DNA of 64,000 nt. It comes from Anaspis maculata. Its lineage: Eukaryota > Arthropoda > Insecta > Coleoptera > Scraptiidae. The translations under genes and the position numbers were made by a program. Positions 1 to 64,000 of the stretch are shown in pieces. Each line of letters opens with the position of its first letter. Position 1 is the first letter of the stretch. The stretch is taken from positions 11,483,262 through 11,547,261 of the forward strand of contig OX421962.1 in assembly GCA_949128115.1 (NCBI GenBank). Direction: 5' to 3'. Below the pieces are notes generated by a model. The model saw nothing but the letters and a program-made list of their open reading frames with translations, had not been told where the DNA came from and did no database searches.

Positions 1-1070
1 ACAGGATGAAAAATTGGGAGGATGAAAACTATAAGGGGATAAGGAGGGGTTGCATGGTAATATAAAACTGATTTATGTATTTGACGAAAAGATCCTACCA
101 TTTGCCACAATCGTAACAAACAGGATAAAAATATTAAAGATAACTTTGATTCAAGGGGTTGAGGTTTACCTATTATAATATAACACGATTTTAGTATTGG
201 GGGGTTAATTTGAATATGAAATTGCGGTTTACGATCGACGCAATTGAAATATGTCCAAGACATTTCCAAAGTATTATTGATATTAAAATACCACCAACTG
301 CAAAACTGGGGGTGGTTGGTGTTCAAATAAACTAAACAATGCAAACACAATAAAGTAGGTATGTATGATAATAAGTATTACGAGTTCCTGTACCTCATGT
401 ACGGTTTGGGGGAACTATAGTAGGTCGATGACCCTATATGGTCGTTCAGAATAGGGGTTGCTTATATCTAAGGGTAGTAACGTAAACTGCCACCACTGTA
501 CTCAGTTGTTTTATATGGAGAGACAGATCCATAGGGGGAGAGGAACAGACCATCTGGGTGCATCTTACGGTTTTAATCTAGGTTGGGTCCGGCAGACGAG
601 GCATTTGAACCGAGTAGGAATTTCCAGCTTATAATTATCTGTCTACGTGAAGGGTGGTCAGATGAACAAAAGATTTCTCAAAACAAAACATTATATATAT
701 TCATTCAAGATGAGCAAAATTAAAAAATACAAATACTGCAAGATTGTTATCAAAACTGGTATTAAAAATATTTACAAATACAGCCATCCACGTGACTTGA
801 AACATTAATTGGTAAACAAACAAACTCAGCTGACACTGTAACGTTTGAATGACGTAATTGACATTCAGTGACTGCGCCAGTAAAGTAGAGCCCTGCGCTC
901 TGACTTGCGCTCGCACAACCAGAGGGCATCACCCACTGCTTTACTCGTGGTACCATTTCCATGGTTAACAATACATTTAGAACGAGATATGCGAGAGTAA
1001 AGCAACAACTGTCGCGACGCCATAATGGCGTTGATTCGTCATAGCTCGTGCACATGACGTAAGTGGAGAT

Positions 1071-1073
<3 letters not shown>
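1..1073. other. No gene recognised
   Basis: AT-rich sequence with only short frames on either strand and no motif, paired repeat end or protein similarity that I recognise. Confidence 0.5.

Positions 1074-1110
<37 letters not shown>
1074..1110. repeat. (GA)n microsatellite
   Basis: An essentially pure GA dinucleotide run of about 37 bases. Confidence 0.95.
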
Positions 1111-1113
<3 letters not shown>

Positions 1114-2080
1114 CACTAGCATGAGAGACATAGTTATAGCAGATGATCATTATTACGGGTGACTCAATCTTTATCCGTGAGGATATTATTTTAATAGATT
1201 TTACCATATATACGGTGACGTCACACTGATAAGGACTCTAATTTTTACGTTCCACTCTGAGTTCCAACAGAGTTCACTCGCGAAGAACACAGGGGTCATG
1301 TCTTTAGGGCGAATAGGTTGCACGTTACGAAGGAACGCGTCTTCGCGTAACTTAGAAAAATGTAAATCTTATAAGGCGGCGATTTCCTGTGTAGTACCAG
1401 GAAAGGAATACAATGGATTACTCGCGCGTGATTTCAACAGTAGAATTGTGGTACTTTGACCACTCAAAATTCGGGAATTTTACTGGGAGGAACCGCTAAA
1501 CTTGGACGGTCTTGCCGACACATTCGAGGCTTAGAAACTTAGTGACTTTAGTTAATTAATCATGAGTAAATTAGTAATGGAATTTAACCGCGTCGCGGCC
1601 TGCAAACGAAAATGCAGCTTGGTTCAAAGTTGGGTCGGAACTCTCTTGGGAAAAGTCAAGTGGGACCTATTCATCAACTTTGGTTATCTTTTCACCGCGT
1701 GGTCTTACGGACTAATAAGAGCGGACCTTCGTTGGTGGTCGGGCTTTTCTGATGCGACGCTAAAATCTGCACGTAGCATTTTGTTCAGTCTGGAAATATA
1801 TGATAACCTCGAGTTTTCGAAGGAAATAATTCAGCCGTCTGGTTGACTTATTCATTACATTGAAGCATCGGAATGTTTAGCAGGGATAAGGCGGTCGTAA
1901 TTTAGTGCCGAATCTCTCTCATAATTCGAATTAACTATAGAAAAATAGCAGTTGGGTTACAACAAGAAAAATTAAGCTTCAGCAACTATTCAAAAGAAAT
2001 CCCGAGTAGAGGAAACCAAGCAAATAAGGCCCGGTTTGCTACACCCTCACACACCATATCCGGTAAAATTGTAAGATCAG
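1111..2080. other. No convincing gene; one unassigned 94-codon frame
   Basis: A + strand frame at 1562-1846 (94 codons, ATG start, Trp-rich middle) has no domain I recognise and no visible gene context. I treat it as chance or as an exon fragment at best. The remainder holds nothing recognisable. Confidence 0.35.
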
Positions 2081-3100
2081 CAATAGGGTATGTGACTGTG
2101 TCGGATTTTAATGGTTTTATGTCTTTGTTATGAGCAAGTGAAAATTGAAATGTAGCTTGTGCAACATTTCTCGATGATACATTGATTAATTGATAAGAAA
2201 AGTGAAATTAAAAATTAAATTATTTTAAATCAATGTCACGTGACCTAAAACGCGCCACGATTGGGTGTGACGTCAATCTTCATATCTGTCATTTCTCATC
2301 TGTCACCGGAGATGTCACGTAGCCCGTAGCGTGTGACGAAGCGTGTCGGTGTTTTCAATTTCACCTGAAAAGAAAATGTGATCCAGGTTTCTCGAGAGCG
2401 AATAGCAGTACGCTGCCTCAAATGGACGCTGTAATGGTTGGGCAGTTTTTTTCACGTCATAATAAAACTGTAGGCACATTCACTAAAATACGGTAGTCTA
2501 AAGTCTGACCACTAACTTCACTTTTAATAACATAACCTCAAATCTCAAATTGTGTTTTAATATCATTTATCGATTATATAACACATATGATACTTGATAT
2601 AATTAAAGGTACCTACCTACCAAGCTCATATACCTACATCAAAATGGTTTTCACAAAAATAGATGGACGACTCCGAAGATAATCCATTTGGTTGGATCCC
2701 TTCTCACAAGTTTCAGCCACTTCCTTCTCATGTGTTCTTTTTTGGGTACCACAATGAAAAGTTAATGTGGGGAACTTCTTCCCGTGTTTTTGCAAAGAGG
2801 CACCACACACCAGTGATATGATTTTCCACTCATTGTTCTCCAAACAGAACAGCGTCCTTGCGAACATGTGATGGTTTGTTTACATTCGCGAATGACACTT
2901 GACAGTTTATGAACTGTGACGTCACAATGGCCGTTGACTTTCATAAAGCGTTTGGGCGCCAAATATTTTAGCGAAATAAAGAAGATTTTTTTTTACGTGA
3001 AATAAACATGCTTTGAACCAAATAAATACTACTTTCAGTGGAAACCAAGCAATTAGAAATTATTTAGACCAAAATTGAAAAACCGTCACATACCCTATTG
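2081..3100. mobile_element. TIR DNA-transposon relic carrying a THAP exon remnant
   Basis: The two ends are inverted copies of CAATAGGGTATGTGAC (2081-2096 and 3085-3100), giving a 1020-bp unit. No clean target-site duplication is visible. Inside, on the minus strand, lies a decayed THAP zinc-finger exon (separate entry). THAP domains occur in P-type and some other cut-and-paste transposases, so this may be an internally deleted copy of such an element; the superfamily is not settled. Confidence 0.55.
2635..2840 (-). pseudogene. THAP-domain exon relic
   Basis: The minus strand reads an N-terminal Trp-Cys-x4-Cys stretch (WCVVPLCKNT), then an in-frame TAA. In the same frame follows a segment with the family's basic patch and invariant Trp (RRKWLKLVRRDP). 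After a frame change comes a closing Cys-x2-His-Phe (FCENHF). Order and spacing match the C2CH THAP DNA-binding finger. The stop and the frameshift show it is dead. It lies inside the TIR element 2081-3100, consistent with a transposase first exon. Confidence 0.6.
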
Positions 3101-3784
3101 TGTAAACATGAAAAAAACGAGTTATTTCGCAACGAGACAGAATTATTATGTAAATATTTTGCTTGAAGAGCATGGACACGCAATTTTCGATATCATTATT
3201 CTAGTGTGAAGAAGCAAATTATTGATAATTTATTATAGCCCCGAATTTTCAGGAAAAATCTGCGCCAATGAGTGAAGGTCATGAGTCAGTGAACCTAGAT
3301 CAATTTGAAATGAAATGTCGGCTTTACCCAAAATTGATATGAAACCTCCTATATCGTAACTTGTTGATACGTAACGTTCCGTAACGTAAGTTAAAATCAA
3401 TAAACTTATCTTTAACAACAATAAATTCTTGCCTTATTCTCTCTAGATGGCATAGGATCGTTGTGACGTGTCGACTCACACGTCTGGTGTCGGGTTAATA
3501 CAGTTAAGCACCTTGTAGTTGAGGAGGTTCAACAAAGAACTTGATCAGATTTTTTCCACGGTGAAAATCAATGCGTTTATTTTTCTGATGAATTATTTAT
3601 TCACTTATCAAACAAGGTCTTCCATGAGTAGGTTCTATTATTGTGTGAGCAGGTCAAAGCCGCAATTAATTTTGATGGAATTCTACATAATAGGTGGAAT
3701 CACAGACGTGGGTATGTATTTTATCACGTGTTTGCTATCCAGTATTACAGTTCGAACAATGCCCAATCGATGGCCAGTTCCATC
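3101..3784 (+). other. 5' flank of Gr gene 1, related to the Gr4 flank
   Basis: The part from about 3500 to 3784 is clearly homologous to the sequence before Gr gene 4 (about 53175-53460). Shared words include TTGATCAG, CACGGTGAAAA and TATTTTATCACGTGTTTGC. The homology runs to the shared ATG, so it probably contains the promoter and 5' UTR duplicated with the gene. Nothing recognisable lies between 3101 and 3500. Confidence 0.5.
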
Positions 3785-4956
3785 ATGAGCTACAAACTAT
3801 CAAGACGTGACATTCGATTCATGACGATACCTTACTCAATCACGAATTTCCTAGGGCTGACCCCGCATTACCATTTTCAAACATCCACAGTAAGATCCCC
3901 TTTGAAACACAAGATCCAAGTAGTTGTCCAAGTGGTAGCAATTCTCACCGTCGTCAACTATGTAGTGATATTGAGAAGATTGAAAATGCTCGTGTCGGAC
4001 TATGTAGACGCCTTTTTGCTTGTTTTGGACGGTTCATTTTATCAACTAGTGATATTTACAACGTTATTGAGCTCATTGCGTCACAAAAACTGGAAGAAGC
4101 TTAACAAGAACTTTCAGTTAATGAACGGCATGATGGTGACAGCCAGGGAGAATTTGGGCTTATGGAGAAACCCTACGGTCCACTTTGCCTTGCTTAACGT
4201 TGTTATGATCATGGAGTTTGCCCTTCGCATATTCGCTGTAGCGAGTGCTCATCTGGAACATCACCAAACAATCGCTGCCTGGTTTCAAATTATAATTGAT
4301 ACTTACGCTACAATCATTTGTGCATATAGTGAGGCTCTGATGCAGTTTGTGATGTGCAGCATTATACTGGCACTGAAACACAAATACTGTGGTGTTGCGT
4401 TGCTCCTGAAAAAGATGGACATTGGAAATGCTGTCGCTCTAGCAGCTGTGTTGGAAGAGACTGTCAGGGCTTTCAACGTGTTCTTTGGTTGGACAATTTT
4501 TATCATGTTAGTCCATAATTGTACGGATATGTTGACTTGTTTACATTTCTTCATTTTCAACTTCCAAAAAAACGAGACTACCTTGACGGCAACGACGTTT
4601 TTATTGGATGCTTGCACATCCACGGTTGGTTCATGGTTTTATTATGATTCAAGTCAAAAGTTTGATGCACTATTTGGCTAATTCATGATTTTGGTTGTCT
4701 ACAGGTCCTGACAGTTTGCATGGTTCTGGCTTGCGATTCGCTCACAAAAGAAATGAAGGTCATAGCGAAACTGGGTCAGAAGCTGGGAAGAAACAGAGTA
4801 GGAATTGGAGAGCGGAAGAGTCTGGTGGATTGTGGTGAAAAAGTCAAGATTTCTGCCGCTCGATTGTTGGCGGTCGATCGCGAAACGCTATTGCAGCTCT
4901 TCTCAGTGACGACCACGTATGTGATTGTGATGTTACAATTGAAACCGAGTTATTGA
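3785..4956 (+). CDS. Gustatory receptor gene 1 (two exons)
   Basis: Predicted seven-transmembrane insect gustatory receptor (7tm_7 family), a ligand-gated cation channel subunit in taste neurons. Exon 1 is 3785-4624 (280 codons), the intron 4625-4704 (80 bp, phase 0), exon 2 4705-4956 (83 codons plus stop); total 363 aa, normal for the family. The start is the ATG of MSYKLSRRDIR, shared with Gr4 and Gr5 and preceded by a conserved ATC; an upstream in-frame ATG is not conserved. Hydrophobic segments are spread along exon 1, and exon 2 ends with TTYVIVMLQL, the Gr signature TY-x5-Q. The donor is GTTGGT rather than GTAAGT or GTAGGT, the one odd feature. A polyadenylation-type AATAAA lies near 4988. 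The ligand cannot be inferred. Confidence 0.85.
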
Positions 4957-5750
4957 TTGCATGCATTGTGATTAAGCTGCACTCAAATAAATAAAGTAAT
5001 CATCAAATCAGTTAGTGCTATTCGGAATCTAGATGTTCATGGGCTTTTGAATGAAGCAATAATTGGAGCATTGCAAATTGGAGAAAATTTCAAATTCAAA
5101 TAGGAATTGGAACCGTGGCGTGGGTCTGGTATGCTGTACGATGTCACAGTACATTAGAAAATACTCATCATCCTATACAGCGATGCGTATGGTAGCAGTT
5201 CTAGGAAGGGTGACTGGCACGCTTCTTTGCCGTCGATGAGTGACTTTGTGACGGAAATGGGCGAAGAAAAAACAACATTGCACCTACACCTGGTCTTATC
5301 AGACTGACCCGCGATTTTTTCACGCTGACCGTGAATTTCAATTCCAATCAAGTTTAGGCGGTGGCATTTTTCCAGGGCGAATAGGTTAGCCTTCACGAAC
5401 TTTTTTCCCACGTGTCAATACTCATTCATCATAAGAGTATAAGTTGACATCATGGTATATTATTGTGCTTCAATAGTGTATGAAGTTGCGATTATCGCGA
5501 ACAAAATGTTTTGGTATGCGTATATACGTTTGATATAAGCAAAGCAGAAAATCATTTTCACGACCACCCAATAAAAAATAAACACTTGAAACACACTAAA
5601 TACAAACATCAGTGAAAAAATTCTTGGGTTAGCGTCCAGAGACACTTATAGTTCTATTCTATAAAAAATAACATTCCATAAACGCTTTGTTTTGTCTTTG
5701 TCTCCTTTTATAGGTAGCAGGTAATAATAGGTAGATGTGAATTACACAAA
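4957..5750 (+). other. 3' flank of Gr gene 1 with repeated Gr-downstream blocks
   Basis: No gene. A block with TACGATGTCACAGTA near 5137-5155 recurs after Gr4 near 54856. A block near 5483-5540 (ATGTTTTGGTATGCG, ATACGTTTGATATAAGC) recurs near 42856-42920, 55047-55105 and 55667-55725. These look like pieces of the ancestral Gr duplication unit. The sequence ends at the truncated LTR of Ty3 copy A. Confidence 0.5.
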
Positions 5751-6085
5751 CAGGGTGTGGTATAAGGTTATCCCACATCTCCCTTTTTTAATTGATTAGG
5801 TAACATGATTTCAAGAATGTTTTGAAATTACTTATATGATATGTATAATTAACCTATTACACTTAAGATCTGAATAACTATACATTTTTACATATCTAAA
5901 CGCTTCGGTGGTTTGACAATTCTCCCACTGGAAGATTTATTTATTTCCTTATCTTTATTGTATAGTTTTTCCAGTCCCAAGAATGCATCAATTATTTATT
6001 TCACACTGTCGTCATCCTCAGTTACATTTTGAATTTCGTTTCCCGTATTTACGGAATCATTTTGATCTTCAATTTCCGGAATATA

Positions 6086-7169
6086 CCGGGTGATCATTTG
6101 AAAACTATCCACCTGCTGTATCTCCTGATTCCTAGTGCAAATGTCTTTGAGCAAAAACAGGTCGATTTTTATATCGAGGGGGACATCTAAAACATACATT
6201 GAAGAATTTATATCTTGAGCCCCCTCGCCCCCACTCACCTCAACTTTGAAATTTCAAATGACACTACCTACCTTGCGATACATCAAATTGAAGAAAATTA
6301 AATTCTCTTTTTAAAAAAAATATTTTGAAATTTTTCAACCCCACCCCCTGTTCTTCCTAAAATTCTCTGAGTGTCCAAGTTTATATTCTTGACCTCCATT
6401 TTCCTTCAATACAATAAACGTCATCCTGTACAGCATCGAAAGAGAAAATTTTCTAGGAAAAAAGTGCCACCCAAAATGTACCCTTTCGCTCCCCCCACCT
6501 GACCTCAAAAATTTAAAATGTCAATACCCACTTTGTAATACATCAAATTGAAGGAAATTGAATTCTCTTCCTGAAAAAGAATTTTTCACAATTTTTAAAG
6601 CCCCCCCATCTCCCCCCTAGAATACTCCAAATGGCCAATTTATTGGGGGAGGGGTAGGAAATTTCAAAAAAATTCTTTTCTGAAAGAGAATTCAATTCCC
6701 TTTAATTTGATGTATCACAAAGTAGATGGTGTTTTGTTAAATTTGGGAGTTGAGGTGGGGGAGAGCAAAGGGGTGAATTTGGGTGGCACTTTTTCCACCG
6801 AAAACTTTCTTCTTTGATGCTATCTAGGATGACGCCAACTAAATTGAGAAAAAAATGAGGGGTCCAGAATATAAAGTGGGACAGTCAGAGAATTTTGAGG
6901 GAAAAGGGGGTGGGGTTCAAAATTTTGAAAAAACATTTTTCAGAAAGAAAAATTTAATTTCCTTCAATTTGATGTATCGCAAGGTAGGTAGTGTCATTTG
7001 AAATTTCAAAGTTGGGGTGAGTGGGGGCGAGGGGGATGAATATAGAAATTTGCCAATGTATGTTTTGGATGTCCCCCTCGATATAAAAATCGACCTGTTT
7101 TTGCTCGAATTAATATTCACTAGGAATCGGGAGTTATTGCAGGTGGATAGTTTTCAAATGATCACCCGG
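6086..7169. mobile_element. 1.08-kb inverted-repeat (MITE/foldback-like) element
   Basis: The ends are inverted copies of CCGGGTGATCATTTGAAAAC, and similarity between the arms continues well inward (GGATGTCCCCCTCGATATAA, TGATGTATCGCAAGGTAGGT and their complements). It is flanked by TATA on both sides (6082-6085, 7170-7173); copy C has a single CATATAG there. Each arm contains diverged ~240-bp direct repeats around a conserved CATCAAATTGAAGAAAATT-type word. No transposase is visible and the superfamily is unassigned. Confidence 0.75.
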
Positions 7170-7188
7170 TATAGTTTTTCTATAACAG

Positions 7189-7426
7189 TGTTACGACCCC
7201 GTCATGAATAAGATCAGTTTTGCTTACTTAGCACCTGCTGTTTATATATACGACTTCATGCAGTTAGCACGTATCACAATTCTCTGTATCATGAACGAGT
7301 GCACGTCGCACGCATAAATTGTCGATCCGTTATTACGTTCTAAAACTTGTACGAATTAAATTATTTTCACAGTTTAATAAAATTAATATTTTTTAAAAAG
7401 GCTTTTTCAAAAACAAACACGTAAAA
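7189..7426 (+). repeat. 5' LTR of the errantivirus-like element
   Basis: Starts TGTTACGACCCC and ends in an A-run (GTAAAA), one base before the primer-binding site. It matches the 3' LTR apart from one C/T difference (AAGATCAG here, AAGATTAG there). The ACAG duplication fixes its borders. Confidence 0.9.
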
Positions 7427-7427
7427 A

Positions 7428-7445
7428 TGGCGCAGTCGGTAGGAT
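7428..7445 (+). promoter_or_regulatory. Primer-binding site for tRNA-Ser
   Basis: TGGCGCAGTCGGTAGGAT is complementary to the 3' end of insect tRNA-Ser (acceptor ...CCGACTGCG plus CCA). Several Drosophila errantiviruses of the 17.6/297 group also use tRNA-Ser. Confidence 0.85.
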
Positions 7446-7733
7446 ACTAGGCCCATTTGGCACAAATAATTTTTGAAAATTTTATACGTAAAAAAGTGTT
7501 AAGTGGTGTGCTCCAGCACTTCAGCCTAGCAGCCTACATCTGTAATCAAACCAAGGAAGCTCCAGCGGAACCTGTCCTGAAGTTCTCCGACGGCAACGAT
7601 TTCCATCAAGTAGTAAGTCTACTTATTTTTATAATCATCATTGTTTGTTTCGGGGTATTCCCCTTTCCATTTTATATCCTTTTTATCTTGTTTAGTGTAT
7701 TGATATTATATTATTTACCTGTGATAATTCGAA
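7446..7733 (+). other. Untranslated leader of the errantivirus-like element
   Basis: Sequence between the primer site and the gag ATG. A frame of 96 codons overlaps it but has no recognisable domain. A 5' splice site for env mRNA would be expected here or in early gag. Confidence 0.5.
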
Positions 7734-8699
7734 ATGGCTGGAGGTGATAACGAAATTCAACTCTCTTTGAGAGATCTTAAAGATTTAATTCCCTCATTCG
7801 ATGGCGAACAAGCCTTACTGAATGATTTTATAGAAGCATGTAATTTTGCAACGGAAAACATCGAAGAAGGACAAGAAAATGTCCTTGTTTTCCTAATTAA
7901 ATCCAAACTAACTGGAAAAGCTAAAACTTTCATATCCTCGAGGAATCTAACAACCTGGGAAGCAATAAGGCCCCTTTTAATAGGCCACTTTGGCGATTGT
8001 AGGGATACCGAAGCTCTCGTCAGAGACCTCACAAATTCTTTCCAAAAAACGACTGAAACAGCGCGAAGCTTCGTAACAAAAATAGAAAACTTATTAACAA
8101 AATTAAGGTCGAGTGTTCGACTCGACGACGAAATTGACCCATTACATAAAAACACTTTAATCGAGTCACACGAAAAGATCGGACTGAAAACTTTATTAGC
8201 CGGATTAAATGACCCCTTAGGTCAATTAATAAGAGCACAAAAACCATTATCCATTAGCGAAGCCGCCCAACTAATACTTGAGGAAGAAAATATTGCATAC
8301 CTAAGATCAACGCGCAGCAGTCAAAACAATACGAAAACATTTAAAAGCTTTCCACGACAAAATTACCATAACCAACATGTTTCACCTCAAGCAGGACCGA
8401 GCAATTATGCTCATAATCCAAATCCACGACCAGACGCGAAATTCTGCAATTACTGCAAAAAACCTGGTCATTTAATAGTAAATTGCTTCAGAAGAATAAA
8501 TAATTCGAGTCACAATAATGCAAATCCTCAAAATAGAAATTTTTCAGGTCAAAGTAATTTTCAAAATCGACCAAACAATAATTTCTCAAACAATCCCGCT
8601 CCTCGCGTAAATTATTTAAAAAACGAAGATGCGGAGCTGGATTCCCCGGACGTGCAGTCTCCTATAACCCAGACGCACGTGAGCGAGTCCGAAATGTAA
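7734..8699 (+). CDS. gag: Gag polyprotein, errantivirus-like
   Basis: Intact 321-codon frame; the ATG lies in AAATGGCT after a stop-rich leader. The first ~190 residues resemble a Ty3/Gypsy capsid domain: helical, with conserved segments around NDFIEACNFATENI and FKSFPRQNYHN beginning the basic tail. A CCHC zinc knuckle (CNYCKKPGHLIVNC, about residues 237-250) is followed by an Asn-rich tail. It would form the particle and bind genomic RNA. Its end overlaps the open pol frame by about 118 nt in the -1 frame, with a slippery heptamer at 8615. It looks undamaged, so this copy could still make particles or be packaged. Confidence 0.88.
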   Translation: MAGGDNEIQLSLRDLKDLIPSFDGEQALLNDFIEACNFATENIEEGQENVLVFLIKSKLTGKAKTFISSRNLTTWEAIRPLLIGHFGDCRDTEALVRDLTNSFQKTTETARSFVTKIENLLTKLRSSVRLDDEIDPLHKNTLIESHEKIGLKTLLAGLNDPLGQLIRAQKPLSISEAAQLILEEENIAYLRSTRSSQNNTKTFKSFPRQNYHNQHVSPQAGPSNYAHNPNPRPDAKFCNYCKKPGHLIVNCFRRINNSSHNNANPQNRNFSGQSNFQNRPNNNFSNNPAPRVNYLKNEDAELDSPDVQSPITQTHVSESEM

Positions 8700-11600
8700 T
8701 TTTAAATGCAAAGTCCCATGATAGCCAACACAAAATGTTTTATATTCTAGACACAAAAAATAATTTTAAACTTCTTTTAGACAGTGGTGCCTCTATCAGT
8801 TTGATTCACCCAAATATTATTTCACCCGAAAGTAAAATCCAAAGCAAAGATATTCATATAACCGGGATTGAAAATATTCCCGTACTTTCCAGTCATGTTT
8901 ACGAATACCAAGTCGGTAAATTCAATTCGCACACAATGCATGTTGCACCTATCGACTTTGGATTATTCGACGGAATTTTGGGTATGGATTTTATTTTAAA
9001 TTTCAATTGTGTTATCGATTTTCCTAAAAGAAAACTATTTTGTTCAATTCAAGACTATCCTGAAATTCAATTATTTTCCTATGCAAGGAACGGTGATACT
9101 TCTCTCACTACTTTAAATCATTGTGAATCCATTAATAAAAATAATACAAGAAACCCGGTACGTAAACCGCGTATAATCAACGAAGAAAATCGACAATTTC
9201 ATACTCCCTCTGTGGATCTTAGAATTGCTAAAAAAGCAATAGAACCAAAGTGTTCAATCCAAGTCGATACTAATTCATTTAAAAAATCAAATACTTCCTT
9301 CGGGAATTCTTCGAGCTCCGCCGTGAGTCTCTCTAATAATAATAATCCTATAAATGGATCTTCTAATAAAAATACTTCTCTCAAAGTAGAGAATCAAAGA
9401 ATAAATATTTCCGAGGCAAATAATAGCCTTAGGGTCGATTCAGAAAAGAATCATTTAAATACTTCCTTCGGGAATTCTTCGAGCTCCGCCGTGAGTTTCT
9501 CTAATAATAATAATCCTATAAATGGATCTTCTAATAAAAATACTTCTCTCAAAGTAGAGAATCAAAGAATAAATATTTCCGAGGCAAATAATAGCCTTAG
9601 GGTCGATTCAGATAAGAATCATTTAAATACTCCCTTCGGGAATTCTTCGAGCTCCGCCGTGAGTCTCTCTAATAATAATAATCCTATAAATGGATCTTCT
9701 AATAAAAATACTTCTCTCAAAGTAGAGAATCAAAGAATAAATATTTCCGAGGCAAATAATAGCCTTAGGGTCGATTCAGATAAGAATCATTTAAATACTT
9801 CCTTCGGGAATTCTTCGAGCTCCGCCGTGAGTCTCTCTAATAATAATAATCCAATAAATGGATTTTCTAATCAATTTTCAATCGAATTCATAAGAGGTGA
9901 CATTTTAGATGCACCCAATAACATTCCAATTGGGCACGCAGTGTCTCAAGATTTTAAAATGGGCCAAGGCTTAGCAAGAAAAATTGCAATAAAATATCCA
10001 CACAATACCGACGAGCTGCTAGCTCAGCAAAAAATAGTAGGACAAGTTGCTTATTCCTTTTTCTCGAGCGTAAATGAAACGCGAGAAATTTTTCACCTTA
10101 TCACGAAGGAACGCTTTCAAGATAAGCCCACGTACAATTCTATCAACACAGCATTAATGAACTTGCGGGTTATATGCGAAGAAAATCAAATCGCTGAATT
10201 AGCACTGCCAAAGCTCGGATGCGGTCTTGATAACTTGAACTGGAAGCACGTTCTTTCTATGATAAAAGAAATTTTTAATAATAGTCGGATTAAAATTTAT
10301 ATCTATGAGTTCGAAGAACCAAATACTACTTTGAAGAAAATTTTTCATATATCGCCTAGAACGATCGAGGTAGTTCAACTACCAGTAAAAATAAATTCAT
10401 TTTCAAATAATAATGCTGATTCAACCTTTATATGTCCTGAACTAGAGATCAATGGAGTAAAGATTCCTAATTCCATCGTAAAGATAAATGATAACCAAAT
10501 TATTACTACAATGTTGAACTCAAGCAATGAAACCAAGAAAGTTGAACTTCCTGAAATAATTCTTGAACCTTTCGAAACCTTTAACGTGAATAACTACAAC
10601 GTCACTACTAATCACTCAAATAATATCGATCGAGAACAAAATATTTTAAACCAATTAAGGCTCGATCATCCTCATTTAGAAGAAAAAGAGATCATTCACA
10701 AAGCTGGGAAATTAAATAAAAATGCTGATGCACTTTCGCGTATCAGAATAAATCCAATCACAGCAAATCCATCTTCATCTCCAGATGAAGAAGACGAGTC
10801 AATAATCAATCGTAACGAGACACCAGACTTAATTGATTTCAACGCAAATCCAGACTACGAATTCGAAATCGAATATGACAGATTTATTAACGAACAACCT
10901 TCAATAAATTTTGATTTAATAAAAGAGACAAACGACTATGTGACACTTGCTTACCACAAAAATATAATAGCATTCATTCCCAATAATGAAAATGAGGATA
11001 CACCCCATATTGCAACCTATGTCGCAGATACATGTACTACAGAAAGAAATTTGAATCTAACTGAAACATTAACTATCAAAAACAGCTTAAAGGTCACTAA
11101 TCGAAAATACTATTTCATCAAATTGCCCGTAGATAATTTATCAAGACTTTCTCAAAAAGATTTATTCAGACTTCTCTACGAGATCAAAGAAAATTTAGAA
11201 CCTAAAGAATATCATTTAAACAAGGTCAATCACCTACCATTGAAAAGAATTTTGAGTCATTTATTCAACGCTGATACTTTCAAATTCCATATTTGCCATG
11301 ATATAATCAAATTGCAAAAAGACCTAACGCCTGAAGAAAAGAACGAAATAATGTCGAAATGGCATTCCTCAAAGAATAATTTACATAAAGGTATCAATGA
11401 AACATTTCGAAGAATACGTGAACAACATTTATGGCCCAATATGAAAACAGATATAGAAGAATTTGTAAAACGGTGTCAGACTTGTAATCAATCGAAGATT
11501 AATAGGCAAAACACAGATTTTCCCCTCGTAATTACAAAAACACCAGAACGACCATTTCAACACATAAACATGGACACACTAGACGTACATCCCCAGTTAC

Positions 11601-12409
11601 ATCTTCTGACAATTGTTGATAACTTTTCAAAATATGCACAGGCTTATCCAATTCCTAACAAACAAGCAAGAAGCGTTACTGATAAATTATTATTGTACTT
11701 CCAACACTACCCTGTACCACAACGAATTCATGTAGATGCCGGAAGCGAATTTATGAACCAATCGTTCAAAAATCTAATCGAATTGTACGACATTAGACTA
11801 ACTGTCAGTCCCACTGATCATCCCCAATCTAATGGGCAAGTGGAACGTTTTCACGCCACATTGATGGATTCTATTAGAAGTTTCCACATCGATTATCCTC
11901 ATAAACCTGTAGTTGACGCACTACCTTTCGCTATAAAAACATATAACCTTAGCAAGTCAGCTTCAACCAAATTCACCCCTCAGGAAATTGTTTTTGGACA
12001 TATTGATCCATCTAGAGATAAGATTTTTACCAATGAAGCAGAACTTCAAGATGATTACCAGAGACTCATGAGAAATTACGCACAATATGTTAACAAAAAA
12101 GTCATTTCCAATATCGATAGTTCCAAACAAAAATCAAAGGAACGTTTTGACAAACATGTAAAAGAAAATAGACCTCAGTACAAACTTGGTCAATCAGTGT
12201 TTTTAAGAAAACCATCAAGACAATCCAAATTGTCCCCCACATATCTTGGTCCCTACAAAATAACCAGACGCTTACCTCCGAATTGCGTAGAGCTACTAAC
12301 TTCCAATAATAAATATATGACTGTCAACTTTGACCGGATAAAACCGTCAAATATAGAATTAGACGAAGACCAAGACCCAAATACCTCAGACAAGGTATTT
12401 AACAAATAA
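8582..12409 (+). CDS. pol: Pol polyprotein lacking RT, with protease, macrodomain and integrase
   Basis: Open from 8582; the first ATG (8735) gives 1224 residues, numbered from it. In order: aspartic protease (LLLDSGAS, Asp16; ILGMDF at 81-86); a 168-bp tandem repeat coding an Asn/Ser-rich linker (186 to ~379); a macrodomain (381-526); then near residue 652 an abrupt jump from the segment that normally precedes RT to the end of RNase H (KLNKNADALSR). The whole RT palm, with no Y-x-D-D anywhere, is missing in frame. Integrase follows: an HHCC zinc region (His877 to Cys914/Cys917), then Asp947, Asp1001 and Glu1037, a perfect DD35E, and a C-terminal domain. So cleavage and integration could be encoded, but not cDNA synthesis. 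There is no stop or frameshift over 3.8 kb. Confidence 0.9.
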   Translation, partial: FLKQSRSSRKLFKKRRCGAGFPGRAVSYNPDARERVRNVILNAKSHDSQHKMFYILDTKNNFKLLLDSGASISLIHPNIISPESKIQSKDIHITGIENIPVLSSHVYEYQVGKFNSHTMHVAPIDFGLFDGILGMDFILNFNCVIDFPKRKLFCSIQDYPEIQLFSYARNGDTSLTTLNHCESINKNNTRNPVRKPRIINEENRQFHTPSVDLRIAKKAIEPKCSIQVDTNSFKKSNTSFGNSSSSAVSLSNNNNPINGSSNKNTSLKVENQRINISEANNSLRVDSEKNHLNTSFGNSSSSAVSFSNNNNPINGSSNKNTSLKVENQRINISEANNSLRVDSDKNHLNTPFGNSSSSAVSLSNNNNPINGSSNKNTSLKVENQRINISEANNSLRVDSDKNHLNTSFGNSSSSAVSLSNNNNPINGFSNQFSIEFIRGDILDAPNNIPIGHAVSQDFKMGQGLARKIAIKYPHNTDELLAQQKIVGQVAYSFFSSVNETREIFHLITKERFQDKPTYNSINTALMNLRVICEENQIAELALPKLGCGLDNLNWKHVLSMIKEIFNNSRIKIYIYEFEEPNTTLKKIFHISPRTIEVVQLPVKINSFSNNNADSTFICPELEINGVKIPNSIVKINDNQIITTMLNSSNETKKVELPEIILEPFETFNVNNYNVTTNHSNNIDREQNILNQLRLDHPHLEEKEIIHKAGKLNKNADALSRIRINPITANPSSSPDEEDESIINRNETPDLIDFNANPDYEFEIEYDRFINEQPSINFDLIKETNDYVTLAYHKNIIAFIPNNENEDTPHIATYVADTCTTERNLNLTETLTIKNSLKVTNRKYYFIKLPVDNLSRLSQKDLFRLLYEIKENLEPKEYHLNKVNHLPLKRILSHLFNADTFKFHICHDIIKLQKDLTPEEKNEIMSKWHSSKNNLHKGINETFRRIREQHLWPNMKTDIEEFVKRCQTCNQSKINRQNTDFPLVITKTPERPFQHINMDTLDVHPQLHLLTIVDNFSKYAQAYPIPNKQARSVTDKLLLYFQHYPVPQRIHVDAGSEFMNQSFKNLIELYDIRLTVSPTDHPQSNGQVERFHATLMDSIRSFHIDYPHKPVVDALPFAIKTYNLSKSASTKFTPQEIVFGHIDPSRDKIFTNEAELQDDYQRLMRNYAQYVNKKVISNIDSSKQKSKERFDKHVKENRPQYKLGQSVFLRKPSRQSKLSPTYLGPYKITRRLPPNCVELLTSNNKYMTVNFDRIKPSNIELDEDQDPNTSDKVFNK
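8615..8621 (+). promoter_or_regulatory. Candidate -1 ribosomal frameshift site (T TTA AAA)
   Basis: The heptamer TTTAAAA sits with TTA and AAA as gag codons, exactly the X XXY YYZ register. A -1 slip enters the pol frame, which is open from 8582. The position, 26 codons before the gag stop, suits a Gag-Pol fusion. No downstream pseudoknot was modelled. Confidence 0.6.
9290..9871 (+). repeat. 168-bp in-frame tandem repeat inside pol
   Basis: Units begin at 9290, 9458, 9626 and 9794 (three full, one partial). Each codes 56 residues rich in Asn and Ser (SFGNSSSSAVS, NNNNPINGSS, SLKVENQRINIS). The copies are almost identical, so the array is young. Because 168 is divisible by three, copy-number change keeps pol open. 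It separates protease from macrodomain and probably acts as a flexible spacer. Confidence 0.92.
9875..10312 (+). other. TARG1/OARD1-like macrodomain within pol
   Basis: About 146 residues (381-526 of pol) read as a whole macrodomain. A beta-strand leads into GDIL (Asp389, adenine pocket), then an H-A-V-S-x-D and MGQGLA loop, a QQK segment, HLITK with Lys458, KPTY, and LGCGLD with Asp499 before a final helix and strand. In human TARG1 the matching Lys (K84) and Asp (D125) are the catalytic pair that removes ADP-ribose from Asp/Glu, and both are kept here. Predicted role: binding or hydrolysing ADP-ribose marks, or ADP-ribosylated nucleic acid, in particle or host cell. Substrate and purpose are inference. 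Probably captured from a cellular OARD1-like gene. Confidence 0.85.
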
Positions 12410-12913
12410 TCCCTGCTGTTTTGGGACCTTTAAGAATAAAGCAGATGTAAATCCAAATGCGTGTCGTAAAAGGCGACTAAATAGGACTTAATACAAGAAT
12501 TTTTGAAAAACTCTGACGACGTTTGGCAGACGTCAACCATTATGTTCAAAGAACACCTTTTTCCCCATAATTATGATTATATACGCATAATTCTATTCCC
12601 TGTAAAACTGCTGAGTTTATTAACCGCCAAACCCCCGCCTCACGGAAAACATTTTAATTTTTTATTGCGGTCAAATTCAGATTTGCCCTGATATACAATT
12701 TTGGAAGTCACCAAATTGTCCCTGTCATCTGAATAACATCTTAGGATTCAGACTGTAAAATCCTTCGGCTTTACCGAAAATTCAATTATAGTACGAATTT
12801 AGTAGTGTTAGCGATAATTCCTAGGTTGGTTTATCGTATCAGCTAATTTCATAATTAAGAACTTTATTGTTTTATCTAGTCATCTGTGAACAAATAATTG
12901 TTACAGATCAATC
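12410..12913 (+). other. pol-env spacer with candidate env splice acceptor
   Basis: No coding domain. The last bases before the env ATG read TTGTTACAG/ATCAATC, a good 3' splice site (AG at 12905-12906), as expected for a spliced env mRNA. Confidence 0.5.
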
Positions 12914-13204
12914 ATGGACAAGACTCCATCTAAAATCTTTATTTTCCTATTCCTTATTAATTTTTCTTATTCCAATATCCAAATCAAAGACCTAAACAAT
13001 ACCATAGGACTATTTTACGAAAAAGAGAGAGAAATAAAAATAACTTCAGATATTTGGAAACTAGTAGTGTATAAAGACATTAATCACTTACAAGAAACGT
13101 ACGAACATAATTTGCAAATTTTAAATACCCTAACAACTGTACTTTTGAAAGATGAACACGATGAAAATGTAAGATTTCGAACTTTTTCCCCGAGGGGTTA
13201 ACCA

Positions 13205-13430
13205 CTGTGGAGGTTTTCTGTTCCTTGCCTTGGAGATCCGTGGAGGTTTGGTGGAGATCCGTGGGGATCCGTGGGGATCCGTGGAGATCCGTGGAGGTTT
13301 GGTGGAGATCCGTGGGGATCCGTGGAGATCCGTGGAGGTTTGGTGGAGATCCGTGGGGATCCGTGGGGATCCGTGGAGATCCGTGGAAGTTTTATGGAGA
13401 TCCGTGGAGATTTCGTGGAGATTTCTTCTC
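13205..13430 (+). repeat. 12-bp minisatellite, left array
   Basis: About 18 units of GGAGATCCGTGG with GGGGATCCGTGG and GGAGGTTTGGTGG variants. The long frames read through it on both strands (repeated HGSPRIST or RGDPWGSV) are by-products of the period being divisible by three. Confidence 0.95.
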
Positions 13431-14519
13431 AATTTGGACACTTTTCTGATATTTGAAGTCATATGATGTCTTTGGATCAATGTTTTAATATCTAAGCTTG
13501 ATTTGTTGGCCAGCTCTAGTTGAAAATAGTAAGGAAATACTTCGTATTGATAGATCGGTAAATTTTTGATATCGTTAAAGCAGAATTCTGTATTATCCCA
13601 TTCAAGACGACCTGTAATGGATGTCACCCCTGTTTTCCCTTTCTTGTTTTGCGAATCGATGCGAATGAGAAAATCAGGGTGAGTGCTCGAGTGAAAGCCA
13701 GTTTGACGAAAGCGAAATAGCACTTTTCGGGAATAGATCCTGGAGTAAACTGCACGCCGGCGAAAGTTTAACCCAGGAGGTTATACCAAGTGAAAAGTAG
13801 GTGACCGTGTCATAAAGGGGACCCGAAGCCGTACATTTCACAGTTACAATTTTATCATTATTCCCTTCCTCATGCAATAATTTTGAGTCGATCTAGGTAC
13901 GGAAGAATGCGATTTACTAACGTGAACTATTCAATTTTCGCACTTGAACAATGTCCACTTTCCTTGCTGGTCGCCATGGTAACCACACTCTCTTCTCGCT
14001 GTTCTTTTCTGACAATTGACGTTTCAAGGAGCTATGCGAAAAATGTGAAGATGCATGTGCTTCACATAGCGCAGTATGTTATTGGCATTAATAAAAACAG
14101 CAGTATGATTTGAAAGGCAAATAGAGAAATTACACGCGTCAACTACCCACTCAGCATAGCATGTCGTGTTTCATAAATGAGATGATCTCAATCATGTCAC
14201 AAAATAACATCACAATGAACGTTACTTCCACATCTCTGTGATGTTCATCCGCGATGTTATACGATGTAATGTCTGAGAGATGTTTCGAAATAAACTTAAA
14301 TTGAACATCACACATGAGACATCTACCGGACATCACATTGTTACTGCTTTCAACTTGCCGAAGTGTAACATCTCACTGACGTCAATGAGATGTAGTCACT
14401 GAGAGATTTTTCAAATTTCGCGGGCTGTCATCGTTAAGCTCTGTGTGTCGAAAAATATTTAATAAATAGTTTTGTCCTCTATTCCATGTGTGTGATGCCA
14501 GAACAGCCTTATGTCTTCA

Positions 14520-14905
14520 TGTTTAGTGTGAGGCCCTGCGGGCCCTCTTATGTCTTCAAGTGTCGTTTGGAACAACTTTTGTGTCTTCTTGTGCTTGTGA
14601 CTTTCGGAACTAGTGTGCCCCATTTGTGTCTCCTTGTGTTCTTCGAAAGCCTACTGGGCCTTCTTGCATTTTGTCGTGACTTTCGCACCTTTAGTGAACC
14701 CTTGTGTCTGCTTTTGCGTTATTCGGAACCCCAAAATGGGCCCCTTTTTGTTTTATTGTGCTTTCGAATACTTTGATGACTCCCGTTCATGTCTTACCTA
14801 TTGTAATGTCCGGGACCCCAACGGAGTCCCTTGTGCCTTGCTGTAACGTTTCGAGCCCCAGCGAGGCTTTTTGGGCTCGGTGTATCGTTTGGAGTCCTAA
14901 TGAAA
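14520..14905 (+). repeat. Dispersed ~40-bp minisatellite (GAGCCC / TTGTGTCTTC type)
   Basis: Diverged tandem units with the pattern GAGCCC...GGGCC...TTGTGTCTTC...TCGTTTGG. The same repeat lies at 23455-23777, 46010-46323, 51334-51546 and 52247-53070. Confidence 0.7.
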
Positions 14906-14944
14906 TATTCCGAGAAACATCCCTGAACATCAAGTGCGCTGTTT

Positions 14945-15130
14945 AAATATACTGTAGTAGACAAGTTGGTAGTTTAGACGAATCGGCAGCAGTGCCTCTA
15001 ACCATCACCTGTGGGGATCCAGGTTCGAATCCTGCGGAGGACGCCATAGAAGAAGAACTTTTCTTAGGGAAAAAACGTGCTGTATAGATTGTAAAAATTA
15101 GTAAAAATAGGTGCGGAACCTCCTGTGACA
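14945..15130 (+). mobile_element. Possible tRNA-derived SINE fragment
   Basis: Contains a good pol III B box (GGTTCGAATCC, near 15022) ahead of GCGGAGGACGCC and a short A-rich body. The upstream A box is weak and the acceptor stem does not pair, so it is not a tRNA gene. Confidence 0.4.
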
Positions 15131-15419
15131 TAAAACTATGTTGAAAAGTGGTGAAAAAATAATTTTTATTTGAAAATACACATTCAAAATGCGACGTATC
15201 ATGTACGTCAAAAAGTGATATCTACGAGATGTGGAATAGCGATGTAGATAGTATGTCACATTTGGACATCTTTGAGATATCTCATTCATGTTCTAATTAC
15301 CCGGACATAAGAAGTAACAGAGATGTCCACTTAACATCGCAGAGACTTTTTTCGCAGTTGTGCTTGAACATCTAAGTGATGTCACAGAGATGTTTTCTTG
15401 CTGAGTGGGTACCTATTTT

Positions 15420-16035
15420 TCGCAACTTTTTTTCCCGTTTTTCGTGTTTTATTCCTTCTTTTTAAACGTACTTTTTATGCTTTTGCGGGATATACTTTCC
15501 ATGCGTTGATATCCTTTTTTGGGCTCTTCCGTTTTTTCCTTGCACTCCATTCCTTCCTTACACGCGTCGACTGCCTTATCTTGCGACTTTCTTCCCGTTT
15601 CGTGTGATTTATTCTTACTTGTCAATGTTTTCTTTCACGATTGTTAGCGATTTTTAGCCGTTTCTTGTTTTATGACGCGTTCTTTTTAGTCTCTTCCCGC
15701 CCAACAGTCCAATTTCACCCCTTGGTCCCGTTGGTGTCTTTTGGTAGCGTATTGCCACAAAACCATTGTCTTTCACTGATTTTCTTACAATTACTTGCGA
15801 TTTTTCACCCCGTTCTTAAAGTTTTATGATACGTTTTTCCCAGCTTCTCTTCGCCCAACACTCCTATTCTGCTCCATGGTCCCGTTTGTGTCTTTTGGTA
15901 GCATATTGTCACAAAAACAATGTCTTCCTGGTTTTCTCCCGATTTCTTGCCATTTTCTGCCCTGTTTCGTTTTACGACGCGTTATTCCGCCCGGCGCAAA
16001 AATACACTGCGTAGTTTCCTTCCTTTCATTTTTTT
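15420..16035 (+). repeat. ~150-bp tandem repeat, about four units
   Basis: Units recur near 15422, 15648, 15808 and 15948, each with GCGATTTTT..CCC..GTTTTATGA(C/T)(G/A)CGT. The middle ones share TCGCCCAACA and GTGTCTTTTGGTAGC. T-rich and noncoding. Confidence 0.6.
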
Positions 16036-16264
16036 TTCGAAAATCTGTATATCTTCCGCAAAATTTCTTTTAAAAACCTTCTGGGCCACCGTTTGTAGTC
16101 TATTCCTACTTTTGGACAGATCGAAATCGGGATCGGGATCCCCTTTATGACACGGTCACAAGACAATTGGTCACTTCATCAGAAGACAATAATTGATTTT
16201 GATCCCCACTTGAGATAACCCTATGCAGTATGTGTGTACGTATGTATGTGAACACTGCGCATGC

Positions 16265-16445
16265 GCTAGACTGTGGAGATCCATGGAAGTTTTGTGGAGA
16301 TCCGTGGAGGTCTTGGGGAGATCCGTGGGGATCCGTGGGGATCCGTGGAGATCTGTGGGGATCCGTGGAGATCCGTGGGGATCCGTGGGGATCCGTGGGG
16401 ATCCGTGGAGATATGTGGAGGTATGGTGGAGATATTGGAGGTTTC
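16265..16445 (+). repeat. 12-bp minisatellite, right array
   Basis: Same GGAGATCCGTGG / GGGGATCCGTGG units as the left array and in the same orientation, about 14 units, immediately before env resumes. Confidence 0.95.
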
Positions 16446-18417
16446 ATTCTATTTGGAGGTTTTTTGTACCAGATTTTTGGTCGTGGTCGACCCCTCGTTT
16501 TTCCCTTACGATAAAACCCCATCTTGATATTCTAAAAGCGATTTCAAATAAAATCGATAATATGTTAACAGAAATTAAATTCGAAACAATCCGAGTAAGA
16601 CTTGCAAACGGTGTTGGAACCGTATGGAAATTTATAACAGGAAATCTAGATGCCTCCGACGGAGAATATTTCAGCAAATGTATAGACAAATTAGAAAGAG
16701 ACGATTCAGAAATTCAAAACTTAATTAAAGACCAAATTAAAGTCACAACAAGTACCATTCGAAATTTTAACGAAACGATTAAAAAATTACAAATTGACGA
16801 ACAAACATTCAACGAAGATATGAAAGTAATAGAAAACGAAATTAAAACCCTTTTTGGGAGTCAAAAATATTTTGAGCATCAATTAAAATTGATGAATAAT
16901 TGTGAACAACTTCTAGAATCATTCACATTAATTTCAGAAGAACTTACTGATATAGTCAATAGTTTAACCTTTGCGAAATTAAAAATAATCCACCCATCGA
17001 TAATTAAACCTAGAAATTTACTCAGCGAATTGATAGACATCAATAGACATCTAACGCGAAATAACTTACCATTCAAACCCACTTTGGAAAATCTTCCCCA
17101 GTTATTAAATCTTTTTAAACTTCAAGCATTTCAGACAAAAAACAGGTTAATATTTGTAATAATAATACCTTTAATAAATCAGGATACCTTCGACCTTTAC
17201 CATCTCTACTCTGTACCAACCAAAGATCCTTCTACAAACCTTTTCCATACTATCATCCCCGAATCAAAGATGATAGCATTATCAAAAGATAAGAGAACTT
17301 ACATCAAGATCCATGACCTCGACACTTGCCAAGAAATGGACGACAGAACCGCCATGTGTCAAGATTTAATTCCTCTTGACTCGACCCAAGGACCATGTGA
17401 GGTCATCCTCATCACGACACTCCAAAACTCCGACAAATGCAAGCCACTAATCATGAATGTAATCAACCATAACATTCAGTACATCGGCAAGAACCAATGG
17501 TTACTAGTCCTACCATCAAAGTTGGCAATTACCTACACCTGCCCTAATCAAGGTACAACCACCAAACTTCTGGAGGGCAACAAACTCATCACGTTACAAA
17601 AACGGTGTAATGCGTATACTGGCATTTATCAACTATATGCTAAAGAAGAACAAACTTCCAACTATACAGAAGAGAACTTCATCCCTCAAATTCCATTCGA
17701 ATGCTGCGAGGAACAAACATCAAAAGAAGAGTTCCATTTAAAACCACTTAAAATCAACCAGTTCAACTTGGACGACTTAAATGTCGCCGCTCACAAACTT
17801 GGCGAGCTTGAAGAAGAACTCAAAACGTTAAATCAAGAGCCCTTCGCAACAAAGTACCTCAGCGCATCCACCATCTGGACCCTGACCATCTTTGTTATAA
17901 TAATTGTAACAGTCATCTGCTGTAAATGTGGCTGTTGCCGCCACTTCATTGGCTACATGAAAAGTTCACCTTCTAACAACCCCAGACCTGACGACAGGGG
18001 TTGCTGTGCAAAAATCTATAACTTTACCAATATCAATCCAAAACCACACCGTAGAACATCTATTCACCAGTGGAACATCGAGTTGCAACCGACACTCGAA
18101 CTACAAACTGAAGAGACGCCTCTGGAAGCAGCAGCCGTCTCAAGAAATACGAGGCAGCAAAGAAAAGCCTTGTGAACAAACTTTGCAGTGCGCGAAGTGT
18201 TTAAAAGCAGAGCTTATACGAAGTGAAAAGTGCTCGTGACCCTAAAAGACACTTTCTTTTAATTTGTAATCTTTTAATTTTAAGTCTTTAGTACTTAACG
18301 ATTTTGTTATTTCAGTTTTTAGCTTACTTACCTTTTATGTCAATAATTTTATATTTTTAGAATTTTAAAAAATTTACCTCTATTTTTATTTTCAGTTAAT
18401 TTTATAAAATTCTATCC

Positions 18418-18429
18418 AAAAGGGGGAGG
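18418..18429 (+). promoter_or_regulatory. Polypurine tract
   Basis: AAAAGGGGGAGG directly abuts the 3' LTR, the expected plus-strand primer. Confidence 0.85.
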
Positions 18430-18667
18430 TGTTACGACCCCGTCATGAATAAGATTAGTTTTGCTTACTTAGCACCTGCTGTTTATATATACGACTTCAT
18501 GCAGTTAGCACGTATCACAATTCTCTGTATCATGAACGAGTGCACGTCGCACGCATAAATTGTCGATCCGTTATTACGTTCTAAAACTTGTACGAATTAA
18601 ATTATTTTCACAGTTTAATAAAATTAATATTTTTTAAAAAGGCTTTTTCAAAAACAAACACGTAAAA
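18430..18667 (+). repeat. 3' LTR of the errantivirus-like element
   Basis: Same length as the 5' LTR with one substitution; followed by the ACAG duplication and then by Ty3 copy A sequence. Confidence 0.9.
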
Positions 18668-18693
18668 ACAGTGTTATTAGACTTTTTGCTATT

Positions 18694-19043
18694 TTTTTTT
18701 TATTTTTTTTGAATGTTTTACGACGCATCAACTACGAGGTTATTAGCGTCGACGGGACATTCAGTGGGTTTTTGGTACACGTTTTAATTATACTTGAATT
18801 GCCTACTGTTAACTATGTGAGGCCTCAGTACTCTGATAGCACTCAACTCTGTAGTCAGAAATCCATTTTTTCTGTAACCGCTGTAGTCAGACAGGTGCAG
18901 ATATGGCATAGTAAGGTCGGAACAATTTTTGGAACAATCGGACAACACAAAATATCCATGGACGAGGCGGGATTCGAACCCGCGCGGTAGATCACGACTG
19001 GCTTGGCGCGGCAACACCAAAACCACTCGGCCACCGCCGCTCC
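18694..19043 (-). mobile_element. tRNA-derived SINE, full length
   Basis: On the minus strand it begins with a tRNA-Ser-like head: A box TGGCCGAGTGG (19023-19033) and B box GGTTCGAATCC (18970-18980). A ~230-bp body follows, then an A-rich tail (the T-run 18694-18710). Both sides carry CTTTTTGCTATT (18682-18693, 19044-19055). Copy C near 50835-50850 has this word once, giving the empty site. The extra stem length and tail rule out a real tRNA gene. Confidence 0.88.
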
Positions 19044-19055
19044 CTTTTTGCTATT

Positions 19056-20820
19056 GTTAAGTGAATTTATTGAATTATCAAGGGGATTTAAAGTTGCTGA
19101 GTTTTGATCATTTTCAGTTGTATTTAAGTCAGCAAATCTAACATGTTTAGGAAGGTAATGAATTCTACAATTGTTTTTATTGGATAAACTTGATTCTCTA
19201 GGTCTGGGATATTTTCTGTTTCGTACATAATTTCCTTTTCTTTCTACTTCAATTTTATATCTACGATCACCTAGCCTGCTGATGATTATTCCTGGTTGCC
19301 AGTTTGGATTTGGTTTTAACTGTACCCAAACTTTTTGATTATTTGCCAATGGTTTCAATTGTCTGACTTCGTTTCTTTGATTATAATAATTCGTTGCATA
19401 ATTTTCTTTCTTCTTCAGATGTTTCATGTATTTCTTTGTACTAATCATGTGCGTCCAAAATTTATTTACGTCAAGAGGTAACAAAGGATTTCTGGTGCAC
19501 CTCGACATTAGTACTTCGGATGGAGTTGTGTTTAGGAAAATAGGAGTGTTTCTCCATTGTTACAGTGCCATATCTAGGTCTTTGTTGTCTTCTAGGACTT
19601 TCTTGAAAATATTTTCCACGTTTTGTACCTGTCGCTCGGCCATGCCGTTGGACTGGCTATGATATGGTAAGGTGATTGAATGTTTGAAACCCCATTCAGA
19701 GCTGAAATTCTTGAAATTTATGGCTATATACTGAGGACCACCGTCACTCACCAGAATGTATGAGACGCCGAACCTTACAAAAATGCTTTTCATTATTTTG
19801 ATAATTTTATCACTTGTTGCATTTTCGGTGAGTTTCTCCACTTCTACGAATTTAGAATAGTAGTCTACTAGGATTAGGTGATGTTCCCCAATCAGTTCGA
19901 AAATTTCGGTACCTACTTTGAACCAAGGGATCGCAGGTACGTCATGGGTACGCAACGGTTCATTTCTTCGAGATGGGTTGTATTTTTGGCAAATCGGACA
20001 CAATTCTATCAATTGTCTCAAGTCGTTTCGGATGGTGGGCCAGAATACACTGTCCTCGCTCATTTTCACACTTTTGTTATAACCGGAGTGGCTGTAATGT
20101 ATTTTACTCAGGATTCCTTTTCCCAATGACCTTGGAATGACGCATGCTTGCCTTTTATAAATAATACCGTTATTCATTGTTAGTTCGCTCTTGTACTTCG
20201 TATAAATTTCAATTTTTCCGTTTACTTCATTGTTATTTGGCCAGCCCCTGGTAACAATTTGAGGAAGAGTCTCCAATTCTTCATCTTTTTCAGTTTCAAT
20301 TTTTATTTTTTCGAGATATTCATCTGTAATATTTAAACCTGGAATTATTACGCATATTTGCTCGTTTTCATCTATTGACATATTTTCTTCGTAATTTGAG
20401 TCCGTTTCAGGCAAATAGGCTCCCGACAATGCGTCTGCAATAATCAGTTTGTTGCCTCTTCTGTAATTTAAAGTGAATTGGTATTTTTGTAATTGTAGCA
20501 GCAAACGTTGAAGTCTGGGCGGACATTTATCGATTGGTTTTTTAATTATGGCCAACAGTGGTTTATGGTCACTTTCCACTATGACTTGTCTTCCAAAAAC
20601 ATAATCGTGAAATTTTCGCAACCCGTATACAACTGCAAACATTCTTTTTTCTATCTGGGAATATAATTTCTGTGTTTCAGTAAACTATTTTGATGAATAG
20701 CAGACTGATTTGTTTTCTTGTAGTGGGCATGCACCTACGCCATTTAGACCTGCATCTACTGACACCGTGATATTTCTCTTGGGATTAGAAAACTGTAAAA
20801 CAGGACTTACTGAGTTAATT
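19056..20820 (-). pseudogene. Copy A pol remnant: RNase H and integrase
   Basis: From the right: RNase H (SDHKPLLAIIKKPIDKCPP, then the ADALS end), integrase zinc region (CPICQKYN), the catalytic core with Asp in LILVDYYSKF, Asp in VSDGGPQY and Glu in GMAERQVQ, and the C-terminal KVWVQLKP segment. The frame 20642-19560 is open for 360 codons and the C-terminal part follows in another frame. RT is absent because the copy stops near 20822. Confidence 0.85.
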
Positions 20821-21992
20821 TTTTATATATAAAAATTATATATAAATAATTTACTGAGGAACTCGTCGTCTTGTTTCGTCAAGCCTCATATTAACTCACG
20901 AATCCTGAGCGCTCCTCGCGGATTAGCCTCCTCAACAAATGCCTCCATCCTGTAACCTTCGCCTTGCGGGATCCTCAAACAGACGACTTCGCACTTCGTC
21001 TTCTGATAGCACTCCACCAATGTATTGCGATAGCTTATATGAGGGCGTCCATATAAAGATTTTATTTGGATTATTGAGTCATCAAACAATAATGAACATT
21101 TTCCACGTTAGCGGGTCAAGGTGTAGAAATACTTTAATTGAATTTTATCGAGTGAAATAAAGAACGTAGGTACATATATATTTTATTGCGTGTTTGTATT
21201 CCAATAATGCAATCACAATAAATGATTGATATACATAATGAACATTTACTATAATTGTGGGTGCTTGTTAGCTACAACAGGCATGTTATTGTTATGTCCT
21301 AATCAGAACAGCTATGTACTCATGATCTATCATTTGTCATGAACTCATGAAGTTATATAAATAGTACCTAACATGCGAGTATCAATTTGTTCTACTTGGT
21401 AAGATGAGTAGTAGGTATTCACATGTAGGTATTTTTTTCTTGTAGGTACACATTGGATGACGATAGGTCATATATTATATTATCGACAATGGAAACACTT
21501 GATATTATTTGTCGCTCTTGTGTTCGATATTCTGAGTAATTTTGAAGTAGATAACCATGCCTATTCTGTATCTCGTACCGAGTTCGTTAGGTGCATGCTA
21601 TCTTTGTCTGTAGCTCTGAAGCCCCCATACCTCTTCCTCTCTGCCTATCTACGTTAACAAATCGTTACGAGGATACAAAATAGCCATCAATCTCTTTCTA
21701 TGAGCTTGGCTAGTCCTAGAAGTGAACCTCTATTCCATGCTGTTGTAAAAACTGAGAAGTAAGATCAATCAATGTCAGCTCACAATAAATTAGAAAAACA
21801 ACGCAAGCGTCAAGTTCATCTGTTTCTAATTTATGTGCCTGCCAGTGTACTGTGAATTCAGTCCTCCAGTTACGTAGTTAGAGAGACGACTAATAGCGCG
21901 TGCTACAGCATTTTAACTGACAGCTCTACGTCAAAACGTGAAGGACTCTCTTGCTGTTGATATTACAACCAACCCAATCGACCACTTTCATC

Positions 21993-23162
21993 ATGAGTTA
22001 CGAAGTATCAAGAAGTGACATCCGTTCCATGGCAATACCGTACTCAGCCACCAATTTCCTAGGATTCACTCCGCATTACCATTTTCAAACATCTACAATA
22101 AGACACCCTTTGAAACACAAAATACGGGTAGTTGTTCAAGAGATGGTACTTCTCACCGTCATCATCGACTTGGTGATGAGAAGGACGAAACTGTACGCTG
22201 CGGACTACGTGGACATCTTTTTGGTCGTCTTTAACAGTGTATGTTATCAACTAGTGATACTGACCATAGTACTCAGTTCTTTACGTCATCGATATTGGGA
22301 GAAGCTTAACGAGAACTTTCAGTTGATGGACGCCATGTTGGGGAATACCGGCAGAAAATTGAGCTTGTGGAAAAATCCTGCGGCTCATTCCATTTTGCTT
22401 AACGTGATCATGATCGTTGTATTCTCCATTCACATTTTGGCATTAGCTTTTGATGATAATGTGGAGCCTTTCCAGACCGTCTCTGCCTGGATTCACATTC
22501 TAATCGATTTTTCCGCTGCATTTTATTGTATGTACAGTTTGGTTTTGATGCAATTCGTGATATGTAGCATTTTGCTGACACTGAGGCACAGATACTGTGG
22601 TGTTAAATTGCTTCTGAAAAAGATGGACGTTGAAAAAGTTGTCGCTCTGGTAGATTTGTTGGAAGAAACCGTAGCGGCTTTCAATTCGTTCTTCGGTTGG
22701 ACAATTTTCTTTTTGTTTGTCCACAATTGCGCGGACATGTTGACTTGTTTACACTTCGTCATCTTTATTTTCAAAAGAAGTGGGATAACCTTCTTAGTAG
22801 CGACCTATTTCTTGGATACTATCATACCCTCGGTAAGTTGATAGTTTTATAATGGTTAACGTCAAGTTCTACACAGTTTACCGGGTGGTGTAATTAGATA
22901 TGATTCTGGTTGTTTACAGATCATGACAATTTGTATGGTTCTGGCTTGCGATTCGCTCACAAAAGAGCTGAAGGGTATTGTGAAATTGGGGAAGAAAAGG
23001 CGAAACGGAGATAGAGAGATGACGAATTTGGTGTATTGTTGTAAAAAAGTGAAGATTACTGCCGCTCGATTGCTGGTGATCGACCGCGAAACGCTTTTGA
23101 AGCTCTTCTCAGTCACGACCACGTATTTGATTGTGATATTACAGCTGAAATCAAGTTCTTAA
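21993..23162 (+). CDS. Gustatory receptor gene 2 (two exons)
   Basis: Same family as Gr gene 1. Exon 1 is 21993-22832 (280 codons), the intron 22833-22919 (87 bp, GTAAGT...TTTACAG, phase 0), exon 2 22920-23162 (80 codons plus stop); 360 aa. The start is MSYEVSRSDIR, aligned with the other copies; an upstream ATG would add 14 unconserved residues. It has several hydrophobic segments and the C-terminal TTYLIVILQL. Its closest relative is Gr gene 3: 13 amino-acid differences, 12 of them between residues 47 and 112, while exon 2 and the intron look identical. An AATAAA-like signal lies near 23189. Ligand unknown. Confidence 0.87.
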
Positions 23163-23454
23163 TTCCGCATTCTGATTTTGTTTCTATCAAATAAATGGAA
23201 AAGTGATAAACATTCAACTAATGGAGGCTATTTTTTGAAACCATTTCAAGGTTATGCTTCTGGCGTTAAAGAGCTCTTAGCTGAAAGAATCTTCCATCAA
23301 ATGGGTTCCACAAGTCTGCCAAGACTTTGATCTCTGTTCAATTAGATATAATATCTTCTATAGACTTCCCTAGCGTTTTCGAGCGCCAGCTATCTAGGAA
23401 GCGTCACAAAATTGATTGGTGACTGGACAATTCTTCGCCGGAAACTTTGGAGCT
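23163..23454 (+). other. 3' flank of Gr gene 2
   Basis: Part of the segmental duplication. It contains a GGACAATTCTTCGCCGGAAA word near 23425 that recurs near 45955 and, as tandem copies, near 53071-53165. No gene. Confidence 0.5.
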
Positions 23455-23777
23455 CTAATGAGGCCCAGTGTGAGTGTAATATTCAGAGCCCTATCCCCCC
23501 CTGAGTTTTTACGTAGCGTTCCAAGTCTTGCTGAGCCCCCTTGTCTCTACAAGTATCGTTTGGGATCTTGATGAACCTCCTTGGGTATCTTCACATTTTC
23601 TGGAGATTTGCTTCGCCCTTATGCCTTGGACGGTTCCTCAGAGCCCTATTAGACCCCCTTGTATTCATGTCGCATTTGTAGCCCTGCTGAGGTCCTTTGT
23701 ACCTTGCATTACTTTTCAAAGCTCAATAGTTAGCTCCTGTGTGTCTTCTTGTGTTGGTCGAAATCCTAGTTGCCCCC
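23455..23777 (+). repeat. ~40-bp minisatellite (GAGCCC type)
   Basis: Diverged units with GAGCCCC, CCCTTGT(C/A)T and TATCGTTTGG words. Copy B of the Ty3 family is inserted at its right end. Confidence 0.7.
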
Positions 23778-23924
23778 TGTGGGATAACCTTATACCACAC
23801 TCTGTATGTTTACCTGTTCCCTATAAAAGGAGACCCTTTGTTGTAATGAGCAGTTTAAATAAACATCTCGTAGTATACACATGTATATTTACCTGCACCG
23901 CTTTACCTAAAATACTACATAACA
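23778..23924 (+). repeat. 5' LTR of copy B
   Basis: 147 bp, TGTGGGATAACC...CTACATAACA, with a TATAAAAGG promoter-like box near 23823. A TGGCGCTGCG primer-type sequence follows directly. Matches 46324-46470. Confidence 0.85.
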
Positions 23925-24063
23925 TGGCGCTGCGAATATTCGAACTATTCAAGAACATTCAAGGAGACTGTGACGTGGAATCGCCATATAAATAAACAAT
24001 CGGAGTGCGAATGATATTGTCAAGAACATAGTGAATGTACATAGTGAAAAGTTGTAAAAAAAT

Positions 24064-25075
24064 AATGGCAAACTCAAGTGCGCTACCCCAATTAAATTTA
24101 TCATCGGGAAATCCTGTTGTACAATGGGAGCAGTGGCTCAGCAGATTCAAGACTTACCTAACGGCAACGGAAGTGGACAAAAAAGCAGAAAGAGGAAGAA
24201 AATTCACCAAACTTTTCAATTCAACGAGGAAGAAGAAGACAAATTAGAACCCATGACCGTGATCAAAAAATTCAACAGATACTTCAAGCCAAGAAAGAAT
24301 TTATGTTTTCTTCGTTATAAATTCTTCCAGTCGCACCAAGGAGAGCAGACCCTCGAGCAATTTGTCACAGGTTTGAAGAAACAAGCCTCACTGTGCAAAT
24401 TCGAGAAGTTAAATGACGACTTGATAACATGCGTGCTAATCAGTGGTAGCAACAACTAGAAATCCGAGAAAAATTACTACAGCAGGAAGATTTGAAGCTT
24501 GAAGAAGCAATCAAAATATGCGCGATTCACTAACAAGCCAGGAAGCAGACAAAAAAAATTGAAAAGGACAATAACCATCAATACCTGAGCGAATACCCAT
24601 CAGTTGGTGCCATAAATCATTGGCTACGTTTACATCGGTGGACTGAAACTGGACTGACCCAAGCACTGACCCAAATTCCACCTAAAGTAATTCTTCTCTT
24701 CCAGCGTTTTCACCGGCAAACTAACGCGGCCGACCTATTTCAAAATATGAACTTAAACTAAATAAATATAAAAACTAAATTTACTTCAGTCCACGGCTAA
24801 CCAGAGACCTGACTTAAGCTACTTGGTCCTAATTTGGTCCTTGTTTACGATCGTTTACACCACGTGGACTAAATTTATTTGGGTCGAATTTAGTGCTAAG
24901 GTCGCGGACCAAAGCGAGGGTGTAAACGTAGCCATTCCATCAAACAAACAATGAACAGGCGTCCACATACCAGACAACCTGTAGGAAATTCTTCCAGTAG
25001 CACTAGGAGACGGAGTAATTCAAACAGAAGATATCAGGTATGAAGGTCAGACAATGTCATTAATAACTGTACTAG
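24064..25075 (+). pseudogene. Copy B gag relic
   Basis: Begins at the ATG of MANSSALPQLNLSSG. A deletion after the first ~45 residues removes a segment present in copy C, and stops occur near 24459 and 24530. The capsid motif FQSHQGEQTLEQF and the knuckle start are still readable. Confidence 0.75.
24622..24933. mobile_element. 312-bp MITE with 3-bp duplication
   Basis: TIRs GGCTACGTTTACA and complement, flanked by ATT on both sides (24619-24621, 24934-24936). Copy C has the empty site near 47192 (AATCATTCCATC). A 3-bp duplication fits PIF/Harbinger. Since copy C lacks it, it entered after the segmental duplication. Confidence 0.8.
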
Positions 25076-25079
25076 ATGT

Positions 25080-26975
25080 TGTAACATCCTGGTCATGACG
25101 ACCAACTGTAAATTTCTGGTCACCGAGCACCATTTGTAAGATTCTGGTCATCACGACAACTATTTTGTAATAATCCTCGTCACTGGCCCCTTTTTTGTGA
25201 GACCCCCTTTCCCTACATTAATTTAATTAAGCTGTGATGCGTCTAATTACCCTAAGTCGTATTTCGTTGTGCCGTAGATTTTATTTTACCTTTACCTAAG
25301 TTATTTAACCCGATTACACCTACCTCAGCTTCACGTCGTGCTAATACCTCAAGCCTACTCTAGTAGTAACCTCACGTTCGTTTTAAAGGGAATGAATTGA
25401 ATAAATATTGAAAAATAAACAAAGTCATTTAACCACACCTCTTCTTTATTACAAATTAATCAATCATCGCCAACTTAATTAAATTCACCTTAATTATTCA
25501 TTTTATAATTTCCTGACGTGCTGACATTCAGCTAGCGTTCGGAATTGTTTAATTCAGTTTACATTCGGTTTCTGAAAGAAAAGTACATCCTAATACCGTG
25601 TGCAATCCTACGATGAATTTGTTCAACCCTTGCGAATTAATTCCATTCTCATTCTTCCCAATTTTCAGAATTATAAGTGAAGCCATTTCCTAGTACACTT
25701 GAGTTTAATTCCCTGCATAATTCAATAATCCTTTGTCCAGTTTTCAATTCAACCCTTTCTTCCCTTTCGCCCATTCACCCTGGTACGAAGAGAAATCTTT
25801 ACGGTTTAATTGTACTTAGAGAGAGATTGTTGTTCACCGAGTTTTGTCTTGATCTTTCGAATTTATAGCCATTATTTTAATTATTGATCAAATAATTTAC
25901 ATAAAATTTGAGTGTTGACATTCCATAGATTTTATATCCAGCTGGTGCTATAGTTCATAATTTGAAGACTTATCCAGCAGCTCGGTTTCATGCAGGTTCA
26001 ATACCATTACACAAATTTACAATATGGAGTACAAGTCATCGCAATGAGCCTCTAATTAATTAGCCTGCAAATTTGATTTTATGTCTCGTTCATTTCTTAT
26101 CTTGAAGTGTTTCGAAACGACACTGAATTTTCTTAGCATTACTCAAGGGGTTTCTCTTTGGAAACTCGGCCTCATGCCTTTAAATTCTTTGTCGCGCGAA
26201 AGGGTTAAATATCTTATTCTATGGGGAAAATAACGCGTAATCAAGATTTTGCCCAGATTTGATTTGCATAAATACTGCTAGTGCTTGTCTCAGCTAATAG
26301 AGTCTACAAAATCATGCTCTGTCGGAAGCCAAATCTCTTAAAAGGGTTGCTGAGGTTTCACCCTTTTTCTTGCATCTGGAAGGTAGTTATCTGAAAACAA
26401 GGGGCCGCATTTTAAAAGCTCAGAGCAATTACAAAGAATTCAAATTGGCTTGACGCTTATCATGGCTGTTCAAAAGATCAAACAAAACCTACTATCATTT
26501 TTTTAAACCAAAACAATTACTTCAATCTCATTTAAACCATTCGCATTCGATTACAATAGAAATCAGACTTGCCTTAATGTTTTCCTTTCACATCACTGAT
26601 GTACTACAAATCTATCACAGTGTTTTAGCACTTTTCTTAATTTATTCTTCTTGAAAAATATTAGTTTTCTTCCAGCAAAATACACCCGGTGTGCTCGACT
26701 CTTACCACTCGAATCCCCAGCGTCACTCCCGTCTCTATTCATGGACCCTTCCTGTTACCACACCCCCGTCTCCCGTCACAACCCTCTGGCCTACCAACGT
26801 CGATGCCTGCATGCTTTCCTGCATCCGGTGTCACTCCGATGCTGGCCGGCAAAAATCGATATATTTCGCATTCCTCAACCAAATTTCTTTCCTTTCCTTT
26901 ATCGCCCGTAATGCTAATTCTATTCCCAATTATTTCATTCCCCTTTATTTTATAATTCTAAGCCGTTCTGTCACA
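25080..26975 (-). repeat. 3' LTR of the gag-only element
   Basis: Element-sense TGTGACAGAAC...GGATGTTACA. The last ~130 bp contain short diverged repeats with the word TGGTCATGACGACCAACTG. Several small frames inside are identical in both LTRs and have no recognisable product. Confidence 0.9.
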
Positions 26976-26990
26976 GAGGCCCCCCTGAAC
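26976..26990 (-). promoter_or_regulatory. Polypurine-like tract of the gag-only element
   Basis: The complement reads GTTCAGGGGGGCCTC directly against the 3' LTR; purine-rich but imperfect. Confidence 0.4.
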
Positions 26991-27438
26991 TTTTAGTCTA
27001 GAGCTATCTAACTAAAAGTTCACTCGCGTCCCTTATTCTAGGCTACTTCGTTAAATTAAATTGAACAGCTTAAAATACAAATTTTCAGATTATAGTTATA
27101 AACAAGAACAGCCTTTTGCTTTGGCCTGCAGAGTAAAACCTCAGTTACTTGAATGGGAAACCCCTGCAGAGAGGAAAGCCGTATAAGACATAAAACCTCT
27201 AGGCAAAAAATTTAAAACTACGCGAATTTTCCTTGATTCTTCATTTCCGCAGGGTCTTCGATCCTCTAGGCGAAATTCTTCTCAGTTGTCCACGTTGATC
27301 TGAGTTGTCCCGAGTCCCACTAGTCCCCAGGATTCATCTGAAATTCAACGACGCTAAGTTCCATTGTCTAATAAAATTTAATTAACATAACTTTACGTGA
27401 ATTGGATCTGGTGTCCTCGATCCTTAAGCCACTTTCAG

Positions 27439-28248
27439 TTAGATCCTCGCGAGAGTCCGTCCACGTCGTCGACGTCGCTTCCTAGGTGGTTCTGAAGAAA
27501 TAGAGTCCTCCGAACTATCGAAGTTCGTTGGCTCCCTCCGTGGTTCAACTTCCGATGTTATGACATCTCTTGAATTTTGCACAGCATCTTTTAACTTCTG
27601 TAGTAAGGCTCCAGTTTTCGATATGGATTCGCATCCACTTACAATCCATAGCTGTTGGATGTTTACTGGGAAGTGATATCTCAATTCCTGCACGAGCGAC
27701 TTTTCCGGAATTGACGTCGTCAGAAAACTTGCTAGTCCAACCATTTTTGCAAAATAGTCGAAAAGATTATTGCCATTTTTGGAATCATATACGCCATCTC
27801 GAATCTGCTTTCGAATTCCTCGTTGCTTGCTTTCCGGCCAATAGCGAGAGATAAACTGGCTACGGAAGTCGCTGTACGATTTCCACTCGTGGAAAAATAT
27901 GTTCGCCCATCGTCTCGGTGCCCCCTGCATCGCTTCGAGAGAGATTTTCAGTTTTCTATCGTCTTCTTTGATACCTTGGTTTTCAAAATATCGCTCCAGT
28001 TTTGAGAGAAAAACCAGTGGAATTTGACGGTCGTCCGCGTGAAATTTGGGAAATTTTGGTGGTTGATTTGTATGCGCTGCCCGTCGTAACAGTTCCAAAA
28101 GAATCGCAGCAATTTCACTCGAATCCGCCGCCGTTGTACTGACTCCGTCCCTGTCGTCAACCCCTTTCTCTCCGGTCGTCGGATCTGCATTGTTATGCTG
28201 CAGGCCCGGCTCAAGTGGTGCATCCTCCATAGGTAGTTTCTGGGACAT
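27439..28248 (-). CDS. gag: Gag protein of the non-autonomous LTR element
   Basis: 269 residues from the first ATG (MSQKLPMEDAPLE); the frame itself is open 17 codons further. The middle is a retrotransposon Gag/capsid domain (PPKFPKFHADDRQIP, then WKSYSDFRSQFISRYWPE and an RKQIRDG helix, then YFAKMVGLASFL). The C-terminus is strongly basic (PPRKRRRRRGR), a likely RNA-binding or nuclear-import tail; no CCHC knuckle. It is undamaged and would package the element's RNA while other enzymes come from a partner element. The partner family is unknown. Confidence 0.8.
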   Translation of the reverse strand: MSQKLPMEDAPLEPGLQHNNADPTTGEKGVDDRDGVSTTAADSSEIAAILLELLRRAAHTNQPPKFPKFHADDRQIPLVFLSKLERYFENQGIKEDDRKLKISLEAMQGAPRRWANIFFHEWKSYSDFRSQFISRYWPESKQRGIRKQIRDGVYDSKNGNNLFDYFAKMVGLASFLTTSIPEKSLVQELRYHFPVNIQQLWIVSGCESISKTGALLQKLKDAVQNSRDVITSEVEPRREPTNFDSSEDSISSEPPRKRRRRRGRTLARI

Positions 28249-29373
28249 CCTTTGTTCGATTTCGGCTCGCCGAATTAATTTCGTTTCGAAAGAAAACAAA
28301 TAGTGATTAGTTTTTTTTTTGTTGTTGAACTAATTACCGTTTTGTTGCAGCTACAATTACACTTTGTTTAATTAATAACTCATTAATTTAAAATCTCTCA
28401 AGTCAACATTTCTCTTTAAGTACAATATGCTTTCCCGCATCATCTCTCTAGTTTATTGTGGAATCAATTTATCGCTGCCCCCCAGATTAAAAAAATCATT
28501 TAACCCTTTTAATCCGACTTCGCATTTTAAATTTTTAGGTCGCTTTTCGCTCGCCAAGTTTGTTTCGCTGCGTTTTAGTTTAAATCCTCAGGTTTCAAAA
28601 GTCACATGTGTGTGGCGAATGGAATGTGCCTTTCGCCAGAGTTTTTTTCTACCTACGCCTCCCGTTGAGTCACCCTCCTAACAAGCAACAGGCCTGCTAC
28701 CTACCGCCCTTCACGCTTTTAGAATATTTTCAATTTATGTCCCGAAATTATTTCGCATTTACACTATTTGCCATAAACTTCCTGATTTTTCTTGTCAATT
28801 TCTGGCGGTACACCTCATACATTACGATTGTGTGTTTAGGCCTCGGTTTAGGCGATTCATTTCCTTTTTTTTTATTTATCAATTGCTTAGGGTGTTTCCT
28901 CTAATCTTATTTCTTCGATTATTTCCTTTCACTCGGTTTGTCCCTTTAATTTTCTTCAGCTCTTATGATTTGATCAGCTACTCTGTATTTTTATTTCACG
29001 ACTACATCTGCTACGCTTCAATTTTCCTACCCCGATTTATTCCCTGATTTGTGAAATTTCAGCACCGTGGTCCATCGTATTTAAATGGCTTATTTAGTTT
29101 GAAAATTTACCCTATGCAAATTATAGTCGTAGTTTGAAATGAGCTTTTGTCACTCCGTTGTGTATTTTTCGACCCACATCTTGCTACCTGCTCCCGGAAC
29201 GACCCTTTCCACATCTGTTCGCCCACGCCCAGAACCATTAAAACACCCTTGGCGAAATTCCACCTACTCTCGGTCCTTTTCTATATATGCGCGTGTTTTG
29301 ATTTTTCTAGCCTATTTACCTTTGTTTATTTCCCAATCATTTATCCAATCATTGCTTCTAAGTACCTCTAATC

Positions 29374-29391
29374 CTGCGTCACGGAACACCA
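29374..29391 (-). promoter_or_regulatory. Probable primer-binding site of the gag-only element
   Basis: On the minus strand, TGGTGTTCCGTGACGCAG starts two bases after the 5' LTR, where a tRNA 3'-end complement (TGG...) is expected. I could not match the tRNA. Confidence 0.55.
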
Positions 29392-29393
29392 TT

Positions 29394-31289
29394 TGTAACA
29401 TCCTGGTCATGACGACCAACTGTAAATTTCTGGTCACCGAGCACCATTTGTAAGATTCTGGTCATCACGACAACTATTTTGTAATAATCCTCGTCACTGG
29501 CCCCTTTTTTGTGAGACCCCCTTTCCCTACATTAATTTAATTAAGCTGTGATGCGTCTAATTACCCTAAGTCGTATTTCGTTGTGCCGTAGATTTTATTT
29601 TACCTTTACCTAAGTTATTTAACCCGATTACACCTACCTCAGCTTCACGTCGTGCTAATACCTCAAGCCTACTCTAGTAGTAACCTCACGTTCGTTTTAA
29701 AGGGAATGAATTGAATAAATATTGAAAAATAAACAAAGTCATTTAACCACACCTCTTCTTTATTACAAATTAATCAATCATCGCCAACTTAATTAAATTC
29801 ACCTTAATTATTCATTTTATAATTTCCTGACGTGCTGACATTCAGCTAGCGTTCGGAATTGTTTAATTCAGTTTACATTCGGTTTCTGAAAGAAAAGTAC
29901 ATCCTAATACCGTGTGCAATCCTACGATGAATTTGTTCAACCCTTGCGAATTAATTCCATTCTCATTCTTCCCAATTTTCAGAATTATAAGTGAAGCCAT
30001 TTCCTAGTACACTTGAGTTTAATTCCCTGCATAATTCAATAATCCTTTGTCCAGTTTTCAATTCAACCCTTTCTTCCCTTTCGCCCATTCACCCTGGTAC
30101 GAAGAGAAATCTTTACGGTTTAATTGTACTTAGAGAGAGATTGTTGTTCACCGAGTTTTGTCTTGATCTTTCGAATTTATAGCCATTATTTTAATTATTG
30201 ATCAAATAATTTACATAAAATTTGAGTGTTGACATTCCATAGATTTTATATCCAGCTGGTGCTATAGTTCATAATTTGAAGACTTATCCAGCAGCTCGGT
30301 TTCATGCAGGTTCAATACCATTACACAAATTTACAATATGGAGTACAAGTCATCGCAATGAGCCTCTAATTAATTAGCCTGCAAATTTGATTTTATGTCT
30401 CGTTCATTTCTTATCTTGAAGTGTTTCGAAACGACACTGAATTTTCTTAGCATTACTCAAGGGGTTTCTCTTTGGAAACTCGGCCTCATGCCTTTAAATT
30501 CTTTGTCGCGCGAAAGGGTTAAATATCTTATTCTATGGGGAAAATAACGCGTAATCAAGATTTTGCCCAGATTTGATTTGCATAAATACTGCTAGTGCTT
30601 GTCTCAGCTAATAGAGTCTACAAAATCATGCTCTGTCGGAAGCCAAATCTCTTAAAAGGGTTGCTGAGGTTTCACCCTTTTTCTTGCATCTGGAAGGTAG
30701 TTATCTGAAAACAAGGGGCCGCATTTTAAAAGCTCAGAGCAATTACAAAGAATTCAAATTGGCTTGACGCTTATCATGGCTGTTCAAAAGATCAAACAAA
30801 ACCTACTATCATTTTTTTAAACCAAAACAATTACTTCAATCTCATTTAAACCATTCGCATTCGATTACAATAGAAATCAGACTTGCCTTAATGTTTTCCT
30901 TTCACATCACTGATGTACTACAAATCTATCACAGTGTTTTAGCACTTTTCTTAATTTATTCTTCTTGAAAAATATTAGTTTTCTTCCAGCAAAATACACC
31001 CGGTGTGCTCGACTCTTACCACTCGAATCCCCAGCGTCACTCCCGTCTCTATTCATGGACCCTTCCTGTTACCACACCCCCGTCTCCCGTCACAACCCTC
31101 TGGCCTACCAACGTCGATGCCTGCATGCTTTCCTGCATCCGGTGTCACTCCGATGCTGGCCGGCAAAAATCGATATATTTCGCATTCCTCAACCAAATTT
31201 CTTTCCTTTCCTTTATCGCCCGTAATGCTAATTCTATTCCCAATTATTTCATTCCCCTTTATTTTATAATTCTAAGCCGTTCTGTCACA
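29394..31289 (-). repeat. 5' LTR of the gag-only element
   Basis: Same 1896 bp as the 3' LTR, apparently without differences. Confidence 0.9.
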
Positions 31290-31618
31290 ATGTGGATCGT
31301 CACATCAAATAAAAAGTGTCCAGCGTATTCAAAAACGTGTATGAAGTGTGAAAAAACAAATCATTCCGCCTCACGCCTGTGTAGGTCGTCAAGAAAAAAT
31401 CAAATCAGTGCAGTTTTAAGTCATAATAACTCAAATGATACGACAGAATTCTATGAAGGTAGTACAAATAGTTAGAAAATTGAGCATACTCAAATTAAAA
31501 TGTTAATGTGGGTGGTTGTTCTTGGATAACAAAGTTAACAATTGAAAACAAACAAATCAAATTCAAAATAGATAGCGGAGCTTCAGTTAATCTAATGCCT
31601 GTAAATATGTACAAAAGC

Positions 31619-32060
31619 GTCATACTCAGAACATACACTGGAGTCGGCGTGGGGTGTCCAACAAGGTGATCCACTTGGTCCACTTTGTTTTTGCCTTTCA
31701 ATAGCACCACTAGCAGAAAGTCTCACTGGTACGTTGAATCATCGGTATCTTGATGATGCCACTCTCAGTGGAACCCCAGATTCAGTTTTGCATGACTTGG
31801 AAACCATCGTTACCTCTAAAGATGTATATGGTTTGGAGCTTTACTGGTCAAAATGCGAGCTCATTATCTTGGGAGGGAATAAACAAGAACGTTATCGAAC
31901 GGAGAACAGCTTCAAAAGTTCCGGTCAACAAATCAAACTTGTACAACGTGATGAACTTACTCTTCTCGGAAGTCCGTTAACAGACGAAGCTGCACCTTCT
32001 TTAATTATGAAGAAAACTAAATTAACTAATAATTTAGTTAAGATTAACAAACTACCAAGT
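31619..32060 (+). pseudogene. LINE reverse-transcriptase fragment (YLDD type)
   Basis: Reads GVQQGDPLGPLCFCLSIAPL, then RYLDDATLSG and a thumb-like segment ending in TLLGSPLTDEAAP. These are the RT motifs around the catalytic Asp pair. One frame change lies near 31725. It is wedged between copy B (plus) and copy D (minus), with no LINE 5' or 3' end visible. Confidence 0.65.
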
Positions 32061-33763
32061 AATACCATAGGGTAACCTTTTGTACTTGTACCTCCCAAAA
32101 GATGTACCGAATGTGAAGAGATTTGAACTTTCTTCATCAAGCGGTATTTGATGAAACGCTTGATTTGCATCTAATTCACTAAGAATTTTAGCTCCGGACA
32201 TACGACTTGTTATTTCTTCAAAAGTTGATAATCTGCTATGTTCTCTTTTAATTGATTTGTTTAGATGAAACGGATCAAGGCAGATTCTCAATGAATAGAC
32301 GGGCTTTTTGTCAAGTACCAATGGATTCATCCAATCACTTGGTCCTTTAGCTTTTTCTTTTACTTTACTTCTTTCTGAATTATTTAGCGCCTTTTCGAGA
32401 GGGTCAAGTAAAGCAAATGGTACTTTTCTTATTGGGGTGATCACCGGTTGTGCGTTTGGAATCAAATAATGTGATAGGGTGGATTTATTTCTCCTATTCC
32501 CGATAACAAATCTCAATATTTTTCCATGGCAGTATCCAGGACTGGGCAAAATACTTCGAAAAATGTATTTAAATACAAAATACAAAATACACGATCCAAG
32601 ATAGTCAAAATACAAAATACAAACTACTTCTTGGAATGTCTTTGAAATACAGAATACAAAATACGTATTTTGGAAAACTAAGAAATTCCAAAATACAAAA
32701 TACAACCTGGAGTATTCCAAATACAAAATACAAAATACATTCTTATTGCGTATTTCAACCATTTTATTGGAAAAACCGTGTAATGCAAGTATTTCAATAA
32801 GACCATCACTTCATTGGTTCAGTCGCAACAATAAGTAAATTATTATGAACTATGAAAAGACAAATAAAATAAACACAAAGTGAAGAAAACTTCACATTCG
32901 AATCTATTCCTTACTTCATTCATCAATTCTTCAAAATAACAAATGTTGATTTCCTTTGGGAACAACCAGCTTCTCGAAAATATTGTCCGACATCCGACAT
33001 GGAACCTCTCGTGGCTGACAGCAGGATGCACTTACCAGTAAACAGTAAAACGTAAAACGTAAAAGATCCAATCGAACTCATTATCGATCCCAGATAGTGT
33101 GCAAAAGCAAGAAATGTCAATGAGGTGAATATAGTATTACCAGAATGCTGCAATACGCCGATGATATTGTAATACTATTAGACTAGGCTAGATCCCTGAA
33201 AAGTGACATGCAAAGGGCATTTCATATATCATTTGGGAAACAAGACATTTTGGGATATACGAATCGCGCTGAATATGGAAATCTCTGTTGGCACCTCGAA
33301 ATTTCGACTCTAAGGCCCCCAGGGCCCCAATTTTGATATTTCTTTGGTTTTCAAAAGTTCATGATGTTTTGCATTCAACCTGTCGTAACTCAAAAACCAC
33401 TGGAGGCAGAGCGCAGATTTTTACAGTTTTGTAATTTAGAATCATTTCCAAACCTCCACGCCAAATTTCTTCGTCTCAAGTTTGATAACTACCTCTTCAA
33501 ACAGCAAAAACCACCAAGAAGTTCGAAATGCAAGAGATACCGACACCAAAACTTTGACCTGTGGGGACCTATATCAATCATTCAAAATAAGTTTATACAT
33601 ATACGAGACAATATGTAGAGAATACCCCAAGGAAGTTTTTGCGAAGTGGACGTTGCAAAATATCTTTTGGTTATCAAGTTATGATTTTTTTAGAGCCGAC
33701 ATCGAAAATTACGCGCGGTATCGGGTGACCGGATAGTGATCGGCCGCGCCGCGCCGACAGCGT

Positions 33764-35894
33764 CAAGGGCTGGTCATCGCCATACATGAGATATTTTGTT
33801 TATTTTGATTATACTGTATTACATGAGCTATCACATATCGATCTCCATTCATTTTATCTGACCAACGGCCGTTTTGTTGATGTTTTTAGTAGCAAATATC
33901 AGTTAAATTGGAGATTTTCAACATTTAATTGTAATATGCTAATAGGTATGTAACATTATACCTAGGGATGCAAAAAGACTTCATCAGTCAATGGAACGAT
34001 AATTTCATGCCAAACTGAGCTTCTTTCCAATACATTACATCACTGGCACTGTCCCCTACAGAGCACATTTTTATGTAAGGTTGTCCTGTTTTTCTGCACC
34101 GACATAATTTGTCTTTGCACAGGGTCTTTCAGCCGCATTTTATGGTCTCTGTGGTTGTAATTTTATGAGATTTTATGAGTTCAACAATTCACCAAAGACT
34201 GCTATTGCCTTTTTTTTTAACAAGTTTTCTTCAATCAATCTGATAGGTCTGAAAAGTATGATATTTGAGTGGGAAATTGACTTTTATCTGGTTTAGTTGG
34301 TCTAAAAAGAAGGAGTCCAAAATCAGTTCTTCATCTGATGATATAATTGAGTCGAAAATGAACTCCTAATCTGATAGGTCTAAGAATACTTGAGTCAAAA
34401 ATAGACTCCTCATCTGGTGGATCTGTAAAAAAGCATGATAGGTACTTGGTCAAAAATTGACTCCTTGTCTGGAGGCGCTAAAAAGAGGGATGATATACCT
34501 GAGTCAAAAATAGACTCATTATCTGATGGGTCTGAAAAGAAGGAGAATGCTTGAGTCGAAAATCATTTGCTTATGTATCTGATGGGTCTTGAAAGAGTGG
34601 TGGTGTGAAAAATTAACTTTTTATCTGGTGGGTCTGAAAAGAAGGAGGATGCTCGAGTCAAGAACTCAAAAATAGACTCTATATCTATATCTGGTGTCTA
34701 GTCAAAAAGAAACTCCTCAACTGACGGATCTGAAAAAAAAATCCTCAAGTCAAAAACAGACTTAGGCGGAGACTTTTTATAAGCTGACTAAACCCACCCT
34801 AAATATCCACAAGCTGACCACCATAATGGTATAAAACATCTTAGCTCAAGCCTGTGTTTGAATAAGCATGGTCTTAAGACTCAAGACCACCTTATAGGTA
34901 CTTACTTAAGGTCTGACTACGATACGGGCCTATATCTATGTAAAAAAGAAGAATGATACTTTTACAAAAAAGCATTTCCTTATAAGGTGGGCCTGAGAAG
35001 AACGACGATACTTGAGATAAAATGAATTTCTTCTCTGGTGAGTCCAAAAAGAAGAGGGACCTTCGAGTAAAAAATCGGTTCTTCATCTGGTGGATCTGTA
35101 AAGAAGGATGATACCTAATCAAAAATTAGCTCCTTGTTTGGTGACGCTAAAAAGAAGGATGATACCTACTTGAGTCAAAAATCAGTTTATTATCTGATAT
35201 ATGGATCCAAAAAGAGAAATACTTGAGTGAAAAATGAGCTTTTTATCTGGCGGGTCTGAAAAGAAGGAGGATACTTGCGTAAAAAATCAGCTCTTGTCTG
35301 ATGAGTCTAAGGATGATACTTGGGTCGAAAAAGAACTCTTGCTGAAATATATTGTCGGTGAGTCGGCGGGTCGGTGAAATGACCTGTCGTTGAATTGGTA
35401 AGTCGCTGAAATATCCTGTCGGTGAATCGGCCAGTCGGTGATTATTGTCCTGTCGGCGAATTGGCGATTCGGTGAGTTGGGTGACGGTGAAATGTCCGTA
35501 TCCCGGTTTTACATTCAGTGCAAAGTGAAGCAAAAAGAATTACTGCGGTCACTGCTAGATAAATGTATTGCATTGTATGTCTCATGTCTATTCTGTTTCG
35601 AAGAAAGTGTACCAGCTAAGTGCTGAAGCTCTTTTTTCAAAATTAGTAGAGCTCCCTTTGTGTGAATAAGTGGTGTGATCGAGTTATTTTTGGATCTAAA
35701 TACAAGTATATACCTACTCACATAATATAACATTTCAAACAATAAAAATCTCTAATCTTTATCGATAAGTATTCACCACTGAAAACAGAAACGAAACGAC
35801 TATTGGTCAAATTATTTGAAAAGGAATGAATATGCATTACAAAATTTAATCCAAAGAAATACAATTTCTCATGTATAGCAAGGACCAGCCCTTG
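33764..35894. mobile_element. 2.1-kb TIR element in the foldback's left arm
   Basis: Inverted ends CAAGGGCTGGTC...ATACATGAG bound a block absent from the right arm of the foldback. The TIR resembles hAT, but no clean 8-bp duplication is left. Its interior is mostly tandem repeats and a GTCGGTGA-rich stretch. Confidence 0.65.
34250..35335 (+). repeat. Diverged ~55-bp tandem repeat
   Basis: About 18 units with the pattern TGGGTCTGAAAAGAAGG..GATACTTGAGTCAAAAAT..ACTCCTTATCTG. A different array of GTCGGTGAATCGG-type units follows at 35345-35500. Confidence 0.75.
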
Positions 35895-38696
35895 CCGCTT
35901 AGTCCGGATGCTAGTTGAAAGTACCTTGCATTTTTTGATGAGAATTTGCCACTCGGTGAAAATGTTCTTTGCATCGTACTCTTCCGATCCAAAAAGGTAG
36001 CCATCAGCGCCATCCATGCCAGCGGCGTATACAGGGTGATACAGAAAAAAAAAGTTGAAAAATTACATTCGATTAACCGAAACATGTGGAGACGTGTCAC
36101 TCACCACATACATTTACTATTTTATGCTTATGAAGTCGCAACAAACTGTTCTTGATTACCTTGAACCGTCTTCGGAATATAGGGGAAAACCAGAAAAAAA
36201 CAAAACACTTTTTTTTCCATAAATAAGTGATTCTTCGAGATATTGACACAATACTTGGTATTTCTACAAAAAGTAATGTCAGAAATAATATGAGCTGGGT
36301 AGCCAATTTTTAAGCCAACTATTTCCAGAAATACGATTGTCAAATTTTTTTTCTCTTGAGCACCATCTTGAATCTGCCCTGTGAGGCATCGTTGAAAAAG
36401 TGATTGGTTATTATAATAATGGTAACATGAAATCATTGCATCGCAAAAACAACCTCCTCATCATAATTTAGTGACCTCTTCGGCGAAAAAGAATTGTCAT
36501 TCACGTATTTTTTGGCTCTTCAAAGCTTTAGTGCCCATGATGGCATTTGCAACATCTGGAATGGTAAAATATATTATGCATTATGAACCTTGATGTACTT
36601 TGAGGTAGCCTACCAAGTTTCACCATCATCAATTGAGAGGTTTGTTCTTAAAAGCTGTTTGAACAAAATTTGTGTCGTTTTTTTAATGAAAAATACAAAA
36701 TATTGGGTCTCTCACCCTCACTTGATCCCTCACTGAGGATAGCCTGAAACCGAAAGTCTCCGAATTTTTCATGATAATGGTTCAGTGGGAAGTGCTCTTC
36801 AATGTTTAGTTTTCAAAAATTGCATAGTGGCGTTCAGATTTCAGACAGAGAGCGACAAAGAAGTTCATGCAGTAAAAAAAGACATAAATTACAGTCGAGA
36901 AAAAACTAGTCCAGAGCTAGACTTTAAGCAGTCTGGAGACCTTGCTTTTCATAACATAAATGTGCAATTTGGTACACTGTTAGAGCTTTAAGTTAGTAAT
37001 GTTCCAAGCCTTTTACCCACGCTTGAGAGTATTACAGAACCTGTGTATTGCGGGAAGCCTATCTAAAAGGGACATTTCCAGGATTTTTCCGTTGCATTGA
37101 AAGCTGTGTCTTTTTTCACTGCATGAACTTCTTTGTCGCTCTCTGTCTGGAATCTGAACGCAACTATGCAGATTTTGACAACTACACATTGAAAAGCAGT
37201 TCTCAGTGAACCATTAGCATGAAAATTTTGGAGACTTTCGGTTTCAGGCTTTTCTCAACGAGGGATCAAATAAGGGTGGAAGATACAATATTTTAAATTT
37301 TCCATAAAAAAATCAAACAAATTTTGTTCAAACAGCTTTTGAGAACAAACCTTTCGATTGATGTTTGCAAAACTTGGTAGGCTACCTCAAAGTACATCAC
37401 GGTTCATAATGCGTAACATATTTTATCATTCCTGATGTTGCAAATGCCATCATGGGCACTAAAGCTTTGAAGAGCCAGAAAATACGTGAATGACAATTCT
37501 TTACTGCCGAAGAGGTCACTAAATTATGATGAGGAGGTTGTTTTTGCGATGCAATGATTCCATGTTACCATTATTATAATAACCAATCACTTTTTCAACG
37601 ATGCCTCACAGGGCAGATTCAAGATGGTGCTCAAGAGGAAAAAAAAGTTGATAATCGTATTTCTGGAAACAGTTGGCTTAGGAATTGGCTACCCAACTCA
37701 TATCATTTTTAACATTACTTTTTGTAGAAATACCAAGTATTGTGTCAATCACTCTAAGAATCACTTATTTATGGGAAAAAGAGTGTTTTTGTTTTTTTTT
37801 TTCTGTTTTTCCCCTATATTCCAAAGACGGTTCAAGGTAATCAAGGACGGTTTACTGTGACTTCATGAACATAAAACAGCTAATGTATGTGGTAAATTGA
37901 ACGTCTCCACATGCTTCGGTTATTCAAATATAATTTTCCAACTTTTTTTTTCTGTTTCACCCTGTATACGCTGCCGGCATGGATGGCGCTGATGGCTACC
38001 TTTCTGGATTGGAAGAGTATGATGCAAAGAACCTTTCCACCGAGTGGCATCTTCTCATCAAAAAATGCAAGGTTAATCCCATTTTATGCAACTAGCATCC
38101 GGACTAGCTGTCGACGCGGCCGGCCGATCGCCATACGGGCACCCGATACCGCGCGTCATTTTCGATGTCGGTTTTAAAAAAATCATAACTTGACAACCGA
38201 AAGATATTTTACGACGTCCACTTCGCAAAAACTTCCTTGGGGTATTCTCTACATATTGTCTCATACATGTATGAACTTATTTTGAATAATTGATTGAGGT
38301 CCCCACAGGTCAAAGTTTTTGTGTCGGTATCTCTTGCATTTTGGACTTCTTGGTGATTTTTGCTGTTTGAAGAGGTAATTGTCAAACTTGAGGAGGAGAA
38401 ATTTGGCATGGAGGTTTGGAAATGATTTGAAATTACAGAGCTGAAAAAATCTGCGCTTCAACTCCCGTGGTTTTTGAGTTATAGCAGGTTGAATGCAAAA
38501 CATTATGAACACTTGGAAACTAACGAAAAATCAAAATTGGGGCCCTGGGGGCCTTAGAGTCAAAATTTCGAGGTGCCAACAGAGGTTTTCATGTTCAGCG
38601 CGATTCGTATACTTCAAAATGTCTTGTTTCCCAACTGATATGAAATGCCTTTTGAAACGTTAAGGAAGCGCTTTTATGAAAAATTAGCCTAGACTA

Positions 38697-39865
38697 TATC
38701 GGACTCGCCGGTATCCTTGCAGAAAAACCTTGTTGTTCTTAGTGACTACTGCAGTAAAATGAAGTTGTGTCTTAACCCTAATAAATCAAAGATTGTCATT
38801 TTTAGGAGAGGAGCGAATATTAAAGAGCAGACTTTCCTGTTCAACAAAAAGAAGATTGAAGTTGTGCAACAATATGAGTATTTAGGAGTGATTTTTCATT
38901 TTAACGGTTCTTTCAACGAGCATGTAAAATATGTTACAACAAAAAGCAACACTACGGGAGGAATAATTAGGAATACGATCAGCAAGAGCAACATAACCAA
39001 TTGGGATAGCATCACAAAATTGTATAACAGTACAGTTGTTCCTACCTTTGCCTACTGTAGTGCAGTGTGGGGTGTCAAGCACATAAACGAGCTTGAGAAG
39101 ATACAGCTCAACTTTTTTAAAAATCTATTTTACTTGAAACGTAACACAGCTGGTCACATCGTTAGGGTAGAATTAGGTATTCAAAAAACATTTGCCATTC
39201 TGATAAAGGAAGTCCTACTTTATGTTAAAAAAGTGTGCCAAATGCCCGTGAGAAGACTGCCAAACCGTGCGCTGCAGAGATTATCCAGGCTTCACAAAAT
39301 GGGAACTGTAAAAAAATTCAATTGGGTTAGTCAAACTTTGGATGTTATCGAGTCATTAGGGGTATCATTTGGCGTCGACGGCTTTCTCACTATGGACGAT
39401 GAAAAAATAGATACTATCTTAACACAGGTGGAGAAAGGATGCTGGGACTCCGACTGGAATAGAATCTTGCTTTCTGTCTATAATCCCCACTATAAATACA
39501 TCAACTCAATTTCACACCAGCACCAACTGTACAGGACTAGTGTGCCATTCTACCTGAAAAGACTCTACTTGCAGCTTCGCACCTCAATTGACACGATGAT
39601 GCGATTATACTTTGGTGGGGTGACATACGGTATTGATGCGGGAAAGAGATGTACCATATGTAACCTCGATCGGGATGAGACGTTGGAGCACATCCTATAT
39701 GTTTGCCCGATTTATGAGGAATTCAGAGGAGGAATTAGGGGATGTGACAGGGATGTGGTTTCGCTTCTCATGAGCACTGAGAATGAAGTGATGAAGGCCG
39801 TTCACCGATATCTGCACCAAAGTTTGCGACTGAGAGCTTTTGTTCTGGGGGAGGGGGAGTGGTGA
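38697..39865 (+). pseudogene. LINE pol C-terminal part
   Basis: About 390 open codons from the palm to the end: KSKIVIFRRG, the YLGVIF thumb motif, then a C-terminal domain with a CCHC-like finger (CTICNLDRDETLEHILYVC). This is the non-LTR pol type of the Jockey/I group. There is no initiator codon of its own; the 5' side is lost and the palm is cut by the foldback. Confidence 0.8.
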
Positions 39866-40849
39866 CCGGCGATCAGTGGTTCCGTGCTGACTTGGGCGTC
39901 CTGGAGGTGTTTTCTTTTTTTTTCTGAATCAGAGTGTTTCAACTTTATTTTGTTGTAATTATGTTTGTTTGGAAATGCTATTTTGTTCTGTGTTGTTATT
40001 ATTTATTTATAAGAACTATAATCTATATTTATGTTAATGTCCTTTTTCTACGAAAATGCTGTTTTATTTCCGAGCTCTTTGCTCAAAAAATCTGTAAATT
40101 TTAAGAGCAATAAATTACAATTACAATTACAATTACAATTAGTATTACCAGAACAATTTCAGCCCGAACAGACAAAAGAGCATGGGAAACAAATGTATTT
40201 AAAATACAAAATACGAAATACTAGCTGCCTGAACTATTCCAAAATACAAAATACAAATACTTTTCAATCAAATGTATTTAGATACAAAATACAAAATACT
40301 TAAATGTATTTGAAATACGTATTTCAAATACTTGTATTTGAAATACCGCCCAGCCCTGGCAGTATCTCTTGTATGTCGAATATTATGCACCTGAACTTCA
40401 TTCTCATTGATACACGACGTATCTGTATTTTGGATGAGTTTCAGCTTCATGCACGTTGGTAAACCTAAAAGAGGTTCTGAATTGCTTTCAACTACATAGA
40501 ATTAATTGAGATTTTTTTCATTTTCAATTGAACAAATTGTTTCACATGTTCCAACTACAGTGATTTGATTTCCTGTGTATGAAGTTAGTTTTAATTTAGG
40601 AGTTTGCAATGCATTCATTGGCAATTTCAAAACGTTTTTGTACATATTTGAAGGCATTAGATTCACTGAAGCTCCGCTATCTATTTTGAATTTGATTTGT
40701 TTATTTTTAATTGCTAACTTTGTTATCCAGGAACAACCACCCGCATTAACATTTTTAATTTGAGTATGCTCATTTTTCTGACTATTAATACTACCTACAT
40801 AGAATTCTGTCGTATCATTTGAATTAATATGACTTCTAGTCCACATACC

Positions 40850-42640
40850 GATTAGGATATCGTGGCACCACCTGCCACAGGCTCTGGCACTTCAAGACGT
40901 TCTGACGCTTGAGGAGAATGCTCTGGTACTTCGACAAGAGCATTCTCCTCAAGCGTCAGAACGTCGACGGCAAGAGGCGCCCTGGACAAGGCATCGGAAA
41001 CGATGTTCAAACTGCCCTTCCAATGGACAAAGGTGATGTTGTGCTGCTGCAGCTTCATAGCCCAGCGACCAAGCCTACCGCAGGGGTCCCTGAAACTATT
41101 CAGCCACAACAAAGCACTGTGGTCCGTCACAACCGTGAAATGTACGTCATCTATGTACGGCCGAAACTTCTCAACCGCGAATAGAACTGCGATCAGCTCG
41201 ATCTCTGACACCGTATATTTCCTTTTCAGAGCGGTGAGTGTTCGGGATGCATAGGCGACAACAGCCTCTCCACCATCGTCGGCACTTTGCGTGAGCACCG
41301 CTCTCACACCCACTCTTGATGCATCCCTCTGGACAAGGAATCTCCTAGTGAAATCAGACGCAGTCAATACAGGCGCCGACACAAGCGCATTTTTGATTTC
41401 CAAAAATGCCTTTCTGGTCCCTTCACTTGACGTCACCTTCTGTGATTTCTTGGTTAGGAGTGTGATTTGTGCCGATAGGTCCGCTAAGTTTCTCACAAAT
41501 CGCCTGTACCAACCACAGACTCCGAGGAATCTCTTTATCTTGGTGACCGTGTTCGGCATCGGGTACTCTGACATTGCCGCGATTTTATCGGGGTCCGTTC
41601 GTAAGCCCTGGCGGTCGACGATGAATCCCAGGTAGTTGAGGGAAGAACGACAGAATTCACACTTGTGAATATTGATCGTCAGTCCAGCCCCTCGCAGCTT
41701 GTCGCAAACTAGTTCCAGGACTCTGATGTGTTCCCCGAATGTCTTCGTCGCGATGATTACGTCATCTAGGTACGTGAGGACGAAAGGCTCCATTTTGGGT
41801 CCCCAACACCAGATCCGTTAGTTTCTGCTGCGTCTGGGCGGCATTACACAGGTCGAATGTCATGACGACCAACTCAAACAGCCCACGACCTTGGACCGCA
41901 AAGGCTGTTTCTTGCAACTGGATGGATTCAACGCAACCTGCCAGAACGCCGCTTTCAAGTCAATACTGGATAGATCCTGCGCTCCAGTCGGTTTGTTCAG
42001 GATATCGTCAACCCTTGGCAGTGAGTACGCGCACTTCTTGGTCACCGCGTTGAGCTTGCGTCCATCAAAGCAGAACCGAAGCTCACCGTCTGACTTCTGT
42101 ACCAACAGGACTGGGCTCGACCATGGAGACATCGATGGACAAATGACTTCAAGCTTAAGCATTTTGTCCAGTTCCTTATTCAGGAATTCCAGCCGGAAAG
42201 GCGACATGACGTGTGGTCTTTGCTTTATAGCCCCAGCGTCTCCTGTGTCCATCCTGTGTACCAACCTATTGGTACGTCCAAGTCTTGCTTCGTCGGTATG
42301 AGGTATTGACCTGAATTTTTCAACTACCTTATCCAGTGCACCCTGTCGTTCGTTCGCTGGACAACTCAGACTTACTTTTCACGGCCGTCACCGTACACAC
42401 TTTTTGTTCACAGTCCGTTTCGTACTTCAGTGTTTCTCGATGTTTACAATCATTCCCCAGGAACCATGACCGAGATTGGAAATCCAAATGAATTTTGAAG
42501 ATCTGACAGAAGTCTGTGCCAAGAATTACTTCGTGACAGACTGATGGTACCACCAGGGAACTCAAGTGAAAAAAATTGAAGATTCTGCGCGCGCATAGCT
42601 GGGAAAAACTACCTTCTTCTTGAAATAACAAGAAGAATAT
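40850..42640 (-). pseudogene. Ty3/Gypsy relic E: protease, RT and RNase H
   Basis: A different, more diverged Gypsy family. Minus-strand pieces: a protease region (ILGTDFC, 42631-42329), RT N-terminus (42264-41860: SPWSSPVLLVQKSDG, SLPRVDDILN, SIDLKAAFWQV) and palm plus RNase H (41793-40855: TYLDDVII, FLGVCGWYRRF, VTDHSALLWL, NIVSDALSRAP). The pieces are in different frames, so it is dead. Integrase and LTRs are missing. Confidence 0.85.
40897..40964. repeat. Perfect 28-bp hairpin
   Basis: Arms 40897-40924 and 40937-40964 are exact inverted copies around a 12-nt loop, within the coding end of relic E. Confidence 0.9.
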
Positions 42641-43197
42641 GAATTACTGATAAGATCAAGAAGAAGTGACAGTTCTTTGGAGACATTTTTTGCCAGAAAG
42701 CAGTTATAGACATGCAATTTTTGGCACTTGACCAAGTTCAGTCAAGTTTTGAACATTTCCAGGACTAGTACGGTAGCCTTTTTTCACTTTTTTCACGTGC
42801 CGATACTGGCTCATGCCACAATTGTCGAAATCATGTCATTATTGTCTGCAATAATGAGATAAAGTTGCTATTATCGCGGAACAAATGTTTTGGAATGCGT
42901 GTATACGTTTGATATAAGCTGAAGAATCCTCAATAAACAACGACCAAATCTGGAATGGACTACATGTTCAAAGAATCTTCGGCTCCGACGCCGAAGATGC
43001 TGGGATCAAATTTCGCTGCTGTTCGAAACATTTCAATGGATTTCTTACCGTATGTTATCGGTATTTGTCAACAAGTCGGCAACTAAACGACAAAAAACGC
43101 AATGTAGTTCGAACACGGGGCTCCTATGTCAAACCGAATCGAATCCTATGAAAAGAGGATTGTCTGATGGATGCCACAGTTATGCCAAGCAGCCCCA
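42641..43197. other. Gr-associated spacer, no gene
   Basis: Contains the ATACGTTTGATATAAGC block near 42850-42920 that also follows Gr genes 1 and 4. Nothing else recognised up to the start of the segmental duplication. Confidence 0.5.
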
Positions 43198-44345
43198 TAA
43201 TTCACTAAGGAACTCGTCCTTTTGTTTTTTCAAGCCTCATATTTACTCACGAATTCGTCTTGAGCGCTCCTTGCGGATTAGCCTCCTCAACAGATGCCTC
43301 GTCCATCCTGTAACCTTCGCCTTGCGGGATCCTCAAACAGACGACTTTGCACTTCGTCTTTTGATAGTACTCCACCAATGTATTGCGATAGCTTATATGA
43401 GGGCGTCCATATAAAGATTTTATTTGGATTATTGAGTCATCAATCGATAATGAACATTTTCCACGTTAGCGGGTCAAGGTGTAGAAATACTTTAATTGAA
43501 TTTTATCGAGTGAAATAAAGAACGTAGGTACATATATATTTTATTGCGTGTTTGTATTCCAATAATGCAATCACAATAAATGATTGATATACATAATGAA
43601 CATTTATCACATTGTGGGTGCTTGTTAGCTACAACAGGCATGTTATTGTTATGTCCTAATCAGAACAGCTATGTACTCATGATCTGTCATTTGTCATGAA
43701 CTCATGAAGTTATATAAATAGTACCTAACATGCGAGTATCAATTTGTTCTACTTGGTAAGAGGGGTAGTATTCACATGTAGGTATTTCTTTCTTGTAGGT
43801 ACACATTGGATGACGATAGGTCATATATTATATTATCGACAATGGAAACACTTGATATTATTTGTCGCTCTTGTGTTCGATATTCTGAGTAATTTTGGAG
43901 TAGATAACCATGCCTATTCTGTATCTCGTACCGAGTTCGTTAGGTGCATGCTATCTTTGTCTGTAGCTCTGAAGCCCCCATACCTCTCCCTCTCTGCCTA
44001 TCTACGTTAACAAATCGTTACGAGGATACAGAATAGCCATCAATCTCTTTCTATGAGCTTGGCTAGTCCTAGAAGTGAACCTCTATTCCATGCTGTTGTA
44101 AAAACTGAGAAGTAAAATCAATCAATGTCAGCTCACAATAAATTAGAAAAACAACGCAAGCGTCAAGTTCATCTGTTTCTAATTTATGTGCCTGCCAGTG
44201 TACTGTGAATTCAGTCCTCCAGTTACGTAGTTAGAGAGACGACTAATAGCGCGTGCTACAGCATTTTAACTGACAGCTCTACGTCAAAACGTGAAGGACT
44301 CTCTTGCTGTTGATATTACAACCAACCCAATCGACCACTTTCATC

Positions 44346-45515
44346 ATGAGTTACGAAGTATCAAGAAGTGACATCCGTTCCATGGCAATACCGTACTCAG
44401 CCACCAATTTCCTAGGATTCACTCCGCATTATCATTTTCAAACATCTACAATAAGACATCCTTTGAAACACAAAATACGGGTAATTGTTCAACAGATGGT
44501 ACTTCTCACCATCATCATCGACTTTGTGATGAGAAGGATGGAACAGTACATTGCGGACTACGTGGACATCTTTTTGTTCGTCTTTAACAGTGTATGTTAT
44601 CAACTAGTGATATCGACCATGGTACTCAGTTCTTTACGTCATCGATATTGGGAAAAACTTAACGAGAACTTCCAGTTGATAGACGCTATGTTGGGGAATA
44701 CCGGGAGAAAATTGAGCTTGTGGAAAAATCCTGCGGCTCATTCCATTTTGCTTAACGTGATCATGATCGTTGTATTCTCCATCCACATTTTGGCACTAGC
44801 TTTTGATGATAATGTGGAGCCTCTCCAGACCGTCTCTGCCTGGATTCACATTCTAATCGATTTTTCCGCTGCATTTTATTGTATGTACAGTTTGGTTTTG
44901 ATGCAATTCGTGATATGTAGCATTTTGCTGACACTGAGGCACAGATACTGTGGTGTTAAATTGCTTCTGAAAAAGATGGACGTTGAAAAAGTTGTCGCTC
45001 TGGTAGATTTGTTGGAAGAAACCGTAGCGGCTTTCAACTCGTTCTTCGGTTGGACAATTTTCTTTTTGTTTGTCCACAATTGCGCGGACATGTTGACTTG
45101 TTTACACTTCGTCATCTTTATTTTCAAAAGAAGTGGGATAACCTTCTTAGTAGCGACCTATTTCTTGGATACTATCATACCCTCGGTAAGTTGATAGTTT
45201 TATAATGGTTAACGTCAAGTTCTACACAGTTTACCGGGTGGTGTAATTAGATATGATTCTGGTTGTTTACAGATCATGACAATTTGTATGGTTCTGGCTT
45301 GCGATTCGCTCACAAAAGAGCTGAAGGGTATTGTGAAATTGGGGAAGAAAAGGCGAAACGGAGATAGAGAGATGACGAATTTGGTGTATTGTTGTAAAAA
45401 AGTGAAGATTACTGCCGCTCGATTGCTGGTGATCGACCGCGAAACGCTTTTGAAGCTCTTCTCAGTCACGACCACGTATTTGATTGTGATATTACAGCTG
45501 AAATCAAGTTCTTAA
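44346..45515 (+). CDS. Gustatory receptor gene 3 (two exons)
   Basis: Paralogue of Gr gene 2 with the same structure. Exon 1 is 44346-45185, the intron 45186-45272 (87 bp), exon 2 45273-45515; 360 aa ending in TTYLIVILQL. Differences from Gr2 concentrate in residues 47-112, the region of the first two membrane segments and the loop between them; from there to the stop only one residue differs. Open, with canonical splice sites, so presumably functional. Same family role as Gr gene 1. Confidence 0.87.
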
Positions 45516-46009
45516 TTCCGCATTCTAATTTTGTTTCTATCAAATAAAAGGAAAAGTGATGAGCTTTCAACTAATGAAAGGTATTTTTTCGAAACCATTC
45601 CAAGGTTATGAAGCTATGCTTCTGGCGTTCAAGAGCTCTTAGATGAAAGAATCCTCCATCAAATGGGTTCTACAAGTCTGCCAAGACTTTGGTCTCTGTT
45701 CAAATAGATATATCTTCTATGGACTTTCCTATAAGTTCTCAGGAAGCATCCACACTTAGATCTTAATCCTCACAGCTGAGAAGCTCCTCCTTAACCTAAC
45801 TTTCTCAAGAGCTAAAGAGCTCCTTCTAAGCTTCAAAGTGACCAAGTGAATTGCACGCAACGACTTGATGGTCTTCGAGCGCCAGCTATCTAGGAAGCGT
45901 CACAAAATTATTTGGTATCTAAACTTGAGAACTAACTTACTTCGACGGTGATCGGACAATTCTTCGCCGGACAATTCTTCGCCGGAAACTTTGGAGCTCT
46001 AATGAGGCC

Positions 46010-46323
46010 CAGTGTGAGTGTGATATTCAGAGCCCTATCTCCCCCCCTGAGTTTTTACGTAGCGTTTCAAGCCTTGCTGAGCCCCCTTGTCTCTACAAGT
46101 ATCGTTTGAGATCTTGATGAACACCCTTGGGTATCTTTAAATTTTCTGAAGATTTGCTTCGCCCTTACGCCATGGACGGTTCCTCAGAGCGCTATTAGGC
46201 ACCCTTGTCTTCATATCGCATTTGAAGCCCTGCTGAGGTTCTTTGTATCTTGCATTAGTTTACAAAGCTCTGTAGTTAGCTCCTGTGTGTCTTCTTGTGT
46301 TGGTCGAAATCCTAGTTGCCCCC
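46010..46323 (+). repeat. ~40-bp minisatellite (GAGCCC type)
   Basis: Counterpart of 23455-23777, interrupted at its right end by copy C; the repeat continues beyond the element at 51334. Confidence 0.7.
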
Positions 46324-46470
46324 TGTGGGATAACCTTATACCACACCCTGTATGTTTACCTGTTCCCTATAAAAGGAGACCCTTTCTTGTAATGAGCAGT
46401 TTAAATAAACATCTCATAGTATACACATGCGTCTTTACCTGCACCGCTTCACCTAAAATACTACATAACA
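46324..46470 (+). repeat. 5' LTR of copy C
   Basis: 147 bp, TGTGGGATAACC...CTACATAACA, with a TATAAAAGG box near 46370. Confidence 0.87.
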
Positions 46471-46608
46471 TGGCGCTGCGAATATTCGAACTATAGAACA
46501 TTAGAGGAAACTGTGACGTGGAATCGCCAAATAAATAAACAATCGGAGTGCAAATGATATTGTCAACAACATAGTGAATGTACATAGTGAAAAGTTGTAA
46601 AAACAATA

Positions 46609-47450
46609 ATGGCAAATTCAAGTGCGCTACCCCAATTAAATTTATCATCGGGAAATACTGTTGAACAATGGGAGCAGTGGCTCAGCAGATTCAAGATTCA
46701 CCTAACGGCAACGGGAGTGGACAAAAAGGCAGAAACAATTCAAATCGCCCAACTACTTCACTTTGCTGGACCAGAGCTGCAGAAATTCACCAAACTTTTC
46801 AATTCAACGAGGAAGAAAAAGACAAATTAGAACCTGTGATCGAAAAGTTCAACAGATACTCCAAGCCAAGAGAGAATTTATGCATTCTTCGTTATAAATT
46901 CTTCTAGTCGCACCAAGGAGAGCGGACCCTCGAGCAATTTGTCACTGATTTGAAGAAACAAGCCTCACCGTGCAAATTCGAAAACTTAAATGACGACTTG
47001 ATAGCATGCGTGCTAATCAGTGGTAGCAACAACTTCGAAATCCGTGGAAAATTACTACAGCAGGAAGAGTTGAAGCTTGAAGGAGCACTCAAAATATGCG
47101 CGATTCACGAACAAGCCAGGAAGCAGTCAAAGAAAATTGAAAAGGACAACAACCATCAATACCTGAGCGAAGACCCATCAGTTGGTGCCATGAATCATTC
47201 CATCAAATAAACAATGAACAGGCGTCCACATACTCGAGATCTGGAAATCGTTCTAGTAGCACTAGGAGACGGAGTAATTCAAACAGAAGACATCAGGTAT
47301 CAAGGTCAGACAATGTAATCAACAACTGTACTAGATGTGGATCGTCACATCAAATTAACAAGTGTCCAGCGTATTCAAAAACGTGTATGAAGTGTAAAAA
47401 AACAAATCATTCCGCCTCACGCCTGTGTAGGTCGTCAAGAAAAAATCAAA
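46609..47450 (+). pseudogene. Copy C gag with two zinc knuckles
   Basis: ATG at 46609 (MANSSALPQLNLSSG). Capsid-domain motifs (WEQWLSRFKIHLTATG, LEQFVTDLKKQAS, ICAIHEQARKQ) are spread over three frames because of two small frameshifts and a stop near 46906. Two CCHC knuckles (CTRCGSSHQINKC and CMKCKKTNHSASRLC) lie near 47330-47430. Confidence 0.8.
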
Positions 47451-48830
47451 TCAGTGCAGTTTGGAGTCATAATAACTCAAATGATACGACTGAATTCTAT
47501 GAAGGTAGTATAAATAGTCAGAAAATTGAGCATACTCAAATTAAAAATGTTAATGTGGGTGGTTGTTCCTGGATAACAAAGTTAGCAATTGAAAACAAAC
47601 AAATCAAATTCAAAATAGATAGCGGAGCTTCAGTGAATCTAATGCTTATAAATATGTACAAAAACGTTTTGAAATTGCCAATGAATGCATTGCAAACTTC
47701 TTAATTGAAAGAAACCTGATACACAGGAAATTGAATCACTGTAGTTGGAACATGTCAATTAATTTGTTCAATTGAAAATGAAGAAAATCTAATTGAATTC
47801 TATGTAGTTGAAAGCAATTCTGAACCTCTTTTAGGTTTACCAACGTGCATAAAGCTGAAACTCATCCAAAATACAGATACGTCGTGTATCAATGAAAATG
47901 AAGTTCAGGTGCATAATATTCGACATACAAAAGATACTGTCATGAAGAAATATGGAGATTTGTTTTCGGGAATAGGAGAAATAAATCCACCCCATCACCA
48001 GATCCAAACGCACAACCGATGATCACCCCAGTAAGAAAAGTACCATTTGCTTTACTTGACCCTCTCGAAAAAACGCTAAATAGTTTAGAAAAAAGTGAAG
48101 TAATAGAAAAAGCTGAAGGACCGGGTGATTGGATAAATCCATTGGCACTTGTTTCATCCAAACAAATCAATCAAGAGAGAACATAGCAGATTATCAACTT
48201 TTGAAGAAATAACAAGTCGTATGTCCGGAGCTGAAATTTTCAGTAAATTAGATGCAAATCAAGCGTTTCATCAAATACCGCTTGATGAAGAAAGTTGAAA
48301 TCTTTGCACATTCGGTACATTCTTTGGAAGGTACAAGTACGAAAATTCACCCTATCGTATTACTTGTTCGTCCGAAATATTCAATGAAAGGTTCAAAAGC
48401 ATTTTTAATTGCGATAATGTGGGAGTGTACGTCGATGACATTATTATTTGGGCAAAAGATCAAAAAGAACATGACGAAATTCTTGAAAAAGTATTAAATG
48501 CAGCCAGAAAGCATTAAGTCAAATTCAATCTAGCAAAATGCCAAATTGCGGGTAATGAATGTGAATTTATGGGACACATTATAAATGAGAAAGGAATAGA
48601 AATTGATACAAATCGAGTTGAATAAGTTGAATCGAAAAGAAATGCCCACACCAAAGTGTAAAAAAGACATTCAGCGTTTGATCGGTGTTGTGAATTATGT
48701 AAATAAATACATTCCAAACTATTCAATAGAAACACAGGCACTGAGAGATCTTTTGAAAAAAGATACACACTTCAGTTGTGAAGAACCTCAAATACAAGCT
48801 CTTGAGAAAAATTAGAAAAAATAACTCAAA
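47451..48830 (+). pseudogene. Copy C protease and reverse transcriptase
   Basis: Protease active site FKIDSGASVNLM near 47610-47645. RT pieces: RKVPFALLDPLEK near 48035, a small deletion near 48150 removing the segment that copy D still has, LDANQAFHQIPLDEE near 48250, VYVDDIIIW near 48427 (catalytic Asp pair) and GHIINEKGIE near 48575. Multiple stops. Confidence 0.8.
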
Positions 48831-50485
48831 GTCCTGTTTTACAAAAGTTTTTTAATCATAAGAAAAATATCACGGTGTCAGTAGATGCAAGTCAAAACGG
48901 CGTAGGTGCATGCCTACTACAAGAAAACAAACCAGTCTGCTATTCATCAAAATCATTCACAGAAACACAAAAATTATATTCCCAGATAGAAAAAGAAATG
49001 TTTGCAGTTTTATACGGGTTGCGAAATCTTCACGATTATGTTGTTGGGAGACAAGTCATAGTGGAAAGTGACCATAAACCACTTTTGGCCATAATTAAAA
49101 AACCAATCGATAAATGTCCGCCCAGACTACAACGTTTGCTGCTACAATTTCAAAAATACCAATTCACTTTAAATTACAGAAGAGGCAGCGAGTTGATAAT
49201 TGCAGACGCATTGTCGCGAGCCTATATGCCTGAAACGGACTCAAATGACAAAGAAAACATGTCAATAAATGAAAACGAACAAATATGCGTAATTATTTCA
49301 GGTTCAAATTTTACAGATGAATATCTCGAAAAAATAAAAATTGAAACTGAAAAAGATGAAGAATTGAAAATTCTTTCTCAAATTGTTACCAGGGGCTGGC
49401 CAAATAACAATAAACTAAACGAAAAAATTAAAATTCATACGAAGTACAAGAGCGAACTAACAATAAATAACGGTATCATTTATAAAGGGCAAGAATGCTT
49501 CACTTCAAGGTCATTGAGAAAAGAAATCCTGAGTAAAATACATTACAGCCACTTCGGTTAACAAAAGTGTGAAAATGAGCGAGGACAGTGTATTCTGGCC
49601 CACCATACGAAACGAATTAAGACAATTGATAGAATTGTGTCCGATGTGCCAAAAATACAACCCATTTCAAAGAAATGAACCGTTGCGTACCCATGACGTA
49701 CCTGCGATCCCTTGGTTCAAAGTAGGTACCGACATTTTCGAACTGTTTGGGGAACAATACCTAATCCTAGTAAACTACTATTCTAAGAAGTGAAGTGAAG
49801 AAACTTACCGGAAACGCAACAAGTAATAAAATTATCAGAATAATGAAAAGCATTTTTGCAAGGTTCGGCGTCCCATACATTCTGGTGAGTGACGGTGGTC
49901 CTCAGTATACTGCCATAAATTCCAAGAATTCCAGTTCTGAATGGGGTTTCAAACATTTAATCACCTCACCATATCATAGCCAGTCCAACGGCATGGCCGA
50001 GCGGCAGGTACAAAACGTGAAAAATATTTTCAAGACAGTCCTAGAAGATAACAAAGACCTAGATATGGCACTGTTACAATGGAGAAACACTCTCTATCTT
50101 TGAAAACACAACTCCATCCGGAGTACTAATGTCGAGGCGCACCAGAAATCCTTTGTTACCTCTTAACGTAAATAAATTTCAGACGCACATGATTAATACA
50201 ATGAAATATATAAAACATCTGAAGGAGGAAGAAAACTATGCAACGAATTATCATAATCAAAGAAACGGACTCAGACAAACCAAACCATTGGCAAATAATC
50301 AAAAAGTTTGGGTACAGTCTCGGGTACAGTTAAAACCAAATTCAAACTGGCAACCAGGAATAATCATCAACAGGCTAGGTGATCGTAGATATAAAATAGA
50401 AGTAGAAAGAAAAGGAAATTATGTACGAAACAGAAAATATCTCAGACCTACATCCAGTTCCACCAGCAAATTTAATCATTGTTAG
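48831..50485 (+). pseudogene. Copy C RNase H and integrase
   Basis: RNase H is open over 228 codons from 48875 (SVDASQNGVGACL, YSSKSFTETQKLY, ESDHKPLLAIIKK, IADALSRAY). Integrase is split into three frames: zinc region (CPMCQKYN), core (LVNYYSK, where copy A has the catalytic Asp but this copy has Asn; VSDGGPQY; GMAERQVQ) and the C-terminal KVWVQ segment. The Asp-to-Asn change and the frameshifts show decay. Confidence 0.83.
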
Positions 50486-50688
50486 CTAATTGAGACATTT
50501 TCTCTGATGGACTCTAGGTCAGTGCTGGTTGAATGACCAAGGAAAATGCATACAAGCTGTTATGGTCTAAACATTTTTCCATAATCTTTCGTGAAACTTG
50601 TGTTTTCTGTTGTCACTAAGCCAATATTCACCAGAAAAATTGTCTCAATTAGTGAACAATGATTAAATTCGCTGGTGGAACCGGCTAC
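50451..50688. mobile_element. 238-bp MITE with TA duplication
   Basis: Long inverted ends built on GTTCCACCAGC, TTTAATCATTGTT and AATTGAGACA, flanked by TA. Copy A has the uninterrupted ...GACCTAGAGAATC. Tc1/mariner-type, non-autonomous. Confidence 0.8.
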
Positions 50689-51181
50689 TAGAGAATCAAG
50701 TATATCCAATAAAAACCATTGTGAAATTCATTACCTTCCTAAACATGTTAGATTTGCTGACTTGAATACAACTAAAAATGATCAAAACCTAGCAACTTCA
50801 AATCCCATTGATAATTTAATAAATTCACGTAACAATAGCAAAAAGTCTAATAACACTGTTACAGAAAAACTATATGCTCCGGAAATTGAAGATCAAAATG
50901 ATTCCGTAGATACGGGAAACGAAATTCAAAATTTAACTGAGGATGACGACAGTGTGAAACAATTGATTGATGCATTCTCGAGATTGAAAAAACTATACAA
51001 AAAAGATAAGGAAACGAATGGAACTTCCAGCGGGAGAATTGTTAAACCGCCGAAGCGTTTAGATTTGTAAAAATGTGTAGTTATTTAGATCTTGAGTGTA
51101 ATAGGGTTATTATACATATCATATAAGTAATTTCAAAACATTGTTGAAAATCATGTTACCTAATTAATTGAAAGAAGGAGA
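50689..51181 (+). pseudogene. Copy C segment after integrase
   Basis: An open stretch (about 50675-51070) coding an acidic, Asn-rich polypeptide ending in an SSGRIVKPPKRLDL motif. It is conserved in copy A around 5880-6080, so it probably is the C-terminus of Pol. A purine-rich GAAGGAGA tract abuts the 3' LTR. Confidence 0.6.
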
Positions 51182-51333
51182 TGTGGGATAACTTTATACC
51201 ACACCCTGTATGTTTATCTGTTCCCTATAAAAGGAGACCCTTCGTTGTAATGAGCAGTTTAAATAAACATCTCATAGTATACACAACACATGTATCTTTA
51301 CCTACACCGCTTCACCTAAAATACTACATAACA
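51182..51333 (+). repeat. 3' LTR of copy C
   Basis: 152 bp, TGTGGGATAACT...CTACATAACA; about 5 bp longer than the 5' LTR because of an extra ACACA run, with a handful of substitutions. Confidence 0.87.
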
Positions 51334-51546
51334 AGCTCCTTGTGTCTTCAATTATCGTTTGCAGCCCAAGTGCCCCTCTTCTGATTTCTTTGATGTTTCT
51401 GGAACCTTATAAAACCTCCTTTGTAGCTTTTTAGGTTTCTCAGAGCCCTATGTAGCCCGTTGGTGTCTTCATGTTGCATTTGTACTCCTGCTGAGCCTAT
51501 TTCTACAATGTGTTAGTTGCCCAAGCTCTAATTAGCTCCTGTTAGT
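51334..51546 (+). repeat. ~40-bp minisatellite (GAGCCC type)
   Basis: Continues the array interrupted by copy C (AGCTCCTTGTGTCTTC start). Confidence 0.65.
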
Positions 51547-52246
51547 CTACACCTTTTCCAGTTGTAGTTCAGAAAGTATCAATTTTATTTCAGATTAGTC
51601 AAATGTATTTCAGAAACAGTCAATTGTATTTCAGATTGATAAATTGAATTTGAGAAAGCATCATTTGTATATCAGAAAGCGTGATTTGTATTTCAGAACA
51701 TGTCATTTGTAGTTCAGAAAATAATTTATATGTATAATTTATCAATCAATGCAGCTCCAAGATAATTGTAGCATTTCTCGTTCTTCAGTGCTGCGGAAGC
51801 CGGTCGTGCGATTAACACCCCCGCAGGCATCTGTTACACAGAAGATGTGCCGAATATCTGCAGTTCATCATACAAGAAGATCAAGAGTTCGAAGCTGTGG
51901 CTGCGCAAAAGTGCCCCAATTTGCAGGAGTCCGAATAAAATTGATACTTTCTCAACTACCTTCTACTAATCAGAGATGCAACTGATGTCTTCTGAACTAC
52001 AATTGACGCCTTCTGAACTTCAATTGACGCTTTCTGAAATACAATTGACATAATCTGATGTACAGTTCAAGTTTTCTGAACTACATTTGATAAATCTGAA
52101 ATACAATTGACGCCTTCTGAACTACAAGTGACTAATCCGAAATACAATTGACGCTTTCTGAACTACACTTGATAAATTCTGAAATTCAATTGACGATATC
52201 TGAAATACAATTGATATTTTCTGAACTACAACTGGAAAAGGTGTAG
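51547..52246. mobile_element. 700-bp foldback element of short repeats
   Basis: Perfect inverted ends CTACACCTTTTCCAGTTGTA. Each arm is a tandem array of ~25-bp units (TTGTATTTCAGAAAGCGTCA type) in opposite orientations, around a ~220-bp unique centre (about 51750-51965). Inserted in the GAGCCC minisatellite. Confidence 0.8.
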
Positions 52247-53070
52247 TCCATGTGTTTGTCAAAGTTTTACGGGGTGCCCTCTCGTGTCCCCAAGTGTCAT
52301 TTGGAGTCCCAGTGAGCCCCGCCAGGCCTTCGTCCGATTTTTAGAGGCCTCTCCTCTTTTGTGTCTAAATTGAAGCGTTTTAAGCCCAACTTAGCCCCCT
52401 TGAATCTACAAGTACCGTTTGGAGCCCTAATGAGCCCCCTTGTGTCCACAATTATCGTTTAGAGCCCCGGCGACCCTCTTCTTACCTTTCGAGATTTTTG
52501 GCATCTCAGAAAGCTCACTTGTGCCTTTCCAGGTTTCTCAGAGCCTTACCAGACCCCCCTGTGTCTTTATGTGTCATTTGCAGCCCTGTAGAGCCCCTTT
52601 TCAACTCGTATTTGTTTCGGAGCTCTAGTCAGCTCCTGTGTATCTTTATGTGTTGATCGGAGCCTTATAGACCCCTTGTGCCTTTGATTATCATTTGGAG
52701 CTCTAGTGAGCCCCGTCAGTCCTTCTTGCGATATTCACAACCCTATCGTCTCTTGGTCTACATTGTAGTGGCTTAGGCCCTGCTGAGCACCCTTGTGTCT
52801 TCTAATGTCGTTTGGAGCCCCATTGGGCCCCTCATGCTTTTTGTGCTATTCGAAGCCCTATCTAGCCTTGTCTCTACATTGTGGAAATTTGAGCCCTGCT
52901 GGCTCCCTTGTGTCTTGAAGTATCGTTGAAGGACCTAGTGAGCCCTGTCAGGTCTTGTGATATTCAGAGCCCTATCCTCCCTTGTGTCTACATTGTAGGA
53001 AGGATCCCAAGTCTTGCTGAGCCCCCTTGTGCCTTGAAGTGTCCCTTACAGCCCCAATAAGCCCGGTCAT
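52247..53070 (+). repeat. ~40-bp minisatellite (GAGCCC type), longest array
   Basis: About 20 diverged units; a run near 52390-52460 shows the 40-bp period most clearly (GAGCCC...TGAGCCCCCTTGTGTC...ATCGTTT). Confidence 0.75.
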
Positions 53071-53170
53071 GCACGGGCGCAATGCTTGCGAAGAATTGTC
53101 CGCGTGATTAATTGTCCGGCGAAAAATTATCCAGCGAAGAATTGTCCGCGAAGAATTGTCCGCGCGAAGT
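53071..53170 (+). repeat. Short GCGAAGAATTGTCC tandem repeat
   Basis: About six copies of a 14-17-bp unit. The complement (GGACAATTCTTCGC) appears twice near 45955 and once near 23425. Confidence 0.75.
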
Positions 53171-53460
53171 ATTGTCTTAGCACCACTCTGACAGCAGTTG
53201 AGGAAGTTTCACAAGATATGACTTGATCAGCTTTTTTCACGGTGAAAAACACTAAGTTTATTTTTTTAATCAATTGTTATTTACCCATCAATCAACGCGG
53301 CCTTCCACGAGTTGGTTCAATTATTGCGTAAGCCGCAACCAATGTTGATTGATTCAACCTAATAGGTGAAATTAAAGACATGGGTGGGTACATATTTTAT
53401 CACGTGTTTGCTATCCAATATTACAATTCGAAGAAAACCCGATCGATGGCCAGTTTCATC
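53171..53460 (+). other. 5' flank of Gr gene 4
   Basis: Homologous to about 3500-3784 before Gr gene 1; presumed promoter and 5' UTR. Confidence 0.5.
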
Positions 53461-54630
53461 ATGAGCTACAAACTATCAAGACGTGATGACATCCGATCCA
53501 TGACAATACCGTACTCGGTCACGAATTTCTTAGGACTCACCCCGCATTACAATTTTCAAACATCCACAATAAGATCTCCTTTGAAACACAAAATCCAAGT
53601 TGTTGTGCAAGGACTGGTACTTTTCATCGTCATCACCTACGTTATGATAAGAAGGATGGAACTGTACGTGTCGGACTACATAGACGCCTTTTTGTACGCT
53701 TTGACCGGCTCAGTTTTTCAACTAGTGGTATTGACAACGTTACTCAGTTCATTGCGCCATGGAAATTGGGAGAAGCTTAACAAAAACTTTCAGTTCATCG
53801 ACAGCACGCTGGAGAAATCAAGGAAGGACATGAGCCTCTGGCGGAACCCTACCACCCAATTCGTCCTGTTTAATCTATTTTTGATTCCACTTTTCGCCAT
53901 GAACACTTTGACAAAAACGCTTGATCTTCTGGAACCTCGCCGAAGCATCGCTGTCTGGTTTCAAATTTTAATTGTTATTCCAGCTACAGTTATTTCTAGA
54001 TACAGTGTGGTTTTGATGCAGTTCGTGATATGTAGCATTATACTGGCACTGAAGCATAGATACTGTGTTGTTGCATTGCTTCTGAAACAGACTGATTATG
54101 AAAATGTTTTTGCTCTGGCAAATGTGTTGGAAGAAACCGTGGAGGCTTTCAACGTATTCTTCGGCTGGACAATTTTTCTTCTGCTTATCGACAACTGTGC
54201 GGATATATTGTTTTGTTTACATTTCTTCATTTTCAACTTCCAACAAAACAAGTTTACCTTGACAACAAAGGTGTTTTTATTGGACGCTTTTATATCCTGT
54301 GTAGGTTTATGTTTCTATCAAATTTAGTTCGCCAATTCAAGAACCTACACAATTGACCAGACTTATAACTCTGGCTGTTTACAGATACTGACGACTTGCA
54401 TGGTTCTGGCTTGCGACTCGTTAACAAAAGAACTGAAAACTATTGTGAGATTGGGGAAGACAATGCGAAATGGAAATAAAGAGATGACGAGTTTGGTTTA
54501 TTGTTGTAAAAAAGTGAAGCTTACTGCCGCCCGGCTGTTAGTGGTCGATCGTGTAACGCTTCTGCAGCTCTTCTCGGTCACGACCACGTATTTGATTGTG
54601 ATACTACAATTGGAACTAGGTCATAATTGA
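53461..54630 (+). CDS. Gustatory receptor gene 4 (two exons)
   Basis: Closest in layout to Gr gene 1. Exon 1 is 53461-54300 (280 codons), the intron 54301-54384 (84 bp, GTAGGT...TTTACAG, phase 0), exon 2 54385-54630 (81 codons plus stop); 361 aa. The start is MSYKLSRRDDIRSM, with one extra Asp compared with the others. It has several hydrophobic segments and ends TTYLIVILQL, the Gr signature. The 5' flank shared with Gr1 and repeated blocks behind both show they arose by tandem duplication. AATAAA overlaps near 54650. Confidence 0.87.
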
Positions 54631-55744
54631 GATGCATTTAGATGTAGTTTTAATAAAATAAATGCAAAATGGAACACTTTTCAATCAATTAAAACTATCC
54701 GAAACATAGCTCAGGTTGTGGAAACTAAACCCGTGGTGTTCAAGGGCTCTCAGCTGAACCAGTCAAAGTATTACAAAAATTGATTCATTCTGTCACATAG
54801 AAAGTGGTGATTTTGATGAGTACTTAGTTGTGTAGGTAGTAGGAAGCCGTCGTGTACGATGTCACAGTAGACAGCAATTCGTGCTTCTCCAACGTCTCAT
54901 TAGCCTGCCATTACATTTTCTCCGCTCAAACGTGAATTCCAATTTTAATCAAGTTTCAGCCAGCGCAGTCTTGCCAGCTATAAAAGGTTAGCTTCTTCTG
55001 TTGATGCCCAACGATTAATGTCCTCTTGTTCTTTACTAATAGTATGAAATTGCCATTATCACGAATTAGATGTTTTGGTAACTGTGTATACGTTTGACAT
55101 AAGCGGAAAGGATTCCAATTTTCACGACGACTCAATAAGAGACAAACACTACAGCAACAAAAACTTCTTGAGCTTCAAGGCCAAGTTCTGTATACGGTGC
55201 GATGTCACAACATCTTCTAATGCTAGTCTATGATTGGCTCCCTTTATTTGGCACCTATGTTATTTTGGAGATAGGCCGATGTTGATAGATAAAAAAAATC
55301 ATCGCACCTAGTCTGATTATACTAACACACAACTGTTTACGAATAGACACGAACTGAAATTTCAATGAAGTTATAGCTAGCGGCGCCTTCTTCACACTAG
55401 CGGATCATTAATAGGGAGGATGTAGCCAAAACCTCTTTCTCCGGTTGTCATGTTGTTTTGTCCCTGCCGAATGCACGGTATGCCACAATTCACGAGGTGT
55501 CTGTGATGAAAAACATAAGTGATTGTTGTGTGTAAAAATTGTGCGAAGAAAACGAACCAGACCTCTACGTAGCGATACATGTGTCAAGTTTCACTTATAA
55601 AAATATCTTTATTATCCATGACCCTTTTTCTGGAATCCAATAACAATTTTCTGGAATCCAATAACAAAGTTGCCATTATCACGAATCATATGTTTTGGTA
55701 TGTGAGTATTCGTTTGACATATTCAGAGAGAGTTCACATTGTTA
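54631..55744 (+). other. 3' flank of Gr gene 4 with repeated blocks
   Basis: No gene. Blocks shared with Gr1's flank: TACGATGTCACAGTAG near 54857 and ATACGTTTGACATAAGC near 55085 (a second, diverged copy near 55705). The part 55298-55441 recurs in inverted orientation at 63855-63997. Confidence 0.55.
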
Positions 55745-55913
55745 CGGCCAATGTTGGCGCCGTGGTGTGGTGAGTACGATTTTTGAATGGTCGAACGCTT
55801 GCTGCTGGATATTTCCTACGCAAAGCAACGTTTTGCGGAGAAGAGATCGGTAAGCGGCGCGGCGATGTGGACAAAGCCTGGCACGTACTCAAACAACTGC
55901 CCTTGCCCGCCCC

Positions 55914-57458
55914 CTGCAATTGATTTTCAACAGAGCTCTTGCTTCCTCCACCTTCCCCAAATCATGGAAAGGCTCTAGGTTGTGCCCTATTCACAAGAAC
56001 GGCCCTAGGAACTGCGCTGAGAACTATAGACCGATCGCTATCTTGAGCAACGTCAGCAAGGTGTTCGAGATTTGCTTGCATAGGGTTATCTCGGGGTTTG
56101 TTAAACAGAAAATAGTTAGCGAGCAGCACGGTTTTATAAAGGGAAAGTCAACAGTCACGAACTTGATGGAGAAAACGCAATTTATATCTGATTGTATGAG
56201 TGAGCGTAAGCAGGCCGATGTCATCTACACCGATTTTTCAAAGGCTTTTGATCGTATAAGCCACGACGTACTCTTGAGGAAGTTGGAAAATCTGGGGTTT
56301 TCCCCCGATCTGGTCAGACTGTTCGTGTTCAGGTCCTATCTGGTCGGTCGAAGGCAGTTTGTGAGGGTTTCGGGTCACAGTTCCGGGAGCTTCGAGGTTG
56401 TGTCGGGGGTCCCGCAGGGATCTGTGCTGGGTCCCCTACTTTTCATCATTTTCATAAATGACATTGGGCTGAGCCTCAGGAGCTCGTTCCTCCTCTATGC
56501 TGACGATCTGAAGATCTTTTCGCCTGTGAATTCTTCTGAGGACTGCTCTCGCCTTCAGGAGGACATCGATGCATTGGTGGGATGGTGCGCTGCGAACGGT
56601 CTTGACTTGAACGTGACGAAGTGCATGGTCATGTCCTTTTCGAGGTCCTCTGGACCCCTGGAGTTCCCGTACAAGATAGGCGATCACATTCTGGCCAGAC
56701 CCAGTGTCATCAAAGACCTTGGCGTGTACTTCGACCCAAAGCTTTCTTTCTCAGAGCACATTGGTTACGTGCACAGGGCAGCCTACACTACACTGGGTTT
56801 CGAGACACGGAACTCCGGGGACTTTTCCAACATCGAGACATTGCAGTGTCTCTTTTCGTCCTTGGTTTTGCCACGGCTGGAGTATGCATCCGTCATCTGG
56901 TGTCCCTACCACGAGAAATATGTGTCCTTTCTGGAGGGTGTGCAGCGGCGTTTCCTGAAGCTGCTGGCCCTGAGGGTCGATGGAGTTTACCCTTGTGTTG
57001 GTTTCCCGCAGCAGTCGTTGCTGGCCAGATTTGGTCATCGGTCCTTGAAAAGCCGTAGAACGGTTGGCTACCTTCTTTTCCTGCATAGGCTTGTTTCGGG
57101 TGCGGTAACCTCCCCCAGTGTTCTTTCAAGGATCTCCCTAAATGTTCCAAGACAGGGCCTAAGGCGGAGTGATGTTTTTTATGTGAGGCCCACACAAAAG
57201 CTCTTTTACTTCAATTCTCCAGTGAACCGCCTTGCTCTGACATACAATAGGTTCCAGGAGAAGTTCGACATTTTCAACTGCAGTGCGGCGGATGTCAGGC
57301 GAGTTTTTGATTAAGATGCAATCGACGCATTGTTCTTGTCAGTGAGTAGTGTTGCGACGGATTTTCTTTTCTTCGTTCCGCGGTCACGCTATTATTGGAC
57401 TTGTTAGTCTGTTGCGTGCCCGTATATATAATAATAATAATGATAATAATAATAATAG
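55914..57458 (+). mobile_element. 5'-truncated LINE with open RT frame
   Basis: A 464-codon open frame (to 57314) covers the non-LTR RT: SWKGSRLCPIHKNG, NYRPIAILSNVSK, IYTDFSKAFDRISHDVLL, GVPQGSVLGPLLFIIFIND, LLYADDLKIF with the catalytic Asp pair, and a thumb region. Jockey/CR1-type by these motifs. The 5' part with endonuclease is missing and the frame starts without ATG. The 3' end is an (AAT)n tail (57427-57458). No clean target duplication found. Confidence 0.83.
57427..57458. repeat. (AAT)n LINE tail
   Basis: ATAATAATAAT run at the 3' end of the LINE. Confidence 0.85.
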
Positions 57459-58496
57459 TTGTGAGAAACTTTGCAGCTGCCGTTTTGTGGTCGGCGGCTG
57501 GGCGGAGAGGATGAATAGCAAGTGTTTTTTTTCTGTGGCGATTTGCTTGCGTCGCTGACGACGTGCCCCAGGTAGTTGATCTGGCTTTTCTGAAACAACA
57601 CTTCTGGTTAAACCAGGCGCAGAAGCTCTAGGTGTTCCTCAAAGGTATCGGAGTATCGAGTATCGAGTAATGTCGTCTAGGTACATCATACAGAAACAAC
57701 GAAGGTGCCCAGTAATAACCTTTAGTTGGGACCATCATACGCTGGAAAGCGCTTGTCGCGTTCTTCAGTCCAAATGGCATGACGCAAAAGTGGTAGAGTG
57801 TACTGTCGGTGGTTGAAAACGCCGTGAGCTTCTTGCTTCCTGGGTGCGGAGGTATCTGCCAACAGCCAGATTTTGGATCGAGCATAGTGAACGTCTTCGC
57901 CGAGCACAAATCACGCAACGTCTCACGAATTCGCGGCGTAATCGCGGATGGTCGAGCGGTCGGTCTTGTCGGAGAATTGTTCGGCGCTCAGTTGTTTGCA
58001 AGTAGAGACATCGGCCTTCAAAGTCAAGACTTGCGTGCTGTTCTCTCAAGAAGGGTAAGCCCAGAATGGCTGACTCGTTGAGACTATCAAATACATAAAA
58101 TCCGATCTGGCGTGGTACGTCCAGCTCAAGCCATACTGGTCGTCTGCTTTTATCAGAAGCTCACGGCGAGTGTTGGAGGCGAGGATTGAGTGCTGTCGAG
58201 AAGTCGTTCTTGGACTGAAGGAGCGTTCAAAAAACTTATCGAAGCGCCGAAACCGATAGAGGCGCTGATATCTTGTTCGCCGAGGCGCAGCAGGACTTGA
58301 GGCAGCGTACAACTGCTCAAAGCTGAACGGACAATATGACAATGTTTACGTTAGTGGGTCATGGTCACACCACAGATACATTTCAATCACAACGTAATGG
58401 CAGGTGAAATCAATGACGTACATACATATTTTATCACTCACTTACCTGTAGGTACAAAACAATGATAATCAAACGCTCAATCGACCCAGTTTCATC

Positions 58497-59682
58497 ATGA
58501 GCTACAAGCTATCAAGACGTGACATCCGGTTCATAACAATGCCGTACTCGGTCACAAGTTTCTTGGGACTAACCCCGAATTACCATTTCGAAACGTCCAC
58601 GACAAGAGTTCCTTTGAGGCACAAAATCCAAGTAGCTGTTCAAGTGATGGTTATCTCTGCAGCCGTTTCCTACATACTGATAAGCAGGATGAAACTGTAC
58701 GTGTTGGATTACGTAGACGCCTTTGTGTACGTCTTGGAAGGTTCAGTTTGTGTATTATTGATAGTGATAACGCTACTTGGTTCTTGGCGTCATGACAATT
58801 GGGAGAAACTCAACAAGAACTTTCAGTTGATAGACAGCGTGTTGCAGAATACCATCGCCGGGAAAAAATTGAGCTTGTGGGGACACCCGACGACCCATTT
58901 CGTCTTATTTAACGTGCTCATGGCCGCAGAATCAGTCATGCATGTTTTGTCGCTGAGCGTTGATCTCCTGAAACTTCACCCAACCATCGCCGACTGGTTC
59001 CAAACTCTGATCGAGACTTTCTTTTTAACCATTTTAGTATACGGTATGGCTTCGATACAGTTCGTAATATGTAACATTATACTGACGGTGAGGCAAAGAT
59101 ACTGTGATCTTGCGTCGCTTCTGAAGAAGATGAACAACGAAAACGTTGGAACTTTGAAGAATGTGTTGCAATTGTTAGAAGAAACTGTATCGGTTTTTAA
59201 CGTTCGATTTGGTTGGATAATGTTCTGCTTGCTTATTCACGATTGTGTGGCAATATTGAGTTGTTCACATTTCTTCATTTTTTCCTTCCAAAGCAAAGGG
59301 ATGACCTTGATGACACTCGCGCTCTTATTAAGCACTTTTACGCTTTTGGTAGGTTAGAAGTTTTGATATGGTTCACGATATGACATCTTTTACAAGTATA
59401 CAGCTTGTTGGCTTATTATATTACGATAATGGTTTGCAGGTACTAACAATTTGGATGGTGTTGGCTTGCGATTCGGTAGCGAAAGAATTGAAGGTTATTG
59501 CAAAGTTGAGAAAGGAGCTGCAAAGTGAAGATAAGGAGATAACGGGTTTGATGTATTGTTGCGAAAAGGTGCAGATTACTGCTGCTCGACTGCTTGTGAT
59601 CGACCGAGAAACGCTCTTGCAGCTTTTCTCAATCACGACCACGTATTTGATTGTGATTTTGCAATTGAAACCGAGCTATTAG
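58497..59682 (+). CDS. Gustatory receptor gene 5 (two exons)
   Basis: Exon 1 is 58497-59348 (284 codons), the intron 59349-59439 (91 bp, GTAGGT...TTGCAG, phase 0), exon 2 59440-59682 (80 codons plus stop); 364 aa. The start is MSYKLSRRDIRFITM, preceded by the shared TTTCATC. Four extra codons in exon 1 come from two small insertions relative to Gr1 (near TIAGKKLS and LKNVLQLLEE). It ends TTYLIVILQL. The most diverged member but fully open. Only about 60 bp of its upstream flank (around a TTTTATCAC word) resembles Gr1/Gr4; Ty3 relic F lies just upstream. AATAAA near 59705. Confidence 0.86.
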
Positions 59683-60762
59683 TGTCGCATTTTGATTTTG
59701 TTCCAATAAAATTCAACAATGGAGAAGTGATCAATTTGTGATCGATGCCCTCCGGCTCAATTCCAAGTCAGATTGTTTAGTATCTTGTGTATTTCATTAT
59801 GAAGTTTGTTAAGAATGATAATTACGTTTGAATTGAGTGTAGTGAAGTTACGCAGGCAAGGTTGGTAGCACCAGTGTCACCAAGTAGTGGTACGAATCAA
59901 TGGTCAAAAAACAAGGTATCTAAAAGCTCACAGCAATTGCACGCTATTGATTTGGTTTGACACTACCTGTGGCTATTTGAAATACACAGAACCAACTTAC
60001 TAGATAAAGTTTATGAAGAAAACAATTACATCCATCCCCTGAAACAATTATTACTTTTCTGGTGAAATACTAGCATGTTAGTAGAGCCTGTCCAATAAAA
60101 AATATATCTAAGCAAAACAGTGCTTATGTAAATATATCTGTAGGTGATTGTGAGTATATCTGTAGGTGAAACACATCGGAATATTGTTGTAATAAGTTGA
60201 AATTCTGAACGCAACATGCTATACACAAGATTCTTGAAAACAAAGAAAGACCAAATTCAATCTGACTACCAGAGAGACACAGCCTTGAGTCATCGAAGAA
60301 TTCATTCAAGTTGTAACATGCCTTGACAGCGCCCGCAACGCGAATGTAAAAGGCCCAGTTCTTTGAAGTTATAGGAAAAAAATCTGTTTTGAAGGTATTT
60401 TTTCAGGCCTTAAAGGAGGCGATCTGGAAAAATTCGGTCGATCAATTTTGCGGGGAAAATCGAAACAAAGGGGTTCCGTTTTGGGAAGCCCGTACTTGAA
60501 AATTATAATCAGGGCCTCAGCGCCTCTCGCTACGTCCCTAAGCTGGAAACTATGCTGGCAGTAGGTACCTTCAAAGAGTTTGTGGTCGTTTCCGTTCATG
60601 TTTGTTCTCCAGAAAGTCGTCACAAAAGTCGAAATACATACACACACCAAAACATCTAATTCGTGATAATGGCGACTTTGTTCTTAAATTTAACACGTTC
60701 ACTGTCTATGTGGAAATTTCATAACCAAGCTCCAAAGTCCCGCGCTTCTCTATATGCCATTT
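59683..60762. other. No gene recognised
   Basis: AT-rich sequence. The minus-strand 93-codon frame at 60369-60650 has no family I recognise and may be transposon-derived. Confidence 0.4.
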
Positions 60763-60899
60763 CCATGTACCATAACGGGTGTTTTTTTTAATCTGACGTC
60801 AAGCATGCTGTGCTCTGGCCGAATGAGGTACTTTTCGACTGGAGCACGAGCATACTCGGACGCCAGATTTAAAGAAACACCCGTTATATGGTACATTGG
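60763..60899. mobile_element. Short palindromic MITE
   Basis: Near-complete hairpin: CCATGTACCATAACGGGTG at the left matches the complement of CACCCGTTATATGGTACATTGG at the right; the arms continue through TTTTTTTTAATCTG and the AGCATGCT region. Borders are uncertain. Confidence 0.65.
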
Positions 60900-63074
60900 A
60901 CTTTGTTCAACTTCGCAAGTCGATAGAGTCCAATGAGCCACCTGTGGGTCATAATAATTTAGGTGCATGCTAAAATTGTAGTACTGGTTACTTCTGAGTC
61001 CTATGAGCCACAAACAGCTCATACTACACTAAAAGCTGCCATGACACGTCCCATGAGCTGAATATGGCCCATTGGCACACTAAACCATCTGGATTTGAGT
61101 CCCAATACAAAATTTAGTGATGAAATTCAGAGTCCATGAAATGAGCCATATATGGCTCATTGAACAGGGAACATGTTTCGAGTACAGGTGTCGTGAATAT
61201 TGTGATAATGTGAAATAGAGAAAATCCTATCGGCTATCACCTATTTTTATTGTACATATTTTATAGAGAATAAATACCATTCAGTTGCTAATAGTCGCCT
61301 TATTATGCGTTAAATATTACACTGTTGACGAAGAAAATGCGAAATTGAGCACATACTTGCATAATTTTCTACAGTTATGTGAAGAACTGCACTTTCAGCG
61401 ACTTTTTTTACAAATGGATTTTGATAATACTTCCGCGTGGAACCTTTCTATATTTGGGTCTATCGATGCGAGGCCGAGGACGCGACAGGAATTCGGGTTC
61501 TCGCGGGTCAAAGGAGATTCTTGTGCCGTGTTTTGACGGAACTGGATGTGTTCCGCGGCGTCGTCCTGAAAGATTCTCATTACAGGTGGGTGTCTTTTGA
61601 CTTATTTGTCAGCATGCATTTTCAAATTTCACTACGCATGTAAAGCCGAATTATGAATTCAAATCGCATCTTTCTGTTCGGGCGTCAATTTATTTGTTTC
61701 CGGGAATCAGAACAACGAAGAGGACCGAAAAGGGGTTTTCGCGGTTTTTTCAGCCTAGTGGGAAGCGAGGATGGAGGTACCCTACGCGTCTCATGTATTT
61801 CACTGATTTTCTGGGATGCCCAACGGCCCTGTTAACACTGGGCGCGGTGTTAGGTGCTAGGTACTCACGCGTAATTTCCCATGGATGATGTCATACTCGT
61901 GTTTGGATCGCACTTCTTTCTCAAGAAACACACGTCGGTGCCTCGCGAGAAGAACTGGAGGTTCTAAAAATAACGTGTGAATAACGATGGGATTTTCTTT
62001 GTTTCACGTTCGAGCTTAGGTGCGTATACGGGAATCACGGGTCCGGGCTAACTTATTATTTTATCTCTGAGCATGAATAATTTACTTTTTTGTCTGAGTC
62101 TGTTTACGTAATTATTTTTTGATGTCATTTTTGTTGCCCCAGGAATTTTGTAACTTATGAATTTCATGTCGATATTTTTATGTCTATTTCATTCATTTTG
62201 TGTGTAATTTGATTGTCATGTACTCACTTGTATTTTTGTCTGTGTCATGATTTGATTTTCATGAGTGTCATTGTCCGCCGCCTTTTGCAACTCTCATATT
62301 TTTATGTCATGTTTTTGTTTTTATGCTCGCTGCTATGTTTGTCAGATATTCAATGTAGGTTTTTTACAGGATCCTACTAACCACCCCTCGAACCACCCCA
62401 TTTTGTCTTGTTTTGGGTTTTTATACATTGTTGATGATTTTATCTCTTCAATGTTGAATTGTTGATTTATTATGCATCGTTGACTGATGTGTTTTACATT
62501 TGTTTACTGATGTTTCTGCGATTTTGTTCTACTAATTGCTTACACTGAATACCGGAATTAATCAGTGAGTTTTTGTTATTCATTATGTCACATATTTGAG
62601 AGTTTTCTTCTCAAGGCTTAACTCGGGGATTTGTTTGACTGGGTTCTTCCCCTGAGTGCCTTTTCCGAATCCGTCACTCTCCTCTTTTTCTTTAACTGAC
62701 AGTATGACATATTTTGTTGTTGTGTTTTTAATTGTTTTTGTTCATTTTTTCTATTGTGTGTCATTTTATAATTTTGTCAGTCCTCTTGTGTTAGGTGTTT
62801 TAGAAAAATAATCAAATCCATCCACATTTTGCTGATGATTTCAATGAAAATCCATTTTGTTTGCTGTTAATTCGTGTTTTTGTTCAACTTTTATTACAAT
62901 CCTCATCCCCAAAGTTCCGTTCTCGTCTAGAATGGAACTTGAGTGGAATGACAACGTGAGCAAAACGTAGGTAAGAGGTCTAAGGTAGAAGGTAAGGGGG
63001 GTGACGACAATCATAGCCAAGGGTCGAAATGAGGGGAACAGTTCAGTTAGAAAAGAAATACCTACCTAAATAAG
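60900..63074. other. No gene recognised; T-rich stretch upstream of relic G
   Basis: No domain in any frame. 62100-62900 is strongly T-rich with many TTTTTGT and TTATGTCAT words. It could be an LTR or leader of the element that follows, but I see no second copy to prove it. Confidence 0.4.
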
Positions 63075-63770
63075 ATGTCGATCGGCAAGTTATTGGAATT
63101 CCAGTTGAATGGAGGAAATTTGAACACTTTATACAGCTGGATTCGCACAATTTTGCCCAGTGAACAAAATCCAAGACGACTTGAAGATCAGTACGTTACT
63201 CACAGTAGTGGGCGGAAAAACATTTGAGTATATCGTGGATTTATGCAGCCCCGGTAAGTCTGAAGATAAGAAGTTCGATGATCTCATCAAGCTGGTAACA
63301 AAAAATCTTCAACCGGAGCCATCCAAGAGAGCAGAAAGGTTCAAGTTTTGTCTCCGAAAACAGGAATCAAACGAGTCCGTAGCAGCATACCTGGCGGCGC
63401 TGAAAAACCTCTCGAAGACCTGCAAGTTTGGGGCAGAAGAGCAAATCCAAGACGACTTGAAGAACAGTACGTTACTCACAGTAGTGGGTGTGACGGGGAA
63501 AGCTTGTCTCACACCGTGGCCACTCAGTGAGAAAGTTTGGTCACGGTTACACATTGATTTTTTGGGGCCTATCAAAAATACCTATTTCGGTTGATTCCAC
63601 ATCTAAATGGATAGAAGTGTTCAAAGTAAACTTCACCACAGCATTGAGCATCATCACTATTTTGAGATCAGTCTTTTTACGTTTTGGGCTACCTCAAACA
63701 GTGGTCAGCGATAATGGACCACCTTCTGCGTCAAAAGAGTACAATTCATTTTTGAGAGTTCTAACGGCAT
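63075..63770 (+). pseudogene. Ty3/Gypsy relic G: gag joined directly to integrase
   Basis: ATG at 63075 (MSIGKLLEFQLNGG) starts a gag-like N-terminus. After a frame change it reads capsid motifs (DDLIKLVTKNLQPEPSK, RFKFCLRKQESNESVAAYL), then a repeat of an earlier gag segment. It then jumps directly to integrase core motifs (RLHIDFLGPI, DSTSKWIEVFKV, VVSDNGPP). Protease, RT and RNase H are absent. Integrase breaks off at 63770. Confidence 0.75.
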
Positions 63771-63854
63771 AAGGCCATATTTCATTGCACCCTACCCCTT
63801 CCTGCATATGAAAGACATTTTTATAAGTGGATATCACACATGAAAACAGTAAAA

Positions 63855-63997
63855 AGAGGTTTTGGCTTCCTCCTCCCTATTAGCGATCCACTAGTGTGCA
63901 GAAGGCTCCGCTAGCTAGAACTTGCATCAAATTTCAGTTCATGTCTGTTCAACAGCAGTTTTTTGTTGGTGTAATTAAGACTAGGTGCAATGATTTC
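63855..63997 (-). repeat. Inverted copy of a Gr4-downstream block
   Basis: The complement matches 55298-55441 along its length (TCGCACCTAGTCT, GAACTGAAATTT, CTAGCGG, CACACTAG, AATAGGGAGGA, GCCAAAACCTCTTT) with scattered substitutions. Confidence 0.75.
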
Positions 63998-64000
63998 CTC

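What the first reader, a model, noticed from the sequence alone, without database searches (positions are those of the whole stretch)
9875..10312. A TARG1-like macrodomain captured inside a retroviral-type Pol
Pol of the errantivirus-like element contains a complete macrodomain between protease and integrase, with both TARG1 catalytic residues kept (Lys458 in HLITK, Asp499 in GCGLD) and the GD adenine-pocket pair. Canonical errantivirus Pol is protease-RT-RNase H-integrase. An ADP-ribose-binding or hydrolysing module would suggest the element counters or exploits host ADP-ribosylation (PARP response at integration sites, or ADP-ribosylated nucleic acid). I do not know a described example.
Basis: partly seen in the sequence, partly recalled or inferred. 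Interest (0 to 1): 0.92.

Follow-up and report, generated by a model that had tools for sequence, protein, structure and literature searches.

The report
Retrotransposons carrying an ADP-ribose eraser
Dozens of retrovirus-like jumping genes in this genome, and one unrelated jumping-gene family, carry inside their own proteins a relative of TARG1, a cell enzyme that removes ADP-ribose tags, and they would likely use it to undo a tag that the host puts on them or on the chromatin around them.

Summary

First, this copy's Pol lacks reverse transcriptase and most of RNase H. Thirteen of 30 family loci inspected share its in-frame deletion; 13 others run on towards RT. Second, the domain is not a one-off: the genome holds at least 68 loci of this family and 81 further rows at 38-43% identity (capped list). 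In the frames I examined it sits in three Pol slots: before protease, between protease and RT, or between RNase H and integrase. It also sits in ORF1 of a LINE. Lys84 and Asp125 are among 13 invariant columns over 16 rows. RTs of eight carriers are not one clade (p 2e-8).

Best reading: a recurrently acquired ADP-ribosyl-hydrolase module, likely erasing host ADP-ribosylation. Activity and substrate are untested. A review reports macro domain ORFs in fish endogenous retroviruses, so the general idea has a precedent.

The parts
7185..7188 (.). 4-bp target-site duplication ACAG, left side
   Evidence: read directly, equal to 18668-18671
7189..7426 (+). 5' LTR, 238 bp
   Evidence: 1 difference in 238 from the 3' LTR
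7428..7445 (+). primer-binding-site-like stretch TGGCGCAGTCGG... next to the 5' LTR
   Evidence: sequence; tRNA partner not tested
7734..8699 (+). Gag-like ORF, 321 aa, with a CCHC-like zinc knuckle
   Evidence: Retrotrans_gag E 0.0025 and zf-CCHC E 0.093, both below Pfam cut-off
8735..12409 (+). Pol ORF, 1224 aa: protease - repeat linker - macrodomain - spacer - tail of RNase H - integrase; no RT found
   Evidence: no Y[VILM]DD motif in L011, the window locus
8762..9037 (+). aspartic protease region (LLDSGAS ... GILGMDFI)
   Evidence: best Pfam model gag-asp_proteas E 0.00046, below cut-off in this copy; above cut-off in families B, D and F
9289..9874 (+). about 3.5 in-frame copies of a 168-bp unit coding a Ser/Asn-rich linker; copy number varies between family members
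   Evidence: FGN motif count per frame 0-4, mostly 2 or 3, over 30 loci
9875..10312 (+). TARG1-class macrodomain, Pol residues 381-526; Lys458 and Asp499 match TARG1 Lys84 and Asp125
10313..10690 (+). spacer that in the relative P0003, which lacks the macrodomain, follows the protease directly
   Evidence: matches to P0002, P0003 and others
10688..10693 (+). junction of the in-frame deletion that removed RT and most of RNase H (..LEEKE / IIHKAGKLNKNADALS..)
   Evidence: same junction in 13 of 30 family loci; 11 exact hits genome-wide
11330..11824 (+). integrase: H2C2 zinc finger and rve core
   Evidence: Integrase_H2C2 7.3e-16, rve 9.5e-14
12914..13182 (+). start of env, cut off by a nested insertion
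   Evidence: ATG and open frame; inferred as env from its place
13191..16497 (.). nested DNA-transposon-like insertion that breaks env; 8-bp duplication TTTTTCCC on both sides, imperfect terminal inverted repeats CGAGGGGT
16506..18175 (+). rest of env, baculovirus-F / Gypsy type
   Evidence: Baculo_F 6.9e-40, Gypsy 27.6 bits with cut-off 27.5
18420..18429 (+). polypurine tract AAGGGGGAGG
18430..18667 (+). 3' LTR
18668..18671 (.). 4-bp target-site duplication ACAG, right side

Best explanation
The segment at 9875-10312 is a TARG1-class macrodomain built into the Pol polyprotein of a multi-copy Ty3/gypsy-type element, and it likely works as an ADP-ribosyl hydrolase that the element's protease would release to strip host-added ADP-ribose from element or chromatin proteins. 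Shown by the calls: the predicted fold and the sequence relation, the catalytic dyad, the place in Pol, the copy number, a deficit of amino-acid changes within the family, and the same kind of domain in three Pol slots and in a LINE ORF1 of the same genome. Inferred: that it is enzymatically active; that the protease frees it; that the mark removed is a silencing or defence mark made by host PARPs or sirtuins, as SIRT6 mono-ADP-ribosylation of KAP1 silences mammalian L1. The slot in the protein varies while the active site does not, which argues for a free-acting module and not for a structural part of Pol. The window copy itself has lost RT and most of RNase H in frame but keeps protease, macrodomain and integrase; it belongs to a deletion lineage found at 13 loci, which would need RT from fuller copies.
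For: TARG1 is the best relative by sequence and by fold. K84 and D125 (TARG1 numbering; dyad per PMC9411070, passages read) are among 13 invariant columns over 16 rows: 12 LTR-element rows of this genome (A 3, B 2, C 2, D, E, F, the F relative L069, H), P0025, one LINE row, host OARD1 and human TARG1. P0026, left out there as a very long branch, also keeps both. At least 68 family loci, 60 with no stop counted in the match. Within 30 family copies: 20 nonsynonymous of 43 changes, neutral simulation mean 30.6, 2 of 5000 simulations as low. All 11 exact genome-wide hits of the RT-less junction lie in loci that have the domain. P0002 and P0003, with 75-77% RT identity, lack the domain, and RTs of 8 carriers are not one clade (p-AU 2e-8), so the domain was gained or passed on more than once, or lost very often. 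Mono-ADP-ribosylation of KAP1 silences L1 (PMC4695847, passages read). TARG1 removes ADP-ribose from acidic residues and nucleic-acid ends (PMC7050489, passages read).
Against: No activity, processing or expression data. For chikungunya, macrodomain catalysis can be lost while replication in mosquito cells is unaffected and binding is kept (PMC12632316, abstract read), so binding may matter more. The amino-acid-change deficit is clear in A, B and E but not in family C (42 of 63, 1037 of 5000 simulations as low). The macrodomains of LTR elements fall in one group (85/94, not starred), which allows a single capture with later transfers between elements.
Confidence: 0.55

Rival explanations
1. 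The domain is a reader: it binds ADP-ribose and tethers the integration complex or particle to PARylated chromatin or DNA breaks, and hydrolysis is secondary.
For: Macrodomains can be readers, and for chikungunya binding appears to be what is selected (PMC12632316, abstract and introduction text). Families B, C, E and P0025 have the domain between RNase H and integrase.
Against: The catalytic Lys and Asp are invariant over 16 rows while the adenine-pocket GD pair is not (AD or AE in B, GN in C, NN in P0025). In the window family it sits between protease and RT, and in D and H before protease, away from integrase.
Confidence: 0.2
2. It cleans nucleic acids: it removes ADP-ribose from ends of element RNA or cDNA before reverse transcription or integration.
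Against: ADP-ribosylation of retroelement cDNA was not shown in any passage read here; per PMC9411070 (passages) DarG does not have the Lys/Asp dyad that this domain has.
Confidence: 0.13
3. A passenger: a host OARD1 cDNA was swept in and is carried along without function.
For: Retroelements are known to capture host cDNA (recalled); the domain here is uninterrupted while host OARD1 matches in two separated pieces.
Against: Only 35% identity to host OARD1 with the dyad kept; fewer amino-acid changes than neutral; several families and slots.
Confidence: 0.05
4. Several independent captures from host OARD1 against one capture followed by hopping between elements (a dispute about origin only; the odds given are for several captures).
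For: Independent: three Pol slots plus a LINE; RTs of carriers not one clade (p 2e-8); the LINE domain falls by host and human OARD1. Hopping: LTR-element domains form one group, 85/94, not starred.
Against: One clade of all element domains is not rejected (p 0.237, 0.257), so the tree cannot decide.
Confidence: 0.5

Closest known systems
TARG1 / OARD1 / C6orf130 (ALC1-like macrodomain class)
   Different: Cellular single-domain enzyme; here fused into Pol or into LINE ORF1 and present in many genomic copies
DarG antitoxin macrodomain
   Different: 23-24% identity; bacterial, acts on ADP-ribosylated DNA; does not have the Lys/Asp dyad per PMC9411070
Macrodomains of alphaviruses, coronaviruses, rubella and hepatitis E virus
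   Same: A virus-borne macrodomain in a polyprotein, thought to counter host ADP-ribosylation
Fish epsilon-like endogenous retroviruses with macro domain proteins (Basta 2009, as cited in PMC4977317)
   Same: Retro-element carrying a macrodomain
   Different: Vertebrate retroviruses, described as additional open reading frames; the class of macrodomain could not be checked; here Ty3/gypsy Pol fusions and a LINE ORF1
Gypsy / errantivirus group of Ty3/gypsy LTR elements
   Same: LTRs, 4-bp duplication, gag-pol-env order, baculovirus-F/Gypsy type env
   Different: Extra linker plus macrodomain between protease and RT; this copy lacks RT and most of RNase H and has a broken env

Membership tests
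TARG1-class (ALC1-like) macrodomain | Macro fold closest to TARG1 | tested here: met
   predicted model
TARG1-class (ALC1-like) macrodomain | Sequence nearest to TARG1 rather than MacroD or other classes | tested here: met
   2.4e-27, next DarG 3.6e-8; 11 distinct sequences at E up to 1, none named MacroD
TARG1-class (ALC1-like) macrodomain | Lys84/Asp125 catalytic dyad | tested here: met
TARG1-class (ALC1-like) macrodomain | Hydrolysis of Glu/Asp-linked ADP-ribose | not testable with these tools
   needs an enzyme assay
Ty3/gypsy LTR element with env (errantivirus-like) | LTR pair, short target-site duplication, PBS-like site and PPT | tested here: met
   the tRNA partner of the PBS was not tested
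Ty3/gypsy LTR element with env (errantivirus-like) | Protease, RT, RNase H, integrase in Pol | tested here: not met
   window copy lacks RT and most of RNase H and its protease scores below cut-off; the family copy L020 has RT above cut-off and RNase H up to the end of the locus, its protease also below cut-off. Filed as an RT-less derivative of such a family
Ty3/gypsy LTR element with env (errantivirus-like) | Gypsy/baculovirus-F type env | tested here: met
   gene broken by a nested insertion
Genus Errantivirus proper | RT within the clade of gypsy, ZAM, 17.6 | not tested
   no named reference elements of that genus were in the tree
Fish ERVs with macro domain ORFs | Epsilonretrovirus-like Pol | not tested
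   the original paper is not held and no such ERV was in the tree

The most novel reading that the evidence does not exclude
A TARG1-type ADP-ribosyl hydrolase is a nomadic counter-defence cassette of retrotransposons: it has been taken up or passed on repeatedly among Ty3/gypsy lineages (three Pol slots) and separately into a LINE ORF1 in one genome, which implies that ADP-ribosylation is a general layer of defence against retrotransposons in this animal lineage.
Probability: 0.4. Interest if true: 0.92.

Novelty: new variant of a known kind. Interest (0 to 1): 0.82.

Why it matters
Viral macrodomains are described from RNA virus families such as alphaviruses, coronaviruses, rubella and hepatitis E virus (PMC12632316). 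The presence of an intact TARG1-type eraser in unrelated retrotransposons, with the catalytic pair kept while the rest diverges to about 31-57% identity between families and the slot moves, is the pattern expected of an arms race over ADP-ribosylation. It makes a testable question out of a vague one: do animals mark retrotransposon proteins, RNA, cDNA or chromatin with ADP-ribose, and what does the mark do? It also warns annotators that many 'macro domain' hits in such genomes are retrotransposon Pol or ORF1, not host genes.

Tried and rejected
Led nowhere: protein-database searches with the macrodomain alone or as a region of Pol gave no hit (160 and 20 candidates), and so did scans of viral contigs with the macrodomain and with integrase and of genome contigs with the macrodomain. 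An integrase-region search gave 72 proteins, of which 2 carry a clear macrodomain (P0025, P0026) and 1 a weak match (P0035) that I do not count; the other 69 gave no match up to E 10. Single-sequence folding failed.

Papers: no described Ty3/gypsy Pol or LINE ORF1 with a macrodomain showed in the listings of my searches (listings only, not the full texts); two insect-ERV papers searched for the words macro, ADP-ribose and PARP had none. The library lacks most subscription journals.

Full report
What is there. The window holds an LTR element at 7185-18671: 238-bp LTRs that differ at 1 position, a 4-bp duplication ACAG, a primer-binding-like site, a polypurine tract, gag, pol and env. Env is of the baculovirus-F/Gypsy type and is broken by a 3.3-kb DNA-transposon-like insertion, 13191-16497, with an 8-bp duplication. 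Pol (8735-12409) is one open frame of 1224 codons.

There is no RT and only the tail of RNase H..LEEKE is joined to IIHKAGKLNKNADALS. Of the 30 window-family loci looked at, 13 share this junction, 13 run on into the sequence that leads to RT (9 of them with the RT motif in the same frame), 3 (L025; L032 and L035) have two other junctions, one of which keeps more of RNase H, and 1 (L013) cannot be placed. Genome-wide the junction pattern has 11 exact hits, all in loci already found by their macrodomain; two more of the 13 differ by one base. So the window copy belongs to a deletion lineage that spread, presumably with RT from fuller copies (inferred). Integrase downstream of the junction was looked at in the window copy only; other copies have frames of similar length (up to 1214 aa).

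Not a single copy. In the window's own genome (758 Mb) the domain search scored 150 of 423 candidates, all significant: 69 rows (68 loci, one split in two) are the window family at 90-100% identity, 60 of 68 without a stop counted in the match; the other 81 rows are at 38-43%. Of these 81 I fetched 12: 10 have an RT motif in the same frame, L044 has a partial RT domain, and L054 has too short a frame to tell. A search with L044's domain also filled its 150 places. Both lists are capped, so counts are lower bounds. A Pfam Macro search gave 104 matches, among them two host-like ones of another class (L001, L002).

Slots. Positions in open frames as they stand: A (window family, L020) protease - macro - RT - RNase H, with protease and macro below Pfam cut-offs in that frame; B (L039, L047) protease - RT - RNase H - macro - integrase and C (L046) RT - RNase H - macro - integrase, the protease of C by motif only; E (L042) the same slot (macro by tblastn, not by Pfam); D (L040) macro - protease - RT - RNase H - integrase (macro by tblastn), and H (L068, L070) macro before protease by motifs; F (L044) protease - macro - RT, its relative L069 (55%) macro before RT with protease not seen. 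Two public proteins, P0025 and P0026, have it between RNase H and integrase. A further kind, G, is a LINE: a 661-aa ORF1 with the macrodomain (22.3 bits, cut-off 22) and CCHC-like knuckles (by eye), followed by an endonuclease-RT ORF (RVT_1 7.8e-38, Exo_endo_phos_2 1.2e-26); one motif pattern brought 9 loci: 7 near-identical LINE loci, one decayed relative, and the host gene.

Host gene. That pattern found one host OARD1, whose matches lie in two separate places, so an intron inside the domain is inferred (L060, L066). Other host copies without the motif would have been missed. It is 35% identical to the window domain and 52% to human TARG1. So the element's domain is not a recent host cDNA.

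Selection. Over 16 rows (12 LTR rows of this genome, P0025, one LINE row, host OARD1, human TARG1; P0026 left out) 13 columns are invariant, among them Lys84 and Asp125; P0026 keeps both as well. Among 30 window-family copies there are 20 nonsynonymous of 43 changes against 30.6 expected with the same base changes placed at random, 2 of 5000 simulations as low; RT-less copies alone 16 of 32, 30 of 5000; the 13 copies on the RT side 9 of 21, 36 of 5000; B 6 of 16 (5 of 6 copies), 39 of 5000; E 4 of 12, 10 of 5000; C 42 of 63, 1037 of 5000, not significant; the spacer beside the domain (24 of 30 copies) 17 of 26, 1388 of 5000, not significant.

Origin. On a tree of 77 RTs the 8 carriers are scattered with 8 changes of state, and the window family sits in a starred group with P0002, P0003 and P0006, which lack the domain; in P0003 the protease passes directly into the spacer. 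Holding all 8 carriers in one clade is rejected, p 2e-8 (F has only part of RT). The domain tree is weak: LTR-element domains group (85/94, not starred), the LINE falls by host and human OARD1, and one clade of all element domains is not rejected (p 0.257). Repeated gain, or gain followed by exchange between elements, both fit; steady inheritance without many losses does not.

How it likely works. Inferred: a module of varying place but constant active site acts on its own, freed by the element's protease in LTR elements, and removes ADP-ribose. TARG1 does this on acidic residues and on nucleic-acid ends (PMC7050489, passages read). A known precedent for such a mark acting on retrotransposons is SIRT6, which mono-ADP-ribosylates KAP1 and thereby silences L1 (PMC4695847, passages read). 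Against a purely catalytic role speaks chikungunya, where catalysis can go while replication in mosquito cells is unaffected and binding is kept (PMC12632316, abstract read).

Known or new. A review says that some fish epsilon-like ERVs have additional ORFs for macro domain proteins (PMC4977317, passages read). I saw no described Ty3/gypsy Pol fusion or LINE ORF1 in the listings; the library is incomplete. I call it a new variant of a known kind, with the spread across families, slots and element classes as the surprising part. The organism was not identified; the best-scoring named relatives of its integrase are from beetles and ants.

Noticed in passing
L057-L059, L062-L065; L067:3-2954: TARG1-type macrodomain in ORF1 of a LINE with endonuclease-RT ORF2; some copies lie near contig ends (two within 21 kb of the end of C7, one within 14 kb of the start of C9), which may mean subtelomeric insertion.
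   Followed up: partly
window 10688-10693; L009-L029 in part, L025, L032, L035: Three different in-frame deletions have removed RT and part or most of RNase H in the window family while the macrodomain stays; one of them is in 13 loci.
   Followed up: partly
window 9289-9874 and family loci: A 168-bp unit coding a Ser/Asn-rich linker before the macrodomain varies in number between copies; its FGN motif is counted mostly 2 or 3 times, 4 times in the window copy.
   Followed up: partly
window 13191-16497: DNA-transposon-like insertion with 8-bp duplication and GGAGATCCGTG-type tandem arrays near both ends (13231-13422, 16273-16440).
   Followed up: partly
window 19560-20642 (-) and 18855-19508 (-): ORFs that look like another retroelement Pol fragment (RNase H tail and integrase, by eye) just outside the 3' LTR, not analysed.
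   Followed up: no
window 3517-4992, 21971-23202, 44324-45647, 53196-54758, 58478-59734: Five copies of a membrane-protein-like gene family, 69-75% identical outside one near-identical pair; looks like an insect chemoreceptor family from memory, not supported by Pfam for the one tested.
   Followed up: no
window 20846-24621 against 43197-47199; 25079-26975 against 29393-31289: Segmental duplication at 90-96% and a 1897-bp pair at 100% identity (an LTR pair or recent duplication).
   Followed up: no
P0026, P0035: P0026 carries a much diverged macrodomain that still keeps Lys and Asp at the dyad columns; P0035 has only a weak match at the same slot, perhaps a decayed domain.
   Followed up: partly
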